Of a DNA stretch of 64,000 nucleotides, positions 1-64,000 are shown piece by piece; positions within the stretch are counted from its first letter, which is position 1; each line of letters starts with the position of its first letter. The position numbers and the translations under genes are program-made. The notes below the pieces were generated by a model. That model worked only from the letters and a program-made list of their open reading frames with translations, did no database searches and had not been told where the DNA came from. The stretch lies in the IMG/VR virus record IMGVR_UViG_3300031746_000008, positions 1 through 64,000 of that record; one strand, given 5' to 3'. This stretch comes from a virus.

Positions 1-82
1 GTGGCCTGACAGAATAGTGATAGAAGAAGATAACGAGAACAGAGTTTCGATCCGTAATCAATCCGAATTAGTGATTGTTTAA
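1..82 (+). CDS. C-terminal end of an unidentified protein (partial)
   Basis: An open frame runs in from the left edge in frame 2 and ends at TAA 80-82, giving about 26 C-terminal residues (ends ELVIV). Nothing in it identifies a function. The terminator-like hairpin at 126-149 lies downstream, which fits the end of a transcription unit. Confidence 0.5.
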   Translation, partial: WPDRIVIEEDNENRVSIRNQSELVIV

Positions 83-125
83 TTGTCTTTTCGTGTGAGG
101 AATGTCCTCGCACTTTCCATGGGAC

Positions 126-149
126 GGGCAGAAATTCTGCCCATTTTTT
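126..149 (+). terminator. Rho-independent terminator-like hairpin before the Ubl gene
   Basis: GGGCAGA pairs with TCTGCCC around a 3-base loop (126-142) and is followed by a run of six T (144-149). This is a textbook intrinsic terminator for the upstream gene. It lies only 13 bases before the Ubl ATG, with the GGAG ribosome-binding site at 151-154 right after the T run. Ubl transcription must therefore either read through it or be attenuated by it, because no promoter fits between. Confidence 0.75.
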
Positions 150-162
150 AGGAGATGTAGTT

Positions 163-399
163 ATGTTGAATGTGACTCTTGTAACGAACAGTGGTCAAGG
201 TGTTCCCCGACAGCTTCAGGTTCGGGAAGGAACTAGTGTGGGCGAGATGCTCAACGTTAATTTTGATGGGCACGTTGAGGATTTCACGGTTAGTTGCCGA
301 CGTGATGGTTGTTCAGAAGTTGTTGATCTGGACGACGAGCTAGAGGACAACGACCGTATTTGCTTATCGCCGAGTAAAGTCGAAGGCGCTACTCTGTAG
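163..399 (+). CDS. Ubiquitin-like beta-grasp modifier (ThiS/MoaD/Ub-like)
   Basis: A 78-residue protein with a beta-grasp pattern: an N-terminal beta-hairpin (residues 2-20), a short helix (TSVGEML), and an acidic end reading DDELEDNDRICLSPSKVEG. The L-x-D-x-D-x-I and P-x-K-V-x-G end is typical of ThiS/MoaD-type sulfur carriers and prokaryotic Ubls. It ends G75-A-T-L instead of a bare GG, so a peptidase would need to remove three residues to expose Gly75. The JAMM protein at 3195 is the obvious candidate. The start follows GGAG by 8 bases. It heads a same-strand series with E2-, JAMM- and E1-like genes. Assignment rests on fold pattern plus neighbours. Modifier role is inferred; a sulfur-carrier role is the alternative. 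Confidence 0.75.
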   Translation: MLNVTLVTNSGQGVPRQLQVREGTSVGEMLNVNFDGHVEDFTVSCRRDGCSEVVDLDDELEDNDRICLSPSKVEGATL

Positions 400-414
400 T
401 TTGTAGGGTAGTAG

Positions 415-1176
415 TTATGGGGAGGGAGGGGGCAATTTCTCCTCCTTCCCCATTCCCTTTCTATATTTATATATTTTTTCTATTAAGTTCATAAATTCTT
501 CATGAGTATGATTATCTTTCATCCAATTGACTTCCCTGGAAACCCATACGATATTTGTTATATCACTAGCTCTTTCTGGAAAACGAGAAACGGGAAAACC
601 GTGGTCTATAGAATCGTTCTCTCCGAGAGTTAATTTTTCTCCAGTGTAGAAGCACTTATGGTCTTGTTTTTTCAATTTATTTAAAAGATCTACCCATAAA
701 CTGGTATCTCCGAGCCTACCAATAGCCCTAAGTTTTAGATAGTGTTCTAAACAAAGACGAGTTTTACTTTTCTTGCGACCGAAACATTCCAAAAATGGTT
801 CTTTGCCACACACAGTACATAAACCTGCGTTAACAAGTTTAATACATCTTTTCTTTGCTTTTGCTACTGATTCTTCTCTGTGAATCTCACAAAACCTACT
901 TTTGTCCAGCTTTGGATTTTTACAATTAGAAATATTACATTTTCCATCCAATTTTCTAATTTGATTTTTATTCCTTTGTCTTGCAGATGATTTAATTTGG
1001 CAACGAGAACATTGTTTATAGTCGGTATCTCTTTGTTTACCACAGCTAACACATATCCCATTTTTGTTTTGTTCTCTTCGTGTCATTTTTGTTTTTTCGT
1101 TATGTTTTATTCTACAAGAATCACAATGGCATTTTCCATCCGAATCTTTTTTACAAACTCTACATAGTCTGGGCAT
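415..1176 (-). CDS. HNH endonuclease with zinc-ribbon repeats (homing type)
   Basis: A 253-residue protein. The ATG at 1174-1176 is chosen over more upstream starts because GGAG lies just before it. Several C-x2-C pairs form zinc ribbons over the first 170 residues (CRVCKK, CVSCGKQ, CTVCGKE). The C-terminal third is an HNH-like nuclease: KCFYTGEKL, then NDSIDHGFPVSR, then a conserved ITNIVWVSREVN segment. It is antisense to the Ubl and E2 genes and resembles the gene at 2427-3125 in the same layout, so the two are paralogues invading the Ubl operon. A homing role is inferred from location and family. The last codons overlap the hairpin at 419-451. Confidence 0.8.
   Translation of the reverse strand: MPRLCRVCKKDSDGKCHCDSCRIKHNEKTKMTRREQNKNGICVSCGKQRDTDYKQCSRCQIKSSARQRNKNQIRKLDGKCNISNCKNPKLDKSRFCEIHREESVAKAKKRCIKLVNAGLCTVCGKEPFLECFGRKKSKTRLCLEHYLKLRAIGRLGDTSLWVDLLNKLKKQDHKCFYTGEKLTLGENDSIDHGFPVSRFPERASDITNIVWVSREVNWMKDNHTHEEFMNLIEKIYKYRKGMGKEEKLPPPSP
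419..451. terminator. GC-rich hairpin between convergent Ubl and HNH genes
   Basis: GGGGAGGGAGG pairs with CCTCCTTCCCC (11 base pairs, one G-T) around an 11-base loop. It lies 19 bases after the Ubl stop and inside the last codons of the antisense HNH gene. The downstream + strand sequence is pyrimidine-rich but lacks a strict T run. It may end transcription of either gene. Confidence 0.45.
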
Positions 1177-1196
1177 AAAATTTCTCCTTCTACGTA

Positions 1197-1207
1197 TTAA
1201 TACACAA
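1197..1207 (-). promoter_or_regulatory. TTGTGTATTAA promoter-like element for the antisense HNH gene
   Basis: On the minus strand this reads TTGTGTATTAA, about 20 bases upstream of the HNH start at 1176. It belongs to a motif (TTGTGTATAAT-like) also found before the minus-strand genes starting at 3125, 38371 and 21671. The -10 match here is weaker than elsewhere. Confidence 0.4.
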
Positions 1208-1237
1208 AAGTAAAATAGTGTTTTTAAGGATTTTAAT

Positions 1238-2437
1238 ATGAATAAATTAGGTTTAGTGGAAACAAACAAACAAATGGCTAAAATAGCTATCTTAATAAGA
1301 AACCAGATACTTTCGCTAACAAATAAAATATCCACAACGACACAACATAAAAAAAATATACAAAATATTGAATATATATTAGAAAATATAAAAAAACAAG
1401 ATAGACTAAAAAATAAGGCTTTTGAAAAAAACTGGTTCTTAGCAGCAAAAAGGCTTGAATATGGAGAAAATGGAACAATTCAGAGTTTTATGAACAAAAT
1501 TGTTGATAACGCAGAAAAAGTAAGTACGTATATTGACGACTTTTATAATCCACCAAATTTTTATCTTCCATCATTTTCAGAAATTATGAAAGATATACAA
1601 GCAACAAAAAAAACATTCCCATCTTTATCATATAAAGATCATATTCTATCGGTGAAAACTAATAAAATAACATTATCTGACGGCGATAATGAAATAGAAT
1701 TAGGAGATTTTAAAATTTGTTTTAATCTAGACACAAGATTTGATTCTAGATTAGACAACATATTAGAAATAAAAGCGTTGAACCCTAATCCTGCGAATGG
1801 GCGTTCGGGAATAACCCATCCACACGTTGATGACGAGCGTTTATGTGCAGGAGACGGTGACTCACTTATTCGTCAAGCTCTCCAACAGGGAAGAATAGAA
1901 GATGCTTTTAAATTAGTTCTTTTAGTATTAGACAATTATAATGAAGAATCTCCTTATGTTCATTTGTATGAATGGAACGGAGAAGTTTATTGCTGTGATG
2001 AATGCGGAGCAGATGATTTAACAGAAGACACTATTTATTCCTGTGAATCTTGTGATAGCGTCCTTTGCGAGAATTGTTGTATTAGTTGTGAAAATTGTTC
2101 TGGATCAACTTGTGCGAAATGCGCCAACATCTGTGGTCGATGCGAGAATATCTCTTGCGAAAGGTGCTCAGAAAACAATACTTGCAAAGATTGTGGCGAA
2201 ACGGTTTGTATAAACTGCATGGAAACATGCAATTCTTGTGGTAAAAACAGATGTTCAGGATGCTTAGAAGAATGCGGTTCGTGCAATAATAAAATTTGTA
2301 ATGAATGTAAGGTAGAGTGCGAAGAATGCTCGACAGAAATGTGTGGTGATTGTTTGATGAAGTGCGAAAATTGTAATAAAATCTTGTGCGCCGAATGTAA
2401 TGAGAAAGATTCTTGTAATATGTTTGCTAAAGTTTAA
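1238..2437 (+). CDS. E2-like ubiquitin-conjugating protein with tandem cysteine beads
   Basis: A 399-residue protein. Residues 1-115 are charged and probably helical. Residues 150-250 carry an E2/UBC signature: NPNPANGRSGI, then H194-P-H-V, then L-C203-A-G-D-G, followed by a helix and YNEESPYVHLYEWNGE. Cys203, nine residues after His194, is the expected thioester cysteine. The tail (252-387) is cysteine-rich, with eight copies of C-x2-C-x4-C-x2-C at residues 269, 284, 299, 316, 331, 346, 361 and 376, an almost exact 15-residue period. These are probably zinc-binding and could act as an E3-like or substrate-binding arm. Starts at ATG 1238 after AAGGA. Lies between Ubl and JAMM genes and is flanked by two antisense HNH genes. 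E2 activity is inferred. Confidence 0.75.
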   Translation: MNKLGLVETNKQMAKIAILIRNQILSLTNKISTTTQHKKNIQNIEYILENIKKQDRLKNKAFEKNWFLAAKRLEYGENGTIQSFMNKIVDNAEKVSTYIDDFYNPPNFYLPSFSEIMKDIQATKKTFPSLSYKDHILSVKTNKITLSDGDNEIELGDFKICFNLDTRFDSRLDNILEIKALNPNPANGRSGITHPHVDDERLCAGDGDSLIRQALQQGRIEDAFKLVLLVLDNYNEESPYVHLYEWNGEVYCCDECGADDLTEDTIYSCESCDSVLCENCCISCENCSGSTCAKCANICGRCENISCERCSENNTCKDCGETVCINCMETCNSCGKNRCSGCLEECGSCNNKICNECKVECEECSTEMCGDCLMKCENCNKILCAECNEKDSCNMFAKV

Positions 2438-3125
2438 GATGGTCGTGGATTTTTTTGATTAGAATTTTAAATTCTTCTTCTGTGTGATCCCATTTCATTT
2501 TATTAACGTCTCTACTCACCCATTGCAAATTTTTAATCTCTCTTTTAAGTTCTGGAAATTTCCCAGAAGGTAAAATGTGATCTATAGAGTCGTTTGTCCC
2601 GATAATAATTTTATCTCCGGTATATGGACAAATATATTTTTGTTTCTCAAGTATCTGTAATAGATCTTTATAAAAGGTTTTTGATCCAAGATTATTTAAC
2701 GAACAATTTTTTAGATGGCAATCAGAACACCAGATTATATTTTCAAGTGATTTATTTTTCCCACATAGGGTGCATAAACCAAGATCCTTTAATCGGGAGT
2801 GTCTCAACTCAGTAGTTTTTCTGCGAATATCTACGCACGCTCTACAACATTTAAATCCCTCGTCGGGTGGTCTTTGGCCGCAAAGAACACATAAATTATT
2901 ATTAAATCTTTTTAATCTAACTCTTTTGTCTTTTTCAACAATATAAACCACACATTTTTTACAACACTTATTTCCTTCGGCAGGTTTATCTCCACATTTT
3001 GGACAAAGATTTTTAGATAATCTTTCATTATAAATATATTTCTGTTTTTCATTTTCTTTCTTTCGGCAAGATTTGCATCTACTTTTTTCACTTTTATTAC
3101 CACAAATATGACATTTCTTGTTCAT
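2427..3125 (-). CDS. HNH endonuclease with zinc-ribbon repeats (homing type)
   Basis: A 232-residue protein; ATG 3123-3125 is preceded by AAAGGAGA. Repeated zinc ribbons (CHICGNK, CPKCGDKP, CVLCGQRP, CTLCGKN) fill the first 150 residues. The nuclease end has ICPYTGDK, NDSIDHILPSGKFPE and LQWVSRDVNKMK, closely matching the gene at 415-1176. It is antisense between the E2 and JAMM genes, and its last codons overlap the E2 stop by about 11 bases. A selfish homing role is likely. Confidence 0.8.
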   Translation of the reverse strand: MNKKCHICGNKSEKSRCKSCRKKENEKQKYIYNERLSKNLCPKCGDKPAEGNKCCKKCVVYIVEKDKRVRLKRFNNNLCVLCGQRPPDEGFKCCRACVDIRRKTTELRHSRLKDLGLCTLCGKNKSLENIIWCSDCHLKNCSLNNLGSKTFYKDLLQILEKQKYICPYTGDKIIIGTNDSIDHILPSGKFPELKREIKNLQWVSRDVNKMKWDHTEEEFKILIKKIHDHLKL

Positions 3126-3156
3126 GCGAGTCTCCTTTACAAACAATTCTAAGTGG

Positions 3157-3167
3157 TTTATACACAA
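3157..3167 (-). promoter_or_regulatory. TTGTGTATAAA promoter-like element
   Basis: On the minus strand this reads TTGTGTATAAA, with its -10-like TATAAA about 32 bases upstream of the HNH start at 3125. It matches the element before TnpA (38400-38410) in 10 of 11 positions. Confidence 0.5.
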
Positions 3168-3194
3168 TCATGGGAAATTTTTTGGAGAAAATAA

Positions 3195-4124
3195 ATGGAA
3201 TTTTTGGAACCGAAACTAAATAGAAGCGGGGTTCTAAGGTTTACAGCATACGCTTTTGCCAAAATAAAGTATATGCGAGACAAAGGAAGTACGGAAATTG
3301 GAGGATATGGAATATGTGAAACCGATGATCCGCTTTTAATAAATGACTTTAAACTTGTTAAGCAACAATGTACTGGAGCCACGGTTGAACTGGATACCGA
3401 GGATTCTATGAAATTTGTCGAGGACATGGTAGACAAAGGGTTCTCGCCGTGGGCTTTTCAAAATGTCTGGATTCACACGCATCCATCCAATTGCCCGAAA
3501 CCTAGTTTGGTCGATGAGGCGAACTTCGACAAGAACTTTAGCCATCCGGCGTGTGCGATATTTTATATTCTGGCAAGAGGTGGTGATAGTTATACTCGTA
3601 TGAGATTTAATACTCCACCTGGAATAGATGTCGAGATTCAATCAGAAACCGATTACAGTGTCCCATTCCCCGCCAGCGACCACGAAAGTTGGAAAAAGGA
3701 GTATGAAGAAAAGGTTTCTGAAGTGAAATATCCTATTGTTATGATGGGAGATGGTGATTCTAGTCTGAACTGGATTAATAAATTGAGAGAAACTTACGAC
3801 CATGTTTATCCTAACGGAACTACGGCGCAAACGATGCAAGAATTGTGTGATGAAAAGGATGAAATGGACGAAAATTTAGAAATGTTTTGGTGTCCAAAAG
3901 AAAATGTTTGTTGGTTTTGGAATGAAGAAGAAGATGATTATTGGAAGTATGATCCGGATTCGAAAAGATTTTATGATGAAAACGACAATCAAGTAACATT
4001 TAAAAATATTCCCAAAGAATGTGAATTATCAGAAATTATTAGGTTCGCTCAAGAAAATTTTAATGCAACAAGTTCATTTTTGAACGAGACGCAAGACATT
4101 GAATATTGTATGGCAGAAGAATAA
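3195..4124 (+). CDS. JAMM/JAB-family metalloprotease (deubiquitinase-like)
   Basis: A 309-residue protein. The full JAMM zinc site is visible: Glu34 in STEIGGYG, then H94-T-H96-P, seven residues, S104-x2-D107. Residues 10-150 form the MPN/JAB domain. The C-terminal half is acidic and aromatic (WCPKENVCWFWN) and is not recognised. In bacterial and phage Ubl systems such enzymes trim Ubl tails or remove Ubl from targets. Here it would be expected to trim the A-T-L tail of the 78-residue Ubl. It shares the strand with the Ubl, E2 and E1 genes. Start ATG at 3195 follows GGAG. Metalloprotease assignment is strong; substrate is inferred. Confidence 0.88.
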   Translation: MEFLEPKLNRSGVLRFTAYAFAKIKYMRDKGSTEIGGYGICETDDPLLINDFKLVKQQCTGATVELDTEDSMKFVEDMVDKGFSPWAFQNVWIHTHPSNCPKPSLVDEANFDKNFSHPACAIFYILARGGDSYTRMRFNTPPGIDVEIQSETDYSVPFPASDHESWKKEYEEKVSEVKYPIVMMGDGDSSLNWINKLRETYDHVYPNGTTAQTMQELCDEKDEMDENLEMFWCPKENVCWFWNEEEDDYWKYDPDSKRFYDENDNQVTFKNIPKECELSEIIRFAQENFNATSSFLNETQDIEYCMAEE

Positions 4125-4148
4125 ATATCTGGGGAGATGATAATAAAT

Positions 4149-4823
4149 ATGTCCGCATTTGTTAATTTAATTGGGAAAAGATTTGGTCGATTGGTTGTTA
4201 TTGGAAGAGTAGAGAATGATAAATATAACAAAATAAGATATTTGTGTAAATGTGATTGTGGCGAAGAGAAAACGATTCTCAGAAATAGTCTTGTGTCCAA
4301 ACGAACAGTAAGTTGCGGATGTTTACAAAAAGAAAGGGCAAAATCGGTTAACGCAAAGCACAATCACACAAGAAGTCCAATATATAGCGTTTGGCAAAAT
4401 ATGATACAGAGATGTAATAATTATAGAAATAAGCAATATAAAGATTATGGCAAAAGAAAAATAAAAGTTTGTTATAGGTGGTCGAATAAAAATACAAACG
4501 GATTTGAAAATTTCCTAAAAGATATGGGATATCCACCCACCAATAAACATCAAATAGACCGAATAGATAACAACAAAGGCTATTATAAAGAAAATTGTAG
4601 GTGGGTTTTACCCAAAATTAATTGTAGAAACAAAAGAAATAATCACACATTAAAATATAACAATAAAGAACAATGTATCACGGACTGGTCAGAAACCACT
4701 GGGATAAATAAAAAAACAATTAAATCAAGAATAGAAAGAGGTTGGTCTCCAGAAAAGACACTAACAACGCCCGTCAGAAAAATAAAAAGAAAAATAAAAA
4801 ATATAAGAAGTAGAAGAAGTTGA
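4149..4823 (+). CDS. HNH/AP2-type homing endonuclease, JAMM-E1 gap copy
   Basis: A 224-residue member of the phage HNH/AP2-like family seen repeatedly in this window. Order of features: N-terminal G-K-R-F-G-R-L; a zinc site from C-K-C-D-C-G and S-C-G-C; a W-x2-M-x2-R-C helix; an AP2-like stretch ending K-V-C-Y-R-W; a degenerate HNH core IDRIDNNKGYYKENCRW; a basic NKRNN; and a C-terminal TPVRK motif. The start at 4149 is preferred over 4137 because GGGGAG at 4131-4136 leaves 12 bases before it and none before 4137. It separates the JAMM gene from the 81-residue gene. Nuclease activity and homing are inferred from the family and its spread. Confidence 0.8.
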   Translation: MSAFVNLIGKRFGRLVVIGRVENDKYNKIRYLCKCDCGEEKTILRNSLVSKRTVSCGCLQKERAKSVNAKHNHTRSPIYSVWQNMIQRCNNYRNKQYKDYGKRKIKVCYRWSNKNTNGFENFLKDMGYPPTNKHQIDRIDNNKGYYKENCRWVLPKINCRNKRNNHTLKYNNKEQCITDWSETTGINKKTIKSRIERGWSPEKTLTTPVRKIKRKIKNIRSRRS

Positions 4824-4843
4824 ACCGTACCAGGAGACGACAA

Positions 4844-5089
4844 ATGTATAGATTAGTAATTACTTACGAAGGCTATAACGAAGCTTTCGACAACCTAATA
4901 AGGAAAACTGTTTCCTCAAAAGAAATAGGAAGTGGCTATGGAATGGGCGAAAGAGATATATCTTTTGAATTTAAAACATTAAAGGAGTTAATTGGTGCGG
5001 GTAGACGAGTAGAAAATAATAAAAAACTAAAAAGGAAAGTAGAAGTTTTGGCATATAACGATGATAATAAAGTCAAATTACCAAGATAA
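4844..5089 (+). CDS. Small conserved-looking protein of the Ubl locus, unknown
   Basis: An 81-residue protein, chosen from ATG 4844 because GGAG at 4831-4834 is well placed. Predicted mixed alpha/beta: MYRLVITYEGYNEAF, a glycine-rich GSGYGMGERD turn, then a basic end (LKRKVEVL). It has no recognised motif. It lies 11 bases before the E1-like gene and downstream of the JAMM gene, so it may be an accessory part of the conjugation pathway. Role unknown. Confidence 0.6.
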   Translation: MYRLVITYEGYNEAFDNLIRKTVSSKEIGSGYGMGERDISFEFKTLKELIGAGRRVENNKKLKRKVEVLAYNDDNKVKLPR

Positions 5090-5100
5090 GGAGAATTAAC

Positions 5101-5769
5101 ATGTCGGTAGCCACAATAGATTTAACCAATAGAGATATTAGACAACGCGAACTAGTTCCAGCAGAAAAACTAAAAAACTTGAGTACAATGATTATCGGGG
5201 TTGGCGCGATAGGAAGGAACCTTGCTATACAATTATCGGCTATAGGAGTACAAAAATTAAAGATTGTTGATTTTGATACTGTTGCTGTTGAGAACCTCGC
5301 CACACAAGGCTTCTTCGAGGAGGATTTGGGCAAACCGAAAGTTGAGGCAGTAATGGAATTGTGCAAAAGTATCAATTCTGGAATATCAATTGAATCAAAG
5401 AATATGAAATTTAACAATAGCATATTTCAAGGGGGCGTGGTCTTCGTTTGTGTGGACAGCATTGGCGTTAGGAAAGAAATATTCAATGGGATATGTAATA
5501 AATGTGATTTATTTATTGATGGTCGCATGTCCGCAGAATATATGAGAATTCTAGCCGTAAGTGACCTGGAATCTAAAGAATACTATGAAAAACAATTTTT
5601 TACACAAGAAGAAGCGTATGTCGGAAGTTGCACGGCGAAATCTACTATATATGCAGCATCAACGGCAGCTAGTATTATGGTTGCCCAATTTTGTAGGTGG
5701 ATGAGAGATATTCCAATCGAAAAAGAAGTATGTATAAATTTACTCAGTATGGAAATGCGGTGTTTATAG
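5101..5769 (+). CDS. ThiF/MoeB/E1-like Ubl-activating enzyme
   Basis: A 222-residue single adenylation domain. The nucleotide site GVGAIG (residues 33-38) follows a hydrophobic strand, and Arg39-Asn40 follows it. Next come IVDFDTVAVENLATQG (the E1-type D-x-D-x-V-x2-x-N-L) and Lys78/Lys80. A later SCTAKSTIYAA segment has Cys177, a candidate thioester cysteine, in the place seen in JAB-associated bacterial E1s. There is no zinc C-x2-C pair and no rhodanese or extra Cys domain, so it is a minimal E1. Strong RBS AAGGAG at 5088-5093. It should adenylate the Ubl C-terminus and pass it to Cys203 of the E2-like protein. Activity is inferred. Confidence 0.85.
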   Translation: MSVATIDLTNRDIRQRELVPAEKLKNLSTMIIGVGAIGRNLAIQLSAIGVQKLKIVDFDTVAVENLATQGFFEEDLGKPKVEAVMELCKSINSGISIESKNMKFNNSIFQGGVVFVCVDSIGVRKEIFNGICNKCDLFIDGRMSAEYMRILAVSDLESKEYYEKQFFTQEEAYVGSCTAKSTIYAASTAASIMVAQFCRWMRDIPIEKEVCINLLSMEMRCL

Positions 5770-5779
5770 GAGTATATAA

Positions 5780-6439
5780 TTGCCTAAGTTCGTTGATTTA
5801 ATTGGCCAAATTTTTGGAAGATTGACGGTCATTAAAAAAACAAATAACAAAGATAATAAAAGTATGTGGATATGTCTATGTAGCTGTGGAAATAGGGTTT
5901 TTGTTAATAGCGGACATCTTTTGTCTGGAAATACAAAAAGTTGCGGATGTTTAAATAAAGAAAATAAATTTAAGCACGGTCACGCCCAGGGTGGAAAAGA
6001 ATCACGAACACACAGGATATGGAAAAATATGTTAAGTAGATGCAATAATCCTAATTCTCTATATTATGAACATTATGGAGGAAGAGGAATTACTGTCTGT
6101 TGTCGTTGGTCTAATAAAAATCAAAAAGGTGTGGGTTTTAAAAATTTTCTTAAGGATATGGGAGAATGCCCAGGCGACAAACATCAAATAGATAGAAAAA
6201 ATAATAGTAAGGGATATTTTAAGAAAAATTGCCGTTGGGTTTTATCAAAAGGAAACAATAGAAATAGAAGAAATAATATATTAATTCCCTTAGACGAAAA
6301 ACTTTGTCTATTAATAGAACTGGCAGAGAAATATGGAATAAACAAATATACATTGAAATATAGGCTGGCGGCTGGCTGGCCGACTAAAGATGCTTTAATG
6401 ACCCCGGCAAGAAAATATAAAAAGAGAAAAAGGAAATGA
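5780..6439 (+). CDS. HNH/AP2-type homing endonuclease with TTG start
   Basis: A 219-residue relative of the gene at 4149. It starts at TTG 5780, seven bases after AGGAG at 5768-5772, and no ATG fits better. Zinc cysteines CLCSCG and SCGC are intact. The core reads HQIDRKNNSKGYF then NCRW, and it ends in TPARKYKKRKRK. It follows the E1 stop by 10 bases and overlaps the next gene by 4 bases (ATGA), so it closes the Ubl locus. Confidence 0.8.
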   Translation: MPKFVDLIGQIFGRLTVIKKTNNKDNKSMWICLCSCGNRVFVNSGHLLSGNTKSCGCLNKENKFKHGHAQGGKESRTHRIWKNMLSRCNNPNSLYYEHYGGRGITVCCRWSNKNQKGVGFKNFLKDMGECPGDKHQIDRKNNSKGYFKKNCRWVLSKGNNRNRRNNILIPLDEKLCLLIELAEKYGINKYTLKYRLAAGWPTKDALMTPARKYKKRKRK

Positions 6440-6729
6440 TTATAATTTTAATATGTGTGTGGTCTTTTATAGATTTATTTTTGACTTGTCTCTTTTGTAA
6501 CAATGATAAGTTTTTTGAGCTTAACCCCATCGCCAGATTTTTGATATCAAAAGGATTAGAAAATTTAATCTTTTTTAAGATAATTGCGACAGCAATGGTA
6601 TGTTTAATGTACGCCCATTTTTTAGACATTAAAAAAGAATATAAAAGACCTTTAATAATTGCATTTTCGTTTGTCGTTATTATTTGGGGATTTTATTGGA
6701 TAAATTTCTTGATAACCATATGGGGATAA
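6436..6729 (+). CDS. Small integral membrane protein (DUF5658-like)
   Basis: A 97-residue protein with three hydrophobic segments (residues 1-20, about 45-62, 74-95) and an ELNPIARFL motif after the first. A D-x3-T followed by N-P motif between helices is typical of DUF5658-like membrane proteins. Translationally coupled to the preceding homing gene. Function unknown. Confidence 0.55.
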   Translation: MIIILICVWSFIDLFLTCLFCNNDKFFELNPIARFLISKGLENLIFFKIIATAMVCLMYAHFLDIKKEYKRPLIIAFSFVVIIWGFYWINFLITIWG

Positions 6730-6731
6730 AA

Positions 6732-7679
6732 ATGAGTAAACATGAAGTTCCTGTTATAGAAATAAAATTAGAACCACATATAAACTCAGATTTTCTGAGT
6801 CTCGTTCATATTGATGGATACACCGTTGTTGTTAAAACAAATGAATGGAAAGATGGAGACCTAGCTATTCATATCCCTCCAGACTATGTTGTCAAGAATG
6901 ATGAACAATTCGCTTTTCTAAACGGTAACACCAGAATTAAATCAAGAAAATTTAGGGGTATTTATAGTGAGGGACTACTAATAAAGGCTTTGCCAGACAT
7001 GAAATTGGGTGAATGTGTGATGGAAAGATTGGGTATCACTAGGTGGGAGCCGCCTGTTGAAATAAATATGGGCGGGGAGGACGAGACTGGACCACCAGGA
7101 AATTGGCCCCATTATGATATCGAAAGTTACAAGAAATATAATACACTTATTGTGTCTGGCGAAGAAGTAATAATTAGTGAAAAATTAAATGGTTGTAATG
7201 CACTCTATGTATGGTTAAATGATCGCTTATGGGTTAGATCAAGAAATAACTGGAAAAAGAAAAATGATAAGATTTTATATTGGCAAACTCTTCTTTATAA
7301 TGGTTGGATAGAAAGTTTTTGTCAGCGACACGAAGGATATGGTCTTTTTGGTGAGATATATGGTCAAGTTGGTGAATTTAATTATGGATCAATAAATAGG
7401 TCTCCGCAATTTGCTATATTTGATGTTTATCACAAGAATCAATGGCTAGAATATGACGATGCAAGAAAAATTGCTCCAGAATGTGTCTTTGTTCCAGAAT
7501 TATATCGCGGTCCATGGAATGAAGAAAAATTAATAAAGTTAGCAGAACAAAATAGTTCGATAGATGGGGCAAATCACATGAGAGAGGGGGTCGTTGTGCA
7601 GCCTATTTTAAATAGATTTTCACCAGATATTGGAAGAGTTAAACTTAAAATTGTTAGTTGTAGATATTTATCAAATTAA
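6732..7679 (+). CDS. RNA ligase, DRB0094/Rnl5 type
   Basis: A 315-residue protein. Residues 5-100 form an N-terminal OB-like domain (HIDGYTVVV, KDGDLAIHIPP), as in the Deinococcus DRB0094 ligase. The adenylyltransferase domain follows: motif I EKLNG with nucleophile Lys151, LFGEIYG near 205-211, motif IV EGVVVQP (285-291) and motif V VKLKIVS (303-309). It should seal RNA nicks or breaks, plausibly repairing host nuclease damage. ATG 6732 is preferred because upstream in-frame starts lie inside the membrane-protein gene. Confidence 0.85.
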   Translation: MSKHEVPVIEIKLEPHINSDFLSLVHIDGYTVVVKTNEWKDGDLAIHIPPDYVVKNDEQFAFLNGNTRIKSRKFRGIYSEGLLIKALPDMKLGECVMERLGITRWEPPVEINMGGEDETGPPGNWPHYDIESYKKYNTLIVSGEEVIISEKLNGCNALYVWLNDRLWVRSRNNWKKKNDKILYWQTLLYNGWIESFCQRHEGYGLFGEIYGQVGEFNYGSINRSPQFAIFDVYHKNQWLEYDDARKIAPECVFVPELYRGPWNEEKLIKLAEQNSSIDGANHMREGVVVQPILNRFSPDIGRVKLKIVSCRYLSN

Positions 7680-7725
7680 CTGCAAAATATTTATTCTTAA
7701 TAGTTCCATTTAGTGAGATCTTTAA

Positions 7726-8360
7726 ATGAAAAATTTAATCGGTAAAAAATTCAATAAACTTTTAGTCTTACAAAAAGTAAAATCAAATAAATGGGGTAAT
7801 ACTTATTGGTTATGTTTATGCGATTGTGGACGAGAAAAAATAGTTAGGGGAGATTGTCTTAGAAAGGGATTAACAAAAAGTTGTGGATGCATAAATTTAA
7901 AACATGGACACAACATAAAAGGGAAAAAAACAAGGGTTTATATTATATGGCAAAGTATGAAACGTAGGTGTTTAATTCAAATTGCAAAGCATATAAAGAT
8001 TATGGTGGTCGTGGTATCACGGTTTGTAAACGATGGTCAAATAAGAAAAATGGATTTCAGAATTTTTTAAAAGATATGGGAGAACCACCAACGCCGAAGC
8101 ACCAAATTGATAGAATAGATAATAACAAATTAAAAAATGGTTATTCTCCTAAAAATTGCCGTTGGGTTCTTCCAACAATAAATGCAAGAAACAGAAGAAA
8201 TAATATAATTGTGCAATATAATAATAAAACTCAATGTGCTACGACATTTGCCGAAGTATTTAATATTCCACTTAAAATCTTATTGTGGAGACTTAAAAAC
8301 GATTGGTCTGTCGAAAAAGCATTAATAACCCCTGTTAGAAAATATAAAAAGAGAAAATAA
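7726..8360 (+). pseudogene. HNH/AP2-type homing endonuclease broken by a -1 frameshift
   Basis: The first frame (7726-8070) encodes the family start (GKKFNKL, CLCDCG, SCGC) up to W-x2-M-K-R-R-C. The remainder (YKDYGGRGITVCKRW, HQIDRIDNN, NCRW, TPVRKYKKRK) continues in another frame to 8360. The switch lies near 7969, at TGTTTAATTC. One extra T there would restore an unbroken protein of about 211 residues. This is a recent mutation, a read error in a T run, or less likely programmed shifting. Confidence 0.75.
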
Positions 8361-8362
8361 AA

Positions 8363-8641
8363 ATGAAACCAATTAAAGACTATGAAATTATTAATCACGG
8401 AATGGAATATTCACAGTATTTTCAAGGATGTGGAATTGCTTTCACAAATTTTACAGACGTAGCAACAGGAATAGGACATGGGGCAAAAGAAGCGGGCGAG
8501 GATGCTTTAACATTGTTAGCAAATAACGAATGGGATGTAGAAAGCAATATACTTCTTTTAAAAGACGTGGAAAGATTAAAAGGAGAAATATCTCGTCCCC
8601 AAGAAGATCTGTGGTGGCATATTTCTGTGAGGGTAAAATAA
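8363..8641 (+). CDS. Unknown small protein
   Basis: A 92-residue protein with no recognised motif. It starts at ATG 8363, two bases after the broken homing gene, and ends directly against the next gene. Glycine-rich middle (TGIGHGAKEAGEDA) and a tryptophan-containing acidic end (EDLWWHISV). The size and packing are typical of phage accessory genes. Confidence 0.55.
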   Translation: MKPIKDYEIINHGMEYSQYFQGCGIAFTNFTDVATGIGHGAKEAGEDALTLLANNEWDVESNILLLKDVERLKGEISRPQEDLWWHISVRVK

Positions 8642-8896
8642 ATGAAATCTCAATTTTACGAATGCGCCTGTTCTTCAAGTGAGCATACCCTTAAGTTCAT
8701 TTACGACAAGGAAGATAAAGAATTATACACAAGTATTTATTTATGTCAATATAGAAATATATTTAAAAGAATTTGGGTTGCTGTAAAATTTGTATTTGGT
8801 TATAGATGTAAATTTGGAGATTTCGATTGTTTTTTATTTAAATCTTCTGATATTAAAGAATTACAAAAATTATTAAAAAGGATAATAAATGAGTAA
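8642..8896 (+). CDS. Unknown small protein
   Basis: An 84-residue protein, mixed alpha/beta, with an early C-A-C and aromatic stretches (YLCQYRNIFKRIWVAVKFVFGYR). Possibly membrane-associated through the central aromatic segment, but no clear transmembrane helix. Abuts genes on both sides. Confidence 0.55.
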   Translation: MKSQFYECACSSSEHTLKFIYDKEDKELYTSIYLCQYRNIFKRIWVAVKFVFGYRCKFGDFDCFLFKSSDIKELQKLLKRIINE

Positions 8897-9065
8897 AGAA
8901 ATATACACAAGAAAAGAAGTAATAGAAATGATCAAAGAAAATTTTGATAATCCAGAATTATCAGATGGTGACATAGCAGAATACGCAAATGAAATATTAA
9001 TTTTCCCCGATAATTTTAAAGTTGTTAGTGATAGTATTTTTTCTTGTATAGAAAATTATTTATAA
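8889..9065 (+). CDS. Unknown acidic small protein
   Basis: A 58-residue frame from ATG 8889 to TAA 9063-9065. It overlaps the preceding stop by 8 bases. It begins MSKEIYTRKEVIEMIKENF and is acidic and helical. Coding is supported by packing and composition only. Confidence 0.5.
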   Translation: MSKEIYTRKEVIEMIKENFDNPELSDGDIAEYANEILIFPDNFKVVSDSIFSCIENYL

Positions 9066-9076
9066 AGGGGTCAAAA

Positions 9077-9289
9077 ATGAAAAATGATATCCCTATTTAT
9101 GAACAAGAGATTAGAAGAATAATTAAAAGATTAGATACGTGGATAAATGAAGTCTACACAGGGGGTTGCTCAACACAACACGCTGAACCAATGAAAACGC
9201 TGGCAAATAGATTGAGAAGATTATTAAATAAGAAAGAAAGAATCTATGGATTTAAAAAAAAATCGAATTCCATCATCGAGAATCTTTGA
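9077..9289 (+). CDS. Unknown helical small protein
   Basis: A 70-residue protein from ATG 9077, after AAAGGGG. Mostly helical with a central TGGCSTQHAEPM segment and a basic end (RLRRLLNKKER). No function recognised. The next gene starts inside it. Confidence 0.5.
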   Translation: MKNDIPIYEQEIRRIIKRLDTWINEVYTGGCSTQHAEPMKTLANRLRRLLNKKERIYGFKKKSNSIIENL

Positions 9290-9494
9290 AAATATGGGTT
9301 TATGTTTTAGTCATAAAAAATTATATTACACACCAAATGGTTTTATAAAATGGACGCCACGGTGTTTTAAAAGATTAATTGTTAAAATATGGAACAAAAT
9401 TTCTTGTTTGATATTTGGACATTATTATTTCCAAGACAAAAGAGGCAAGGTTTGTGTAGATTGTATGAAAAGGAAAATTCACCATGGAAAATAA
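9246..9494 (+). CDS. Unknown basic small protein
   Basis: An 82-residue, basic, aromatic protein. A late C-x2-C pair (CVDCMKRK) and earlier cysteines suggest a possible zinc or redox site. The start at 9246 overlaps the previous gene by 44 bases; ATG 9294 is an alternative start that would avoid the overlap. Confidence 0.45.
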   Translation: MDLKKNRIPSSRIFENMGLCFSHKKLYYTPNGFIKWTPRCFKRLIVKIWNKISCLIFGHYYFQDKRGKVCVDCMKRKIHHGK

Positions 9495-9687
9495 AAAACT
9501 AATTACTGTTATTGTAGAGGGCGGATGTATTCAAGAAATATTGGATATTCCAGATGATGTTAAAATAGAAGTTCGAGATTTTGATTGCGATGATCTTCCG
9601 GACCCCGATGATGAATATAATTGTGCAAGAGAAAATGAAGATGGGGATATTTACTGGGAAAGTATGTGGGAGAACAATGATGTCTGA
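9484..9687 (+). CDS. Unknown strongly acidic small protein
   Basis: A 67-residue, very acidic protein (DFDCDDLPDPDDEYN). Overlaps the previous gene by 11 bases and the next by 8. DNA-mimic-like composition is noted, but no family is recognised. Confidence 0.5.
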   Translation: MENKKLITVIVEGGCIQEILDIPDDVKIEVRDFDCDDLPDPDDEYNCARENEDGDIYWESMWENNDV

Positions 9688-10171
9688 CAGATTCGGTGTA
9701 GAAATTCAAATTGGTGGACAACTTCCGCTAGAAAAGGTACAATATTTAATTGACGCAATAAATTCAGAAGAAATGAGTTTGGGCTGGGGCGAATGTCCCA
9801 TTAGGTTAAAAACAAGGGAAGATTTAATCAATTGTCTCGCCTCTAAAGAATCACCCATTGTTTTAGTGGATGATGAAAGAGCGTGGGGAGATATTGATGG
9901 TTTAGAAGAAACTTGTAGAAATCTTAAATTAACTTTTAAAACATTTGTTGGGCCGAAGTACGAGTATAATGGGCAACTCAGGTATTATAGTCCTGTAACT
10001 GGTTTAATTGAATTAGAGTGCGACGTTGATTGCCGTCCAATAATAAAGAAAGAAGATTTACAAGAAATTTTATCTTCTCTAAATTTAGGAAGAACGGATG
10101 GGGCTATCAATAAAATTAAGGAATTTACAAGAGATTTTAGTGCTCCAAAATTTGAAATTACGGAGAAATAA
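9680..10171 (+). CDS. Unknown protein
   Basis: A 163-residue alpha/beta protein. ATG 9680 (or 9677) is preferred over the longer frame because the upstream part lies inside the acidic gene. It begins MSDRFGVEIQIGGQLP and contains VLVDDERAWGDIDGLEETC. No catalytic motif recognised. Confidence 0.6.
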   Translation: MSDRFGVEIQIGGQLPLEKVQYLIDAINSEEMSLGWGECPIRLKTREDLINCLASKESPIVLVDDERAWGDIDGLEETCRNLKLTFKTFVGPKYEYNGQLRYYSPVTGLIELECDVDCRPIIKKEDLQEILSSLNLGRTDGAINKIKEFTRDFSAPKFEITEK

Positions 10172-10687
10172 GTGAAAGAAATATGGAAAGATATTCCCGA
10201 ATATGAAAAACTTTACCAAGCATCTGATTACGGAAATATTAAAGCCTATTTAAGAGAAGGGTCTCGTGGAAAAATTTTAAGGCCAGAAAAAATTAAAAAT
10301 GGCTATTTGCGAGTGAAATTATATAATAATAAAAGACCTAAAAGATTTCTTGTGCATAGACTTGTTCTCGAAACTTTTGTAGGCCCGTGTCCTCCTGGGA
10401 TGGAGTGCAGACATCTTAATGGCATTAGAACAGATAATAGACTGTGTAATTTAAAATGGGATACTCGTCAAAATAATATAGATGATCAAATCAAACACGG
10501 CACTAGATTTAATAAAGCGAGAGGATCAAAACACGGAAATGCAAAGTTGTTAGAATTAAACATACCAAAAATTAAAAAGTTGCACGAACAAGGATTTTCT
10601 CAAAGAAAAATAGCAAAAATTTTTAATGTTACACAAAGAGTGATTTGGGGAATAATCAATGACAATTCCTGGAAACATGTAAAATAA
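10172..10687 (+). CDS. NUMOD4-HNH homing endonuclease
   Basis: A 171-residue protein with a GTG start directly after the preceding TAA and a GGAG upstream. NUMOD4 at the N-terminus (EIWKDIPEYEKLYQASDYGNI), then an HNH_3 core (VHRLVLETFVGP, CRHLNGIRTDN, NLKWDTRQNN), then a C-terminal helix-turn-helix (GFSQRKIAKIFNVTQ). This is the standard architecture of free-standing phage homing endonucleases. Confidence 0.88.
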   Translation: MKEIWKDIPEYEKLYQASDYGNIKAYLREGSRGKILRPEKIKNGYLRVKLYNNKRPKRFLVHRLVLETFVGPCPPGMECRHLNGIRTDNRLCNLKWDTRQNNIDDQIKHGTRFNKARGSKHGNAKLLELNIPKIKKLHEQGFSQRKIAKIFNVTQRVIWGIINDNSWKHVK

Positions 10688-10697
10688 GGAAAAACAA

Positions 10698-11186
10698 ATG
10701 ACCATTAGAAGAAAAATCCACGATTTATGGTATAGGTTTAAATGTAGACTTTTTCATCCGTACAATGTGGTTAAAATTAAATCGCTCCCTTGTACATGGA
10801 CAGATCGTGACCATATTCTTTCACACGCTATGTTCCAAATTTTAGACGACTTCATCGTTAAAGAAAAAATAGATGAAATTATAGATTGGCAAAGTGATGA
10901 AGACCACCGCAGGGCGCGAGCTAAAATGGATGAAATCATTAATTGGTGGAAAAATGTTTTTCTTAAATTTGATGAGTGGGAAGGAATTGAGTTGGATTTC
11001 ACAAAAAATCACGACGATATGTTTATACAATGTAAAGACAATCCTCATCTTTACGAAATGAAACCATGGTCGGATTCGGATAAAGAAAAAATGGATATTG
11101 TCAACGCAAGAAACCGGGCAATGGAAGAAGAACTCGAAAAGAAATTAAGGGAAATTCTTGATATTAGAAAATACATGTGGACATAA
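10698..11186 (+). CDS. Unknown phage protein
   Basis: A 162-residue charged protein, with HDLWYRFKCRLFHPYN at the start, an acidic and tryptophan-rich centre, and a C-terminal coiled helix (RAMEEELEKKLREILDIRK). Resembles uncharacterised proteins common in large phages. No function assigned. The truncated nucleotidyltransferase frame begins inside its last codons. Confidence 0.6.
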   Translation: MTIRRKIHDLWYRFKCRLFHPYNVVKIKSLPCTWTDRDHILSHAMFQILDDFIVKEKIDEIIDWQSDEDHRRARAKMDEIINWWKNVFLKFDEWEGIELDFTKNHDDMFIQCKDNPHLYEMKPWSDSDKEKMDIVNARNRAMEEELEKKLREILDIRKYMWT

Positions 11187-11493
11187 CACGAACAAAGAAA
11201 AGGCATTAGAAGAAAAAATAAAAAACCCAGATTTATTATGTGTCGGAGGATCGAATTTATACGGAACAGCAACTCCGGAAAGCGACAAAGACTTAAGGGG
11301 GTTTTTAGTTCCGCCATATGAATATTTAATAGGTTTATCAAATTTTGAACAATCTATAAAAAGAGAACCAGACACAATAAATAGACTTAGAGATTTGATA
11401 CAAGTTCTAGGAGGAGATCCTGGTGCAGACATTTTTACCAGTTCCCAGCTTTATGGAAACAGCAAAGATCTTGGACTGGAGAAGACTTTCTAA
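11158..11493 (+). pseudogene. Truncated nucleotidyltransferase-like gene
   Basis: A 111-residue frame starting at TTG 11158 after AAGGG. It carries the nucleotidyltransferase signature GGSNLYGTATPESDKDLRGF (G-S-x4-G, S-D-x-D). Known relatives are roughly 250 residues or more, so most of the protein is missing. From about 11420 its frame is overlapped by the next gene, read in another frame, suggesting that a deletion joined the two. It is probably non-functional, though a short active fragment cannot be excluded. Confidence 0.65.
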
Positions 11494-11851
11494 GCAACGA
11501 GTAGAAGCACGCCAAATTCTAGACGGCTTTTTAAATCCAGTTAAAAACGGATGGAAAAATCACCCAGCTAGTCGTATGTGGACCGGACATCTTCCCGCCT
11601 TAGCACAATATATGAATTGTATGATCAAAGAATGGATAAATCGTGGATATAACAATACCATGAAACTATCTGATTTGCCCGACAAAAATATTGTGGTGTA
11701 TCCGTCGTGGCTTGGCACAGAAAAGTATCATTCTGCTTACCGAGCCATATTACTTGCGAAAAATTATGAATATTATAGTAAATTTGGATGGAGAGAGATT
11801 CCTAACATAGCAATCTGGCCATATCCGGTGGACAGACTTTCTAGGAGATAA
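11423..11851 (+). CDS. Pyrimidine-dimer DNA glycosylase-like protein (MSMEG_6728 type)
   Basis: A 142-residue protein. GTG 11423 is chosen because a strong AGGAGGAGAT lies just upstream at 11409-11417 and the protein then begins with the family's MQTFLPVPSF. Other family motifs follow: L-D-x-R-R-L-x-K-Q-R-V-E, NHPASRMWTGHLPALAQY and EWINRGY. The family is annotated as pyrimidine-dimer glycosylase/endonuclease V-like. A DNA repair role is inferred. Confidence 0.8.
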   Translation: MQTFLPVPSFMETAKILDWRRLSKQRVEARQILDGFLNPVKNGWKNHPASRMWTGHLPALAQYMNCMIKEWINRGYNNTMKLSDLPDKNIVVYPSWLGTEKYHSAYRAILLAKNYEYYSKFGWREIPNIAIWPYPVDRLSRR

Positions 11852-11857
11852 ATATTT

Positions 11858-12457
11858 ATGATTAAAGATACGTGGGTGTCCGTGGATCTTGATTATTGGG
11901 CTCCTCTGTCCTGGAAAAGGGGCAAAAGAATAAGTTTTGACAGATTTTTAAAATCAATTCCAAACAATATTAGGTGTTTCTTAACTATAGAGCATCACGA
12001 GGTTCTTCACCCCCTGAGAAAAGCTGTTAAAGAAGGCGATCTGTCATTACCAATGAACATTATTCATGTCGATACTCACCATGATTACTATTTTAATATA
12101 GCTCGTGGTAAAAAAATCGACTGCGGTAATTTTATGTGGAAGATTCCCCAGAAATGGTACAAGCAATTCAAATGGTATCAACCACATTTTCCAGAAGAAT
12201 GGGATTGGGAAAAGGTTCAAAAAAAATTAAAAAATAAAACAAAAGTTTGTAATAAAAAACCAAAAATAAACTGGGGTCGAGTGGGATTAATAACTTTTAC
12301 ACTTTCTCCGGATTATTGTGAAGATCTTATAGCCAAAGCAGAAAGAATGATAAAAACTATTACTCAAAAATTTAATCTAGACAGAACAATAGAAAAAAGA
12401 GATGCAAAACCAGATAACAGAATCGACTCGTGGGGATATAAATTATTGAAGGGATAA
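11858..12457 (+). CDS. UPF0489-like protein (arginase/deacetylase-like fold)
   Basis: A 199-residue protein with SVDLDYWAP near the N-terminus, IEHHEVLHPL, HVDTHHDYYF and DCGNFMW. The pattern of D-x-D, H-D-x-H-H and D-C-G-N matches UPF0489 proteins, which have an arginase/histone-deacetylase-like metal site. Substrate unknown. Placed after the glycosylase-like gene with a 6-base gap. Confidence 0.65.
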   Translation: MIKDTWVSVDLDYWAPLSWKRGKRISFDRFLKSIPNNIRCFLTIEHHEVLHPLRKAVKEGDLSLPMNIIHVDTHHDYYFNIARGKKIDCGNFMWKIPQKWYKQFKWYQPHFPEEWDWEKVQKKLKNKTKVCNKKPKINWGRVGLITFTLSPDYCEDLIAKAERMIKTITQKFNLDRTIEKRDAKPDNRIDSWGYKLLKG

Positions 12458-12460
12458 ACA

Positions 12461-12898
12461 ATGTCTTATATCCGTTGTACTTCAAATCCGGAAGGATTAT
12501 ATGTTTTTGAATCTACAGAAGGATTAGAATTTTCCACCGATGAAACCACTTCGGCAGACGATAGGATTCTGGTCGATCCCAAAGATTTTAAAAATTTTAT
12601 TAGAAAAATTCTAAAATTAGACAATTATATTACAGAAAAACCAATAAAACATAAAAATATTTCGATAAAAGAAGTAAGTGTTTCTATTCATAAAAAAACA
12701 GGAAAATTAAAAATATGGAATAAAGAGCCGTCTTTTAAAGTGATGTTTGGAACTTTAAAAAATAAGTCAAAATATAAATGGGATACCCTACACTGTTTAA
12801 CAATAAATGGAAAAAATATACTTCTTTACAAAGTTACGTGGGATTATTTTTATAATAGTTATTTAAATCAAGAGTTATTTAATCATAGGAGAGTATGA
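12461..12898 (+). CDS. Unknown protein
   Basis: A 145-residue alpha/beta protein. N-terminal part acidic (STEGLEFSTDETTSADD), centre lysine-rich. No motif recognised. Its TGA overlaps the next gene's ATG. Confidence 0.55.
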   Translation: MSYIRCTSNPEGLYVFESTEGLEFSTDETTSADDRILVDPKDFKNFIRKILKLDNYITEKPIKHKNISIKEVSVSIHKKTGKLKIWNKEPSFKVMFGTLKNKSKYKWDTLHCLTINGKNILLYKVTWDYFYNSYLNQELFNHRRV

Positions 12899-13119
12899 TG
12901 GAATTTTGTCTTAAATGTAGACAAAAGACAAATTATATAGAAGGTAATAAATTTAAAGAATGTGAATGTGGCACATACGGACAAGACCCATCAGAAATTG
13001 CAGGAGAAATTTTCTGCAACGATAATGTGATGGACCAATTGTGGGCGACCGCTAGAATACTTACCGAACAAGAAAAACGCATTCGTCTTTTGGAAAGACC
13101 GGAGGAGCAATATGACTAA
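12898..13119 (+). CDS. Small zinc-ribbon protein
   Basis: A 73-residue protein from ATG 12898 (GGAG at 12888-12891). Two cysteine pairs, CLKCRQK and CECG, form a probable zinc ribbon. The rest is helical and charged. Function unknown. Confidence 0.6.
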   Translation: MEFCLKCRQKTNYIEGNKFKECECGTYGQDPSEIAGEIFCNDNVMDQLWATARILTEQEKRIRLLERPEEQYD

Positions 13120-13363
13120 AGAACAAGCAAATTTTTTTAAAGACGCACTAGATAATGACGACATATATCCTGTCGAAATACGAGACAACTATTCTGGAAG
13201 GGGAATGTATGGAAAAACCACCTTCGCCATCGTAACAGATAGTGTTTCTGATCTTATACCAGCCCTTTTGCGTCAGGCTCAGGAAGATCCAGAATCAATG
13301 CCAGATTTTTCAATTTTTAAATTAAGACAAGATAATATGGGACTTGGAGTTGTGTTGTATTAA
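13112..13363 (+). CDS. Unknown small protein
   Basis: An 83-residue protein overlapping the zinc-ribbon gene by 8 bases, with GGAGGAG upstream. Pattern helix, then DNYSGRGMYGKTTFAIVTD, then a helix LIPALLRQAQ. No function recognised. Confidence 0.55.
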   Translation: MTKEQANFFKDALDNDDIYPVEIRDNYSGRGMYGKTTFAIVTDSVSDLIPALLRQAQEDPESMPDFSIFKLRQDNMGLGVVLY

Positions 13364-13380
13364 TTTGGAGTAATAAAATA

Positions 13381-13572
13381 ATGTACGTATGGTCCTATTT
13401 TAAAAATAATAAATGCATACAAGCTGTTCCAGAAATAAAATCAAACCCATTAACTCCGATGCAAGTGGTGTTGCTAAAAACCAATGGAATAAAACGAATC
13501 CTTTGCGACGTTCCAGATAACTTTGATCCTACCGGGAAAGATGAAAAAGAGTTAAAAGAATATTTAAGATGA
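13381..13572 (+). CDS. Unknown small protein
   Basis: A 63-residue protein with the sequence KTNGIKRILCDVPDNFDP. A weakly similar phrase, C-E-L-P-E-D-F-I-P, occurs in the 63-residue gene at 23372, so the two may be distant paralogues. Confidence 0.5.
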   Translation: MYVWSYFKNNKCIQAVPEIKSNPLTPMQVVLLKTNGIKRILCDVPDNFDPTGKDEKELKEYLR

Positions 13573-13617
13573 ACGTCCGAATAATAAAAATTCCTCGAAT
13601 CATATAACAAATTATCG

Positions 13618-13623
13618 TATAAT
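13618..13623 (+). promoter_or_regulatory. Possible -10 element TATAAT
   Basis: TATAAT lies 32 bases before the ATG at 13656 in a noncoding gap of 83 bases. The position 17 bases upstream reads TCGAAT, a poor -35. Weak support. Confidence 0.3.
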
Positions 13624-13655
13624 GTGATGTTAATGTTTTCTAAAGGAGAAATAGT

Positions 13656-13838
13656 ATGTTGGCAGTATATAATGGAATAGACGAAGTGATCGTTATACAG
13701 TGTGATAAAAATAACAAACCAAACAGAAAAGAATTTAAAGATTATTTTGGCCCCGGCACCGGAAGAGATATAGACGAGTATGATCTAGAAATGAATCCTA
13801 AATCTGTTCATATACAACCAATGTTAAAGACACGATAA
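13656..13838 (+). CDS. Unknown small protein
   Basis: A 60-residue protein with AAAGGAG upstream. Contains KDYFGPGTGRDIDEYDLEMN. No recognised family. Confidence 0.5.
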   Translation: MLAVYNGIDEVIVIQCDKNNKPNRKEFKDYFGPGTGRDIDEYDLEMNPKSVHIQPMLKTR

Positions 13839-13899
13839 AAATATAAATATGGTGTAACGTAGTTGGTTTTCATTTACTTTTTTTAGAAGGAGTGATCCG

Positions 13900-14145
13900 A
13901 TGACAGAAGAGACGACTCAAATCAAAGACGTGAATCATGCTTATGAAGTGGTTGAAAGAAATCTTGAGGATGGGACAGTTACTTTGCGTATAAACAAGGG
14001 AATTCTGGGGGCACTCGGCAACCAACTCAAGTCCACGTCGGATAAGAAAAGAAAAGGAGCTTCAATTTTACGCAAATTGGGCTACGACCTAGCTGATGCG
14101 GGAGATTTTTTGTATAGTAAACAAAATCAAGGAAGTGTGATTTAA
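13900..14145 (+). CDS. Unknown small protein
   Basis: An 81-residue protein with AGAAGGAGTGATCCG upstream of its ATG and an unusually GC-richer start than its neighbours. Basic middle (STSDKKRKGASILRKLGYDL). No function recognised. The homing gene at 14149 follows after 3 bases. Confidence 0.55.
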   Translation: MTEETTQIKDVNHAYEVVERNLEDGTVTLRINKGILGALGNQLKSTSDKKRKGASILRKLGYDLADAGDFLYSKQNQGSVI

Positions 14146-14148
14146 AGA

Positions 14149-14823
14149 ATGCTAGATTTAAAGGGAAAGAAATTTAATAAATTAACGGGAATCCAACCAA
14201 CCAAAAAGAGAAAAGATAATAAAATAGTTTGGTTGTGGAAATGCGATTGTGGCAAAGAGCACGAAGCCACGGGGAGAGATGTAAAAAGTGGGCATACAAA
14301 AAGCTGTGGCTGTCTAAACATAGAACGTGTAACCAATATGGGCAAGGCCAACAAGACACACGGACACGCCAGCGGAGGAAAATTATCAAAAACATACATG
14401 GTCTGGAGCAGTATGTTGAGAAGATGTAGAGACAAAAATCATAAAAGTTTTCCGATTTATGGGGGTAGGGGCATAACTGTTTGTAAAGAATGGCTCCCGG
14501 AAAACGATGGTTATAATAACTTTTTAAAAGATATGGGAAAATGCCCCAGGGGACATCAAATAGATAGAATAAATAATGATAAATTAATTAGAGGGTATTC
14601 TCCTGAAAATTGTCATTGGACAACATCCAAAATAAATAATAGAAACAGAAGAAGTAATCATCTAATCCCATTTAACGGGAAAGAATTAACTATAGTAGAG
14701 TGGTCAGAAATAACAGGTATCAATAAAAGAACTATTCTAAGACGAATAGCCGCCGGTTGGACTCCCGAAGAAGCCCTAACAATTCCACCAGACACCCGCC
14801 ATAATTGGAGAACTAAAAAATGA
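14149..14823 (+). CDS. HNH/AP2-type homing endonuclease
   Basis: A 224-residue member of the family described at 4149. Zinc cysteines CDCG and SCGC intact; YGGRGITVCKEW and HQIDRINND present. The core ends in NCHW where the other copies have NCRW or NWR. Inserted three bases after one gene and overlapping the next by ATGA. Confidence 0.82.
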   Translation: MLDLKGKKFNKLTGIQPTKKRKDNKIVWLWKCDCGKEHEATGRDVKSGHTKSCGCLNIERVTNMGKANKTHGHASGGKLSKTYMVWSSMLRRCRDKNHKSFPIYGGRGITVCKEWLPENDGYNNFLKDMGKCPRGHQIDRINNDKLIRGYSPENCHWTTSKINNRNRRSNHLIPFNGKELTIVEWSEITGINKRTILRRIAAGWTPEEALTIPPDTRHNWRTKK

Positions 14824-15584
14824 ATCACCAAGAAGCAAATGAGTTATTCTTAAAAAAGAGCAAAGGAAAAGAATTCCCAATAACCCAAGAGGACCAAATA
14901 GAAAAAAATACAGTTCAACTAGAAAAAAATGTTACCTTAGAAAAAGTCAATAAGTCTTTTATAATTAATTTATATTCTACACCAATAATTACCATACTAC
15001 CAAACGGATTATTCAGATTATCTACAAATGGACAATTAACAAATCTAACAAAATCACGAATGGAAAAATATAGTCCCATTAAATTAAAACAAATAGATGG
15101 CTGGTTTTGGATAATTGATAAAAAAGAAAAGATATTGTCTTTATATTATGAAAGAGTTTTAATAGATAAAAACGGTAAAATCCCAGTAAAAATAAGTGAA
15201 AAATCTATAATATTTAAACGATTAATTTTAATTTTAAATAAAATAATAGATCAATTATCAGATTATAAAATCAACAGTATTTTTGGAAAATCTTTTTCAA
15301 AAAATGAAACAAATAATTTAATAGAATTATTAAAATATTCTTCAAAAGATTTACGATCAATATATTTTAATTCTAATTACAATATAATTTTAAATATGGA
15401 TCAATTGATATATGATATGTTAAAATTTGGTAACATAAATCAATATGATTCATATAAAAATATATCAAATAATTTTAGATCTAAGGAAAGTTTCTTCAAA
15501 GCATATTTTATCCCATATGCATTAAATCAATTAAAGTTTGTCTTAAAACAAAATATAAAAGAAAAAGAGAAAATAGATGCTTGA
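14820..15584 (+). CDS. Unknown protein
   Basis: A 254-residue, very AT-rich, lysine/asparagine-rich protein. Residues 45-105 look beta-rich (IINLYSTPIITILPNGLF). The rest is helical. No motif recognised. Overlaps the homing gene start-stop and the next gene by 8 bases. Confidence 0.6.
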   Translation: MNHQEANELFLKKSKGKEFPITQEDQIEKNTVQLEKNVTLEKVNKSFIINLYSTPIITILPNGLFRLSTNGQLTNLTKSRMEKYSPIKLKQIDGWFWIIDKKEKILSLYYERVLIDKNGKIPVKISEKSIIFKRLILILNKIIDQLSDYKINSIFGKSFSKNETNNLIELLKYSSKDLRSIYFNSNYNIILNMDQLIYDMLKFGNINQYDSYKNISNNFRSKESFFKAYFIPYALNQLKFVLKQNIKEKEKIDA

Positions 15585-15825
15585 CAAAGAAATAAAGTGC
15601 GAGTTAAGGCGAATTCTGCGAAAAGCCGGTAGAGACCCGGAGATCATCAATCAGAAGCTCTCCTCTAAGCATGATAATGATGAGATTAGATTACTCTTAG
15701 AACATATATCTTTGGTTGTAGAATATCTATTATTTGATGCGCAGGCGAGTCGATCAGAGTTATTCGATTTAAAGAGATTAAATGAATACGGAGATAATTA
15801 TGGAGATGCCGGAAAATTTAATTGA
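15577..15825 (+). CDS. Unknown helical small protein
   Basis: An 82-residue helical, charged protein (MLDKEIKCELRRILRKAGRDPE). No function recognised. The next gene starts within its final codons. Confidence 0.55.
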   Translation: MLDKEIKCELRRILRKAGRDPEIINQKLSSKHDNDEIRLLLEHISLVVEYLLFDAQASRSELFDLKRLNEYGDNYGDAGKFN

Positions 15826-16027
15826 AAAAGTAATTTGGGATCGACATATTACAAATGATACTTTGCGAGAATGTATTGCTCATCAAAAAATTTGTTTTGC
15901 TACAAGAAAATATTCTGCAAATGACCGGATATCCCGCGAAGAGTGGGAAGATAATATGCAGAGATCTCGTGAAGAAAATAAAATGGATAAAAAACGCGAC
16001 GATATTTTTAAACAGATATTTAATTAA
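15800..16027 (+). CDS. Unknown small protein
   Basis: A 75-residue protein. ATG 15800 is preferred because GGAG at 15790-15793 is six bases upstream; 15782 is the alternative. Sequence begins MEMPENLIEKVIWDRH and ends in a charged helix. Confidence 0.5.
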   Translation: MEMPENLIEKVIWDRHITNDTLRECIAHQKICFATRKYSANDRISREEWEDNMQRSREENKMDKKRDDIFKQIFN

Positions 16028-16048
16028 AATAAATGGACAATATAATTT

Positions 16049-16690
16049 ATGAATAATTTAATTGGACAAAGATTCGGTAGATTATTAATTATAAAAAGAA
16101 TATTAACTATAACTAAAAGAAGATTAAGATGGTTGTGTAAGTGTGATTGTGGGAATCAAAAAATAATTCTTTCAGATTCCTTGAAAAGTGGCAAAACGAA
16201 AAGTTGTGGGTGTCTGCAAAAAGAAACAGCAAAGATATTTAGTACGAAACATGGTTTATATCAATTGAATATCTATAATTCATATCATAATATGAAACAA
16301 AGATGTAATAATCCAAATAATCATGCATACAAAGATTATGGCGGTCGTGGAATAAAAGTTTGCAAAAGATGGTCCGGCTCAAGGGGATTCTTAAATTTTC
16401 TAGAAGATATGGGACAACCTCCAACTAATAAATATCAGATAGATAGAATAAATAATAACAAAGGTTATTATAAACGAAATTGTAGATGGGTTGTTTCTAA
16501 AAACAATAACAGGAACAGAAGAGACAATCTTATAATTGAATATGATAATAAAAAACAATGTATGTCTGCTATGGCAGAAGAATATAATATGAATCCGCAT
16601 GTACTAAGAGACAGATTGTCTAGCGGTCAATCAATAGAAAAAGCTTTATTAACGCCTGTTAGAAAATATATTAAAAGGAAAAATAAATGA
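16049..16690 (+). CDS. HNH/AP2-type homing endonuclease
   Basis: A 213-residue member of the family described at 4149, with GQRFGRL, CKCDCG, SCGC, YGGRGIKVCKRW, YQIDRINNNKGYY and TPVRKYIKRK. No clear Shine-Dalgarno precedes ATG 16049. Ends with ATGA overlap on the AAA ATPase start, so it sits just upstream of that gene. Confidence 0.8.
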   Translation: MNNLIGQRFGRLLIIKRILTITKRRLRWLCKCDCGNQKIILSDSLKSGKTKSCGCLQKETAKIFSTKHGLYQLNIYNSYHNMKQRCNNPNNHAYKDYGGRGIKVCKRWSGSRGFLNFLEDMGQPPTNKYQIDRINNNKGYYKRNCRWVVSKNNNRNRRDNLIIEYDNKKQCMSAMAEEYNMNPHVLRDRLSSGQSIEKALLTPVRKYIKRKNK

Positions 16691-18243
16691 CCAATAATAA
16701 TTTTCATACTGATCTCGTCGATTATTTATTGTCGGGCCACGCTTTGTTATCAATTGATACTTTTGAAAAATCAAGATGTATTGATCATATATCAAAATGC
16801 GCTAAAGAAATAAATAGAAAAATCTTTATATGGTCGGCGGCAACTTCGTGGGTAGATGAGAAAAACTGCAAAGTCGGGGGCACAACGGGCCAATTACCCC
16901 CAGAAGAAGTCATAAAATCTATAAATGAAATGCAAGAGAATTCAATTTTTATATTGAAGGAATTCTGTATATATTTACATCACGAAACATACAATTCATT
17001 TGATATGGCAATTTCGTGGCTAGAGGAAACAAGAGAAATTTTAAGTAATTCGTGTAAAACAATCATCTTCTTGGATTCAGCTTTCAAAGCCCCGAACTGT
17101 TTAAAAAATGATATAACTAACATTGACTTCCCTCTACCGCAAAAGAACGATATCGAAAATAATATAAAATTCATTTGCGAAGGCGTGAGCACAAAAGACG
17201 ACACCAAATTCGAACCCGCACAAGAACTATTGCCAGATATTGTAAAATCCTGTTGTGGGATGACGAACACCCAAATAATTGATCGTCTAGCTCTTTCAAT
17301 AAGAAAACACAAAGATTTTAATCAAGATGCTTTAAAAACTATCTTGTCAGAAAAGGCTTCGGTAATAAAAAAATCTGGAATATTGCAGTATATAGAACCC
17401 CCTCCAGGTGGATTGAATAACATTGGTGGATATGGTGCGCTTAAAAATCATCTAAAATTAGATAAACCATGTTTTTCCGATGAGGCAAGAGATTTTGGTA
17501 TTAGATATCCTCGTGGACTTATGTTGGTAGGAATTCCTGGCTGTGGAAAATCTTTGATTACAGTTGCAATTGGATCTGAATTTAACTTGCCATTAGTAAG
17601 TTTAGATATTGGGTCGATTATGTCACAATATGTAGGTAGTTCAGAAAGTAATATGCGAGAGGCGATTAAAATTATAGAAAGTGTTGCTCCGTGTGTACTT
17701 GTTTTGGACGAAATAGAGAAAGGATTGGCAGGCTCCGGCGACTTAGACGGTGGAGCAAGTCGGCGAGTATTTGGTACATTTTTGAAATGGCTTTCTGATA
17801 GAATAGCACCAGTTTATCTTGCGGCTACAGCAAATGATATTAATGGTATTCCCGTAGAATTTTTGCGAAGTGGTCGATTTGATTGTGTTTTTGCACTGGA
17901 TTTACCTAATGATCTTGAAAGAAAATCAATTTTTAATATTCATATATCAAAAAGAAAACGAGAACCATCAAATTATGATATGAAATCTTTAGTAGAAAAA
18001 ACAAATGGGTTTACGGGAAGTGATATTGAAAATAGTATTGAACTAGCATTGAAAATTGCTTTTTGTCAAAAAACAGAATTATCCCAGAGTCATTTAGAAA
18101 TAGCAATTGAATCTACAATTCCATTATCTAAACTTGAACCAGAAAGAATTCAGAAAACAAGAGAATGGGGACTAAAACATGCTCGTAATGCCAACAGTCC
18201 AACAGAAAGAATTGTAGATAAAAAAAGAAAGGTTTCGACGTAA
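16687..18243 (+). CDS. Ycf46-like AAA ATPase
   Basis: A 518-residue protein. The N-terminal 240 residues match the Ycf46-type region (LLSIDTFEKSRCIDHI, FIWSAATSW). The AAA module follows: Walker A GIPGCGKS (282-289), Walker B VLVLDEIEKG (Asp341-Glu342), sensor/arginine region ATANDINGIPVEFLRSGRFD. Ycf46-like ATPases occur in cyanobacteria, plastids and many large phages, often near DUF1257/Ycf35 and DUF2997 genes, all of which are also in this window. Exact role unknown. Flanked on both sides by homing genes. Confidence 0.85.
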   Translation: MTNNNFHTDLVDYLLSGHALLSIDTFEKSRCIDHISKCAKEINRKIFIWSAATSWVDEKNCKVGGTTGQLPPEEVIKSINEMQENSIFILKEFCIYLHHETYNSFDMAISWLEETREILSNSCKTIIFLDSAFKAPNCLKNDITNIDFPLPQKNDIENNIKFICEGVSTKDDTKFEPAQELLPDIVKSCCGMTNTQIIDRLALSIRKHKDFNQDALKTILSEKASVIKKSGILQYIEPPPGGLNNIGGYGALKNHLKLDKPCFSDEARDFGIRYPRGLMLVGIPGCGKSLITVAIGSEFNLPLVSLDIGSIMSQYVGSSESNMREAIKIIESVAPCVLVLDEIEKGLAGSGDLDGGASRRVFGTFLKWLSDRIAPVYLAATANDINGIPVEFLRSGRFDCVFALDLPNDLERKSIFNIHISKRKREPSNYDMKSLVEKTNGFTGSDIENSIELALKIAFCQKTELSQSHLEIAIESTIPLSKLEPERIQKTREWGLKHARNANSPTERIVDKKRKVST

Positions 18244-18912
18244 ATGAATAGGTTCATAGATTTAACCGGACAAAGATTTGGAAAACTTATCGTGGATAAA
18301 TATATAGGTAAAAACAAATGGAGACATATCAGGTGGCTATGTTCGTGTGATTGTGGGAATAAATCCGAAATAAGCGGATGTAATTTATTGTCTGGTAAAA
18401 CTAAAAGCTGTGGATGTTTTGCGAAACAAATTAAAACAAAACATGGATACGCCAAGAGAAATAAAAAATTAAGAGTTTACCAAATATGGTGTGATATGAA
18501 GAAAAGATGTAATAATAAAAATGCTCAATTCTATAGAGACTATGGCGGCAGAAATATTAAGGTTTGTTATAGATGGGCAAATAAGAAAAATGGATTTCAG
18601 AATTTTCTAGAAGATATGGGTGAACCACCATCAACAAAACATCAAATTGACAGAATTAATAATAGTCTAGGATATTACAAAGAAAATTGTCGATGGGTTA
18701 CATCCAAAGAAAATAATAGAAACAGAAGAGATAATCGTGTGTTCAAATATAATAATAAAGATCAGTGCGTTTCAGCATTGGCCGAAAAATATAATATTAA
18801 AAGATCAACATTGTCATCAAGAATAAATAGAGATAAACTTTCAATAGAAGAAGCTTTAACAATTCCTATAAATAAACAACAGCGGAGAAAGAAAAATGCC
18901 AGAAGAAATTAA
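18244..18912 (+). CDS. HNH/AP2-type homing endonuclease between AAA ATPase and DUF3150
   Basis: A 222-residue member of the family described at 4149. ATG directly follows the AAA ATPase stop, and the 3-prime end overlaps the DUF3150 start by 17 bases. Key motifs: GQRFGKL, CSCDCG, SCGC, YGGRNIKVCYRW, HQIDRINNSLGYY, NCRW. The tight fit on both sides suggests precise insertion between two functionally linked genes. Confidence 0.82.
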   Translation: MNRFIDLTGQRFGKLIVDKYIGKNKWRHIRWLCSCDCGNKSEISGCNLLSGKTKSCGCFAKQIKTKHGYAKRNKKLRVYQIWCDMKKRCNNKNAQFYRDYGGRNIKVCYRWANKKNGFQNFLEDMGEPPSTKHQIDRINNSLGYYKENCRWVTSKENNRNRRDNRVFKYNNKDQCVSALAEKYNIKRSTLSSRINRDKLSIEEALTIPINKQQRRKKNARRN

Positions 18913-19840
18913 ATTATTTGATCTTGGATGTTTAATAAATTTAAAAATCGGCTATTGGAGTGCTCGCAAAATGGTTTCACGAGCCGACTTAATAAGCGTT
19001 GGCCTTGATCCAGACGCATTGCCGAAAGATCTTGTGAACTATGGGCGCAAATTATTGGTTTCTAAAAATGAAATTCAAGCCATAAGCAAGGTCGAACAAC
19101 GTGCCCGTTCATATCTTGCAAAATATAGTGCTCCTTTTGAAGCGGCTAATTGTTTCTTCGTTCCAAATAAAATGATTCCAGATCTAGAACACAATCTTAA
19201 ATGTTTTAGAAAAGATTTTTTTGATGTAGTAGACAGCTTTATTTCTCGTTTTAATGACCTGAAAGACGAAGTAAAGAAACAGCACCCTGAATTTTTTGAA
19301 AAATGCTTAAGACAATTCTATCCGTCAACAGCAGAATCTTTGAGGTCAAGATTTTATTTTGAGTGGCATATGTTCACAATCAGTAATATTAATTCAATAC
19401 AACAAACCTCTTCTGAAGAAATTGAATTAAAAAGAGAAAAATTGCAGAAAGAAGCAAATAAGTTTGCAGAAAATTATATTCAAACTATGAGAAAAGAAGT
19501 TGTTGATTTTTGTACTTTGATGGAATGCAGAGTTAATGGAAAAATTTATGGTGATGAAAGTGATCCAAAACAGCTTACAGGAAGAAGTTTAGCATTTTTT
19601 AGAAAATATGTAACAAAATTCCGAAACATGAATATATTCGGCGACAACGAAATTGAAAAAATGCTTATCGAATTTCAAAACAACTATTTGGATCTCGGAG
19701 TTACATCAAAAAGTTTTGATAGCGCAGCAATGAAAACGGCAGTATCACTATCCTTGTCAAGCATCCGTAAACAAGCTTCTCTTGAAGAAGGCGAGGGTTC
19801 GCAGTTTATCAATTCCCTCAAGAGAAAGGTAATTATATGA
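18896..19840 (+). CDS. DUF3150-family protein
   Basis: A 314-residue helical protein: KIGYWSARKMVSRADL at the start, then V-N-Y-G-R-K-L-L, long helices, and FYFEWHMF in the centre. This matches DUF3150 proteins, which usually accompany MoxR-type or other AAA ATPases in phages and bacteria. Here the Ycf46-like ATPase is the neighbour once the homing gene is discounted. Function unknown. Confidence 0.75.
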   Translation: MPEEIKLFDLGCLINLKIGYWSARKMVSRADLISVGLDPDALPKDLVNYGRKLLVSKNEIQAISKVEQRARSYLAKYSAPFEAANCFFVPNKMIPDLEHNLKCFRKDFFDVVDSFISRFNDLKDEVKKQHPEFFEKCLRQFYPSTAESLRSRFYFEWHMFTISNINSIQQTSSEEIELKREKLQKEANKFAENYIQTMRKEVVDFCTLMECRVNGKIYGDESDPKQLTGRSLAFFRKYVTKFRNMNIFGDNEIEKMLIEFQNNYLDLGVTSKSFDSAAMKTAVSLSLSSIRKQASLEEGEGSQFINSLKRKVII

Positions 19841-20100
19841 TAAAAAATAATGGAAAATATATATTAAATATAATTCATTATGATGACATAGGTTTAAATA
19901 AAGAAATTGAAAAAGTGGTTGGTGAAAAAAGTAATGGCTCTGGCGAATGTAATTTTAATGGTTTAATAGATTGTAGTGGAGCAAAATATATATTCTGGAA
20001 TTTTGAAACGTCAAAAAAAGCAGAAGATATTGTTGATAAATTAAAGAAAAATAAAGAATTAATAAAAAAACTTCACATTAGTATTGTCAAAGGAAAATAA
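19837..20100 (+). CDS. Unknown small protein
   Basis: An 87-residue alpha/beta protein overlapping DUF3150 by ATGA. Contains SGECNFNGLIDCSGAKYIFW. No recognised function. Confidence 0.55.
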   Translation: MIKNNGKYILNIIHYDDIGLNKEIEKVVGEKSNGSGECNFNGLIDCSGAKYIFWNFETSKKAEDIVDKLKKNKELIKKLHISIVKGK

Positions 20101-20466
20101 ATGAATAAAGAAAAACATGAAACAAATTTAATAATAAAAGAAATACGAGATTTAATTTCCGTAAAATGTTTTTATATTCAATTATATGAAAATCAAGGCA
20201 TAATAATTGAAGTTGCGTGGGTTTCAGGTACAAATCTTGATCTTAGTACATATCCAATTATCTATGTTCAAGATTTTAATAAATGGACAATGAAAAAATG
20301 TATCACCTTAGATCAATTAACTTATAAATTAAACGAATTAAAATCACGTATTGGTAGTATTTGTAGATTATGCGACACTGTTGCTAAAAATAGAAGAGTA
20401 AACAAAGTAGAATTTTTTGAAAATTTACTAGAAAGGGCAGAATATAAATGCAAACAAAAAAAATAA
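20101..20466 (+). CDS. Unknown protein
   Basis: A 121-residue alpha/beta protein directly following the previous stop. Contains YENQGIIIEVAWVSGTNLD, then a C-terminal helix with CRLCDTVAKNRR (a C-x2-C pair). The next gene, now interrupted, begins inside its last codons. Confidence 0.55.
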   Translation: MNKEKHETNLIIKEIRDLISVKCFYIQLYENQGIIIEVAWVSGTNLDLSTYPIIYVQDFNKWTMKKCITLDQLTYKLNELKSRIGSICRLCDTVAKNRRVNKVEFFENLLERAEYKCKQKK

Positions 20467-20546
20467 CATATGATGAAGTTATACAACAAATTACGGAGAT
20501 ATGTCAACTACCCACCGATAAATCAGGTGAGCTTGCGAGAAATTAA
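20448..20546 (+). pseudogene. 5-prime fragment of a gene interrupted by a TnpB element
   Basis: A 32-residue frame (MQTKKITYDEVIQQITEICQ, then LPTDKSG) that overlaps the upstream gene as genuine genes do here, but runs into the 3-prime end of tnpB. A second open fragment beyond the element (21732-21950) may be its other half. Confidence 0.5.
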
Positions 20547-21671
20547 TCCCGTGATTGGCGAGTTGACAATCGCCTGCCCTTCAAGGATGTTGCCACCCAG
20601 GTAGGGGAGATTTGAGCGTTGGGCTAATACGTGAGAAGCGTTAACATCTGCATCATATACTAGGCCGCTCTTTGAATAAAACCTACATCCCACTCTTTTA
20701 CCTTCTCTTTTTCCGGTAACAGAATCAATTTGAGAAGAAAATTTTGGGCAAACTCTGACCACTAACTTACCAATTAGTGCGGCTTTGTAGGTTAGAACAT
20801 CCAGGGTTTCTGCAAAACCAACTTGACTACGCCGGTTTACATTATCTTTAAAATGTTTTTTTGTTTTAATGCTTTTCGCGTTTAAATTTTCAACAACAAC
20901 AACATTTGCCTTAGTCTTTAATAGAACATTAACTAATTTATGTCTAAATTCTTTATTTATATTTCGTTCTTTGTGACGAAGTTTTTTCAATTGACGAGTA
21001 GCAGATTTAGCTTTAAGTCTACGCTTTAGAAAACGTATCTTTCTTAATTGTTTTTTATAGTCTTTGTCTAAAAAGATTCTGCCATCGCTTGTAGCAGCAA
21101 ATCTCCGACAACCAAGATCAACACCTAGTGCAAGTTTGGGCTCAACTAAGAGAGTGGAGACCTTAAAAGGTAAGCAAATCCAAATATCATTGTTTTCACA
21201 AAAAATGGTTGGATCACTGAAAAGATATTTTTCCAAAAATCTGGTAAGCCTCTCATAAATACATAAAGAAACTTCCACTCGTTTTTTCAATGTTGTAATA
21301 CGAAACGCTGTATTTTTATAGGAGTATAATCTTTTATCCAACGTAAGCGACAGCCTTTTCTTTTCGCAGGGTTTAGTAATTTTATGTTTATTGCTTTTAG
21401 CGGAACGATAGGCCGATAAAACAGCTTGTTCTGCCTTAATAACTAGTTGAGACTTTATTTCTGGAAATTCGTTTCGTACACGCCGGTACGCTTTATCGTG
21501 GAGATTTTTAATACCATTTTTACAATTCAAGTATCCATTTTCATTAACACTAAAATGCAAAGGAGAAATTTCATTAAACAAAAGCCTGGAGGATTCAAGA
21601 ACTTCAAATAACGCTCTTTTATCTTCCTCGTTTTTAAAAATCAATTTTGTCTTTAATGCCAACGTTTGCAT
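20523..21671 (-). CDS. tnpB: TnpB RNA-guided nuclease, divergent zinc finger
   Basis: A 382-residue protein with RuvC-like motifs: GVDLGCRRF (Asp185), VVVENLNAKS (Glu261) and YDADVNASHV (Asp340/Asp342). The region that normally holds two C-x2-C pairs after the S-S-Q motif has only Cys308 and Cys329, replaced by a basic VTGKREGKRVG loop, so the canonical zinc ribbon appears lost. It is unrelated in detail to the TnpB at 36943. The ATG lies only about 6 bases after a -10-like element, so a leaderless message is possible. Confidence 0.85.
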   Translation of the reverse strand: MQTLALKTKLIFKNEEDKRALFEVLESSRLLFNEISPLHFSVNENGYLNCKNGIKNLHDKAYRRVRNEFPEIKSQLVIKAEQAVLSAYRSAKSNKHKITKPCEKKRLSLTLDKRLYSYKNTAFRITTLKKRVEVSLCIYERLTRFLEKYLFSDPTIFCENNDIWICLPFKVSTLLVEPKLALGVDLGCRRFAATSDGRIFLDKDYKKQLRKIRFLKRRLKAKSATRQLKKLRHKERNINKEFRHKLVNVLLKTKANVVVVENLNAKSIKTKKHFKDNVNRRSQVGFAETLDVLTYKAALIGKLVVRVCPKFSSQIDSVTGKREGKRVGCRFYSKSGLVYDADVNASHVLAQRSNLPYLGGNILEGQAIVNSPITGLISRKLT

Positions 21672-21676
21672 ACTAT

Positions 21677-21688
21677 ATTATACACCAA
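21677..21688 (-). promoter_or_regulatory. TTGGTGTATAAT promoter-like element before tnpB
   Basis: On the minus strand this reads TTGGTGTATAAT and ends six bases before the TnpB ATG. It is a one-base variant (extra G) of the TTGTGTATAAT motif before tnpA at 38400. Confidence 0.45.
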
Positions 21689-21731
21689 ATATCATTTAAA
21701 AGATAAAAAATATTAAATTTTATTAAAAATA

Positions 21732-21950
21732 TGCAATATTCGAGGAGGTAAGATCGTCTTTCCTCCCTATATTGAAATAACAGGGTTTCCGGACGAGGTA
21801 ATTATTATGAAAACAGATGGAAGATTTTGTATAACAGAATGTATGGAGGCTTGGCCCGCAAGATTTGTGGATCTGTCAAACGGCGACGAGCACGGAACAA
21901 GCGAAAATACAATGGTAGAACCACTTTCTCTTCAGGTTACGGACAATTAA
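21732..21950 (+). pseudogene. 3-prime fragment of the TnpB-interrupted gene
   Basis: An open frame reads KIVFPPYIEITGFPDEVIIM and then KTDGRFCITECMEAW, ending at TAA 21948-21950. The coding-like sequence starts well upstream of the first ATG (21807), right at the edge of the insertion, as expected for a severed C-terminal half. Alternatively a 47-residue protein is made from ATG 21807. Confidence 0.5.
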
Positions 21951-21951
21951 A

Positions 21952-22302
21952 ATGAAAATTTTAAATAAATTCAAAGGATTTTCTTCTCATAGATACAATA
22001 GAGAACCCTTAGAAAAATTGTTTGCCGAATGTTGGCAAGAAGAAAACACCCAATTAGCTGTAAGAAATTGTACTTTGGATCATTTGTTTTCAGGGAATGT
22101 AGATGAACATTATGTTGAAATTCAATCTAATGAAAATTACAAACTTGCAGCGACACTAATTCAGTGGTTAGGAAGTCCGGTCGGCCAAGGATTTTTGGCT
22201 CACGTAATAGAAAAAGCGATGAACAAAAATATACCAATGCCAATGTTTGAGCCGGTAAGTGGTTGTTTTGGTAAAAGCTTAACTGATCCGGGACGGAGAT
22301 AA
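21952..22302 (+). CDS. Unknown protein
   Basis: A 116-residue protein beginning one base after the previous stop. Helical centre with LAATLIQWLGSPVGQGFLAHVIEKAM. No family recognised. Lies in the interval that holds the Ycf46, DUF3150 and DUF1257 genes. Confidence 0.55.
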   Translation: MKILNKFKGFSSHRYNREPLEKLFAECWQEENTQLAVRNCTLDHLFSGNVDEHYVEIQSNENYKLAATLIQWLGSPVGQGFLAHVIEKAMNKNIPMPMFEPVSGCFGKSLTDPGRR

Positions 22303-22305
22303 TTG

Positions 22306-22947
22306 ATGGATTTAATCGGGCAAAGATTTGAAAGACTTCTCGTTATTAAACAGGACGGTAGAAATAGATCCAACCAAATACTTTGGTTATGCTTGTGTGA
22401 TTGTGGAAAAGAAATAAAAGTAACATCCGGTGATTTAAAAAGTAAACACACAAAAAGCTGTGGATGTTTTAGTAAAGAACAAACAATATTAAGAAATAAA
22501 AATAGAACCAAGCACCAAAAATGCAAAACTAAAATTTATTATATATGGTCGAGTATGATTTCTAGATGTAACGACAAAAATCATAAAGCATACAAGAACT
22601 ATGGAGGAAGAATCCCTCCAATTACAGTTTGTAAAAGATGGTCAAATAAGAAAAACGGATTTGAAAATTTTTATAAAGACGTTGGCGATCCACCATATAA
22701 AAAATCTCTTGATAGAACAGACAATAACAAGGGGTATTTTCCAGGTAACTGGAGATGGGCAACAAACAAACAACAACATAGAAACATGAAAACTAACATA
22801 AACATTAATGGATTGTGTTTAAAAGATCATTGCAAAAAATTTAATCTAAATTATCATACGATAATGACAAGGATAGATACATACGGATATTCTATGGAAG
22901 AAGCTTTAACAATACCAATAAGAAAATATAATAGGAGAAAAAAATAA
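22306..22947 (+). CDS. HNH/AP2-type homing endonuclease (N-W-R-W subgroup)
   Basis: A 213-residue relative of the gene at 4149. ATG 22306 fits GGAG better than TTG 22303. The AP2-like loop carries an insertion (GGRIPPITVCKRW), and the nuclease core reads LDRTDNNKGYF then GNWRW, lacking the usual core Cys. The copies at 29418, 42129, 44439 and 61921 share some of these traits, so the family has at least two subgroups. Confidence 0.8.
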   Translation: MDLIGQRFERLLVIKQDGRNRSNQILWLCLCDCGKEIKVTSGDLKSKHTKSCGCFSKEQTILRNKNRTKHQKCKTKIYYIWSSMISRCNDKNHKAYKNYGGRIPPITVCKRWSNKKNGFENFYKDVGDPPYKKSLDRTDNNKGYFPGNWRWATNKQQHRNMKTNININGLCLKDHCKKFNLNYHTIMTRIDTYGYSMEEALTIPIRKYNRRKK

Positions 22948-23360
22948 TGTCCCTTTATTGTCAAATTGAAACTGCTATGAAAAATCAAGAAGCTTTAATT
23001 TTTGCTTTGATGGAAACTGGCTTGTGGCAAAGGGAACAAATAGAAATTTATGATGAACCACAACATCTTTTCGGATATAGGGGAGATTTAAGACAAGATA
23101 AAGCTAATATTATTATTCGTCGTAAAAATGTGGGTCCGAGTTCTAATGATATAGGATTCCAAAGAAATGAAGATGGAACATTCAAAGCCATTATTTCAGA
23201 GTTTGATAAATCAAAATACAACCAATCATGGATAGACAAGCTCAAGGCAAACTACGCTTTCCAAGCTATTCGTCTACAACAAGAAAAGAAAGGCAGACAA
23301 GTATCTAGAACCAAATTACCAGACGGTAAACAGAGGGTAACAATTCATGGATATAGATAA
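22947..23360 (+). CDS. DUF1257/Ycf35-like protein
   Basis: A 137-residue protein with the family pattern: HLFGYRGDLRQDKANIIIRR, VGPSSNDIGFQRNEDGTF, AIISEFD, YNQSWIDKLKANYAF. DUF1257 proteins are often encoded beside Ycf46-like ATPases and DUF2997 proteins. All are present here but scattered by insertions. Function unknown. Confidence 0.85.
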   Translation: MSLYCQIETAMKNQEALIFALMETGLWQREQIEIYDEPQHLFGYRGDLRQDKANIIIRRKNVGPSSNDIGFQRNEDGTFKAIISEFDKSKYNQSWIDKLKANYAFQAIRLQQEKKGRQVSRTKLPDGKQRVTIHGYR

Positions 23361-23371
23361 AGGAAAATGAA

Positions 23372-23563
23372 ATGCAAAAAATATTATATTTTAACAGCGA
23401 GGGATACTGTACACTAATAAGAGATAAGGAAACAATTTTTACCATGTTCTGTGAATTGCCGGAAGATTTTATTCCTGAAGGAATACCTATTGAAGAATTT
23501 GTTTGTAATCCAAAATTTAGAATAACAAATGGTCGTCATGTAAATAAAGGAAGTGTATGTTAA
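23372..23563 (+). CDS. Unknown small protein
   Basis: A 63-residue protein between DUF1257 and a GIY-YIG gene. Contains TMFCELPEDFIPEGIP, weakly similar to part of the 13381 gene. No recognised family. Confidence 0.5.
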   Translation: MQKILYFNSEGYCTLIRDKETIFTMFCELPEDFIPEGIPIEEFVCNPKFRITNGRHVNKGSVC

Positions 23564-23569
23564 AATTTT

Positions 23570-24241
23570 ATGTTTATTAAAGGTTATATCTCTGGTATTT
23601 ATAGAATAACCTGTTCATCAACAGGAAAATTTTATATAGGAAGTGCTATTAATCTTAAAAGACGGTTCGAGTTTCATTTATCTAGATTAAAAAACGGAAA
23701 TCATATCAATACCTATTTACAAAACTCATGGAATAAATATGGAAAAGAAAATTTTAAATTTGAAATAATTGAAATTGTTTATGATATAAAAAAATTATCA
23801 ATAAAAGAACAATTGTGGTTAGACCAAACAAAATGTTATAATTCAAATATTGGATTCAATATTTCTAAAAATACTATTACTCCAATGTTGGGCCGGAATC
23901 ATACAAGAGCAACAAAAGAAAAAATAAGCAATTCTAAAAAAGGAACAAGGCTCACCAAAGAACATAAATTAAAATTAAGTATTGCTTTAAAGGGACGACA
24001 CCGACCCAGTTTAGTTAAGGAAAAAATTAGAAAAGCACAGATTGGTATCCCGAAACCACAATCAAGTCAACCAGGAAGTAAGCACGGAGCAGCTACAATA
24101 AACGAAAAAACAGCGATAGACATTATAAGAGATCATAAAAAAGGATTGTCTTATAAGGAATTAGTTATAAAATATGGAGCCAGCTATAAAACAATTTGGT
24201 TATTGACACATAAAATAACATGGAAACATATCAAGGAATAA
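23570..24241 (+). CDS. GIY-YIG homing endonuclease with NUMOD3 repeats
   Basis: A 223-residue protein. GIY-YIG nuclease: SGIYRITC, FYIGSAINLKRRFEFH, then NKYGKENFKFEIIE. After residue 105 come NUMOD3-like DNA-binding repeats (GRNHTRATKEKIS, GTRLTKEHKLKLS, GRHRPSLVKEKI). It ends with a helix-turn-helix (YKELVIKYGASYKTIW). SegB-like free-standing architecture. Located just before the duplicated guaB-like start. Confidence 0.88.
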   Translation: MFIKGYISGIYRITCSSTGKFYIGSAINLKRRFEFHLSRLKNGNHINTYLQNSWNKYGKENFKFEIIEIVYDIKKLSIKEQLWLDQTKCYNSNIGFNISKNTITPMLGRNHTRATKEKISNSKKGTRLTKEHKLKLSIALKGRHRPSLVKEKIRKAQIGIPKPQSSQPGSKHGAATINEKTAIDIIRDHKKGLSYKELVIKYGASYKTIWLLTHKITWKHIKE

Positions 24242-24246
24242 AATAA

Positions 24247-24363
24247 ATGAGCGATTTAGTCCGATCATATAATTTTAAGGACGTAGCAATTTGCCAAAAA
24301 GAAAATATTTGTAATAGTAGGCTAGACGCAAAAAATAGAGGGGAAATAAGGGAATATAGGTAA
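24247..24363 (+). pseudogene. Truncated 5-prime copy of the guaB/guaC-like gene
   Basis: A 38-residue frame beginning MSDLVRSYNFKDVAICQKEN aligns with the first 38 residues of the full gene at 24989 (SYKFSDIAIYQKENICKSRLD) and then stops at TAA 24361-24363. The homing gene at 24363 starts exactly where it ends. The two copies are clearly diverged, so this looks like the original gene start, displaced by an insertion that brought its own replacement start. Confidence 0.8.
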
Positions 24364-24989
24364 TGGGCAAATTTATTGATTTAACGGGATTAAAATTTGG
24401 AAGATGGACAATTCTTAAACAAATAAACACCAACAAAAAGAAATCTAGATGGAAATGTGAATGTAGTTGCGGAATCATAAAAAATATAGACGGATATAGT
24501 TTAAGAACAGGAGATTCAAAAAGTTGCGGATGCCTGCACAAAGATATAATGACCAAACATGGGCTTAGCAATTCTCATATTGATAAAATATGGAAATCTA
24601 TGATTCAAAGGTGTACCAACCCCAAAAATCCAAGATATAAAGATTACGGAAATAGAGGCATTACGGTTTGCAAAAGGTGGTTGCCTAAAAATAACGGATT
24701 TATTAATTTTCTTAATGACATGGGACTACCGCCAAGCAAGAAGCATCAGATAGATAGAATTGATAACAATAAAGGATATCATAAAAAGAATTGTCGATGG
24801 AGCACCAATAAAGAAAATAATTACAACAGAAGAGATAGCCATATGTTAACATATAAAGGTAAAACACAATGTATTGCAGCCTGGGCCGAAGAATATAATC
24901 TTCCTTACGATACACTTCGGACAAGAATAAGGAGGGGTTGGAATATTGATAGAGCATTAAACGAACCCATCAGGAGAAAAATAAAATAA
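24363..24989 (+). CDS. HNH/AP2-type homing endonuclease inside the guaB-like locus
   Basis: A 208-residue member of the family described at 4149 (CECSCG, SCGC, YGNRGITVCKRW, HQIDRIDNNKGYH, NCRW). It separates the truncated 5-prime copy from the complete guaB-like gene, overlapping both by one base. Its position points to insertion at the target gene start. Confidence 0.82.
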   Translation: MGKFIDLTGLKFGRWTILKQINTNKKKSRWKCECSCGIIKNIDGYSLRTGDSKSCGCLHKDIMTKHGLSNSHIDKIWKSMIQRCTNPKNPRYKDYGNRGITVCKRWLPKNNGFINFLNDMGLPPSKKHQIDRIDNNKGYHKKNCRWSTNKENNYNRRDSHMLTYKGKTQCIAAWAEEYNLPYDTLRTRIRRGWNIDRALNEPIRRKIK

Positions 24990-27055
24990 TGTTTAAAAAA
25001 TCATATAAATTTTCTGACATAGCAATTTATCAAAAAGAGAATATTTGCAAAAGTCGGCTTGACACAAAAATAAAAAGCGAGATAATTCGCGGAGTAATCC
25101 GTCCACTTCCCCTTTTGGCAGCGAATATGTCAACAGTCACGAATGCGGAATTCTCGATAGGGCTTTATAGGCTTGGGGCTATGGGGGTTTTACACAGAGC
25201 TTTTCCAAATACAGATGATTATATATCGGAAACAAAAAAAATAACAAAGGAAATTCCCTCTGTTGCGGTTTCCATTGGAATAAAAGATTCAGATTATATA
25301 TTGGTTGAAAAATTAATAAAAGCTGGATCTAACATTATTTTCGTCGATGTAGCTCATGGTTTTAATAAATATGCATTACAAATGTGCCAACATATAAAAA
25401 AATTCTATCCAACAATAAAAGTTGTCGCCGGAAATACTATTAATCCTGATATGATAGGGATGTTCAATGATTATGTAGATGCAATAAAAATCGGCATAGG
25501 TGGTGGTAATTCCTGTTCGACGGCGACAGTAGTTGGTTGTACAAAAAATCAATTTTCTGCTATCTATGATTTAAAAGAAATCTCACAAAAATATGGTATG
25601 CCAATCATTAGTGACGGGAACATTCGTTGCCCCGCCGATTTCACCAAAGCTATCGGGGCAGGAGCTAGTTGTGCTATGGCTGGTAGTATATTCGCCAGAT
25701 GCCCAGAGAGTGCTTCAGAAACGATAGAAATTGATGGGATAAAGAAGAAAATTCTGGCGGGCATGTCATGTTATAGCGACGACACAGAAATATTAACCAT
25801 CAATGGATGGAAAAATTTTTCAGAAATAAAATTATCTGACGATTTAGCAACTTTAAATACAGAAACAAAATTAATGGAATTTCAAAAACCAACAAATATT
25901 TTTAATTATAATTATAACGGGGAAATGATAAATATAAATCATAAAGCTATTGATTTATTAGTAACACCAAATCACAGAATGTATGTTGCTAAACGAGCAA
26001 GAATTAAGGATGGATATAAAGAAAAATTTAAATTCGTTAAGGCGGAACGGTGTTGTAAGGAAAATTTTAAGTATCAAAAAATATGCGGATGGAAGGGAGA
26101 ATATTCCAAATTTTTTAAGATACCCGATGTTGTCTCTGGATATAAAAATAAATATAAGAAAATAGGAACAAATTTTCTGACAGAAGAATGGATTGATTTT
26201 TTTGGATTCTGGTTAGCAGAAGGGTGGGCAAATAAAAGAATATCAAAATCAAAAAAACATATCAGTTATAATCCTAATCATTTTGTGTATTCCATAAGTA
26301 TTTCAAATAATAATAAAAAATTGATAAATCATTATGTAACCTTATTAAGAAAATATAATATTGGTTCCTTTGTAAGAAAAAGGAATAAAAATTATGAACT
26401 TACAATACAAAACATGCCCCTTTGCAGTTATTTGATGAAATTTGGGAAGGCTCATGAAAAATTTATTCCGAAAAAAATTAAAAATCTACCGACTAAATTA
26501 TTAGAGATTTTAATAAATTCAATATTTCTCGGTGACGGTTGTAAAAACAGAAATTCTATAACTAGTTCTTCCACTAAATTTATAGACGATATATCAGAGA
26601 TATGTATAAAATGTGGATTAACTCCAACAATTCACTTGAATCATCCAAAGGGATCTTTAGGAGAAATTAATGGGAAAAGTTTCGTTAGAAAATATGATTC
26701 ATTTTCTGTTTATGTAGGTAAATATTGGCATAACCCCACCATCCTCCCAAAACACTATAGTTTTATAGATTATAGTGGCAAAGTGTATTGCGCAGAGGTT
26801 CCTAATGGAATATTATGTGTAAGAAGAAACAATAAATATACGTGGTGTGGCAATAGTGAATATGTCCAGAATAAATGGAAGGGTGGTTTAAAACCAGGAA
26901 CTTCGGCAGAGGGCAAATTAATTCATCTTGACATAGGAGAACCAGTAGAATCACTTTTAAATAGGTATGCGGGGGCATTAAGAAGCGCGATAAGTTATGC
27001 CGGTTTTGATAACATTCAAGATTTTCAGAGGGGGTGTGAATTTCTTCTGATATAG
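24989..27055 (+). CDS. IMP dehydrogenase/GMP reductase-family enzyme with intein
   Basis: A 688-residue precursor; about 326 residues after splicing. The TIM-barrel motifs are clear: PLLAANMSTV near the N-terminus, DVAHG, VVAGNT, KIGIGGGNSCSTATVVG (catalytic-loop Cys), SDGNIRCPADFTKAIGAGA, then GMS-SE across the splice site and LRSAISYAG. There is no CBS domain. GMP reductase and short IMP dehydrogenase cannot be told apart with certainty; the G-M-S-S-E segment leans to GMP reductase-like. A role in purine nucleotide supply is inferred. Confidence 0.85.
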   Translation: MFKKSYKFSDIAIYQKENICKSRLDTKIKSEIIRGVIRPLPLLAANMSTVTNAEFSIGLYRLGAMGVLHRAFPNTDDYISETKKITKEIPSVAVSIGIKDSDYILVEKLIKAGSNIIFVDVAHGFNKYALQMCQHIKKFYPTIKVVAGNTINPDMIGMFNDYVDAIKIGIGGGNSCSTATVVGCTKNQFSAIYDLKEISQKYGMPIISDGNIRCPADFTKAIGAGASCAMAGSIFARCPESASETIEIDGIKKKILAGMSCYSDDTEILTINGWKNFSEIKLSDDLATLNTETKLMEFQKPTNIFNYNYNGEMININHKAIDLLVTPNHRMYVAKRARIKDGYKEKFKFVKAERCCKENFKYQKICGWKGEYSKFFKIPDVVSGYKNKYKKIGTNFLTEEWIDFFGFWLAEGWANKRISKSKKHISYNPNHFVYSISISNNNKKLINHYVTLLRKYNIGSFVRKRNKNYELTIQNMPLCSYLMKFGKAHEKFIPKKIKNLPTKLLEILINSIFLGDGCKNRNSITSSSTKFIDDISEICIKCGLTPTIHLNHPKGSLGEINGKSFVRKYDSFSVYVGKYWHNPTILPKHYSFIDYSGKVYCAEVPNGILCVRRNNKYTWCGNSEYVQNKWKGGLKPGTSAEGKLIHLDIGEPVESLLNRYAGALRSAISYAGFDNIQDFQRGCEFLLI
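25769..26854 (+). other. Intein in the IMPDH/GMPR-like gene (LAGLIDADG type)
   Basis: 362 residues (261-622 of the precursor). It begins CYSDDTEILT (Cys1), has the block B motif TPNHRMYV, two degenerate LAGLIDADG helices (FFGFWLAEGWA and SIFLGDGCKN), and ends WCGN followed by Ser. The penultimate residue is Gly where most inteins have His. The insertion lies in the conserved G-M-S-S-E loop near the active site. Confidence 0.88.
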
Positions 27056-27064
27056 AGACTAAAT

Positions 27065-27388
27065 ATGTTAAATAAAGATACAGTATTCTGTTTTACTGGC
27101 AAAGGCCCATTCTCTCGTAACAAAATGACAGATATAGCTATCAAGGCTGGAGCATCGGTCACAAAATCTGTCACTAATAAAACAACTATACTAGTTATAA
27201 TGGATATGAATAGCCAATCTATCAAGGCAAAAAGGGCTCGTGAAAATGGCATAGATTTGATTGGCCCACAAACATTTTTTGTAATGTGTAATATAAAAAA
27301 TAATACGTATACTGAGCATAAAGCTGAGTTTGAACAAAAAATTATTGCAGAACAAACCAAAAAACTATTGAGGAAAATAATTCTATGA
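27065..27388 (+). CDS. BRCT-domain protein
   Basis: A 107-residue protein that is essentially one BRCT domain: VFCFTGKGPFSRNKMTDIA, GASVTKSVTNKTTILV, KAKRARENGIDLI. It resembles the BRCT of NAD-dependent DNA ligases, and a DNA ligase lies 0.9 kb downstream. It may act as a separate DNA-break or protein-binding module. Confidence 0.85.
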   Translation: MLNKDTVFCFTGKGPFSRNKMTDIAIKAGASVTKSVTNKTTILVIMDMNSQSIKAKRARENGIDLIGPQTFFVMCNIKNNTYTEHKAEFEQKIIAEQTKKLLRKIIL

Positions 27389-27624
27389 AAATTAAAAAAA
27401 TAGGAAACACAACGAGGGTGTGGTTGTCCCAAAACGACACGTTTAAATGGAGTCGCAGACCTAATGCGCAATGGCCCTGTTCTACAATAAGCGACAGAAG
27501 AGTATATGTAGAATTAAATGGTGCAAACGATATCGTTAATGTAAAAATAAATGGGAGAGATGCAAAAGATCTAGATTCCCACGAATTGAGATGTTGCCTC
27601 AACGATTTGACGAAAGGAAAATAA
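27385..27624 (+). CDS. Unknown small protein
   Basis: A 79-residue beta-rich, charged protein overlapping the BRCT gene by ATGA (KIGNTTRVWLSQNDTFKW). No function recognised. Confidence 0.55.
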   Translation: MKIKKIGNTTRVWLSQNDTFKWSRRPNAQWPCSTISDRRVYVELNGANDIVNVKINGRDAKDLDSHELRCCLNDLTKGK

Positions 27625-27626
27625 TA

Positions 27627-27884
27627 ATGCAAATACCTATTATGGAAATAAATGAAAAAGGCAATATATCAACGATTTATAATGATTTTATAGATTTATA
27701 TGATCTAGGTTTAGTAACAAATATCCGTAGAGCATCTCATATTTTGTTTAATCAAGAAAAACAATATTGGGAAATTATAAACGCACAAACAAATGAAATT
27801 GTCTCTCAAAATAAGATTAGAGATAAGTGCGTCGAATGGGAGATAGAAAATTTTCAATGCGGGGGTAAATATTATAATGAATAA
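27627..27884 (+). CDS. Unknown small protein
   Basis: An 85-residue protein from ATG 27627 after AAAGGAAA. Contains QYWEIINAQTNEIV. Overlaps the DUF2997-like gene by 8 bases. No family recognised. Confidence 0.5.
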   Translation: MQIPIMEINEKGNISTIYNDFIDLYDLGLVTNIRRASHILFNQEKQYWEIINAQTNEIVSQNKIRDKCVEWEIENFQCGGKYYNE

Positions 27885-28068
27885 TAAAAAAATTATAGTA
27901 GATATAACCAAAACAGGAGATGTGTCAATAGAAGGAAATAATTTCGTCGGACCTGAATGCGATCACTTTATAAAAGAGATAGCAGATTCAATAGGTAAAA
28001 CAATTTCTTCTGCGAAGAAAAAAGAATACAATATGAAAACCAGCACTAAGCAGAAAGAGAGAAATTAA
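27877..28068 (+). CDS. DUF2997-like small protein
   Basis: A 63-residue protein, KIIVDITKTGDVSIEG, then GPECDHFIKEIADSIG and a lysine-rich KKKEYN end. This matches DUF2997, a small protein usually found next to DUF1257 and Ycf46-like ATPases. Here it is about 4.7 kb from DUF1257. Function unknown. Confidence 0.65.
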   Translation: MNNKKIIVDITKTGDVSIEGNNFVGPECDHFIKEIADSIGKTISSAKKKEYNMKTSTKQKERN

Positions 28069-28259
28069 TGAACAGCATATTAAATCAATCTGCCACTAAG
28101 AAATTTATATTGGCAAAAATAGCGGCACTTAGACCAGGATTTGAAAAACAAATTACTAGAGTTAGCAAATTAGCAATTGAAAATTACGAAGCAAGACTTC
28201 GCGCTATGATAGAATCAGATATAATGATTCACCCATCAGTAGGAAGGACATTTAAATGA
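28068..28259 (+). CDS. Small basic protein, histone-like pattern
   Basis: A 63-residue protein with two helices, ending ARLRAMIESDIMIHPSVGRTFK. The R-V-S-x-L, E-A-x-L-R and H-P-x-x-G-x-T-F pattern recurs in uncharacterised phage proteins. A DNA-binding role is possible but not shown. Confidence 0.5.
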   Translation: MNSILNQSATKKFILAKIAALRPGFEKQITRVSKLAIENYEARLRAMIESDIMIHPSVGRTFK

Positions 28260-28282
28260 AATTAGGACAGGAGAATAAAATA

Positions 28283-29398
28283 ATGATTAAAAATTTTCCC
28301 ACACTTTATTCAAAAAACAATGATGGTTCAATCCAACAATGGAATATATCTGTAAAAGATAATATAATTATTAAAAAATATGGTAAAATAAATGGCAAAA
28401 TCCAGGAAACAAAAGATGAAATAAATGCAGGGAAAAACATCGGAAAGGTCAATGAAACTTCCCCAGAAGAACAAACTTTGTCTGAAGCACAATCCCAATG
28501 GGAGAAAAAATTAAAATCAGGATACTGTCAAACAGAGGCGGAAGCGAGACAAGGAAAAGTGGATACAGCGTGGATTTCGGGCGGTGCAGAGCCTATGTTG
28601 GCCCATAAATTTAGAGACCATGAATCAAAGATAACATATCCGGCGTATTCTCAACCAAAATTGGATGGACATAGATGTATAGCTATAATATATAGGGGAA
28701 AGTGTGAGTTGTGGAGTAGAACGCGCAAACCAATAACTAGCGTCCCGCACATTATTAAAGCCATGGAAGAAACCTTTCCAAAGCAGCCTATAGTTTGTGA
28801 TGGAGAGCTTTATAATCATTTATATAAAAATAAATTTGAAGAAATAACTTCTTTAATAAGATCTCAGTCTCCAAAAGAAAATCATACCGTAGTAGAGTAT
28901 CATGTTTACGATTTAGTATCTAACACTTTAACTTTTAAAGAGAGAACAGAAAAAATCCAAAAAATAAAATTCGCCAGCGATAAAATAGTGAAGGTAGAGA
29001 CCAGAAAAGTTAATAATGTTGAAGAATTGATGGAATATTTTACCAAAGATCTAGAAACTGGATATGAAGGTTCTATGGTAAGGAACTCGAAAAGTCTTTA
29101 TAAACACGGAAGATCCTACGATTTACAAAAAATTAAATCATTCTCCGACGATGAATTCGAAATCATAGGTGTAAAAAATGGGAAAGGGAGAATGGTAGAT
29201 TGTGCAATTTTTATATGTAGGACGAAAACGGGTAATGAATTTTCCTGCAAAATGGAAGGGTCTTTGGGAAATCTTAAAAAATATCTAATTAATCCAGAAA
29301 TAGTTATTGGAAAACAAATAACTGTCAAATTTCAAAATCTAACCTCTGATGGATTACCACGATTCCCTGTCGGAGTTCGTGTTGAAGAAGATATTTAA
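28283..29398 (+). CDS. ATP-dependent DNA ligase with N-terminal WGR domain
   Basis: A 371-residue protein. ATG 28283 is chosen because AGGAG sits just upstream. WGR-like domain (residues 10-80: SIQQWNISV, YGKINGKIQ). Ligase motifs: I PKLDGHR with Lys126, III CDGELYNH (172-179), IIIa VYDLV, IV EGSMVRN (262-268), V LQKIKSF (281-287), followed by an OB domain. Seals nicks in phage DNA replication or repair. WGR-ligase fusions are typical of phages and some bacteria. Confidence 0.9.
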   Translation: MIKNFPTLYSKNNDGSIQQWNISVKDNIIIKKYGKINGKIQETKDEINAGKNIGKVNETSPEEQTLSEAQSQWEKKLKSGYCQTEAEARQGKVDTAWISGGAEPMLAHKFRDHESKITYPAYSQPKLDGHRCIAIIYRGKCELWSRTRKPITSVPHIIKAMEETFPKQPIVCDGELYNHLYKNKFEEITSLIRSQSPKENHTVVEYHVYDLVSNTLTFKERTEKIQKIKFASDKIVKVETRKVNNVEELMEYFTKDLETGYEGSMVRNSKSLYKHGRSYDLQKIKSFSDDEFEIIGVKNGKGRMVDCAIFICRTKTGNEFSCKMEGSLGNLKKYLINPEIVIGKQITVKFQNLTSDGLPRFPVGVRVEEDI

Positions 29399-29417
29399 AA
29401 GGAAGGATATATCGTGA

Positions 29418-30077
29418 ATGAAATTTGTTGATTTAACAGGATTAAAATTTAGTAGATTAACAGTTATGAAAAGAATTGGTTATGCAAAAGATGGACACAT
29501 AACATGGTCTTGTTTGTGTGAATGCGGCAAGGAAATAATTGTTCCTGGAAATAGTCTTAGGAGCGGGAATACAAAGAGTTGTGGATGTCTATATAAAGAA
29601 AAAATAAAAAATGGATTAAATTTAAAGCATGGTCTTGCAAGAAATAAAAAATCAAAAATATATAAAACATGGCAAGATATGAAATCTAGATGTTTTAATA
29701 AAAATAATAAAGATTATAAAAATTATGGAGAACGAGGAATAACTGTTTGTGAAAGATGGTTAAACAAGAAAACTGGGTTTGAAAATTTTCTTGAAGATAT
29801 TGGCGAAATACCAAAAGGATTAACGTTAGACAGAATAGATAATAATGGAAATTATGATTTTAACAATTGGAAACTGTCTTCTAGAAAAGAGCAACGTAGA
29901 AATCAACGTTGGAATAGACCAATAACATTTAATAATAAAACACAATTTTTAATAGATTGGGCGAAAGAATATAATATTAATCCAAATACATTATGGATCA
30001 GATTATATAGGCTTGGGTGGTCAATAGAAAAGGCATTAACAACACCAGTTAAAAAATATAGAAAAAAAATAAAATGA
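29418..30077 (+). CDS. HNH/AP2-type homing endonuclease (N-W subgroup)
   Basis: A 219-residue relative of the gene at 4149 with CLCECG and SCGC. AP2-like YGERGITVCERW; core LTLDRIDNNGNYDFNNW, in which the N-C-R-W of the main subgroup becomes N-N-W-K. AGGAAGGATAT precedes the ATG. Ends in ATGA overlap with the next gene. Confidence 0.8.
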   Translation: MKFVDLTGLKFSRLTVMKRIGYAKDGHITWSCLCECGKEIIVPGNSLRSGNTKSCGCLYKEKIKNGLNLKHGLARNKKSKIYKTWQDMKSRCFNKNNKDYKNYGERGITVCERWLNKKTGFENFLEDIGEIPKGLTLDRIDNNGNYDFNNWKLSSRKEQRRNQRWNRPITFNNKTQFLIDWAKEYNINPNTLWIRLYRLGWSIEKALTTPVKKYRKKIK

Positions 30078-30295
30078 AAAGACAGATTAAAAAATTAAAT
30101 ACATTTAATAGAAAATTACAAAAATTGGCCAAAGACATAAACGAAGAAACAAAAAGATTAACAAAAATTACAAATATAAATATCAAAGTTTTTGAGGATG
30201 ACCCTGATGAATTAGATGACATAGATCTTCTCTGGGATAATTTAGATACATTGTGTGAAGATGTTATAAGATATACTGTGTGCAATCCTTTATGA
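30074..30295 (+). CDS. Unknown coiled-coil acidic protein
   Basis: A 73-residue protein: basic helical first half, acidic second half (EDDPDELDDIDLLWDNLD). Overlaps the kinase gene by ATGA, so it is translationally linked to the RNA-repair cassette. Function unknown. Confidence 0.55.
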   Translation: MKRQIKKLNTFNRKLQKLAKDINEETKRLTKITNINIKVFEDDPDELDDIDLLWDNLDTLCEDVIRYTVCNPL

Positions 30296-30810
30296 AAAAA
30301 TTAAAACAAGAAAATAAAAAAGATCAGAAAAAACACCACAAGAAAATACTGGCGGTTTTAATCGGACCTCCTGGTTCTGGAAAGTCATATTATTGCGCAC
30401 ACACATTATATAATTACTATAGAGTCTCACAAGATGAACAAAAGAAGGGGCATTACAAAAAGTTCCTAGAAACATTGTTGTCTGGCCAAGATTTGATTGT
30501 AATTGACCGTATGAATTTTAACGTTGTTCAACGTTTACAATACGTCTTACCGGCACAAAAACTTAAATATAAAATAATGTATTATTTTTTTACTTGCCCG
30601 GACAATATCCTACTTCAAAGAATGAGAGATAGGAAGGGGCATCCTACAGTTAAAAGTAATGATTATAATAAGCATAAAGAATTAATAGAATTTTTCAAGA
30701 ATAATTATGAAGAACCTGGAAGTCTTGAAGACTTTGATATGACAGAAGTGAAAACCGGAGAAGAAAACAATATAAAGAATTGGAAAACCATAGATGAGAA
30801 AACTAGCTAA
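30292..30810 (+). CDS. P-loop polynucleotide kinase-like protein
   Basis: A 172-residue protein. Walker A GPPGSGKS at residues 25-32, then LIVIDRMNF (the kinase D-x-x-N region) and a lid-like ILLQRMRDRKGHP. It resembles the 5-prime kinase module of T4 Pnk or bacterial Pnkp. It overlaps the phosphatase-ligase gene by 17 bases, which argues that the three enzymatic steps of RNA end healing and sealing are co-translated. Confidence 0.8.
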   Translation: MKKLKQENKKDQKKHHKKILAVLIGPPGSGKSYYCAHTLYNYYRVSQDEQKKGHYKKFLETLLSGQDLIVIDRMNFNVVQRLQYVLPAQKLKYKIMYYFFTCPDNILLQRMRDRKGHPTVKSNDYNKHKELIEFFKNNYEEPGSLEDFDMTEVKTGEENNIKNWKTIDEKTS

Positions 30811-32677
30811 AACAATAGATTTGTCAGATATTAAAGATAAAAGATTTATTATAGTGGGAGATCTCCATGGATGTTTTGACCAATTAACAGAACTTTTGAA
30901 AAAATGTAATTACAATAAAGAAAAAGATATTATTATTGCAACTGGAGATCTCGTGGATCGTGGACCTAATTCTGTAGATGTATTAAAATTTTTTCTGCCA
31001 GATAATCCACACCAAGACCATCATATTTATTCCGTTTTAGGAAATCACGATTGGAAATTCTATCGCTGGTTAATTGGTAATAAGATTATTGTAGGAAAAT
31101 CACTGCAAAGAACAATAGACGAACTCCAAAATAAGTGTGTGACAGATTTAGAAAAGGGCGCTATGATCTTATATTTACAAGCCCTTCCGCACATAATACG
31201 TTTACCAGATTTAAATAACAAACCCTGTTACGTAGTTCACGCCGGAGTCGATACCAAATTTCCAATTGATAAGCAATCTTTTGAAACATGCATTTATATT
31301 AGAGGGATAGACCCTAAAAATTATTTTAACGAGAGTGCTGGATTATGGTTTGATACATTAGATGGTTCCTATTATATTTTGTCGGGTCACATAAAATCAG
31401 AGAAAGTCAACCCCGTACCGTGGAATTTTGCTTTAGACGGAGGTTGTTGCGCTGGTAAAGTGCTAAGAGCGATGGTGATCGAAAATAATCAATATTCAAT
31501 CATAGAAGTTGAAGGATATAAAATGGATGAAAAAATACCAGAGACTTTTAGAGTTATAGAAGGAAATAGTGGAGAAAAATTAATAACTCCAGAATTTGGT
31601 GTGGGTAATGAATCTTGGAAAAATTATCAATTAAGATGGTTAAGATCTTTGCACGTTGATTCTGAAGACAAGGTAATAAGTTGTGGTTTTCCGAAATTTT
31701 TTAACATAAACGAAGGAGCGGACGAATTCAAGATCACAGAACAAGATCTTTTAAATAAAAAAGATTTAATAACAACTCTAAAGTATGATGGTTCGTTACT
31801 TGTTAGGTATGTCCAAAATCAAGTTGTAAAATTTAGAACGAGAGGTTCCTTGACGGTGGGCCTTGATAATAAATATGAAATAGATGAATTTATAAAAAAA
31901 TACCCTGTATTAAACGATCCAGAGTTTTGTTCAAATCTTTCATTGTTGTTGGAATGGTGTAGCCCGGCTAACCAAATAGTTATAAAATATAGTGAACCAG
32001 ATATAATTTTAGTGGGCGCGGTTTGGTATAATAAAAACCTGCCCTGGTATGATAACGAATTCAAATTATTAACAATAAAAGAACTATCAGACATATCTTC
32101 TTTGTCTGGCATTAAATTGGTAGATAATTTTAAATTGAATAATCAAAAAGAAGTAATTAATCTTATAGAAAAATTAAAAACAGAAAAAGAAATTGAAGGA
32201 TACGTAATAAGATTGAATAATGAACAAGAATTGGTAAAAATAAAAAGCGACCACTATTTCATATTACATAGCCTCAAATCAAAACTTGATTCTTGTGCTA
32301 TAGTTGACTTATTCTTATCGTGGGAAAGACCATCATTTGAAGAATTCAAAAATAAATTCATTGCAGCTTACGACTTTGAAATTTGGACGACCATATTGCC
32401 AGCGGCCTCTTCTATAATTGATGCTTCTAAAATAGCAGATAGTGTGTATAATCATATAGTAAATTTAGTAGAAGAAAATAGAAAATTGTCAAGAAAAGAT
32501 TTTGCATTGTTGATGAAGCAAAAATATTCTGGAGAAAAATTGGCCGCTTGTTTTTCGTTGTTGGACAATAAACCCATAAAATCAAATTTATTTAAAACCA
32601 TTATCCTGCAAAATATTAAAGATTATAATTTTTCTATGTTTAAAAAAGAAAAAATAAACGACAATGAAGAAGAATAA
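30794..32677 (+). CDS. Pnkp-like phosphatase fused to T4 Rnl1-like RNA ligase
   Basis: A 627-residue protein. Residues 15-245 are a calcineurin-type phosphoesterase: GDLHG (22-26), GDLVDRG (51-57), GNHD (83-86), VVHAG, SGHI. Residues 270-627 are a nucleotidyltransferase ligase: KFFNINEG, motif I LKYDGS with Lys330, RTRG (348-351), motif IV EGYVIR (468-473), motif V LVKIKSDHY. In bacterial Pnkp the order is kinase-phosphatase-ligase; here the kinase is a separate upstream gene. The likely role is repair of RNA cut by host defence nucleases (inferred). Confidence 0.88.
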   Translation: MRKLAKTIDLSDIKDKRFIIVGDLHGCFDQLTELLKKCNYNKEKDIIIATGDLVDRGPNSVDVLKFFLPDNPHQDHHIYSVLGNHDWKFYRWLIGNKIIVGKSLQRTIDELQNKCVTDLEKGAMILYLQALPHIIRLPDLNNKPCYVVHAGVDTKFPIDKQSFETCIYIRGIDPKNYFNESAGLWFDTLDGSYYILSGHIKSEKVNPVPWNFALDGGCCAGKVLRAMVIENNQYSIIEVEGYKMDEKIPETFRVIEGNSGEKLITPEFGVGNESWKNYQLRWLRSLHVDSEDKVISCGFPKFFNINEGADEFKITEQDLLNKKDLITTLKYDGSLLVRYVQNQVVKFRTRGSLTVGLDNKYEIDEFIKKYPVLNDPEFCSNLSLLLEWCSPANQIVIKYSEPDIILVGAVWYNKNLPWYDNEFKLLTIKELSDISSLSGIKLVDNFKLNNQKEVINLIEKLKTEKEIEGYVIRLNNEQELVKIKSDHYFILHSLKSKLDSCAIVDLFLSWERPSFEEFKNKFIAAYDFEIWTTILPAASSIIDASKIADSVYNHIVNLVEENRKLSRKDFALLMKQKYSGEKLAACFSLLDNKPIKSNLFKTIILQNIKDYNFSMFKKEKINDNEEE

Positions 32678-33446
32678 AATTTCCTGTATTTATAAAATAA
32701 TATGTAAAAATAATAATAAATTTTATATAGGAAGTAGTATAAATATCAATATAAGATTAAATCAACACATAAGATTATTAAAACGAAATAAACATAAAAA
32801 TAAATATTTACAAAAATCTTGGAATAAATACGGTGAGAAAAATTTCCGATTTGAGATTATGGAAACTGTTCACGACATAAATCAATTACTAACAAGAGAG
32901 AAGTGGTGGATTGATACCACCGATTGTTGTAATAGAAAAATCGGTTTTAATATATCTATTAATCCTATCGCTCCAAATACAGGAAGATTCATTGATTTAA
33001 CTGGGCAAAATTTTGGAAGATTAACCCCAATTAAACACATAGGTAAAAATGAGTGGGGTCATTCGCAATGGCTGTGTAGGTGTAGTTGTGGTAAAGAAAA
33101 AATAATTCTTGGAAACAGTCTTCGCAGAGGATTAACAAAAAGTTGTGGGTGTCTTCACAACGAGGGAAATAATTTTAAACATGGCCATTCTCAAAAAGAT
33201 AAAATTTCAAGAACATATCAAAGATGGCAAAATATAATAGATAGATGTAGTAATCCAAATAATGCATCTTATGAAAATTATAATAAAATAAAAATTAAAA
33301 TATGTTATGAATGGTCAAATAAAGAAAATGGATTTAAAAATTTTTTAAAAGATATGGGTGAATGCCCAGGTAAAGAATATTCAATTTATAAAATTAATAA
33401 TAATCTTGGATACTATAAAGAAAATTGTAGGTGGGTTAAAAAATAA
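32664..33446 (+). CDS. Chimeric GIY-YIG plus HNH/AP2-type homing protein
   Basis: A 260-residue protein. Residues 1-105 are a GIY-YIG nuclease (CIYKIICKNN, KFYIGSS, NKYGEKNFRFEIME). From residue 108 it continues as the HNH/AP2-type family (GRFIDLTGQNFGRL, CRCSCG, SCGC, NNLGYYKENCRW) and ends without the usual C-terminal TPxRK part. The AP2 loop is altered (YNKIKIKICYEW). The junction falls where NUMOD repeats normally begin. Overlaps the ligase gene by 14 bases. Confidence 0.88.
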   Translation: MKKNKISCIYKIICKNNNKFYIGSSININIRLNQHIRLLKRNKHKNKYLQKSWNKYGEKNFRFEIMETVHDINQLLTREKWWIDTTDCCNRKIGFNISINPIAPNTGRFIDLTGQNFGRLTPIKHIGKNEWGHSQWLCRCSCGKEKIILGNSLRRGLTKSCGCLHNEGNNFKHGHSQKDKISRTYQRWQNIIDRCSNPNNASYENYNKIKIKICYEWSNKENGFKNFLKDMGECPGKEYSIYKINNNLGYYKENCRWVKK

Positions 33447-33480
33447 AATAAAAATGTAGGAAAAATTATAGGAATGGCCG

Positions 33481-33726
33481 ATGAAGAATAGAAAAACCTT
33501 AATAAAATTAAAAAAATTTATTTTAGAAATAAAAAATCTATCTAACACAGAATTATTAGAAGAATACAGAAAAAGCAACAGCGACATAGATTATAATATA
33601 GAATCAGGGATGTCTAACAATATAGAATATGATCGCAATTCAATCATACAGATGTGTATATTACATAGAATGGGGGATAATAAATCAATTAAACCAGATT
33701 TTTTCAAAAAAGATGAAGAAAAATAA
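33481..33726 (+). CDS. Unknown small protein
   Basis: An 81-residue helical, charged protein with NTELLEEYRKSNSDID. No recognised function. The GIY-YIG gene starts inside its last codons. Confidence 0.5.
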   Translation: MKNRKTLIKLKKFILEIKNLSNTELLEEYRKSNSDIDYNIESGMSNNIEYDRNSIIQMCILHRMGDNKSIKPDFFKKDEEK

Positions 33727-34339
33727 AGTTTCTTGTATTTATAAAATAACGTGTTTGAATAATAATAAATTCTATATAGGAAGTACTATTGATATAAATA
33801 AAAGATTAATGAATCATGTTAGTTTCTTGAAACACAATAAACATCCCAACAAATATTTACAAAATTGTTGGAATAAATACGGGGAGAAAAATTTTAAATT
33901 TGAGATAATTGAAACTATTAACGATACAAATCAACTATTACTAAAAGAAAAGTGCTGGTTAGATAATACTAATTGTTGTAACGGCAAAATAGGTTTTAAT
34001 ATTGCAACAAATCCATTTGCGTTGATGGCGGGTAGGAAGCATTCATTAAAGACAAGACAAATAATGAGTTTAACTCGCAAGAGTGAAAAATTCTTACAAA
34101 ATATGACAAAACAAAATATAATAAAAAATATATTGACTAATCTTAGAGTATTAGTAAAAGAAAATAAAAGTTTGTATGAAATATCAAAAACTATTAAAAT
34201 ATCTGATCCTACTTTAAGAAAGTGGCTAAAAATATTAGACCCTAATCTTTATTTATTATTCCAAATTAATGGAAAAAATAAAAAGAGTATGAATGGATTT
34301 AAAACCGGCCATTACTATTTCAAACATGGAACAAAATAA
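33713..34339 (+). CDS. GIY-YIG homing endonuclease
   Basis: A 208-residue protein from ATG 33713. GIY-YIG domain (SCIYKITCLNN, KFYIGSTIDINKRL, NKYGEKNFKFEIIE) nearly identical in style to the chimera at 32664. Followed by a short NUMOD3-like segment and a helix-turn-helix (SLYEISKTIKISDPTLRKW). Overlaps the upstream gene by 14 bases, as the chimera does. Confidence 0.85.
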   Translation: MKKNKVSCIYKITCLNNNKFYIGSTIDINKRLMNHVSFLKHNKHPNKYLQNCWNKYGEKNFKFEIIETINDTNQLLLKEKCWLDNTNCCNGKIGFNIATNPFALMAGRKHSLKTRQIMSLTRKSEKFLQNMTKQNIIKNILTNLRVLVKENKSLYEISKTIKISDPTLRKWLKILDPNLYLLFQINGKNKKSMNGFKTGHYYFKHGTK

Positions 34340-34415
34340 GCCCAAACTCACCACCTAAAGTATACCCAAATTGATTTTTACAGACCTCAAGCCGATTTTA
34401 AAAGGAGAAAACCCC

Positions 34416-34580
34416 ATGAATATAGATGACATTGTCCACGTAGACACAGACAACGAGGAATGGGGAAGAGTGGTCTCGGACGGGGTGGTTTTGGAAGTTT
34501 TTGAATCCGATGCTTTGGTTAATATTATTGATATTCGAGCCAACATTTTAGTGCCCCTGACAGATATTGTAGAGAAATAA
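34416..34580 (+). CDS. Unknown small acidic protein
   Basis: A 54-residue beta-rich, acidic protein from ATG 34416, preceded by AAAGGAG. Starts MNIDDIVHVDTDNEEWGRV, a pattern like small SH3/KOW-type folds. Function unknown. It precedes the largest noncoding gap of the window. Confidence 0.5.
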   Translation: MNIDDIVHVDTDNEEWGRVVSDGVVLEVFESDALVNIIDIRANILVPLTDIVEK

Positions 34581-34734
34581 AGTAATATTTTAAAAATAAA
34601 AGTAAAAACAACATTTAAAAATCTGACGAAGAAAATAGTGTGGTGTGTTGTCTAAAAAATTTTCATCTATAAACCATTGTCAATTATAAAGTTAACGAAT
34701 TTCAAAATTTTCTATGAAACAAAGGCGCGAAAAC

Positions 34735-34757
34735 AAACTATATAGAGTATAGTTTTT
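34735..34757 (+). terminator. Terminator-like hairpin
   Basis: AAACTATA and TATAGTTT form an 8-bp stem with a 5-base loop, overlapping a run of five T (34753-34757). It lies in the 302-base gap between the genes at 34416 and 34883. The AT-rich stem makes it a weak terminator. Confidence 0.5.
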
Positions 34758-34775
34758 ATCTCTTATTCTCTTGTA

Positions 34776-34863
34776 AGATTTACTAAAAAGTAATCTCATC
34801 ACAAATCTAAAAAAGACTGCATGACAAGAACTATAAATTAATTACCAATGTTTGTGTCGTGCA
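34776..34863 (+). other. Structured noncoding region upstream of the BrxL-like operon
   Basis: Two further inverted repeats follow the terminator-like hairpin. AGATT(T)ACT pairs with AGTAATCT (34776-34796). TGCATGACA pairs with TGTCGTGCA (34818-34826 with 34855-34863; one G-T), extended by AAC/GTT. The latter ends 20 bases before the ATG at 34883. It could be a leader structure or a small RNA. Nothing else is visible in the gap from 34581 to 34882. Confidence 0.35.
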
Positions 34864-34882
34864 AGCCTTTAGGAATAGTTAA

Positions 34883-35194
34883 ATGATATGTTATATTTGT
34901 AAAAAAGAAATAACTATAGATTCTAGGATGGCAAAGGTAATAAATATAAAACAAATACAACACGATGGAACGAATGCGAGACTAGAGTACGAGAGTGGTC
35001 AGGAAGAACTATACATACACTTTAATTGCTTAAGAATAGGAATCCCACCAACAATCTCTTGTCCCGCTAAAGACCCTAATCGTGAAAATTCTATAGTAGG
35101 TTTTCGTATAATACACAATACAAAGAAAATTTTACCTGGTGATGAATCAGAGAATACGGAATCATTAGTTAGAAACAATCTTTTAAATTTTTGA
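34883..35194 (+). CDS. Unknown protein with C-x2-C
   Basis: A 103-residue protein beginning MICYICKKEITID, with a later FNCLRIG cysteine, so a treble-clef zinc site (C-x2-C ... H-x2-C) is possible. It lies 15 bases before the BrxL-like gene and could share its message. Function unknown. Confidence 0.55.
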   Translation: MICYICKKEITIDSRMAKVINIKQIQHDGTNARLEYESGQEELYIHFNCLRIGIPPTISCPAKDPNRENSIVGFRIIHNTKKILPGDESENTESLVRNNLLNF

Positions 35195-35209
35195 AAGGAA
35201 ACACATTAA

Positions 35210-36610
35210 ATGAATGATTTGCTAAAAGTGTTTCCAAAAGGCAGTATTATCAAAAAATCTTTATCTAATAATTTTGGAAAAATACCTAAATATTGTAGTG
35301 ATTATCTTATATCTCAACTTGTAGATCCGGAAAATCCGGAAACCGGACTTTTAAAAATATATCAAATTTTAGATGAGCATTATGTTGAATCAAATAAAAA
35401 GGAACTAATCAAAAGCAAAATTAAAGAAATCGGTCGTTATTCTTTCTTGGGCAATTTACAGGCGAGGCTTGAAGAGGGGAAAAATGAATATTTCGCTACA
35501 ATTAATGTTTTAGAAAACTCTAACGTAAGAATTCACGAATCTGTATTGGAAAATTTTGGCGAAACATTATTAACAACCGGATGTTTCGGCTCGATGGTTG
35601 TAGCCTATGATCCAGACTATCTTGTTAAAAAGAAAAACTATCCGTTTGTCGTGATAGAATTTGTGCCTTTACAAATTACAAAAATAAATTTGCAATCATG
35701 GATAAATAATAGAAATAATTTTTCATTTGAAGAATGGCTAAATTTAATAATTAATTCAATTGGATTTGATCCATCTAATTTGTCTTTTGATGAAAAAATG
35801 ATCTATATTTATCGGTTAATGCCATTTGTTGAACCAAATTTAAATCTAATAGAATTAGGTGGTGTAGAAACAGGGAAAACATTTTTTTATAGAAGTCTTA
35901 GTAATTATAGTTTTGTTTTATCTGGGTCTCAAACGACGGTCGCAAGTTTATTTTATAATAAGCTACGAAGAAAAGTAGGATTACTTGGCCAAAAAGATGT
36001 CGTCGCCTTTGACGAGATTGCACATTCTAAATTTTCTCAACAAGATTTAACAGACATATTAAAAGATTATATGGGGAACGGGAGATTCGGGAGAGATAAT
36101 TTTGATTTTTCTTCTGGGTGTTCACTGGTGTTTCTCGGTAACATTGATTGTGATAGACAAACAAAAACAGTAAAGGGCTATTATCAACATTTATTTAAGC
36201 CTTTGCCCCCTAGTTTAAATTCGGATCGTGCATTTTTGGATAGAATTCATGGGTATATAGGTGGCTGGGGTGCTGCACAAATATCGGAATCGTTAATGTC
36301 TAAAGGAGAGGGGTTTGTAGCAGACTATTTAGCTGAAATTTTCCACAAACTTAGAAATAAAGACTACTCGCACGTCATTTCTTCTCGCGTTATTTTCGAT
36401 AAAATTGGTATGCGGAATCAGATTGCGGTAACAAAAATGGTTTCCGCTATGATTAAAATATTATTTCCATTTTCTATTAATGACGATGAATTAAAACTGG
36501 TTATGGACAAGGCAATAGAATTAAGACAGAGAGTTGTCGATCAATTGACCATTATCAATTCTGGAGAATTTAAAGGAAATAAAATAGAATATAAAATAAA
36601 AGGAGAATGA
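35210..36610 (+). CDS. Short BrxL-like AAA+ ATPase
   Basis: A 466-residue protein. Residues 195-320 match BrxL (the BREX AAA+/Lon-like protein): NLIELGGVETGKTF with Walker A at 217-224, VLSGSQTTVASLFYN, RRKVGLLGQKDVVAFDEIA (Walker B 263-269), LKDYMGNGRFGRDN and SLVFLGNI. BrxL proteins are about 670 residues with a C-terminal Lon-like protease region; here the protein ends soon after the ATPase, so that part is absent. It may be a phage helicase/translocase relative or an interfering mimic. No other BREX gene was seen. Confidence 0.8.
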   Translation: MNDLLKVFPKGSIIKKSLSNNFGKIPKYCSDYLISQLVDPENPETGLLKIYQILDEHYVESNKKELIKSKIKEIGRYSFLGNLQARLEEGKNEYFATINVLENSNVRIHESVLENFGETLLTTGCFGSMVVAYDPDYLVKKKNYPFVVIEFVPLQITKINLQSWINNRNNFSFEEWLNLIINSIGFDPSNLSFDEKMIYIYRLMPFVEPNLNLIELGGVETGKTFFYRSLSNYSFVLSGSQTTVASLFYNKLRRKVGLLGQKDVVAFDEIAHSKFSQQDLTDILKDYMGNGRFGRDNFDFSSGCSLVFLGNIDCDRQTKTVKGYYQHLFKPLPPSLNSDRAFLDRIHGYIGGWGAAQISESLMSKGEGFVADYLAEIFHKLRNKDYSHVISSRVIFDKIGMRNQIAVTKMVSAMIKILFPFSINDDELKLVMDKAIELRQRVVDQLTIINSGEFKGNKIEYKIKGE

Positions 36611-36611
36611 T

Positions 36612-36860
36612 GTGAAGGGAAATTTTTATATACAAAAGACGATAGAAGGATTACAAACAGAAAAACCCAGGAAGAATATTGGATACATTTCCTGTAATGA
36701 TAAAAAATTAAATTGTTTTCTTGAAGACAATTCTTTTATGTTGAAAATGGATGTTTTAGACATTATGATATCTGCGGACGGAATTTTGTTTAAAGGAATA
36801 GAAGATTTGAATGGGCGAAAATTATATCAAGAATTATGGTTTATACCCAGAGGAAAATAA
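36612..36860 (+). CDS. Unknown small protein
   Basis: An 82-residue protein with a GTG start after AGGAG. Beta-rich (KNIGYISCNDKKLNCFLEDN). Directly follows the BrxL-like gene. No family recognised. Confidence 0.5.
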   Translation: MKGNFYIQKTIEGLQTEKPRKNIGYISCNDKKLNCFLEDNSFMLKMDVLDIMISADGILFKGIEDLNGRKLYQELWFIPRGK

Positions 36861-36946
36861 TGGAAGAAATTTGGAAATCAATTATTAATTATGAAGGATT
36901 ATATCAAGTATCTAATTGTGGGATACTGACATACTCTCTATGCTAA
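36860..36946 (+). pseudogene. NUMOD4 homing gene cut off by the IS200/IS605 insertion
   Basis: A 28-residue remnant, EEIWKSIINYEGLYQVSNCG, is a NUMOD4 start like that of the gene at 10172. It breaks off at the IS end and stops inside the IS hairpin. The rest of the gene is not visible beyond the element. Confidence 0.75.
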
Positions 36947-37965
36947 AGCGATAGAGGTTCTGGGGTTAATCGCATTAAAACCATTGCCCCTTGAGCAATA
37001 TCAGAGTTGCTCTCTATTAAATCCCTGTCTTTAATCGAACGAACACACATTGATGCTTTTGCTATATTGAATGCGGCATTGGCATCTGCGTGGTCATTGT
37101 GGCCACAGCCACACAAGAAATTTTTTTTATTTCTATTTTCTTTTTTTATCAGTCCACATCTACTACAGGTTTGACTTGTATAATGGGGATCAACATAAAA
37201 AACTTTAACACCAAGCAACTTGGCCTTATATTTTATAAAAGTTTCTAATTGATAAAATGGCCAATTGGATTTGATATTATTAAATACTCTCCCTTGATTT
37301 TTATTTGTTTTATTTAATTTTTCTAATTTTATTGCATAGTTTTTCTCCTTTGCTATATTTATTATTTTTCTACTAATCTTATGGTTAATGTCTTTAATAA
37401 TTCTACTTTCTTTATTTTTTAGTTTTTTAATGAAATTATATTTTTTAAGTTTTTGAGCACCACTTCTAATGTTTTTGTATTTGTTTCTTATATGTTGTGC
37501 TCTTTTACCCATTTTTAATATTTTATGATCTATTGCGCAAACTGCAATGTGTCCGGTTGCATTTCTATCAATACCGATATATCCAATTTCTTTTATTGGG
37601 GTCTCATCCAAAACCGTACAAGAAATATATGCATAGACATTATCTAATTCTATTTGATTTATTTTTTCTACTTGCTTATTAAAACAAAGATTCAGTTTCA
37701 AAGAAGATATATAAATATTATTATTTAAAAATTTGATGCCCTGCCCAGGTATTGTTAATTTAACAGATTTTATATTTTTGCATTTTTTATTTCTTGAATA
37801 TTTCCTTAAGATTTGATTTGATATTACGGATTTAAGTCCAAAACATTTAACATCTTTACTAGATAATGTCCTTGTTCTTATTGCAAATTCAGCAATTCTT
37901 TTTGCAATAGATAATTCCTTTAAAAGATTCTTATTGTGTTTTATTTTATAAGTTAACTTAGACAT
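36943..37965 (-). CDS. tnpB: TnpB RNA-guided nuclease of the IS200/IS605 element
   Basis: A 340-residue protein, read from the ATG that gives MSKLTYKIK; a longer start overlaps tnpA. RuvC motifs GIDRN (Asp133), KLEKLNK (Glu215), HADANAA (Asp294). Zinc site TSQTCSRCG with a later CGCG pair. Its 3-prime end overlaps the IS-end hairpin, where the guide RNA of this family is encoded. It overlaps tnpA by 8 bases. Confidence 0.9.
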   Translation of the reverse strand: MSKLTYKIKHNKNLLKELSIAKRIAEFAIRTRTLSSKDVKCFGLKSVISNQILRKYSRNKKCKNIKSVKLTIPGQGIKFLNNNIYISSLKLNLCFNKQVEKINQIELDNVYAYISCTVLDETPIKEIGYIGIDRNATGHIAVCAIDHKILKMGKRAQHIRNKYKNIRSGAQKLKKYNFIKKLKNKESRIIKDINHKISRKIINIAKEKNYAIKLEKLNKTNKNQGRVFNNIKSNWPFYQLETFIKYKAKLLGVKVFYVDPHYTSQTCSRCGLIKKENRNKKNFLCGCGHNDHADANAAFNIAKASMCVRSIKDRDLIESNSDIAQGAMVLMRLTPEPLSL

Positions 37966-38371
37966 TTTTTTGATCTTGGATATATTTTTTAACAGTTTCC
38001 AAAGAAACGCATCCAACAGAAGAAATAAATCTTGATTTAGTCCACAAAGTAGGTAGTTTTGATTTTAATTCCGGGAATTCATTCCTTAACATATTTGATG
38101 TACATCCTTTTATTTTTGATATTATAGTATATATTCCTCTTTTGGGATTAACTTCTATTAATAAATGTACGTGATCTGTCATTATTTCTAATTCTATAAT
38201 ATTGTATTTATATTCTTCTTGTTTTAAGTAGATTATTTCTTTTAATCTATCAGCGATTTTATCTAATAATATACTTCTTCTATATTTAGGACAAAAAATA
38301 ACGTGATATTGACAAGAATAAATTAATCCATTGTCTTTATTGTATATTTTATTAGGGTTATTAATTATCAT
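37958..38371 (-). CDS. tnpA: IS200-type Y1 transposase TnpA
   Basis: A 137-residue protein with the HUH motif in MTDHVHLLIE (His67, His69) and the catalytic tyrosine in VKKYIQDQ (Tyr130). YHVIFCPKYRR near the N-terminus is typical. It cuts and joins single-stranded DNA at the IS ends. Confidence 0.92.
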   Translation of the reverse strand: MIINNPNKIYNKDNGLIYSCQYHVIFCPKYRRSILLDKIADRLKEIIYLKQEEYKYNIIELEIMTDHVHLLIEVNPKRGIYTIISKIKGCTSNMLRNEFPELKSKLPTLWTKSRFISSVGCVSLETVKKYIQDQKNV

Positions 38372-38399
38372 ATATCAACCCGCGACACATACCCGATCT

Positions 38400-38410
38400 A
38401 TTATACACAA
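38400..38410 (-). promoter_or_regulatory. TTGTGTATAAT promoter-like element before tnpA
   Basis: On the minus strand this reads TTGTGTATAAT, ending 29 bases before the TnpA ATG. It is identical over 11 bases to the + strand element at 48073-48083. Confidence 0.5.
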
Positions 38411-38480
38411 AATTCATCCAGAATTCTAAAGAATTTCGGCTTTCTTTTGTAATTTCTTGTAAAAAGAACGGAGGTGTAAT

Positions 38481-39188
38481 ATCCGCTACGTAGGGGGAAA
38501 AGTTAGGATAGCCAAACAATTAACAGATTTCCTTAAATCGGTTCGTAAACCTGGACAAATATATGCCGAGCCATTTGTCGGAGGGGGTGCTATTGTTTCC
38601 TTGATGGACGGAACAAGAATAGCTTCTGATATTTGTTCTTATTTAATAGCATTTTATAAAGAACTTCAACAATCAAATTTATTTCCTCTAAAAACATTGT
38701 CAGAAGAAAGATATAACGAATTAAAACAATTGTATAAAAATGGTATATGTAACGCAGAGATAGGATTTGGTCTTTATTTTTGTTCGTTCGCAGGAAAATT
38801 CAAAGGAGGCTATGCAAGGAGCCCAAAAGATGGATATGATTTTTCTAAGGGGGCATATAATAGCGCTCTAAGACTTAAACTAGGAATAAAAGATGTTCAA
38901 TTTTATAGTTTAGACTACAGAGAATTATTTAAAATACTTCCACAAAGATGTCTTATTTATTGTGATATTCCATACATTAATACCACAGAATATAGATTCA
39001 AGTTTGATCACGAATCCTATTGGAAGTTCATTAGAGAACAATCCAATAATCATGATATATATACATCAAGTTACGTTGCACCAGAAGATTTCAATTGTGT
39101 GTTTGAAATTAAAAGAAAAACTTGTTTAAACGTAAAGGGCGGGGGAAAAGAAGATAGAACGGAGAAACTTTTTAAATATAAAGGATAA
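38481..39188 (+). CDS. Dam-like DNA adenine methyltransferase, non-ATG start
   Basis: About 236 residues. Motifs: RYVGGKVRIAKQL (SAM-binding start), EPFVGGGAI, and the catalytic D-P-P-Y as CDIPY. The frame needs a start before RYVGG but offers no ATG, GTG or TTG there. ATC at 38481 lies six bases after GGAGG (38470-38474) and gives I-R-Y-V-G-G, so a rare ATC start is proposed. The nearest standard start in frame is far downstream, at 38601. The IS end is only about 25-40 bases upstream, so the native start may have been lost. The enzyme would modify phage DNA, perhaps against restriction. Confidence 0.75.
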   Translation: MRYVGGKVRIAKQLTDFLKSVRKPGQIYAEPFVGGGAIVSLMDGTRIASDICSYLIAFYKELQQSNLFPLKTLSEERYNELKQLYKNGICNAEIGFGLYFCSFAGKFKGGYARSPKDGYDFSKGAYNSALRLKLGIKDVQFYSLDYRELFKILPQRCLIYCDIPYINTTEYRFKFDHESYWKFIREQSNNHDIYTSSYVAPEDFNCVFEIKRKTCLNVKGGGKEDRTEKLFKYKG

Positions 39189-39260
39189 TAGATGTAATCT
39201 TGTCAACCTATAATTGGTACACTGGAGTAGATGAACCAATAACTTTTAAAGGAAAATAAA

Positions 39261-39827
39261 ATGAATATAATATCTCTTGATCTAGAAACAACCGGGCTAG
39301 ACCCAAATAAACACAATGTTATATCTATTGGTGCAGTTAATCTAATAGACGACGATGAATTTTATAGGGAAATATATTATAAAGATTTATTTGTATCCAC
39401 AAAAACTCAAGCGTTTTTAAAAATTGATTTTAGTAAAATTGAAAATGTTCAACGATCAGAACCGTTTATTGCAATTTGTGATTTTAATACTTGGTTAATA
39501 AGACAATATAATTATAAACCAATTATAGTTATGGGTTTAAATGTTGGATCTTTTGATTTACAATTTATTAGAAAATTATCGCAGTCGGTAAATTCACCAG
39601 GAACAATGGAATTATTTGATTATCGTTCACTTGATTTAAATTCTGTAATGATGTATATGTCTCAATTTTCAAAATTATCTTTTGTAGAATTCAAAAAAGA
39701 AAAAACAATACAGGCTACCGAAAAATTTAAAACAGATCAACCATTTCTACACAAATTTGGTTCGCACCATGCTTTATTTGATGCATGGTTTAACGTTCAT
39801 TTGTGGGAGGTTTTAAAAAATGAATAA
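39261..39827 (+). CDS. DnaQ-like 3-prime to 5-prime exonuclease (DEDDh)
   Basis: A 188-residue protein: SLDLETTGLD (Asp, Glu), GLNVGSFDLQFI (Asp), and HHALFDAW (His, Asp), the full DEDDh set. Start ATG 39261 after AAAGGAAA. It likely works in replication proofreading or nucleic-acid turnover. Overlaps the next gene by 8 bases. Confidence 0.87.
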   Translation: MNIISLDLETTGLDPNKHNVISIGAVNLIDDDEFYREIYYKDLFVSTKTQAFLKIDFSKIENVQRSEPFIAICDFNTWLIRQYNYKPIIVMGLNVGSFDLQFIRKLSQSVNSPGTMELFDYRSLDLNSVMMYMSQFSKLSFVEFKKEKTIQATEKFKTDQPFLHKFGSHHALFDAWFNVHLWEVLKNE

Positions 39828-40098
39828 TATATGTTTTGAATGTGGAAATCGTCCCGGCTTAGAATGTCCAGGAAGAAAAGAAGGTGAACACACTCGATGT
39901 CAGATATGTTTTAATCATTTTATGATCAAGGAAAATGTTCGAAATGCTCAACATATATTACAATTATTATATGATACTCTTTCGGATTATAGAGGAAAAG
40001 ACACCTGTATTCAAAAATGCAAAGAAATTATTGATTCTTGTAAGAATACAAATACGGATTATTTATTTCATGATTTTTTACAAAAGCTTGTTAAATGA
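39820..40098 (+). CDS. Small zinc-finger protein
   Basis: A 92-residue protein with CFECGNRPGLEC and CQICFNHF, two cysteine clusters likely binding zinc. The C-terminal half is helical. Function unknown. Confidence 0.6.
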   Translation: MNNICFECGNRPGLECPGRKEGEHTRCQICFNHFMIKENVRNAQHILQLLYDTLSDYRGKDTCIQKCKEIIDSCKNTNTDYLFHDFLQKLVK

Positions 40099-40187
40099 AA
40101 ACTAAGGATTTGATGTTAATGTTGAAGACGAAATTGATGAAGACTGAAGGGAAAAAATATGAGAAGGTCATCTGGAAAATATTCTGA
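40095..40187 (+). CDS. Possible 30-residue basic peptide
   Basis: A frame from ATG 40095 (ATGA overlap with the previous gene) encodes MKTKDLMLMLKTKLMKTEGK and ten more residues. The overlap is gene-like, but the frame runs 29 bases into the next gene and has no other support. Confidence 0.25.
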   Translation: MKTKDLMLMLKTKLMKTEGKKYEKVIWKIF

Positions 40188-40410
40188 AGGACAAATGGTA
40201 AGAATGAAAATAAATCCACAACATATGTGTCAAGTTGTTGGAAGGGATGGATATGGTTATACAATTAGATGCCCAATTAAAAATAGTCTTACACCAAATA
40301 TATCCGCCAATGCCTCTTTTTTTGGCGGCGATACAGTACCAAATAATATGATTTTTCAAGATATATATGTTCAAGAATTTGAAATAGAACTCGCCAAGGA
40401 GAATAATTGA
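40159..40410 (+). CDS. Unknown small protein
   Basis: An 83-residue beta-rich protein (KYSEGQMVRMKINPQHMCQV, then YTIRC), a pattern like an SH3-type barrel. Precedes ThyX. Function unknown. Confidence 0.55.
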   Translation: MRRSSGKYSEGQMVRMKINPQHMCQVVGRDGYGYTIRCPIKNSLTPNISANASFFGGDTVPNNMIFQDIYVQEFEIELAKENN

Positions 40411-40411
40411 A

Positions 40412-42136
40412 ATGAATGATTTTATAATTAAACCAAAAGTAAAATTAATTGGAAAAAGCATAATAAATATAGATGGTCTAACGGCATTCTTAGAAGATTC
40501 AAATATGTGTTGGCCAGAATTTCAAAGAAAACTTGACTCGAATATTGATCTCGGCGACGACGATGGAAACTGGCTAATAGAGTTCGGCGGAAGAAATTGC
40601 TACCAATCATGGCCTAAAAAAGGAGAAGAATTAAAAGGTAGAACACACGATGAACACCTTAAACATTTAATAGATGTAGGACATGAAAGTTGTTTAGAAC
40701 ATGCGACTTTTAATTTCCAAATTTGGAATGTGTCAAGATCATTAACTCACGAACTCGTAAGAACTAGAATTGGGGTTGCATATTGTTTATCTGGAGATAC
40801 TATAATTAATGGCGGAATTAAAAGTAACGGAAAATGGAGTAACAGAGGAGAAAAAAGAACTATAAAACAAATATATGAATGGACATTGAATGGTCTAAAA
40901 AGAGGGAATGTTAAAAAAATTAAAGTAAGATGTTTTGATGGAGAGCAATTTGTTCAAGCAAATATAAAATCTGTTCAAAAATCTGGTATTAAAAATACAT
41001 ATACGATGATTCTTGAAAACGGTAAACAAATATGTTGTTCTAAAGATCATAAATTTTTAGTAAAAACAAAGTTTGCAAATGTATGGAAATCTCTACAAAA
41101 TATTAAAAAAAATGATTTAATCGCAACAAATGGAATTGTTTCCCACAAATCTAAAGAATGGTTATATGAACAATATTATATTAAAAATTTATTGCCAAAA
41201 GAAATTGCGAATATATGTAGAGTTAGTAGGCAGACTATAATGAATTGGATTAAATATTTTAATATACAAAAGTCTATTCGACCGCCAATAACAGAGTTAA
41301 CAAGAAAAAAATTAAGTGATAGAAAAAGCAAAAATAATAGCCCAGCGTGGAAAGGAAATCTGGCAGGGATAGAAGCTGGAAGAGCAAGAGCAAGAAGATG
41401 GTATAAAAGTAGGCCGTGTGAAAAATGTCGTTCTATAAATAATATTGTAAGACATCATATTGATAGAAATACGTTAAATAATGATATTAACAATATTATA
41501 TTTTTATGTAGTTCCTGCCATAGAAAACTTCATAATGATGAAGATGGACACCCTAATTGTCTAACAATAAAATGGACAAAAGTAATAGATATTAAATATT
41601 GTTGTAAACAAATGACTTACGATTTAGAAATTGATCATCCTGCACATAATTTTGTTGCTAATGGATTCGTAACTCATAACTCACAATTATCACAGAGATA
41701 TGTAGATTCCTCTAATGTCTCTTTTATTATTCCGGGAGCTATTTGCGAACTAGGAATTAAAAAACCAGAAATTCTAGAGAAATGGAAAGAATTTTGCTTA
41801 AAATCAAGAAATTTCTATGAAGAATTAACAATAGAACTTTCAGAATTATATAAAAACATTGAAAATAAAACAGAAAAAAGAAAAAAAGCTAGGCAAGCAG
41901 CGAGAAGTGTCCTACCAGGATGCACAGAAACGAAAATCATGACAACTTTAAACGGAAGATCCGTTAGATATTTTATGAGTCTAAGAGGAGGAGAAGGTGT
42001 AGAACCTGAAATAAGATCTTTGAGTGTTGAAATGTTCAAAATAATGCAACAAGAATTTCCTCTTATTGTGTACAAAATGGAACTTTTTAAACTCCAGGAT
42101 GGAAGCGAGGGGGTGCGTAGAATTTTAAATGAATAA
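40412..42136 (+). CDS. thyX: Flavin-dependent thymidylate synthase ThyX with intein
   Basis: A 574-residue precursor; about 275 residues after splicing. N-extein: FGGRNCYQSW, HESCLEHATFNFQI, and LTHELVRTRIGVAY. C-extein: SQLSQRYV. Together these rebuild the ThyX signature R-T-R-x7-S-x2-S-x-R-Y, which the intein splits. Then come ARSVLPGCTETKI and RYFMSLR. Makes dTMP from dUMP using FAD and folate. AAGGAG precedes the start. Fits the dCMP deaminase and reductase in the window. Confidence 0.92.
   Translation: MNDFIIKPKVKLIGKSIINIDGLTAFLEDSNMCWPEFQRKLDSNIDLGDDDGNWLIEFGGRNCYQSWPKKGEELKGRTHDEHLKHLIDVGHESCLEHATFNFQIWNVSRSLTHELVRTRIGVAYCLSGDTIINGGIKSNGKWSNRGEKRTIKQIYEWTLNGLKRGNVKKIKVRCFDGEQFVQANIKSVQKSGIKNTYTMILENGKQICCSKDHKFLVKTKFANVWKSLQNIKKNDLIATNGIVSHKSKEWLYEQYYIKNLLPKEIANICRVSRQTIMNWIKYFNIQKSIRPPITELTRKKLSDRKSKNNSPAWKGNLAGIEAGRARARRWYKSRPCEKCRSINNIVRHHIDRNTLNNDINNIIFLCSSCHRKLHNDEDGHPNCLTIKWTKVIDIKYCCKQMTYDLEIDHPAHNFVANGFVTHNSQLSQRYVDSSNVSFIIPGAICELGIKKPEILEKWKEFCLKSRNFYEELTIELSELYKNIENKTEKRKKARQAARSVLPGCTETKIMTTLNGRSVRYFMSLRGGEGVEPEIRSLSVEMFKIMQQEFPLIVYKMELFKLQDGSEGVRRILNE
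40784..41680 (+). other. Intein in ThyX with HNH endonuclease
   Basis: 299 residues (125-423 of the precursor). Cys1 in CLSGDTII; block B-like CCSKDHKFLV; C-terminal NFVANGFVTHN followed by Ser. The endonuclease part differs from the other two inteins: a helix-turn-helix (PKEIANICRVSRQTIMNW) and an HNH motif (CEKCRSINNIVRHHIDRNT, then CSSCHRKLH). Confidence 0.9.
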
Positions 42137-42791
42137 AATTAAAGATTTAATTGGTAAAAAATTCGGAAGATTAACTGTCATTAAAGAATATGGTAAAAAC
42201 AAATTAGGTCGAATCCTATACGAGTGCTTGTGTGATTGTGGTATTATTAAAATAATTCCTCGTTATAGCCTTGTGACAGGGAATACAAAAAGTTGTGGAT
42301 GTTTGATGATAGAAAAAATAAAATTGGCTCAAACAAAACATAATCATACCAAAAATAACAAAGCATCAAAAACATATGAAGCATATCATCACATGATACA
42401 AAGATGCACAAATCCAAATGATAAATCATATAAAAACTATGGAGGAAGAACACAGCCAATCACTGTTTGTAGAAGATGGTCAAATAAGAAAAATGGATTT
42501 CAAAACTTTTTAAAAGACATGGGAGAATGTTCTCCTGGATTAACACTTGAAAGAATAAATAACAATTTAGGGTATTATAAATCAAATTGCAGATGGGCAA
42601 CACGAAAAGAACAGAATAGAAATAAAAGAAATAATATTGTTATTCCATTGAATGGAAAATTATTGTGTTTAAAAGACTATTGTAAAATAAAAAATTTAAA
42701 CTACAATGCGATTATAATAAGAATAAATACTCTTAAATGGCCCCTAGAAAAAGCTTTAACAACATCAATCAAGAAAAGAAAAAAAAATTAA
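42129..42791 (+). CDS. HNH/AP2-type homing endonuclease after thyX
   Basis: A 220-residue relative of the gene at 4149 with CLCDCG and SCGC. The AP2-like loop has the insertion form GGRTQPITVCRRW; core LTLERINNNLGYYKSNCRW. Starts inside the last codons of thyX (8-base overlap). Confidence 0.82.
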   Translation: MNKIKDLIGKKFGRLTVIKEYGKNKLGRILYECLCDCGIIKIIPRYSLVTGNTKSCGCLMIEKIKLAQTKHNHTKNNKASKTYEAYHHMIQRCTNPNDKSYKNYGGRTQPITVCRRWSNKKNGFQNFLKDMGECSPGLTLERINNNLGYYKSNCRWATRKEQNRNKRNNIVIPLNGKLLCLKDYCKIKNLNYNAIIIRINTLKWPLEKALTTSIKKRKKN

Positions 42792-42812
42792 ATAATTTTA
42801 AGGAAAAATAAT

Positions 42813-43016
42813 ATGCAAAAGGAATTCTTTAAATGCAGTAGAAAAAAAATTAAAAAATTAGTAAAAGATTTAAAAGAAGATACTGAAATGTTGGATTTAT
42901 CAAAAATACAATTAATTGATAAGATACGAAAATTGATAGAAACAAATAAAAGATTGAGAAGAAAGATAAAGTTATTTAATAATGATTTTAGATTCAGTAA
43001 ATATAGTATGAATTAA
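42813..43016 (+). CDS. Unknown basic helical protein
   Basis: A 67-residue lysine-rich helical protein (RKKIKKLVKDLKEDTEML). No family recognised. Followed by a 265-base stretch holding two promoter-like sites. Confidence 0.45.
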   Translation: MQKEFFKCSRKKIKKLVKDLKEDTEMLDLSKIQLIDKIRKLIETNKRLRRKIKLFNNDFRFSKYSMN

Positions 43017-43035
43017 AGATATACTTTATTATAAT

Positions 43036-43064
43036 TAGACACAAACCGAATGTGTATGTATAAT
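43036..43064 (+). promoter_or_regulatory. Sigma-70-like promoter
   Basis: TAGACA (43036-43041), a 17-base spacer ending in TGTGTATG, then TATAAT (43059-43064). It is the best -35/-10 pair found in the window and lies in noncoding sequence upstream of the clpP and sigma-factor genes. The downstream stretch to 43281 has no convincing gene. Confidence 0.6.
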
Positions 43065-43209
43065 ATAGCACGACAAGAAATTGCGGTTAAAGGTAAGGCT
43101 GGATGAATAAAATGATGCCCATTAAAAATAATGCCGCGAATCTCCCCGATTCACACATCTTATCCTTGTCTAGCAAGCCTAAAAAATTTCATTTTTTAAA
43201 TGATTCTTG

Positions 43210-43218
43210 TGGTATAAT
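43210..43218 (+). promoter_or_regulatory. Extended -10 promoter before the ClpP-like gene
   Basis: TGGTATAAT matches an extended -10 (T-G-N-TATAAT) about 64 bases before the ClpP ATG. No clear -35. It may give a second start for the clpP-sigma transcript. Confidence 0.45.
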
Positions 43219-43281
43219 TAATTATGAAACATTGGCAATATACCCCTATGTACATTTTTTTTTTCAATTCCGAGAAATTAA

Positions 43282-43911
43282 ATGAAAAATAAAAAAGAAG
43301 AGCCCGAATGCGATTGCGAAGTTTGCCAAGCAGAAAATGATTTAAATAACGATCTAGAAGAAATGTTAATAAAGACCCGTCGCATCCTTCTCACAGGAGA
43401 AATTACAGATCAAAAAGCAGACTATATTTGCCAGAGATTACAGGCATACGCTTTTAATAAATTACCAGTATATATTTATATTAATAGTGCCGGTGGAGAA
43501 TTGGGTGGTGGTTATGCAATTATAGATACTATGGAACTTAGTCCATTTCCTATATATACCATTGTGCGCGGAACCTCGGCAAGTATGGCGGCTACGATAA
43601 CAGCTTACGGAACCAAGGGGTGTCGTTTCATTACTAAAAATAGTACGATGTTTCTTCATAATATTAATGTTGCACTTCCTGAGAATGAAATTCTTTCACA
43701 AAAAACAGCTATAGAACATTTGACGAAATATTCGGAAGATAAAACGAAAGATCTTGTTTCCAGACTTAAAATTAATAGGAAAAAATTTAATGAATTGTTA
43801 AATAAAACAACTTGGTTAATGCCGGAAGAAGCTATTAAGATTGGGATTGTAGATGGAATTTGGACAAAGGAAATGGAAGATAAGTTAAATATTAATTCTT
43901 TAAAGGAATAA
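43282..43911 (+). CDS. ClpP-like serine protease
   Basis: A 209-residue protein: YINSAGGELGGGYAIID, GTSASMAATI with nucleophile Ser101, FLHNIN with His126, and the family end PEEAIKIGIVDGI. The position matching the usual catalytic Asp appears to be Thr176 (TTWLMPEEA), so the triad may be altered. An N-terminal extension has C-x-C-x2-C (CDCEVC). No ATPase partner of the ClpX type is seen in the window. It may be a head-maturation or regulatory protease. The sigma factor gene follows after 2 bases. Confidence 0.85.
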   Translation: MKNKKEEPECDCEVCQAENDLNNDLEEMLIKTRRILLTGEITDQKADYICQRLQAYAFNKLPVYIYINSAGGELGGGYAIIDTMELSPFPIYTIVRGTSASMAATITAYGTKGCRFITKNSTMFLHNINVALPENEILSQKTAIEHLTKYSEDKTKDLVSRLKINRKKFNELLNKTTWLMPEEAIKIGIVDGIWTKEMEDKLNINSLKE

Positions 43912-43913
43912 TA

Positions 43914-44438
43914 ATGGTTAAAAGAAGAATAACCAGTGGATATTTTGATTTTTATTACAAACAAAAATATAACTTATTAAAAAAAATAGCAAATGATTTG
44001 TTTAAAAAATTTGGAAAAGGATATGATGAAAATTATCTCAACGATTTTCTTTCAATTGCAAGAACAGAACTTTTATATTCTATGATTCATTTTAATATAA
44101 CTTTAGGTGCTTTTAATACTTTTCTTTATCATCGTGTAAGTGGGTCTATAAGACATTTTATAGATTCAAACATAAAACAAGCAACGAGATACGAAACAGA
44201 ATTAAGAAAAGAGTTTATTAATGCTGAATATAACGAGCCAGTCGGATCGGGACTTATTATTGAAGAAATGTTTGATTCTTTAAAAGAAGAAGAAGCGGAA
44301 GTTCTGAGACTGAGATATCTAAGTAATATGACTCTTTTAGAAATTACAGAAAAAACGGGATTTTCAACTTATTCTATATTGAATTTGCAAAAAAAAGCAA
44401 CCGAAAAATTAATATTAAAGTTTGGTGATAAAATTTAA
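43914..44438 (+). CDS. Sigma-70-family RNA polymerase sigma factor
   Basis: A 174-residue protein. Region 2-like helices (LNDFLSIARTELLYSMIHF, then NTFLYHRVSGSIRHFI). Region 4-like end: LKEEEAEVLRLRYLSNMTL, then EITEKTGFSTYSILNLQKKA, a helix-turn-helix. Region 3 is short or absent. It would redirect host RNA polymerase to phage promoters. Co-transcribed with the ClpP-like gene. Confidence 0.83.
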   Translation: MVKRRITSGYFDFYYKQKYNLLKKIANDLFKKFGKGYDENYLNDFLSIARTELLYSMIHFNITLGAFNTFLYHRVSGSIRHFIDSNIKQATRYETELRKEFINAEYNEPVGSGLIIEEMFDSLKEEEAEVLRLRYLSNMTLLEITEKTGFSTYSILNLQKKATEKLILKFGDKI

Positions 44439-45320
44439 ATGAGCAAGTTTATTGATTTAACGGAACAAAAATTTAATAGATTATTAGTAATAAAAAGGGA
44501 GGAAAACGATAGATTTGGAAAGACAAGGTGGTTGTGCAGATGTGATTGTGGAAATGAAAAGATAATTAATGGCAATAGTCTTGTGTCCGGAAGCAGCAAA
44601 AGTTGTGGTTGTCTAAACACAGAGAAAATACAACTTCGAAACATTAAAAATAAACATGGGGAAACTCATGGATGCTCTGGAACAAAAACATATAGGGCTT
44701 GGGGTAGTATGATTCAAAGATGTACCAATTCAAAACACATAGGATATAAAAATTACGGAGGACGAGATAAGCCAATAACGGTTTGCGATAGATGGAATCC
44801 CAAAAAGGGCGGATCGTTTGAAAACTTTTTAAAAGATATTGGTGAAATACCCAAAGGGCTAACATTCGATAGAATAGATAACAATGGAGATTATTCTCTT
44901 GACAACTGGAGATTAGCAACAAGAAGCGTGCAGGCTAAAAATAGAAGGACAAATATAAAAATTGATAGACTGTGTTTAAAAGATTATTGCAAAATTAAAA
45001 ATTTAAACTATAGTACAATTCGTGGCAGAATTCGTAATGGTATGTCTTTAGAAAAGGCATTAAATATTCCAATTAGAAAAAGAAATAAACTGCGAATAGA
45101 TTTGAAAGGTAATTTGATTATGCAAGATGATCTTAAATCAATTTCAGAAGAATTAGACAAGTTCGATGCGCAAAAGGCCGAGGCGTTTGTTAAAAAAGTT
45201 GGTCCTCCTGGCAAAGAGTGGTGTGTTGTGAGTGAAAGAACAGGGAAGAAATTAGCATGTTACCCAACTAAAAAAGAGGCCGAAGATAGGCTCGAATTTA
45301 TTAAGAGGTTCGCCAAGTGA
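44439..45320 (+). CDS. HNH/AP2-type homing protein fused in frame to a downstream phage protein
   Basis: 293 residues. Residues 1-220 are the homing family (EQKFNRL, CRCDCG, SCGC, GGRDKPITVCDRW, LTFDRIDNNGDYSLDNW). The last 66 residues (MQDDLKSISEELDKFDAQ onward, with KEWCVVSERTGKKLACYPT) are an unrelated small phage protein. An internal ATG at 45120 with AAAGG upstream could still start that protein alone. ATG directly follows the sigma-factor stop. Confidence 0.8.
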   Translation: MSKFIDLTEQKFNRLLVIKREENDRFGKTRWLCRCDCGNEKIINGNSLVSGSSKSCGCLNTEKIQLRNIKNKHGETHGCSGTKTYRAWGSMIQRCTNSKHIGYKNYGGRDKPITVCDRWNPKKGGSFENFLKDIGEIPKGLTFDRIDNNGDYSLDNWRLATRSVQAKNRRTNIKIDRLCLKDYCKIKNLNYSTIRGRIRNGMSLEKALNIPIRKRNKLRIDLKGNLIMQDDLKSISEELDKFDAQKAEAFVKKVGPPGKEWCVVSERTGKKLACYPTKKEAEDRLEFIKRFAK

Positions 45321-45338
45321 TAGAAGAATTTTTTAATA

Positions 45339-45462
45339 ATATTACGGAGATTTGGCGGGATACGAGGAATTGTGTCAGATCTCTAGTTTAGGGATAATAA
45401 AAGGAGTTACAGGTGGATTTGGAAATACGTGCAATAAAATTTTAAAATCTAGAAACATGTAA
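45339..45462 (+). pseudogene. Frameshifted NUMOD4 homing-gene relic
   Basis: EIWRD (frame of 45347) and GYEELCQISSLGIIKG (frame of 45358) together make a NUMOD4 start, but they are in different frames and only about 40 residues remain before TAA 45460-45462. No HNH core survives. Confidence 0.65.
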
Positions 45463-45468
45463 AATTAA

Positions 45469-45477
45469 GTGTATAAA
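45469..45477 (+). promoter_or_regulatory. GTGTATAAA promoter-like element
   Basis: GTGTATAAA lies 26 bases before the lipoprotein ATG, in the short gap after the NUMOD4 relic. It matches the core of the recurrent GTGTATAAT motif. Confidence 0.35.
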
Positions 45478-45502
45478 ACAAAGGAAAGAAAAGGAGAAAT
45501 TT

Positions 45503-45985
45503 ATGGTAAAAATGATTAAATTGGCTCTGGTGTCACAAATGTTTTTGTATGGCGGTTGTGCGATGTTGAGTTCCCCCCAAAATGCGGCGAAACTTAGTAA
45601 TCCTTCACTTCACTTTGAAAGGAATAGTCGCGGTGTTACATTTGATGCAGGAAGTGAATTTAATGGTAAACTTAAGGGTAAATATGATGCAACAACTGGA
45701 TCGTTTGATATTGATACGGAGGTTAATTCTAGCCCGTCTCCAGTTATAGCCGCAGAATCAGAAAGAGCACAGGCGATGTTCCAGTTCTATCAAGTTCAAG
45801 CAGAAGCCCATAAAGCAGATATGCAGGCGTTTGCCAGCATCATTAATAATGCTATTTCAGCTATTCCAGGTGTTCTTGGTGGAATAAATAATCAGCCATC
45901 ACCGCCATCCTCTACCCCTTCTTTGAAAGAAATATTGGATCTACTTAAAGAAATTAAAGCTTTAAATTCAAAGCCGACGCCGTAA
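45503..45985 (+). CDS. Lipoprotein of unknown function
   Basis: A 160-residue protein with a signal peptide and a lipobox-like LYGGC (Cys19), beta-rich residues 35-75, a helical middle (AQAMFQFYQVQAEAHKADMQ) and a proline-rich tail. Strong AAAGGAG upstream. Probably exported to the host envelope. Confidence 0.65.
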   Translation: MVKMIKLALVSQMFLYGGCAMLSSPQNAAKLSNPSLHFERNSRGVTFDAGSEFNGKLKGKYDATTGSFDIDTEVNSSPSPVIAAESERAQAMFQFYQVQAEAHKADMQAFASIINNAISAIPGVLGGINNQPSPPSSTPSLKEILDLLKEIKALNSKPTP

Positions 45986-46004
45986 AATATAATGGAGACA
46001 TAAT

Positions 46005-46739
46005 ATGAAAAAAAGTTTTCTTCAAAACAATAAAAAATTATTAACGTCGTATTTTGTATGTCTTGTGATGGTGTGTGTGACAGTATTTTTTCTCACAAGT
46101 ACCCCTATTAAATCGACTCAAAAAATGAACGATTCGGTAGTAAAAATAGAAACTGAGTTTGGATATGGTTCTGGGGTTATCATAGGTAAAGAAAAACAGG
46201 AAGAAAAATTTCTTTATTATGTCTTGACGGCCTTCCATCTAATAAATGGCCAGATACCTGAAGAAGACAAATTATCTTCACAAGAAATTCCATTTTTGTT
46301 AACTTCTTATAATGATAAAGAGGAGGTTGTAGGAGTTAATAATGGAACATTTTTTTCTAGTGACGAAAAATTAGATGTGATGGTAATTACTTTTTTGTCT
46401 ACGCGAGATTTTGCTGTAACAAAAATTTCTACGAATTATGAATTAATAAAAGAAGTTTATTCTTGTACTTGTCAATTATCGGAATTTCCATCTGTGACTA
46501 AAGGAATAATTTCAAGATTAGCGGGGCACTTTATAATTAGTGATGCTCAAATATCTCCAGGCTCAAGTGGCGGCGGATTATTTGTGAAATATGGTGACGA
46601 ATATTGTTTAATCGGAGTTGCAGTACAGGTAGCGATAAGAGGGGAGTATATCTTTTTCCATTGTTCTTATTATGTTTCTTCGAAATCATTTATCAGATTC
46701 TTAAAAGATAACAAGATTCCAATTGTGGTTCAGAATTAA
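46005..46739 (+). CDS. Membrane-anchored trypsin-like serine protease
   Basis: A 244-residue protein. Transmembrane segment or signal anchor at residues 12-32. Catalytic triad visible: LTAFHLI (His78), EKLDVMVI (Asp124), SPGSSGGGLF (Ser188). This is the trypsin/HtrA-type peptidase fold without a PDZ domain. Placed after a lipoprotein gene, so the two may act in the envelope. Target unknown. Confidence 0.82.
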   Translation: MKKSFLQNNKKLLTSYFVCLVMVCVTVFFLTSTPIKSTQKMNDSVVKIETEFGYGSGVIIGKEKQEEKFLYYVLTAFHLINGQIPEEDKLSSQEIPFLLTSYNDKEEVVGVNNGTFFSSDEKLDVMVITFLSTRDFAVTKISTNYELIKEVYSCTCQLSEFPSVTKGIISRLAGHFIISDAQISPGSSGGGLFVKYGDEYCLIGVAVQVAIRGEYIFFHCSYYVSSKSFIRFLKDNKIPIVVQN

Positions 46740-46746
46740 TAAAAAT

Positions 46747-47511
46747 ATGAATAAGCAGTGGTCAAGAGAAGACGAGATTTGGTTAATAAATAATTATAAA
46801 TTAATGAAAATCCATGAATTATCTAAATATCTTGGAAGAACAATTCCTTCTATCAACAACAAACTAATCAAATTGAATTGTGCTAAGTCAATTGATAAAA
46901 AACATTGGACACAAAAAGATATAAATTATTTAACAGATAATTATAAAAAAATATCTATAAAAACAATAGCCCAAACTTTGCATAGATCTAAAAAACAGGT
47001 ATATTGTAAACTTTATGCTATTAAACATTGTATAGGCAATGGTCGTAAAAGGGGTGGAGAAGAAGAAAATCAAAAACTTCTTATTTTATATAATGAAAAT
47101 AAAAATTTAAATGAAATAAAAGAAATACTTGGACTATCAATTAACTCTATAAGAACAAAATTAAGAAAATATCATATATCTTCATATAAAGAACGTAGTA
47201 CAAAACTACGTTTTAGGTCAAAAAATTTCTATTCATCTATCAAACAAGCAATGCAAAATGGGACTGTTGGATCAGAATGCTGTTTATGTAGATATAATTT
47301 GTGTATAGATTTGCACCACATAGACGGGAACAGAGAAAACAACACCAAAGAAAATATTTCTTCTCTTTGTCCAAATCATCACAGAGAAATAGAAAGAGGA
47401 ATGCATAAAGACAAAAAATTATATTGTGTCTGGTGGAAAATTAATTCAGACGGTTCTCTTGGTGAAAAATTTGATAATAATTTAAATTCGAGATCATGTA
47501 TAATTCAATAG
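46747..47511 (+). CDS. HNH homing endonuclease with Myb/SANT-like repeats
   Basis: A 254-residue protein from ATG 46747. Three repeats with W-x5-D-x2-L and helix-turn-helix pattern (WSREDEIWLINNYK, WTQKDINYLTDNYK) bind DNA. C-terminal HNH: CCLCRYNLCIDLHHIDGNR, then SSLCPNHHREIERG. No sign of truncation. Confidence 0.85.
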   Translation: MNKQWSREDEIWLINNYKLMKIHELSKYLGRTIPSINNKLIKLNCAKSIDKKHWTQKDINYLTDNYKKISIKTIAQTLHRSKKQVYCKLYAIKHCIGNGRKRGGEEENQKLLILYNENKNLNEIKEILGLSINSIRTKLRKYHISSYKERSTKLRFRSKNFYSSIKQAMQNGTVGSECCLCRYNLCIDLHHIDGNRENNTKENISSLCPNHHREIERGMHKDKKLYCVWWKINSDGSLGEKFDNNLNSRSCIIQ

Positions 47512-47531
47512 TAGATTAAAAGGAGAATTAA

Positions 47532-48062
47532 TTGGACAGGATTTGTTGGGATGATTATTTTATGGGATTAACCCTATTTATTAGCAGGAAAAGTAAAGAT
47601 AGTTCAACACGCCACGGTTGCCTTTTAGTAGATAAAAACAATAAAGCTGTCTCTTGGGGGTACAACGGAACACCTAGATCGTGCAAAGAGGAATTGCTTT
47701 CGCATTTGGCTCCAGACAAATATTTTGTCTATATCCACGGAGAATCCAATGCTCTACTCAACGCAAATTCTAGTGTAGAAGGATGCAAGGCATATATTTC
47801 TGGACATCCATGTGTTAGATGTTTATGTTTATTGATGCAAGCCGGAATTAAAGAAATAATTTATGGTCCCGTAAAATCTAAAAATCCAGAAAGTCCGCAT
47901 TTTAAAGAATCTGAAAATAAAATAATTAAAAATTTATTAGATGGATATGATATTAAATTGAAAGAGTGGGAACCTCAAAATTTGAATTTATTAATTGAGG
48001 AATTCAAATCAATTATTAATATATTAGAAGAAAATTATAAAACAATTGATATTCCATTTTAA
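47532..48062 (+). CDS. dCMP deaminase-like protein
   Basis: A 176-residue protein with a TTG start after AGGAG. Zinc site: IHGESNA (His69, Glu71; Gly replaces the usual Ala between them) and HPCVRCLCL (Cys94, Cys97). SWGYNGTPRSC is the substrate-side motif. It would supply dUMP to ThyX. A 48-base gap with a TTGTGTATAAT element follows. Confidence 0.85.
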   Translation: MDRICWDDYFMGLTLFISRKSKDSSTRHGCLLVDKNNKAVSWGYNGTPRSCKEELLSHLAPDKYFVYIHGESNALLNANSSVEGCKAYISGHPCVRCLCLLMQAGIKEIIYGPVKSKNPESPHFKESENKIIKNLLDGYDIKLKEWEPQNLNLLIEEFKSIINILEENYKTIDIPF

Positions 48063-48072
48063 AAATCCAAAC

Positions 48073-48083
48073 TTGTGTATAAT
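48073..48083 (+). promoter_or_regulatory. TTGTGTATAAT promoter-like element before the reductase operon
   Basis: TTGTGTATAAT, identical to the minus-strand element before tnpA, lies 27 bases before the gene at 48111 and upstream of the reductase. No good -35 at 17 bases. Confidence 0.5.
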
Positions 48084-48110
48084 CCCTAACAAGAAACAGG
48101 AGATCAAATT

Positions 48111-48416
48111 TTGAAAACAGCAGAAATTCATTTATTATATTTTAAACAGGGCGATGACTTACAAGCGTGTCTAGAGGGGGCGGATTATAATATTGTTCAA
48201 GGACTAGAAAATCATTCAGAAATGCTCAAATACTGTGGTCGTCATTTAGATAAAATTAGAAATCTTATTAAAAATAAATATTTTAAAGAAATTAAAAATA
48301 TAAAAATAGATGCAGATTGTCATTTCATATCCATCGAAGGTCCAGACGATTTTATTGATGAATTAGTTGAAAAAGAACTCGCGGAAATTCACGAATACGA
48401 AGAAAGTATTGATTAG
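48111..48416 (+). CDS. Unknown acidic protein upstream of the reductase
   Basis: A 101-residue protein starting at TTG after GGAG. Alpha/beta, acidic end (AEIHEYEESID). Its TAG overlaps the reductase GTG by one base, so the two are translationally linked. Function unknown. Confidence 0.55.
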   Translation: MKTAEIHLLYFKQGDDLQACLEGADYNIVQGLENHSEMLKYCGRHLDKIRNLIKNKYFKEIKNIKIDADCHFISIEGPDDFIDELVEKELAEIHEYEESID

Positions 48417-51400
48417 TGGAAAATACTCTCCCAATTTACGAACCTTCAGGATTCGCTCTTCAGATATTTAAAGATCGTTATGCGATAAGTCAAGACGAGG
48501 GATTCCAGGAAGCGTGTCGTCGTGTAGCTAACTTTATGGCAAGTGCAGAAGATGGAGAAAAAATAAAAGAATTTGAAAAAAAATTCTATGAAATATTGAG
48601 TCAGAATAGATTAGTTCCTGGCGGAAGAATATTCCGTGGGGCAGGACGAAAAAAATCTGCTATGCTTAATTGTTTCGTAGTAAAATGTGGTGACAGTAGA
48701 GAAGAATGGGCACAATTACTATATGATATAACAGTAATTACAAGTCTTGGTGGTGGCGTTGGATGCAATTTTAGCTCAGTAAGACCAAGAGGAACACCAA
48801 TAAAAGGCAGTGGTGGAACCGCTACTGGGGCTGTAAGTTTGATGAAAATGGTAGATGGTATATGTAATGAATTAAGAGAAGGCGGCGGGAGAAGATGTCT
48901 CCCAAAGGGATCGCTAATACATACTTATAACGGACTAATCAAAATTGAAAATATTAAAATTGGAGATATTGTACAAACGGGATTAAACAAATACGATAAA
49001 GTTATTGCATCTGAACGCACCGGAAATCAAGAAATAGTTTTAATTGATACACAAATGGGTATATTTAAATCTTCTTTAAATCATAGATGGGCTACTCTAA
49101 AAAATTTAACTGGTAAAGTAGAATGGAAGCTTGCCAAAGATTTAATTTATGGGGACAGAATTTTATTTATTCCAGAAGAAATACAAGGGCATAAAACAAA
49201 ATTGCCCGAATATAATTATATTAAACCAAAAATGTCCACAACATGCAAGGATATTACAATACCGACCCTGGATACAGAAATTGCATGGCTTTTTGGATAT
49301 TTGCATGGGAATGGATGTGTAGAAATCTTAAACGAAGGAAACAAGGGCACTGTTTCATTTTCTTGTCCATATGATATTCCTGAAATACACAATAGAATTG
49401 TTAAAAATATAAAAAGATTCGGAGATAATTTACATATAAATGATTACTTTCAAACGAAAGAAAAATGTAGTAAGCCTCGTGTTTGTTCAAAACAACTTGC
49501 AGAATACTTATCTCAATTTAAATTACCCCACCAAACAATGAACGTGCCTGATTTTATTTTACAAGGATTGCCAGAAATTAGAAAGGCATACTTGGCGGGG
49601 TTATTAGATGCAGATGGATATCTTGGAAAAACAAAAAAGAAAACTTTGCCCAAAATAGCATCATCCGTCTATCCAGATTTTTTAAGACAAATAAGAGCCG
49701 TTCTTTCTTCTCTTGGTATAGTCTCTAAAACTAGACTTGATAGGGAAGCCACAGGAGAATGGAAAGACATGTATTCTGTTGCAGCATTTTCTTATTTTGG
49801 AATAGAAAAAATTAAAAATGATATATCTCCATATTCTTTAAAATATGCCAGAGATGGCATCCAAGAAAGAAAAAAGGAACAATTTTCATTAACAGTACCA
49901 AGAAAAATGTTACGAGAATATAATAACAGAGGGAATTTTAGTCCTGCGTATTGGACAGATCTTAAGAATTCGGAAAAAGCAAAAATGGAGTGTAGTTGGA
50001 AAAAATTTATTTTGACAGAAGGAGACAGAGATTTTCTTCCTATTAAAGTTTTAAGCATAACAAGACAAAATGAAAAAGAAGAAACATATGATATCCAGAT
50101 TGAACATGATGCGAAATTTATATCCGAGGGATTATTGGTACATAATTCCGCGCTAATGTTTTGTTTAAGATACGATCATGGAGATATTGAAGAATTTTTA
50201 CGTGTCAAATTAGACGAGAAGGAATTAAATAATGCTAATATTAGCGTATTAATAGACGATAAATTTTTAGACTTAGTAGAAAAAGATAAAGATATAATAT
50301 TGGAATGGGCAGGAAAAGAAATAAAAACTGTTAAAGCAAAATGGTTATATGACAAGATAATAGAAAATTCTTTGTCGTGCGGGGATCCTGGAATTTTATC
50401 TATAGGTAATGCAGATAAATATAACAATATATGGTGGGTTGCTCCTATGTCATCCACTAACCCTTGTGGTGAACAATGGTTGCCGGTATATGATGCATGT
50501 ACACTGGGATCAATAAATTTATCTGTCCATGTAACAAGTAACGATGAAATAAATTGGGACTTATTAGATGATACAATTCGTATGGGAGTAAGATTTCTAG
50601 ATAATGTTTTAGACAAAAATGAATATCCCCTCGAAATAATTAAAAAAACATGTCAAAATCACAGAAGAATTGGGCTTGGAATTTTAGGCTTACATGATAT
50701 GTTCCTTAAAATGGGAATAAAATATAGTTCAGAAGAGGCATTGAAAATAACAGATAAAATTATGCTCTTTATAAAAAAGAAAGCTTATGAAGCAAGTGTT
50801 TTTTTGGGGGTGGAAAAGGGATCATTCCCCCTTCTTGATAGGAAAAAATTCTTAGAAAGTGGATTTTGTAAAGAATGTTTGACTATATCTACAAGAAAAA
50901 AAATATTATCTTATGGGATTAGAAATTGCGCGATATTATCTATACAACCAACTGGGACAACAAGTATAGTGGCTGGTTGTAGTTCTGGTATAGAGCCTTT
51001 ATTCTCTCCGGTTTATCGCAGGAATTTTAATAAACATAAAGATATTCATTCAAAACTTACAAATAAATCAACAGAAATTGTTATTCATCCACTATTAAAA
51101 GAATTTATAGAAAAGGGAAAAGATTATTCTCATTTTGAGGGTGCTCACGAAATATCCCCAGAGCAACACTGTAAAATACAATCAATATGCCAGAAACATA
51201 TAGACGGAGCCATCTCGAAAACTATAAATTTGCCCAAAGATACAACAAAAAATCAATTATCAAATTTAATTAAAAAGTATATGTATGATCTCAAAGGAAT
51301 AAGTATTTTCCGAGATGGAAGCAAGGGCGAAAGTCCACTAATGCCTCTTCCAACAAAAGAAGCAGAAAAATATTTAAAAGAAATCACAACAAAGGTAGAA

Positions 51401-51445
51401 TCTACTGACAATAGTTGTCTTAATGGGAAATGCTCATTAGAATAA
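48416..51445 (+). CDS. Class II (cobalamin-dependent) ribonucleotide reductase with intein
   Basis: A 1009-residue precursor; about 592 residues after splicing. GTG start. RNR motifs: LVPGGRIFRGAG, MLNCFVV (Cys86), LGGGVGCNFS, the NPCGEQ active-site loop, PTGTTSIVAGCSSGIEPLF, SPVYRR, and a C-terminal redox pair C-L-N-G-K-C. This layout and the S-S-G-I-E-P-L-F motif fit the cobalamin-dependent NrdJ type rather than class I. No small subunit or class III gene is nearby. Provides deoxynucleotides for phage replication. Confidence 0.88.
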   Translation: MENTLPIYEPSGFALQIFKDRYAISQDEGFQEACRRVANFMASAEDGEKIKEFEKKFYEILSQNRLVPGGRIFRGAGRKKSAMLNCFVVKCGDSREEWAQLLYDITVITSLGGGVGCNFSSVRPRGTPIKGSGGTATGAVSLMKMVDGICNELREGGGRRCLPKGSLIHTYNGLIKIENIKIGDIVQTGLNKYDKVIASERTGNQEIVLIDTQMGIFKSSLNHRWATLKNLTGKVEWKLAKDLIYGDRILFIPEEIQGHKTKLPEYNYIKPKMSTTCKDITIPTLDTEIAWLFGYLHGNGCVEILNEGNKGTVSFSCPYDIPEIHNRIVKNIKRFGDNLHINDYFQTKEKCSKPRVCSKQLAEYLSQFKLPHQTMNVPDFILQGLPEIRKAYLAGLLDADGYLGKTKKKTLPKIASSVYPDFLRQIRAVLSSLGIVSKTRLDREATGEWKDMYSVAAFSYFGIEKIKNDISPYSLKYARDGIQERKKEQFSLTVPRKMLREYNNRGNFSPAYWTDLKNSEKAKMECSWKKFILTEGDRDFLPIKVLSITRQNEKEETYDIQIEHDAKFISEGLLVHNSALMFCLRYDHGDIEEFLRVKLDEKELNNANISVLIDDKFLDLVEKDKDIILEWAGKEIKTVKAKWLYDKIIENSLSCGDPGILSIGNADKYNNIWWVAPMSSTNPCGEQWLPVYDACTLGSINLSVHVTSNDEINWDLLDDTIRMGVRFLDNVLDKNEYPLEIIKKTCQNHRRIGLGILGLHDMFLKMGIKYSSEEALKITDKIMLFIKKKAYEASVFLGVEKGSFPLLDRKKFLESGFCKECLTISTRKKILSYGIRNCAILSIQPTGTTSIVAGCSSGIEPLFSPVYRRNFNKHKDIHSKLTNKSTEIVIHPLLKEFIEKGKDYSHFEGAHEISPEQHCKIQSICQKHIDGAISKTINLPKDTTKNQLSNLIKKYMYDLKGISIFRDGSKGESPLMPLPTKEAEKYLKEITTKVESTDNSCLNGKCSLE
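48896..50146 (+). other. Intein in the ribonucleotide reductase (LAGLIDADG type)
   Basis: 417 residues (161-577 of the precursor). It begins CLPKGSLIHTYNG, has block B-like SSLNHRW, LAGLIDADG helices WLFGYLHGNG and AYLAGLLDADGYLG, and ends ISEGLLVHN followed by Ser. It inserts between GGGRR and SALMFCLR, a site near the specificity loop used by other RNR inteins. Confidence 0.92.
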
Positions 51446-51449
51446 GGGT

Positions 51450-52637
51450 GTGAATTTAGTGAATGATGAAAGAAAAAATCTCCAAGAAGCTGTAGATTCA
51501 GTAAAGAAATATGGTTCTATTGCGGCAGCGGCAAAAGTTTTGAAAATACCTAGAAAAACTTTGTCAGGAAGATACAACAAGGCACTGGATAAAGGATATG
51601 TTTCTGGAACCCCCATGCTTTCAACAGAACAGGAAATAGGATTAGATTCAAAATTAAAAACGGTGGTTAGAGAAAAAAGAGATCTTCAGAAAAAATACGA
51701 AGAACTTCTAAAACTTTTTGAGTACCAGTCTGGACAAATTAATACAATAGAATTGTTTAGTAAAAATATAGATTTAATTCAACACGAAAAAATTAAAATA
51801 GTTTCTGAAGGAAAGCCCTCCGAATCAACAGCTATTATTTTATGCTCCGATTTACACTATGAAGAAACCGTTGATCCTAGAACGGTAGACGGTTTAAATG
51901 AATATAATATAACAATAGCAAAAGAGAGATTCCATAAAGTGTTTCAGAATGGATTAAAATTAATAGAAATGTGCAGAAGTAAATCAAATATTAAAAAACT
52001 TGTCTTGTGGCTAGGGGGAGACTTGATATCGGGTTATATTCATGAGGAGCTTGTGGAAAACAACGCCATGAGTCCAATAGAGGCAAGTATAGATGTTTAT
52101 AAACTATGTGTTTCAGCAATAGATTTTCTGATAGAAGCCGGAGATTTCAACGAGATAGTAATAGTAACAAGCGTAGGCAACCACTCTCGTACTACAGAAA
52201 AAATTAGAATATCCACCTGCGTGGAAAACAATTACGAATGGCTAATATACAATTTCTTGTCAAGCCACTACGAAAAATCAGATATAATTAAGTTTAAACT
52301 ATCTAGAGGATATTTTAATTATTTAGATATATATGACTATACCGTAAGATTTCATCACGGAAACTTCATAAGATACTCTGGTGGCGTGGGGGGTATTAGT
52401 ATACCCATTAATAAGGCAATAGCCCAATGGAACCAGGGTAAATATGCTGATCTAGATGTCTTTGGGCATTGGCACCAAAGATTGTCAAGCAAGAATTTTA
52501 TAGTAAATGGATCAATAATTGGGTATGGGCCTTATAGTCTTAGTATAAAGGCCGCGTTTGAAAAGCCCCAACAATCATTCTTTTTGGTACATCCGATATG
52601 GGGCAAAACCGTAGAAGCTCCTATTTTTGTGGATTAA
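51450..52637 (+). CDS. Calcineurin-like phosphoesterase with N-terminal HTH
   Basis: A 395-residue protein. Residues 1-50 are a helix-turn-helix (GSIAAAAKVLKIPRKTLSGRY). A coiled segment follows, then the metal-binding motifs CSDLHYEE, LGGDLISG, VGNHSR, FHHGNF and FGHWHQ. Proteins of this layout are common in phages and are sometimes annotated as DNA-repair or phosphoesterase enzymes. Substrate unknown. Confidence 0.8.
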   Translation: MNLVNDERKNLQEAVDSVKKYGSIAAAAKVLKIPRKTLSGRYNKALDKGYVSGTPMLSTEQEIGLDSKLKTVVREKRDLQKKYEELLKLFEYQSGQINTIELFSKNIDLIQHEKIKIVSEGKPSESTAIILCSDLHYEETVDPRTVDGLNEYNITIAKERFHKVFQNGLKLIEMCRSKSNIKKLVLWLGGDLISGYIHEELVENNAMSPIEASIDVYKLCVSAIDFLIEAGDFNEIVIVTSVGNHSRTTEKIRISTCVENNYEWLIYNFLSSHYEKSDIIKFKLSRGYFNYLDIYDYTVRFHHGNFIRYSGGVGGISIPINKAIAQWNQGKYADLDVFGHWHQRLSSKNFIVNGSIIGYGPYSLSIKAAFEKPQQSFFLVHPIWGKTVEAPIFVD

Positions 52638-52641
52638 AATT

Positions 52642-52701
52642 ATGCGCAAACTTATTGATTTAACCGGACAAGTGTTTGGAAAACTAGAAGTTGTAATATG
52701 A
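52642..52701 (+). pseudogene. Relic of an HNH/AP2-type homing gene start
   Basis: MRKLIDLTGQVFGKLEVV then a stop: only the family N-terminus remains, five bases after the phosphoesterase gene. The next 83 bases to the gene at 52785 hold no frame and no family motif, so the rest was deleted. Confidence 0.75.
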
Positions 52702-52784
52702 TGAGATGTACAAAAATATACAACTTCCAATTAAAAATACAAATCCATTGTGGAAATATTTAAATGCATAATAAAGGAAAATAA

Positions 52785-53813
52785 ATGAAAAAGAAAAATT
52801 TAACAAAGAAAACAAAAATAACAAACAAAGATGGAGTAGAAACTATTGCTATTGACACAAAAGAAGAATTAAAGAATGTTGCAAATTCATTACAGCTTGT
52901 AAAACTTAAGTGTGATATTATAACTAATAAATTTCTTTGCCACAAAGAACAAGAAGTAGTAGAAGCAATACTTGAAATGGCAGAAGAATTTAAGAAAGAT
53001 AAGAAAGAAGATATAAAATCCGATAATTCTTTTGAAGCACTTGGCGAACTTGTTGAAGAATATGTTAAAGATAAATTTTTTAGTGCCGAAATTTTAGAGA
53101 GTATAGTTTTCATTTTTCAAACATGTTCTGCCATTGCTATTGCCGATTCGTTTAATAATGATGCCCTTAAACAAGTATATGACGATGATCAAAATTTTAC
53201 AATTGCTCTTGGAATTACTGTTCTTGCAGAAGGTATCTATAGTGGAGCAAAAAGAATATTAACAGGAGACGACGAAGAAGAGGAACCAGAAGAAGATTTA
53301 ACAGGCCAAAAATTTGGTAATTTGACAGTTCTTCGAAAAGCAACTGAAGAAGAGGTTGCCGAGGCAGAAGCGAATGGGGCTTTGGATGAATGTTGTTGTG
53401 AAAACGAAGAAAATGATTCAGAAATAGAAGAGGAAGAGGAGATAGATGAGTACGATCTTATTCATAACGACAGATATATGGGGAGAAACAGTATAGTCAC
53501 TCGCAGAGCTACAGAAGAAGACGTTAAAAAATTAGGTAAACATGGTGTTAAATTGGGATATCCATTAGAGTGGAGATCAACTATAGAAGAAGATATAGAG
53601 GAAGCTAAAGCAAATGGAACTTTTGAAAAAAGAATGATTAAAACTTATAAGGCTTACGAAGACACGCTCGGAAGATATGAAGATCCAGACCACGCCGAAT
53701 ACAAAGACTATGGAGGGAAAGGGGTCGGGTTAGCCACCGACTGCGACTGGAAAGAGCCAAAGGGTAAAGGTTTTGAAAATTTTCTAAAACACAATGGACT
53801 AGAACCAGAATAA
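52785..53813 (+). CDS. Acidic protein with a domesticated HNH/AP2-type domain
   Basis: A 342-residue protein. Residues 1-165 are helical and unrecognised. From residue 170 it carries remnants of the homing family: EDLTGQKFGNLTVLRKAT, then after an acidic insert TYKAYEDTLGRYEDPDHAEY, KDYGGKGVGLATDCDW, and GKGFENFLKHNG. The zinc motifs C-x-C-D-C-G and S-C-G-C are gone, the D-R-x-x-N-N nuclease core is missing, and the region is rich in Glu/Asp. A nuclease role is unlikely. It looks like a co-opted fold, perhaps structural or regulatory. Confidence 0.75.
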   Translation: MKKKNLTKKTKITNKDGVETIAIDTKEELKNVANSLQLVKLKCDIITNKFLCHKEQEVVEAILEMAEEFKKDKKEDIKSDNSFEALGELVEEYVKDKFFSAEILESIVFIFQTCSAIAIADSFNNDALKQVYDDDQNFTIALGITVLAEGIYSGAKRILTGDDEEEEPEEDLTGQKFGNLTVLRKATEEEVAEAEANGALDECCCENEENDSEIEEEEEIDEYDLIHNDRYMGRNSIVTRRATEEDVKKLGKHGVKLGYPLEWRSTIEEDIEEAKANGTFEKRMIKTYKAYEDTLGRYEDPDHAEYKDYGGKGVGLATDCDWKEPKGKGFENFLKHNGLEPE

Positions 53814-53814
53814 A

Positions 53815-54540
53815 ATGTTTGACATAATTTCTTATTGCTCAGCAAGTTATTTTTCAAAACTAGAAAAAACACTTAAAAATTGGAACGACCAATCTTCCGT
53901 AGAAAATATTTTTATCTACACAAACGAAATAGATCAATCTGATCTTAACAAGTATAAAAATTTAAATAGAGTAAAATTTATTGAAATATTTGATGATGAT
54001 TCGACATGTTTTGGTATAAATTGCGCAAGAAAGGCTGAATCATTAAAATATTTTATTAATAATAATAAATTTGAAAATATTCTTCTTTTAGATATTGATT
54101 GCTTAATTGTGAAGGATCTTAATAATTTATTCAAAGAAAATGCAAATATTTTTGTTACAATTTATCCGGAAGTCAAGGAAAAATATAGAACAAATAATAT
54201 AAGCGCAGGGTTCGTAGCACTTAAAAATTGTGATCAAATAAAAGATTTTATAAACCAGTGGGTAGAAAGACAAAAAAGTTTACATAGCGCTCCGTCGAGA
54301 GACCAGAGAGCACTTTCGGAATTGATTACAGATTTATACAAAAATAAAAACGATATCTATAAAATCAAACTTTTAAACGGAAATGTGTTCAACTCACATC
54401 CATGTTCTGGTAGCAAAGGATATATAGAGGAGTGGTTACATAGAATTAGAATCAACAAGCCATATATTTTACACTTTGCTTCGGGTTCAATAGATTCACA
54501 AGATATAATAGATAAAGCAATAATAGCAGGTGGAGAATAA
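53815..54540 (+). CDS. Glycosyltransferase-like protein
   Basis: A 241-residue protein with a GT-A type D-x-D (ENILLLDIDCLIVKDL), preceded by TNEIDQSDLNKYKNL and followed by ISAGFVALKN and SRDQRALSEL, a pattern typical of nucleotide-sugar transferases. Could modify phage DNA, virion or host surface. Substrate unknown. Confidence 0.7.
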   Translation: MFDIISYCSASYFSKLEKTLKNWNDQSSVENIFIYTNEIDQSDLNKYKNLNRVKFIEIFDDDSTCFGINCARKAESLKYFINNNKFENILLLDIDCLIVKDLNNLFKENANIFVTIYPEVKEKYRTNNISAGFVALKNCDQIKDFINQWVERQKSLHSAPSRDQRALSELITDLYKNKNDIYKIKLLNGNVFNSHPCSGSKGYIEEWLHRIRINKPYILHFASGSIDSQDIIDKAIIAGGE

Positions 54541-54541
54541 A

Positions 54542-54931
54542 ATGAACAATAATTCAATAGAATTTATGATAATAAAAGATAATAAACATTTTAATAAAAT
54601 GGGTGTCATAGGTTCAAGAACTTTTAGTAATTATAAATATATGAAAGAGATTCTTGATAGTTTTCCTTTTTCTAAAATTGTAAGTGGAGGCGCGAAAGGC
54701 GCAGATAGTCTCGCAAGAAGATACGCAGAAGAAAAAAATATTCCTATAACAGAAATTTTACCAGATTGGAATCAATATGGAAAAAGCGCCGGGTTCAAAA
54801 GAAATAAATCAATAATAGATCAATCAGACGCCATCATAGCTTTTTGGGACGGTAATTCCAAAGGAACGGCGCATAGTGTTCGTCTTGCTAAAGAAGTCGG
54901 GAAAAACGTTTACGTATTTTGGAAGGAGTAA
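54542..54931 (+). CDS. DUF2493/SLOG-family protein
   Basis: A 129-residue protein with GVIGSRTFSN, VSGGAKGADSLARRYAEE, AGFKRNKSIIDQSDAIIAFW and DGNSKGTAHS. These are the nucleotide-binding motifs of the SLOG/DUF2493 (YspA-like, DprA-related) fold. Such proteins bind or process nucleotide derivatives; the ligand is unknown. Confidence 0.82.
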   Translation: MNNNSIEFMIIKDNKHFNKMGVIGSRTFSNYKYMKEILDSFPFSKIVSGGAKGADSLARRYAEEKNIPITEILPDWNQYGKSAGFKRNKSIIDQSDAIIAFWDGNSKGTAHSVRLAKEVGKNVYVFWKE

Positions 54932-54932
54932 A

Positions 54933-55106
54933 ATGAAAAAAATTATATGCGCATCAATTTTATTTTGGTTAATTATACTTGGATTAATAATTTTTGGAAC
55001 TGGTTGCGACATAGATTTTGTGACAGATACAGTATATGTTCCATCTCCAATATATTATATCGAAGAACCATGTTGTAATGATTATATTGAGATTTGGACC
55101 TATTAA
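54933..55106 (+). CDS. Small lipoprotein
   Basis: A 57-residue protein. Signal peptide MKKIICASILFWLIILGLII, lipobox FGTGC (Cys25), then a short tail with V-Y-V-P-S-P and a C-C pair. Spanin-like small outer-membrane lipoproteins have this form, but a partner is not evident. Confidence 0.6.
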   Translation: MKKIICASILFWLIILGLIIFGTGCDIDFVTDTVYVPSPIYYIEEPCCNDYIEIWTY

Positions 55107-56029
55107 TGGCCGATATTAAATTACAATTTGCTTGGTCCGAAAGTCGCGTAAAACTTCTTAGAGAATGCGCTTATAAATATTTTCTTAATTATTACGAAAG
55201 TTGGGAAGGTTGGCACAAAAACGCTCCACAAAGAAAACAACAGGCATATTTATTAAAGCAATTAACGAACAAACACATGTGGCCCGGAAGTATTGTGCAT
55301 GAAGTAATAGAACACGTAATCAAAACTTACAAGTTAACTGGAAATTGGTTATCTTTGCAAGATGCAAAAAATCTAGGATTAAATAAATTACGATCTGGGT
55401 GGGTTTCTTCTACGAAAAAAGAATGGAAAAATAATCCAAAATCAACAAATTTGTTTGAACATTATTATAAAGATGGGTTGTCAAAAGAAGAAACAGATAA
55501 GTGTAAAAAAATAGTTTTAGATTCTATTCGTGGTTTTTATATATCTAAAATGGCTGAAATTATACAAACTCTTAAAAAAGAGGATTGGATCGCTTTAGAA
55601 GATTTTCAAAAATTTGAAATGGACGACAAAAGCGAGGTTTCAGTAAAAATAGACTGTGGTTTTAAATATCAAGAAAAAGTTTATTTAATTGACTGGAAAA
55701 CCGGCAAGGTAAACGATAATGTTATAGATCAACTCATAACGTATAGTATGTATGCCCTTAAAAAAGGATTCGCCAAAAAATTATCAGATATAGTTATAGT
55801 GCCGGTTTATCTTATGCACATGGCAGAAGTCGGGGAATTAGAATTAACTATAAACAAACAACAACTTCTTGGTCACGCATCAGTAATTAAAAATGAATCA
55901 GTAATATTAAATCAAGCCCATAACAATAGGGACAATGAAAAATATTTTGAAATGACAGAAAATACCAAGAAGTGTGTTTATTGTAACTTCAAAGAAATTT
56001 GTCCAAACGGAAAGCAATATGGTCATTAA
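55106..56029 (+). CDS. Cas4/RecB-like PD-(D/E)XK nuclease with Fe-S cysteines
   Basis: A 307-residue protein. N-terminal RECAYKYFLNY (Cys21), PGSIVHEVIEH (His65), VKIDCGF (Asp183), LIDWKTGK (Asp196, Lys198), QLITYSMY (Gln209), and a C-terminal CVYCNFKEIC (Cys290, 293, 299). The four cysteines frame a Cas4/AddB-type iron-sulfur cluster. No cas1/cas2 or CRISPR repeat is present, so a recombination or DNA-processing role is more likely. Overlaps the lipoprotein gene by 1 base. Confidence 0.85.
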   Translation: MADIKLQFAWSESRVKLLRECAYKYFLNYYESWEGWHKNAPQRKQQAYLLKQLTNKHMWPGSIVHEVIEHVIKTYKLTGNWLSLQDAKNLGLNKLRSGWVSSTKKEWKNNPKSTNLFEHYYKDGLSKEETDKCKKIVLDSIRGFYISKMAEIIQTLKKEDWIALEDFQKFEMDDKSEVSVKIDCGFKYQEKVYLIDWKTGKVNDNVIDQLITYSMYALKKGFAKKLSDIVIVPVYLMHMAEVGELELTINKQQLLGHASVIKNESVILNQAHNNRDNEKYFEMTENTKKCVYCNFKEICPNGKQYGH

Positions 56030-56717
56030 AGGTTGTATATCTGGAATCTACAAAATAATGTGTTTACCAACGGGAAAAATCTACGTAGGAAGTTCTGTAA
56101 ACATAAATAATAGATGGGGCGAACATAGGCACCGATTAAGAAAAAATATACATAGTAATACTTATTTACAAAACGCCTGGAATAAATATAGAGAGCAAAA
56201 TTTTAAATTTGAAATAATCGAAATAATAAAACCCGATTTATTAACAGAAAATGAATTAAAATGGTTTAAGAAAACTAATTGTTGTAATCCCGAATATGGT
56301 TTTAATATTGGTAAAAATCCAGATAGAACTATGTTAGGAAGATTGCATAGTAAGGAATCTAGATTAAAAATGAGTAATGCCCACAAGGGAAAAATTTTTA
56401 CAGACGAACATAGAAAAAATATATCGAAGATTCGTTTTGGTAAAAAACACTCAGAAGAAACAAAACAAAAAATAGGTATAGCACACAAAGGTAAAATAGT
56501 CTCTATAAAAACAATAGAAAATATGAAAAGGGCAAAGAAAGGGCTATATAAAGGATCAAAAAATCCTAATTCCAAATTAAACGACAATAAGATAATACAA
56601 ATTAGAAAATTGCATTCGGAAGGAAAATCGAACATAGAAATTGCAAAAATCTTTAATATTTCACGGTCTAGTATTTCCCTTATAATTAATAATAAAATCT
56701 GGAAACATATAAAATGA
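56019..56717 (+). CDS. GIY-YIG homing endonuclease with NUMOD3 repeats
   Basis: A 232-residue protein from ATG 56019, overlapping the nuclease gene by 11 bases. GIY-YIG: SGIYKIMCLPTGKIYVGSSV, with NKYREQNFKFEIIE. Four NUMOD3-like repeats follow (GRLHSKESRLKMSNAHKG and similar). C-terminal helix-turn-helix GKSNIEIAKIFNISRSS. Closest relative in the window is the gene at 58310. Confidence 0.88.
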   Translation: MVIKGCISGIYKIMCLPTGKIYVGSSVNINNRWGEHRHRLRKNIHSNTYLQNAWNKYREQNFKFEIIEIIKPDLLTENELKWFKKTNCCNPEYGFNIGKNPDRTMLGRLHSKESRLKMSNAHKGKIFTDEHRKNISKIRFGKKHSEETKQKIGIAHKGKIVSIKTIENMKRAKKGLYKGSKNPNSKLNDNKIIQIRKLHSEGKSNIEIAKIFNISRSSISLIINNKIWKHIK

Positions 56718-56760
56718 ACGTAATTCTTTTAAAAAATGTGTCCTGGGGCAAATAGATAAT

Positions 56761-56940
56761 ATGTTATGGCGCATAGTTTTGCCTTATGCAGTATTTGGTG
56801 TAATAGTTAAAAACGATATTGTAGTAGATTCTGCCCCAATTGGTAAATGGATGATTGGAAAAACTTTAAACTTTATTCAACTGTGGGTAGCAAATAAAAA
56901 TGGAACCATACTATATACAAAAAAGAAAGATACACTATGA
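56761..56940 (+). CDS. Small conserved-looking phage protein
   Basis: A 59-residue frame from ATG 56761 to TGA 56940: MLWRIVLPYAVFGVIVKNDI, then APIGKWMIGKTL. Overlaps RNase H by ATGA, a gene-like junction. Similar short proteins with the A-P-I-G-K-W-M-I-G-K motif occur in phages. Function unknown. Confidence 0.65.
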   Translation: MLWRIVLPYAVFGVIVKNDIVVDSAPIGKWMIGKTLNFIQLWVANKNGTILYTKKKDTL

Positions 56941-57359
56941 AAGAAGTTATACTTCGCACGGATGGCGGAATTCGTGAATTTAAAATGGCTTGTGCTTGGA
57001 TTGCATTCAATCCAGAAGATGTTAAGGAAATTGTTTTTCAAGGTTCTAAAAAATGTGGAAAAAAAGGCACAAGTAATATAGCCGAGTACCGGGGGTTGAT
57101 CGCCGGTTTGACACATGCTCTTAAAGAAAAAATTGAAATAATTCATATAATAGTTGATAGTCAATTGATTGTAAAACAGATTACAAAGGCAGCAAAAACA
57201 AATAACGAAGAATTGATTAAGCATAGGGATAAAGTTTTAGAATTATTAGAGCAATTTAAAGAATTCTCAATAAAATGGGAATCTAGAGAAAACAATAAGT
57301 TAGCTGATGAGTTAGTGAATAAAATCTTTGGTGGTAAGAAAAAAAATGTTAAGAAATAA
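56937..57359 (+). CDS. RNase HI-like protein
   Basis: A 140-residue protein: ILRTDGGIRE (Asp9), SNIAEYRGLIAGL (Glu50), IIVDSQLIVKQI (Asp74), ENNKLADELVN (Asp124), the four RNase H carboxylates. Basic tail. Removes RNA from RNA-DNA hybrids during replication. It lacks extra domains. Confidence 0.87.
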   Translation: MKEVILRTDGGIREFKMACAWIAFNPEDVKEIVFQGSKKCGKKGTSNIAEYRGLIAGLTHALKEKIEIIHIIVDSQLIVKQITKAAKTNNEELIKHRDKVLELLEQFKEFSIKWESRENNKLADELVNKIFGGKKKNVKK

Positions 57360-57900
57360 ACTTATGGTTGGCACCGGAATCCTGACATTGGCCCTAATGG
57401 GCTTAGTAATCTATATCCTACTCTTTCTCACAACATCGTGTGTCTCGCCAGGGGCCGCTAAACTGGAAGCTAGGGTTGGTGTCGTTGAAGACAATTTTAA
57501 TCAACTTGAGTCTGTTGTTGATAATAATATTGAAGAAGTCGGCACGCTGAAAAACCAATTAGTAGAAGTAAGTAATACTGTAAATAATTCAGGAGTAATT
57601 AAATATTCTGGTGCAGGATACGTTGTTCTTGGCACTTCTTTAATGGCTATTATTTTTCTTTTGGCCATCGGTATATTTCTCAAATATTATCTTAAAGCTA
57701 AGAATAGTACGAATATGTTAAATTTAGTAACCAAGGCGGTTAAAAATGTTGACCCAGAAACCCAAAGAAGAGTTAAGGGTGCTATTGAATCTCAAACATC
57801 TAATGGCGGACCTTTGACGGAGAAGCATAAAAATCTTTTGGCAAAATTCACTAAAGCCAACGGAACTTTCGTCGAAAAAGTAATTAAATCCATAGTATAA
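57346..57900 (+). CDS. Membrane protein with coiled coil
   Basis: A 184-residue protein from ATG 57346. First hydrophobic segment at residues 7-31 ends in FLTTSC, which could be a lipobox (Cys32). A coiled coil follows (LEARVGVVEDNFNQLESVVD), then a second transmembrane segment (about 90-114) and a basic C-terminal domain. Could be a lysis or envelope protein. Not identified. Confidence 0.6.
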   Translation: MLRNKLMVGTGILTLALMGLVIYILLFLTTSCVSPGAAKLEARVGVVEDNFNQLESVVDNNIEEVGTLKNQLVEVSNTVNNSGVIKYSGAGYVVLGTSLMAIIFLLAIGIFLKYYLKAKNSTNMLNLVTKAVKNVDPETQRRVKGAIESQTSNGGPLTEKHKNLLAKFTKANGTFVEKVIKSIV

Positions 57901-57906
57901 TACGTT

Positions 57907-58083
57907 ATGATGCCAGACCCTAAGTGTCCGGACTGTAAAGGAACGGGAGAGATCCTTTTGTTTGTTAGAACAGTAAAATGTTTTTGTCTCAACAGAATTA
58001 TTGATGACGACCCACTGGAATTAAAAAAATTGTTTGATGAAAGATTAAAAGAAAATAATGATATTAACTGGCCAATAATTTAA
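57907..58083 (+). CDS. Small DnaJ-like zinc-ribbon protein
   Basis: A 58-residue frame from ATG 57907 to TAA 58081-58083. Contains CPDCKGTGEILLF and later CFC, close to a DnaJ C-x2-C-x-G-x-G bead. Acidic helix at the end. Function unknown. Confidence 0.55.
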   Translation: MMPDPKCPDCKGTGEILLFVRTVKCFCLNRIIDDDPLELKKLFDERLKENNDINWPII

Positions 58084-58094
58084 AGGATTTTAAA

Positions 58095-58310
58095 ATGGGG
58101 AAAGGTTCTCTTAGGCGAAAATGTCAAGTATCAAAAGAAATAGAAGATGCTAATTGGGAATCTGTGTTCGGTAAGAAGAAGTTGAATGTGATGTCTGAAG
58201 AAGAGCGGGATGCGTTGGCCCTGGAGAATGATGACTTCCGAGAATCAGAAGATGATATTGATGGACTTGACGAAATAGACAAAATGATAAAAGAAGGCGA
58301 AAATAATTAA
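58095..58310 (+). CDS. Unknown acidic small protein
   Basis: A 71-residue protein: basic start (MGKGSLRRKCQVSKE), then strongly acidic (SEDDIDGLDEIDKMIKEGE). AAAGG upstream. The TAA overlaps the next ATG by one base. The start resembles small phage proteins of unknown role. Confidence 0.55.
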   Translation: MGKGSLRRKCQVSKEIEDANWESVFGKKKLNVMSEEERDALALENDDFRESEDDIDGLDEIDKMIKEGENN

Positions 58311-58987
58311 TGTTTATTAAGGGTCATATATCTGGAGTCTATAAAATAATTTGTTTACCAACAGGAAAAATTTATATAGGAAGTTCTGTAAATATATTTG
58401 ATAGATGGACCATACATAAAAGCGGATTAAGAAATAATAAACATTATAATCCACATTTGCAAAAAGCTTGGAATAAATACAAGGAAAATAATTTTAATTT
58501 TGAAATAATAGAAAAAGTAGACAATAATTTTTTAACAGAAAAAGAAAATTTCTGGATAGAAAAATTCAATAGTCGTAATAATAAATATGGTTTTAATATT
58601 GCTAAACCAGGAGATATCAGACATAGAACTAATCCTGGTATGACAGGACGATCACATAGTGAAAAATCTAAATTAAAAATGAGTTTAGCTCGGATTGGTA
58701 GGGTTGGATATAAACATACACAAGAAGATAAAATAAGATTAAGCTTAGCCTTAAAAGGAAAGAAAAGATCTAAAATAGCTATAAAAAATATGACAAAAGC
58801 ACAAAAATTAGTAGACAGAAGGGGATCAAAAAATCCAAAAGCAAAACTGGTAGATAAAAATATTCCAGAAATTAGAAAAATGAAAAAAGAAGGTCGGTCA
58901 ACAAAAGAAATAGCAAATAAGTATAATGTTAGCATAGATGCGATTTATGATATTATAAACGGTAGAAAATGGAGACATATACCATGA
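58310..58987 (+). CDS. GIY-YIG homing endonuclease with NUMOD3 repeats
   Basis: A 225-residue protein beginning MFIKGHISGVYKIICLPTGK, nearly the same opening as the genes at 23570 and 56019. GIY-YIG, then NUMOD3-like repeats (GRSHSEKSKLKMSLAR), then a helix-turn-helix (STKEIANKYNVSIDAIYDII). Packed between two small genes by 1- and 4-base overlaps. Confidence 0.88.
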   Translation: MFIKGHISGVYKIICLPTGKIYIGSSVNIFDRWTIHKSGLRNNKHYNPHLQKAWNKYKENNFNFEIIEKVDNNFLTEKENFWIEKFNSRNNKYGFNIAKPGDIRHRTNPGMTGRSHSEKSKLKMSLARIGRVGYKHTQEDKIRLSLALKGKKRSKIAIKNMTKAQKLVDRRGSKNPKAKLVDKNIPEIRKMKKEGRSTKEIANKYNVSIDAIYDIINGRKWRHIP

Positions 58988-59346
58988 AAAAAATTGTTTT
59001 AAATTATATTGAAGAGACAGATATCAAAGAAAGAACGCCTCTTGGAATTTCTGACAAGGGAAATGTGGTCGCAACTTGCTCCATATGTAAGAGGGATTTA
59101 ATGATTTTTCAATTAACAAAAACAAACGAAGAACTTGTAGGAGAAAATAAAAATCCTATCACCACAAGAATAGCTGTTTATTGCGAAAATTGTAAAAATA
59201 TAAATAGGGTTATCTCAATCAAAGGACAATTTTATCCAGGAGCAGCAAATGATAATATTAAATTTGAAGTAGATGAAAATATTCAACATGGCGGTGGATT
59301 AAGTCCTGATTGCGATGTAATTTTTAAAGTCAATAGGAGAAAATAA
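58984..59346 (+). CDS. Zinc-ribbon protein of unknown function
   Basis: A 120-residue protein from ATG 58984. Two cysteine pairs, CSICKRD and YCENCKN, about 30 residues apart form a likely zinc ribbon. C-terminal part beta-rich. No function recognised. Confidence 0.6.
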   Translation: MKKIVLNYIEETDIKERTPLGISDKGNVVATCSICKRDLMIFQLTKTNEELVGENKNPITTRIAVYCENCKNINRVISIKGQFYPGAANDNIKFEVDENIQHGGGLSPDCDVIFKVNRRK

Positions 59347-59663
59347 TGCACGACATAAAATACATAGATAAAAATGGTACTCCACATATTGCTAAATCCG
59401 AAACCGAAGCAACATTGTCTTCAAATAAAGATGTTTTTGCTTATACGATTGGTGATATGAATTTTGTATTGATTTCAAACGATGGCGATTTATTTAATCC
59501 GTTTGATTCTTCTGCCAATAGGAATAAGAAAGATTTGGAGAAGGGTGATTTATTCTACAATCTTAGAAAATGTAATAAAACGTGTTTTGATTATTATACC
59601 ATGTTCTTAAAGACAAAAAATAGAACACATTTAACGTTAGCCCAAAGAAATTATTTAAATTAA
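59346..59663 (+). CDS. Unknown protein
   Basis: A 105-residue protein, alpha/beta, sharing its first base with the previous stop. Contains DLFYNLRKCNKTCFDYYTMF. No family recognised. Confidence 0.55.
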   Translation: MHDIKYIDKNGTPHIAKSETEATLSSNKDVFAYTIGDMNFVLISNDGDLFNPFDSSANRNKKDLEKGDLFYNLRKCNKTCFDYYTMFLKTKNRTHLTLAQRNYLN

Positions 59664-59678
59664 AATAAAGGAAATAAA

Positions 59679-60041
59679 ATGAAACACATAGATAAAAAAT
59701 TGTCTGACGATTTTTCAAAATTTCTCGATCAAAAACTATTTTATAAAAACGACAAACCCTTAAAACAAACCAAAAATAAGTTAGATCTTTTTAATAGATG
59801 TACGACATTATTTGAAGAATTTATAAATACGTATATTGTTTCAGATTTGTCTCTCTACGAACAATCAGAATCAACATCTTCACCTATTGTTCCAAAAGAT
59901 AACAAACCAAAAAACGCTAATGTTATAAGTATAAAAATAAAAAACCCAATAGATGGGGGGAAAGGAACTACTATTATGACGGCATCAGAATCCATGAAGG
60001 CTGATAGTGAAAGGTACTCCGGAGTAAAAAAGAATGAATAA
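59679..60041 (+). CDS. Unknown protein
   Basis: A 120-residue protein: helical first half, a serine-rich linker (QSESTSSPIVPKDNKP), then ISIKIKNPIDGGKGTTIM. AAAGGAAA upstream. No function recognised. Confidence 0.55.
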   Translation: MKHIDKKLSDDFSKFLDQKLFYKNDKPLKQTKNKLDLFNRCTTLFEEFINTYIVSDLSLYEQSESTSSPIVPKDNKPKNANVISIKIKNPIDGGKGTTIMTASESMKADSERYSGVKKNE

Positions 60042-60441
60042 TGAAGAATTGATAAGTTTTACGGTTCCAACGAATTGCAGCAAGTATTATGTTGCAACTT
60101 TATCCAATAATAAAGAAGTCTTTCAAGATGAAAGAAAAGATGGACCTCATTCGTGGTTGCGTCTCAAGCAATTTTTACAATTAAATGCAGACTTAAAAAT
60201 TATAGACTTTAAACTTATCGAAGGAAATAAAAGTTTTGATATGCCAAAATTACAAAGAGGTTATTGTTTTGGGAAGAAAATGGTAAAAATTTTTATGGGA
60301 AATACAGAAGTACAAGGAACTTGTGTCGGGTATTTTGATGGTATAAATGCGACCCTCTTCTGGGTTTCAGAGGACGGCGAAAATGTCGGGAAAGAAATTA
60401 GAAGCAAAGACAAGTGTGGATTCTTTCTTATCGAGAATTAA
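60034..60441 (+). CDS. Unknown protein
   Basis: A 135-residue beta-rich protein overlapping the previous gene by 8 bases. Contains DGPHSWLRLKQFLQLN and GYCFGKKMVKIFMGN. No family recognised. Confidence 0.55.
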   Translation: MNNEELISFTVPTNCSKYYVATLSNNKEVFQDERKDGPHSWLRLKQFLQLNADLKIIDFKLIEGNKSFDMPKLQRGYCFGKKMVKIFMGNTEVQGTCVGYFDGINATLFWVSEDGENVGKEIRSKDKCGFFLIEN

Positions 60442-60891
60442 ATGGAAAAGTCATTCGATTCACCAACAACCCCAGGTCTTCCTATAGATTTTCGTAATTA
60501 CGTCGTAGAATTAGTGTGTTTAAATATGGATAAGAAACTCGGTCCTCGATTCTGGAAATCCAATAATTATTGGGCCAAAAAATATCCGAGAGAAATTAAA
60601 GGCATAAGCAACTTAAGTAAATTAACAGATTTTAATAATCCTTTAATTCAAAAATTATTAATTGGTATTATTAAAGATGGTTGGATTAAATCTCTTTCGG
60701 CTAAAAAGACTTTAAATACAATAATTAAAAAATTAGATATATTATATAAAAAAGAAATAGAGAAAAGAAAAGATGAAAAAATAGTTATAAGTATCTTTTC
60801 TCCAGAAGAAAATGCAAGATATGTAGATACTGGGACAAAAAATAAATTGTCAATTTTAAAGGATATTGAAAATAGTGGCAAAGAAATCTAA
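60442..60891 (+). CDS. Unknown protein upstream of the recombinase
   Basis: A 149-residue mostly helical protein. Contains NYWAKKYPREIKGISNLSKL and lysine-rich helices. It overlaps the RecA-like gene by 17 bases, so it may work with it. No family recognised. Confidence 0.55.
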   Translation: MEKSFDSPTTPGLPIDFRNYVVELVCLNMDKKLGPRFWKSNNYWAKKYPREIKGISNLSKLTDFNNPLIQKLLIGIIKDGWIKSLSAKKTLNTIIKKLDILYKKEIEKRKDEKIVISIFSPEENARYVDTGTKNKLSILKDIENSGKEI

Positions 60892-61921
60892 AGAAAAGGT
60901 TGTTGATGAAAGTTTTGATAAATTTCTTGAAAGAACTTATGGAGAGGGAATTATTAGGACGGCAGATAAAGTAATAGACCGAAAGAGAGATGTTTTAAAA
61001 ACAGCATCAATTTCCCTGGACATTAGTTTAAATGGAGGAATTCCCGATGGCGCTACTTGTCTTATTAGCGGAAAGAGCAAGGTTGGCAAAACTTCAATTT
61101 GTTTAGAAATCTTAAAGAATGCCATAGACGACAATAGACCCGCATTTTATTTTGATATCGAGCGCAGAGCATCTGCGAGTCTTATTGGAACCATCCAAGG
61201 GCTAGATACTAGTAAACTTCAAATAATTAAATCCACTCTCGATCACAATTTAAGCGCCGAGGAATGGTTAAGAGTAATCGAATCTACAATAAAGGAAAAT
61301 AAAAAAGCAGTCATGGTTATAGACAGCATAGCAGCACTTTCCACGATGGCGGAGCAGGCGGAAATGATTGGAGACAATAGGGATATGGCTGGAGTTCCGA
61401 AGCTCTTGGCGGGATTTTTTAGAAAAGTACAACCCGTAGCAGACGACAATGACGTAATATTATTATTTATTTCCCAACTTCAAACGAATCGGGAAGTTAA
61501 TGGTAAAAAATTTATTGAGAAAGGGGGTCTCGCAATATCTTACGCTTGTAGCGTATGGTTAAATGCAAACTGGGCTAAACAATGGGACAAAGATCCAGAC
61601 ACAAATGCTCCAGCAGGACATGATGTGATGGTAACAGTGGTGTGTTCTGCATTAGGTAAACCTTTTCTTCCTTGTGCTGTTCCCTTGCGATTTGGTGAAG
61701 GTGTTGATAGAATAAAAGATATCTTAATTAACGCAGAAAATCTTGGTCTCATAGAAAAGAGCGGTAGTTGGTATATAATCTCCAGCATCTTAGATAAAGA
61801 CAATAATCCTCTTAAGTTGCAGGGACTTGAGAAAGTTCGTGAATATTTTAAAAATAATCCTCAATACATAGAAAAATTTGATAAAGAAATTCGTGAAATA
61901 TTATTGCCAGGAATAAAATAA
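60875..61921 (+). CDS. UvsX/RecA-like recombinase
   Basis: A 348-residue protein. GTG 60875 gives MAKKSKEKVV and lies 11 bases after AAAGGA; TTG 60866 is the alternative. RecA core: ISLDISLNGGIPDGATCLIS, Walker A SGKSKVGKTS, FYFDIERRAS, Walker B AVMVIDSIAALST, then FISQLQTNREVNG with the L2-like region. Catalyses strand exchange in phage recombination-dependent replication and may also aid repair of breaks made by the many homing nucleases. Confidence 0.87.
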   Translation: MAKKSKEKVVDESFDKFLERTYGEGIIRTADKVIDRKRDVLKTASISLDISLNGGIPDGATCLISGKSKVGKTSICLEILKNAIDDNRPAFYFDIERRASASLIGTIQGLDTSKLQIIKSTLDHNLSAEEWLRVIESTIKENKKAVMVIDSIAALSTMAEQAEMIGDNRDMAGVPKLLAGFFRKVQPVADDNDVILLFISQLQTNREVNGKKFIEKGGLAISYACSVWLNANWAKQWDKDPDTNAPAGHDVMVTVVCSALGKPFLPCAVPLRFGEGVDRIKDILINAENLGLIEKSGSWYIISSILDKDNNPLKLQGLEKVREYFKNNPQYIEKFDKEIREILLPGIK

Positions 61922-62760
61922 TGAGAAGATTCATTGATCTGATAGGACAAAAATTTAATGAATTGATACCGATTAGATATATGGGCAACAATAAATGGGG
62001 AAATGCTTTATGGTTGTGTCGATGTGATTGTGGTAAAGAAAAGATAATATTAGGATCAGATATCAAAAGAGGTCGTAGTAAAAATTGTGGATGTTCAAAA
62101 TTAAAACATTGCCACGCTAGAAGTAAAAAAATATCAAAAACATACAAATCGTGGGATGGTATGATCCAAAGATGTACCAATCCAAAAAATGCAAGTTATG
62201 AAAATTATGGTGGCCGTGGTATAACTATCTGCGATCGCTGGTTGGAATCAAATGGCAAAGGATTTATTAATTTTCTTGCGGACATGGGAGAAAGACCAGA
62301 AGGTAAATCTCTTGACAGAAGAGATAATAATAAATTAATATGTGGATATTCACCAGGAAATTGCAAATGGTCAACAAAGAAAGAACAAGCAAATAATAGG
62401 AGAAGTAATCTTGATAAAAAATCCTTGCTTATCCGAAAATATAAATGTATATTAATGAGCGTTTTAAATAATTTAAAATCAAAAAGAATTAATTTTTCTA
62501 AACATCTTCCATATGGCTCTAGAGAACTCTGCGAACATTTAAATAATATACTAAAAGTACAAAACAATTGTTGTCCAATGTGCAATAAATCTTACAATGA
62601 TATTAAATTTGATATAGATCATATTATCCCAACTTCGTCAGCGAAAACTAAAGAAGACCTATTAAAACTTTTCGATTTAAATAATCTATCTTTGTTATGT
62701 TTTTATTGTAATAGATATGTTAAAAGAAATAAAATAAAAGGAAAAATAAATGAAAAATAA
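61921..62760 (+). CDS. HNH/AP2-type homing protein with an extra C-terminal HNH domain
   Basis: A 279-residue protein. Residues 1-165 are the family described at 4149 (CRCDCG, NCGC in place of SCGC, YGGRGITICDRW, LDRRDNNKLICGYS). Residues 170-279 add a separate canonical HNH domain: CCPMCNKSYNDIKFDIDHIIPTS cut by a loop, then LSLLCFYCNRYVKR. The TPxRK tail is absent. ATG shares its first base with the UvsX stop. Confidence 0.85.
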   Translation: MRRFIDLIGQKFNELIPIRYMGNNKWGNALWLCRCDCGKEKIILGSDIKRGRSKNCGCSKLKHCHARSKKISKTYKSWDGMIQRCTNPKNASYENYGGRGITICDRWLESNGKGFINFLADMGERPEGKSLDRRDNNKLICGYSPGNCKWSTKKEQANNRRSNLDKKSLLIRKYKCILMSVLNNLKSKRINFSKHLPYGSRELCEHLNNILKVQNNCCPMCNKSYNDIKFDIDHIIPTSSAKTKEDLLKLFDLNNLSLLCFYCNRYVKRNKIKGKINEK

Positions 62761-62950
62761 ATTAACATTAATAATTTTAATAACATCTGTATTATTCGGA
62801 TGCGAAATTAGGCCAGGAATTTATGTCGAGCCTCGTCCCGTTGTGGTAGTTCACGAGGAACCTCCAACAGAAGTTGTAATAATTCAAGGCCATCCCGTAA
62901 GACGTGTTATCGTTGCTCCTCGTCCAATTATTATTCATAGACACAGATAG
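62750..62950 (+). CDS. Small lipoprotein
   Basis: A 66-residue protein: signal peptide, lipobox VLFGC (Cys18), then a valine/proline-rich tail with repeated P-R-P (EPRPVVVVHEEPP, APRPIIIHRHR). Overlaps the homing gene by 11 bases. Possibly an envelope or lysis protein. Confidence 0.6.
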   Translation: MKNKLTLIILITSVLFGCEIRPGIYVEPRPVVVVHEEPPTEVVIIQGHPVRRVIVAPRPIIIHRHR

Positions 62951-62956
62951 TGTTTA

Positions 62957-63313
62957 ATGTTAATTCAACTTTTAAATGGAGCAGAAGAGAAAATAAATTT
63001 AAAAAAATACTTATTAAGAGAGACATACCAAAAATCAAAATTTCAAACAAGAGTTAAGGAACAATTAAAGAAAGAATACCCCTCTGATAATATTTATGAA
63101 GAGGTATATATCAAGGGTGAAAAGTTCTATCTTGATTTTTTTATTCCTTCTCGTGGGCTTGTGGTAGAGGTTCAAGGAAGACAGCACGAACTTCATATTA
63201 AATTTTTCCATAAAACAAAAATAGATTTTAACAATCAAAAAAATCGTGATGAGCGTAAAATAGCATGGTGTTTGCTTAATCACTTGAAATTGATTGAAGT
63301 ATATGACAAATAA
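62957..63313 (+). CDS. DUF559-like PD-(D/E)XK protein
   Basis: A 118-residue protein. KFYLDFFIPSRGLVVEVQGR followed by Q-H shows the D-x(n)-E-x-Q core of Vsr/DUF559-like nucleases, and ERKIAWCLLN matches the later family helix. Nuclease activity is inferred; target unknown. Confidence 0.65.
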   Translation: MLIQLLNGAEEKINLKKYLLRETYQKSKFQTRVKEQLKKEYPSDNIYEEVYIKGEKFYLDFFIPSRGLVVEVQGRQHELHIKFFHKTKIDFNNQKNRDERKIAWCLLNHLKLIEVYDK

Positions 63314-63722
63314 TTTTGACGAAGAATATAAAAAATACAGTGACGATCTTACGGCATGGGAAAAATCTTTGTGTCTTTCCTTTAAAGAATCTAATAGATC
63401 AGAGATTGAAAAGATACTCGAATTATCAATAGAAGAAATTAGATTAGAAACAACAATGAGACTTTGTGAATATTCATTCATGCTTTCACAATATTTAATT
63501 TTTCTTCAAAAAAAGAGCAACGAAGCAGAAGGATATTTAAAATGGTCCAAGAATGTTACGAACAAACTTTTTAATGAAGATAAAGCTAAGTGCGGCAGAA
63601 TTCAACAGAAGGTGGATCTAAGATTGTCGAGAATAATTTATTTGTCTCGCCGAATTGAGTTTTATGCACAAAATATGCAAAATATAATTCGTCAACGTAA
63701 TTTGGAGATAAAAAATGGATAG
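63303..63722 (+). CDS. Unknown helical protein
   Basis: A 139-residue helical protein from ATG 63303, overlapping the previous gene by 11 bases. Contains LCEYSFMLSQYLIFLQKKSN. This helical pattern resembles small replication or recombination accessory proteins of phages, but no family is certain. Confidence 0.55.
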   Translation: MTNNFDEEYKKYSDDLTAWEKSLCLSFKESNRSEIEKILELSIEEIRLETTMRLCEYSFMLSQYLIFLQKKSNEAEGYLKWSKNVTNKLFNEDKAKCGRIQQKVDLRLSRIIYLSRRIEFYAQNMQNIIRQRNLEIKNG

Positions 63723-64000
63723 TCCCATACAACTTATTAAAAATGGAATCATCGCTAATAATTGGTCTTTAGTTTGCCAGGGGTATGAGGAGATCACTGG
63801 AGAATTAATTAAAGCAAATGAAATAATTGAATCACCCAATGAATTAATAGAAGAGATAGAACAAATAATTAACAAACACAAAAAAATAATTACACCGAAT
63901 CCAGATGGACAAACATATGAAAGAAATCCCCCAGAACCAAAAAATCGCCGTCAAGACCCACCACCAATTAAAAAAACAGTTACAGTTGGCCCCTTTGTTA
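63715..64000 (+). CDS. Unknown protein, 5-prime part only
   Basis: An open frame from ATG 63715 (8-base overlap with the preceding gene) runs off the right edge after about 95 codons. MDSPIQLIKNGIIANNWSLV, an acidic helix, then a proline-rich linker (NPPEPKNRRQDPPPIKKT). The helix-linker layout suggests a two-part protein. Function unknown. Confidence 0.55.
   Translation, partial: MDSPIQLIKNGIIANNWSLVCQGYEEITGELIKANEIIESPNELIEEIEQIINKHKKIITPNPDGQTYERNPPEPKNRRQDPPPIKKTVTVGPFV

Follow-up and report, generated by a model that had tools for sequence, protein, structure and literature searches.

The start of this virus record raised the question of whether a phage can own a complete pathway that attaches a ubiquitin-like protein (Ubl) to other proteins and removes it again. 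The window, i.e. the whole analysed stretch of 64,000 nucleotides, comprised positions 1 to 64,000 of a record of 81.7 kb. Four intact ORFs on the + strand encoded a Ubl (positions 163–399), an E2-like protein (1238–2437), a JAMM/MPN+ protease (3195–4124) and a ThiF-type adenylating enzyme, E1 (5101–5769). The initial annotation had placed the four genes at exactly these positions and in this order, with only homing-type genes and one 81-residue unknown between them, and this description was accurate. Three HNH ORFs, two of them antisense, separated the genes. Ubl and E2 were interrupted by an HNH endonuclease ORF on the − strand (415–1335, likely start 1179; Pfam HNH_4, 0.0015; phrog_1035, 8e-10), which was missing from that place in relatives. 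A second − strand HNH endonuclease ORF was inserted between E2 and JAMM (2427–3167, likely start 3125; Pfam HNH_4, 0.0081; phrog_10378, 6e-5) and an HNH homing endonuclease on the + strand between JAMM and E1 (4137–4823; phrog_374, 3.2e-68). Another HNH homing endonuclease was located directly 3′ of E1 (5780–6439, + strand; phrog_374, 4.7e-64). The unknown was an orphan ORF on the + strand (4844–5089), comprising 81 amino acids from the ATG at 4844 or 89 from the TTG at 4820. No relatives of it were found in family and homologue searches, and it is probably not part of the module. Shine-Dalgarno-like sequences preceded those gene starts that were inspected. A terminator-like hairpin, GGGCAGAAATTCTGCCC (126–150, + strand), followed by a T run, ended just 5′ of the Ubl ribosome-binding site and had no second copy in the window.

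The Ubl comprised 78 amino acids. Searches of Pfam, PHROGs and NCBIfam with this protein alone identified no family, and its profile gave only irrelevant matches in the PDB. The top match of the Ubl profile, a repeat protein of 5,898 amino acids at 5.7e-6, was discounted; no single stretch of it matched alone. The AF2 model (pLDDT 85) showed the topology b-b-a-b-b-b of a beta-grasp fold. Its best Foldseek matches were Caldiarchaeum ubiquitin (6fnn, 6fj7), SUMO and MoaD, and it also matched the bacterial Ubl-deubiquitinase structure 8tyx. Judged by this model, the closest fold to the predicted Ubl is that of archaeal (Caldiarchaeum) ubiquitin. The lack of a beta-grasp, named beforehand as a refuting result, did not occur. 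Gly75, the predicted conjugating residue, was found in the context SP-S-KVEG, followed by the tail ATL, and was invariant in an alignment of 15 homologues.

The E1 of 222 amino acids was the only one of the four proteins with a strong family assignment when searched alone. Of the Pfam searches proposed in the initial annotation, those run with window proteins alone recovered ThiF for the E1 (2.7e-24) and JAB weakly for the protease (0.069), with nothing for Ubl and E2. The E1 possessed a Rossmann adenylation domain with the GxG loop (G33-x-G35) and the catalytic Asp, without a separate catalytic-cysteine domain and without a UFD. PDB matches were MoeB, MccB and the NEDD8 E1. D119, K80 and T182 were present in 101 of 101 homologues. 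Cys177 (codon 5629–5631), located in C-T-x-K-x-T, was present in 100 of 101, with the context C-[ST]-x-K-x-T. Based on this conservation, it is predicted to be the thioester cysteine; its catalysis is inferred. The JAMM protease (309 amino acids) carried all five metal-binding and catalytic residues in the motif E34, H94-x-H96-x7-S104-x2-D107, as had been noticed before. They were invariant in 20 homologues and in 81 of 81 aligned homologues. In family searches with this protein alone, only weak JAB similarity was detected, including a match to the NCBIfam model Cap3 at 3.4e-4. Its profile matched the Caldiarchaeum N11-like/Rpn11 homologue (6fjv) at 2.4e-7 and Rpn11 at about 2e-4, and at the level of sequence profiles it is closest to archaeal Rpn11. 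The JAMM gene adjoined E1 in nearly all relatives.

The E2-like protein (399 amino acids) consisted of a helical N-terminus, a UBC-like domain (amino acids 108–248; 1559–1981, + strand) and a C-terminal array of zinc motifs (1985–2413, + strand). The active-site motif was HPHV...LCxGxG, with His194 encoded at 1817–1819 and Cys203 at 1844–1846, and NYNEESPY was also present. H194, C203 and G205 were invariant in 20 homologues. Across the window clade, Cys and His never varied, and in the crAss clade they were almost invariant, with the Cys present in 59 of 59 aligned sequences. The UBC-like domain was modelled by AF2 with a pLDDT over 90 as a helix, a beta-meander, HPHV, the Cys and two helices. 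Aligned to UBE2D2 with hhalign, it scored above 250 controls, with HPHV/HPNI and the Cys aligned and LCxGxG placed on ICL. An hhalign comparison of the two E2 families gave 2.6e-4 and placed their catalytic residues in register; restricted to the domain it was weaker (E 0.02). No UBC family was identified in Pfam, PHROGs or NCBIfam, the domain profile matched no E2 among solved structures, and Foldseek with the whole model returned only zinc folds and no UBC structure. The E2 assignment of the initial annotation agrees with the invariant motif and with the predicted UBC-like topology around Cys203, but it lacks a direct structural UBC match. Support for the putative fold comes from the motif, the topology and profile scores that are weak.

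The zinc-motif array, which was absent from the initial annotation, made up the C-terminal third of the protein with 34 Cys in tandem C-x2-C-x4-C-x2-C motifs. It was modelled with a pLDDT of about 93 and weakly resembled LIM, RING, FYVE and RBR zinc folds in Foldseek and profile comparisons. It is possibly a built-in E3-like part, a role that is inferred.

Viral relatives were recovered only with a mixed E1 alignment. Searches of viral contigs with single window proteins (E2, E1 or JAMM) yielded no relatives, nor did tblastn searches of named phages with E2 and JAMM. All four genes were present in 76 of 86 viral contigs with this E1 family, and the order Ubl-E2-JAMM-E1 was kept in each of the 76 complete loci, so the association is far beyond chance. 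The complete loci fell into three lineages: the large-phage clade of the window, a second group and crAss-like/Fipvunavirus phages. The Ubl C-terminus was alike in kind across them, with KVEG and a short tail in the window clade, K-G-G and a tail in the second group, and K-x-S-G with a tail or a domain in the third lineage. Comparing profiles gave no significant link between the window Ubl family and the crAss one; the two are connected by their position, their size and the motif at the C-terminus. The crAss-like module was located inside a block of replication and nucleotide genes. Module genes of the crAss-like/Fipvunavirus phages had been annotated as 'thiamine biosynthesis', 'metalloprotease' or 'hypothetical'. 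The module was present in the cultured Flavobacterium psychrophilum phage FpV4, and the same E1 was found in phages of Bacteroides intestinalis. Outside viruses, Planctomycetota MAG contigs (L090–L104) held the same operon in the same order. Their E1 was 42–52% identical and their E2 carried HPHV/LCxGDG. They differ from the window module in being cellular and in having a shorter zinc array.

The module is read as a phage-encoded cascade for Ubl conjugation and deconjugation, with a probability of about 0.78, because catalytic residues, gene order and fold are conserved in many viral contigs. This supports the phage-owned pathway put forward in the initial annotation. The tagging itself is inferred, as are its targets, all catalysis, the trimming and the E3-like role of the array. 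The JAMM protease would trim the Ubl precursor at SPSKVEG|ATL and expose Gly75. The minimal MoeB/ThiF-type E1 would then adenylate Gly75 with ATP and accept the Ubl as a thioester on Cys177, from where it would be handed to Cys203 in the HPHV...LCxGxG active site of E2. In place of a separate E3, the zinc array may recruit the substrate or aid Ubl discharge. The final acceptors would be amine groups on target proteins, from which the JAMM protease could release the Ubl again. Since the crAss-like module lies in a replication and nucleotide block, the targets are inferred to be most likely replication or takeover proteins of host or phage. No substrate or proteolytic partner was identified.

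The conserved Cys-bearing E2 also bears on a different role for the E1, which is a minimal ThiF/MoeB-type enzyme. It could thiocarboxylate the Ubl, as in ThiS/ThiF and MoaD/MoeB, for thiolation of a nucleotide, tRNA or metabolite, with the E2-like protein as a non-conjugating partner. The planctomycete Ubl matched Pfam ThiS at 4e-4, and the crAss modules lie amid nucleotide genes. However, no rhodanese, sulfurtransferase, thiamine or Moco gene was present among the genes examined, and the E2 was always there with conserved His and Cys, making a sulfur carrier improbable. JAMM proteins occur in sulfur pathways too, so the JAMM alone is not decisive (Iyer et al. 2006, PMC1779556). The same chemistry could also serve defence or superinfection exclusion, with Bil-like Ubl conjugation to structural proteins of competing phages. 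The parts are those of Bil (PMC11354881) and similar E1 and JAB models exist in PADLOC-DB, which leaves this purpose unlikely rather than dismissed: the replication-block position in crAss-like phages and the fixed order in all 76 loci point to a core function, the genes next to the module include no further defence genes and the Ubl is not in tandem as in BilA. It is very doubtful that E1, E2 and JAMM strip or compete with host Ubl systems such as CBASS Cap2/Cap3 or Bil. The CBASS isopeptidase Cap3 was indeed the best NCBIfam match of the JAMM, but the match was short and far under the curated cut-off, and a phage stripping host Ubl would need the JAMM alone, whereas this phage has its own Ubl and E2.

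The planctomycete operon, with its mobile-element-like neighbours (DUF2958/HATPase), could suggest that the record is a misclassified host or plasmid contig and the operon bacterial; in addition, the 81.7-kb record itself yielded no terminase. This explanation is largely refuted. The record encodes DnaB, primase, DNA polymerase, a UvsX-like recombinase, NrdA and RNA and DNA ligases, and close relatives sharing the downstream AAA and DUF3150 block have a terminase on their contigs. The window E1 sits in an all-viral clade (96/94), and the crAss-like and Fipvunavirus carriers are undoubted phages. The phage setting assumed in the initial annotation was thus corroborated.

A phage-encoded cascade would constitute a ubiquitin-like system of prokaryotic viruses that supplies its own modifier. 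To our knowledge, work on ubiquitin-like systems of prokaryotes has so far dealt mostly with antiphage defences of cells (Bil, CBASS). At least 76 viral contigs share a complete cascade in a fixed order, modifier included, which suggests that phages too own and rely on tagging, and that ubiquitin-style tagging is widespread in phages themselves, not only in host cells. We lean only slightly towards the wider claim that several large-phage lineages, crAss-like phages among them, have conserved the cascade as a probable core function that marks replication or host proteins during infection. As FpV4 is cultured, the targets and purpose of the module are directly testable. The fusion of E2 and zinc array, with its planctomycete and archaeal-like relatives, bears on the origin of E2 and E3 functions. 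Searches of a collection of open-access papers for phages or crAss phages with ubiquitin, ThiF or PRTRC gave no description of this module; an earlier description is not excluded.

By comparison of its predicted parts, the module works like Bil, CBASS and PRTRC yet fails membership in each; the initial comparison with Bil and PRTRC was right as an analogy and wrong as an assignment. In the type 6d or PRTRC cassette, Ubl, JAB, E1, E2 and a helical protein are encoded by separate genes on plasmids or mobile elements, and the E2s have no His before the Cys and a downstream His instead (PMC1779556). The window module shares the four separate genes and the same four activities. The crAss JAB and ThiF weakly matched PRTRC_A and PRTRC_ThiF, and in a Crinalium plasmid the genes for ThiF, E2 and JAB lie near one another. 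In contrast, the window E2 has retained the His that precedes the Cys (HPHV) and is fused to the zinc array, and the carriers are phages. PRTRC_ThiF gave 26.7 bits with the window proteins against a cut-off of 144.75, and no PRTRC model reached its cut-off. PRTRC_A, PRTRC_B and PRTRC_C did not match window proteins, nor did the window Ubl match the small Crinalium protein. Bil likewise has a standalone Ubl (BilA), E2 (BilB), JAMM (BilC) and E1 (BilD), but it is a bacterial defence rather than phage-owned, its E2 lacks the extra zinc array and BilA holds two Ubl domains in tandem (review PMC11354881), whereas the window Ubl is a single domain.

CBASS type II (Cap2/Cap3) and 6a fusion systems carry E1 and E2 in one fused protein. 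The chemistry of E1, E2 and JAMM is shared with Cap2/Cap3, and Cap3 was the best JAMM model, but E2 and E1 of the window are separate genes with a dedicated Ubl gene. The name CD-NTase was absent among the scanned ORFs, without a dedicated search. The ubiquitin operon of Caldiarchaeum subterraneum (ubiquitin, Rpn11 homologue, E1, E2, E3) is archaeal and cellular, and its RING E3 is a separate protein. Among solved structures, its members are the nearest in fold or profile to the Ubl and the JAMM; it differs from the window module, which is phage-borne with the zinc array fused to E2. In lambda/T1-like phages, TAPI (Ubl) and TAPK (JAB) are tail assembly genes without E1 or E2 (PMC1779556), and resemble the window module as a phage-borne Ubl with a JAB protein.

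The initial annotation had proposed a phage-owned pathway of ubiquitin-like (Ubl) conjugation and removal. Its four ORFs were found intact and in the claimed order on the + strand: Ubl (163-399), E2-like protein (1238-2437), JAMM protease (3195-4124) and E1/ThiF (5101-5769). The window covers the first 64 kb of the 81,724-bp virus record. A Shine-Dalgarno-like sequence was located 5' of each start, and no interruption was found within any of the four genes. The stretches separating them contained HNH endonuclease genes, of which two were antisense, and a single orphan ORF. One HNH homing endonuclease family was present in many + strand copies in the window (4137-4823, 5780-6439, 7726-8360, 14149-14823, 16049-16690, 18244-18912, 22303-22947, 24363-24989 and 29418-30077), which makes the burden of inserted genes unusually high.

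In single searches of the window proteins against family libraries, E1 was recognised (Pfam ThiF, 2.7e-24), JAMM only weakly and the others not at all. A tblastn search with E1 returned 84 phage records with a best identity of about 31%, chiefly Flavobacterium psychrophilum phages (Fipvunavirus) and Bacteroides/crAss-like phages. There, ThiF lay in a block encoding primase, uracil-DNA glycosylase, exonuclease and dUTPase, downstream of a gene labelled 'metalloprotease domain' or hypothetical and of another hypothetical gene. Scanning IMG/VR with a mixed E1 alignment yielded 80 loci. Iterative profile searches of the ORFs of the loci showed that, in the closest ones, E1 has neighbouring Ubl, E2 and JAMM genes of the window type; they also recovered a second group (L025-L029) and a crAss-like family. 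The complete set was present in 76 of 86 E1 loci, always in the order Ubl, E2, JAMM, E1 (76/76). Most of the remaining ten were truncated at contig ends or lacked only a detected Ubl. As a few loci were near-identical to one another, the independent cases number somewhat fewer than 76. The association of the four genes in the window is more than chance. A fifth gene immediately 3' of E1 was kept in 34 crAss-like loci (8719-9510 in locus L006 and homologues) and was not detected in the window clade.

The beta-grasp fold claimed for the 78-residue Ubl was borne out by an AF2 model (pLDDT 85). Its nearest structure was Caldiarchaeum ubiquitin, with Get5 UBL, SUMO, MoaD and TtuB among the top matches. 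L60 and G75 were common to 15 homologues, which ended in P-x-K-[VI]-x-G, usually followed by one to three residues. The second group ended in K-G-G plus a tail, and the crAss-like Ubl in K-x-SG, after which came either one to three residues (shortest forms) or an extra domain. In phage cr126_1 (L006, 4350-5276), a ribosomal protein L7/L12-like domain was C-terminal to the Ubl (2.6e-9).

In the E2-like protein, G156, H194, C203 and G205 were invariant among 20 homologues. Its THPHV-DDERLCAGDG...NYNEESPY resembles the eukaryotic E2 motif YHPNI-NSNGSICLDIL...PNPDDPL. Using manually entered human sequences, hhalign gave 25.3 for UBE2D2, with the motifs in register, and 22.3 for UBE2N; none of the 250 control proteins scored higher than 21.5, and UBE2I, at 19.0, did not surpass them. 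AF2 modelled residues 111-240 mostly at pLDDT > 90, as a helix, a meander, HPHV, the Cys and two helices. The UBC identity of this domain is probable, not proven, because Foldseek with the whole E2 model gave zinc folds only. The C-terminal third held 34 of the 39 Cys residues in repeated Cx2Cx4Cx2C units. This array was common to the window protein and about ten close phage relatives, with a shorter version in planctomycete homologues. Its weak resemblance to LIM, RING and RBR folds allows only the inference of an E3-like element. Prokaryotic E2/RING operons were reportedly treated by Burroughs et al. 2011.

JAMM residues E34, H94, H96, S104 and D107 were kept in essentially all aligned homologues, and its profile matched the Rpn11 homologue of Caldiarchaeum (2.4e-7) as well as Rpn11 of eukaryotes. 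In E1, D119, K80, R124, D140 and T182 were present in 101/101 homologues and Cys177 in 100/101; the closest solved structures were MoeB, MccB and NEDD8 E1. That a Gly-ending Ubl is consistently accompanied by E1, E2 and JAMM, each with conserved catalytic residues, favours a role in conjugation and removal, inferred from sequence, over sulfur transfer. The module appears to work like Bil (PMC11354881), CBASS type II and 6d/PRTRC operons (PMC1779556). However, it did not reach the PRTRC model cut-offs, its E2 lacked the 6d signature, and neither the tandem Ubl of BilA nor the Cap2 fusion of CBASS type II was matched. No description of the phage module was found in the open-access literature.

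The record also encoded DnaB helicase, primase, DNA polymerase, UvsX-like recombinase, NrdA, ligases and exonuclease. Some kb 3' of the module, an AAA ATPase gene (16687-18243, +) was followed by one for a DUF3150 protein (18896-19840, +). Module and block recurred in other viral contigs, several with a terminase gene, and in five or six contigs of related viruses the block was conserved downstream of the module. It is a possible unfoldase partner. In the E1 tree, the window fell inside an all-viral clade (96/94); planctomycete bins contributed 14 copies and a Thermoplasmata bin one, all placed among other viral lineages. These cellular copies retained the gene order where readable, except on the rearranged Thermoplasmata contig; those examined had mobile-element-like neighbours, and some genomes held two copies. 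A planctomycete host for the window phage is no more than a possibility. The Thermoplasmata contig (L090) carried two Ubl-like (2138-2506, 4844-5074) and two E2-like genes (3544-4797, 5163-5921), one JAMM and one E1.

Elsewhere in the window, the phage encoded a BrxL-like protein, a BREX defence component (35210-36610, +; BrxL_ATPase 7.9e-101, BrxL_N 2.9e-22), and a ClpP protease (43282-43911, +; Pfam 7.2e-30). Long antisense genes were few, and two of these were of TnpB/OrfB type (20523-21671 and 36943-38016, both -; Cas12f1-like_TNB). NrdA (48416-51445, +) and thymidylate synthase (40412-42136, +) showed family matches on either side of an endonuclease-like stretch, an intein-like arrangement.
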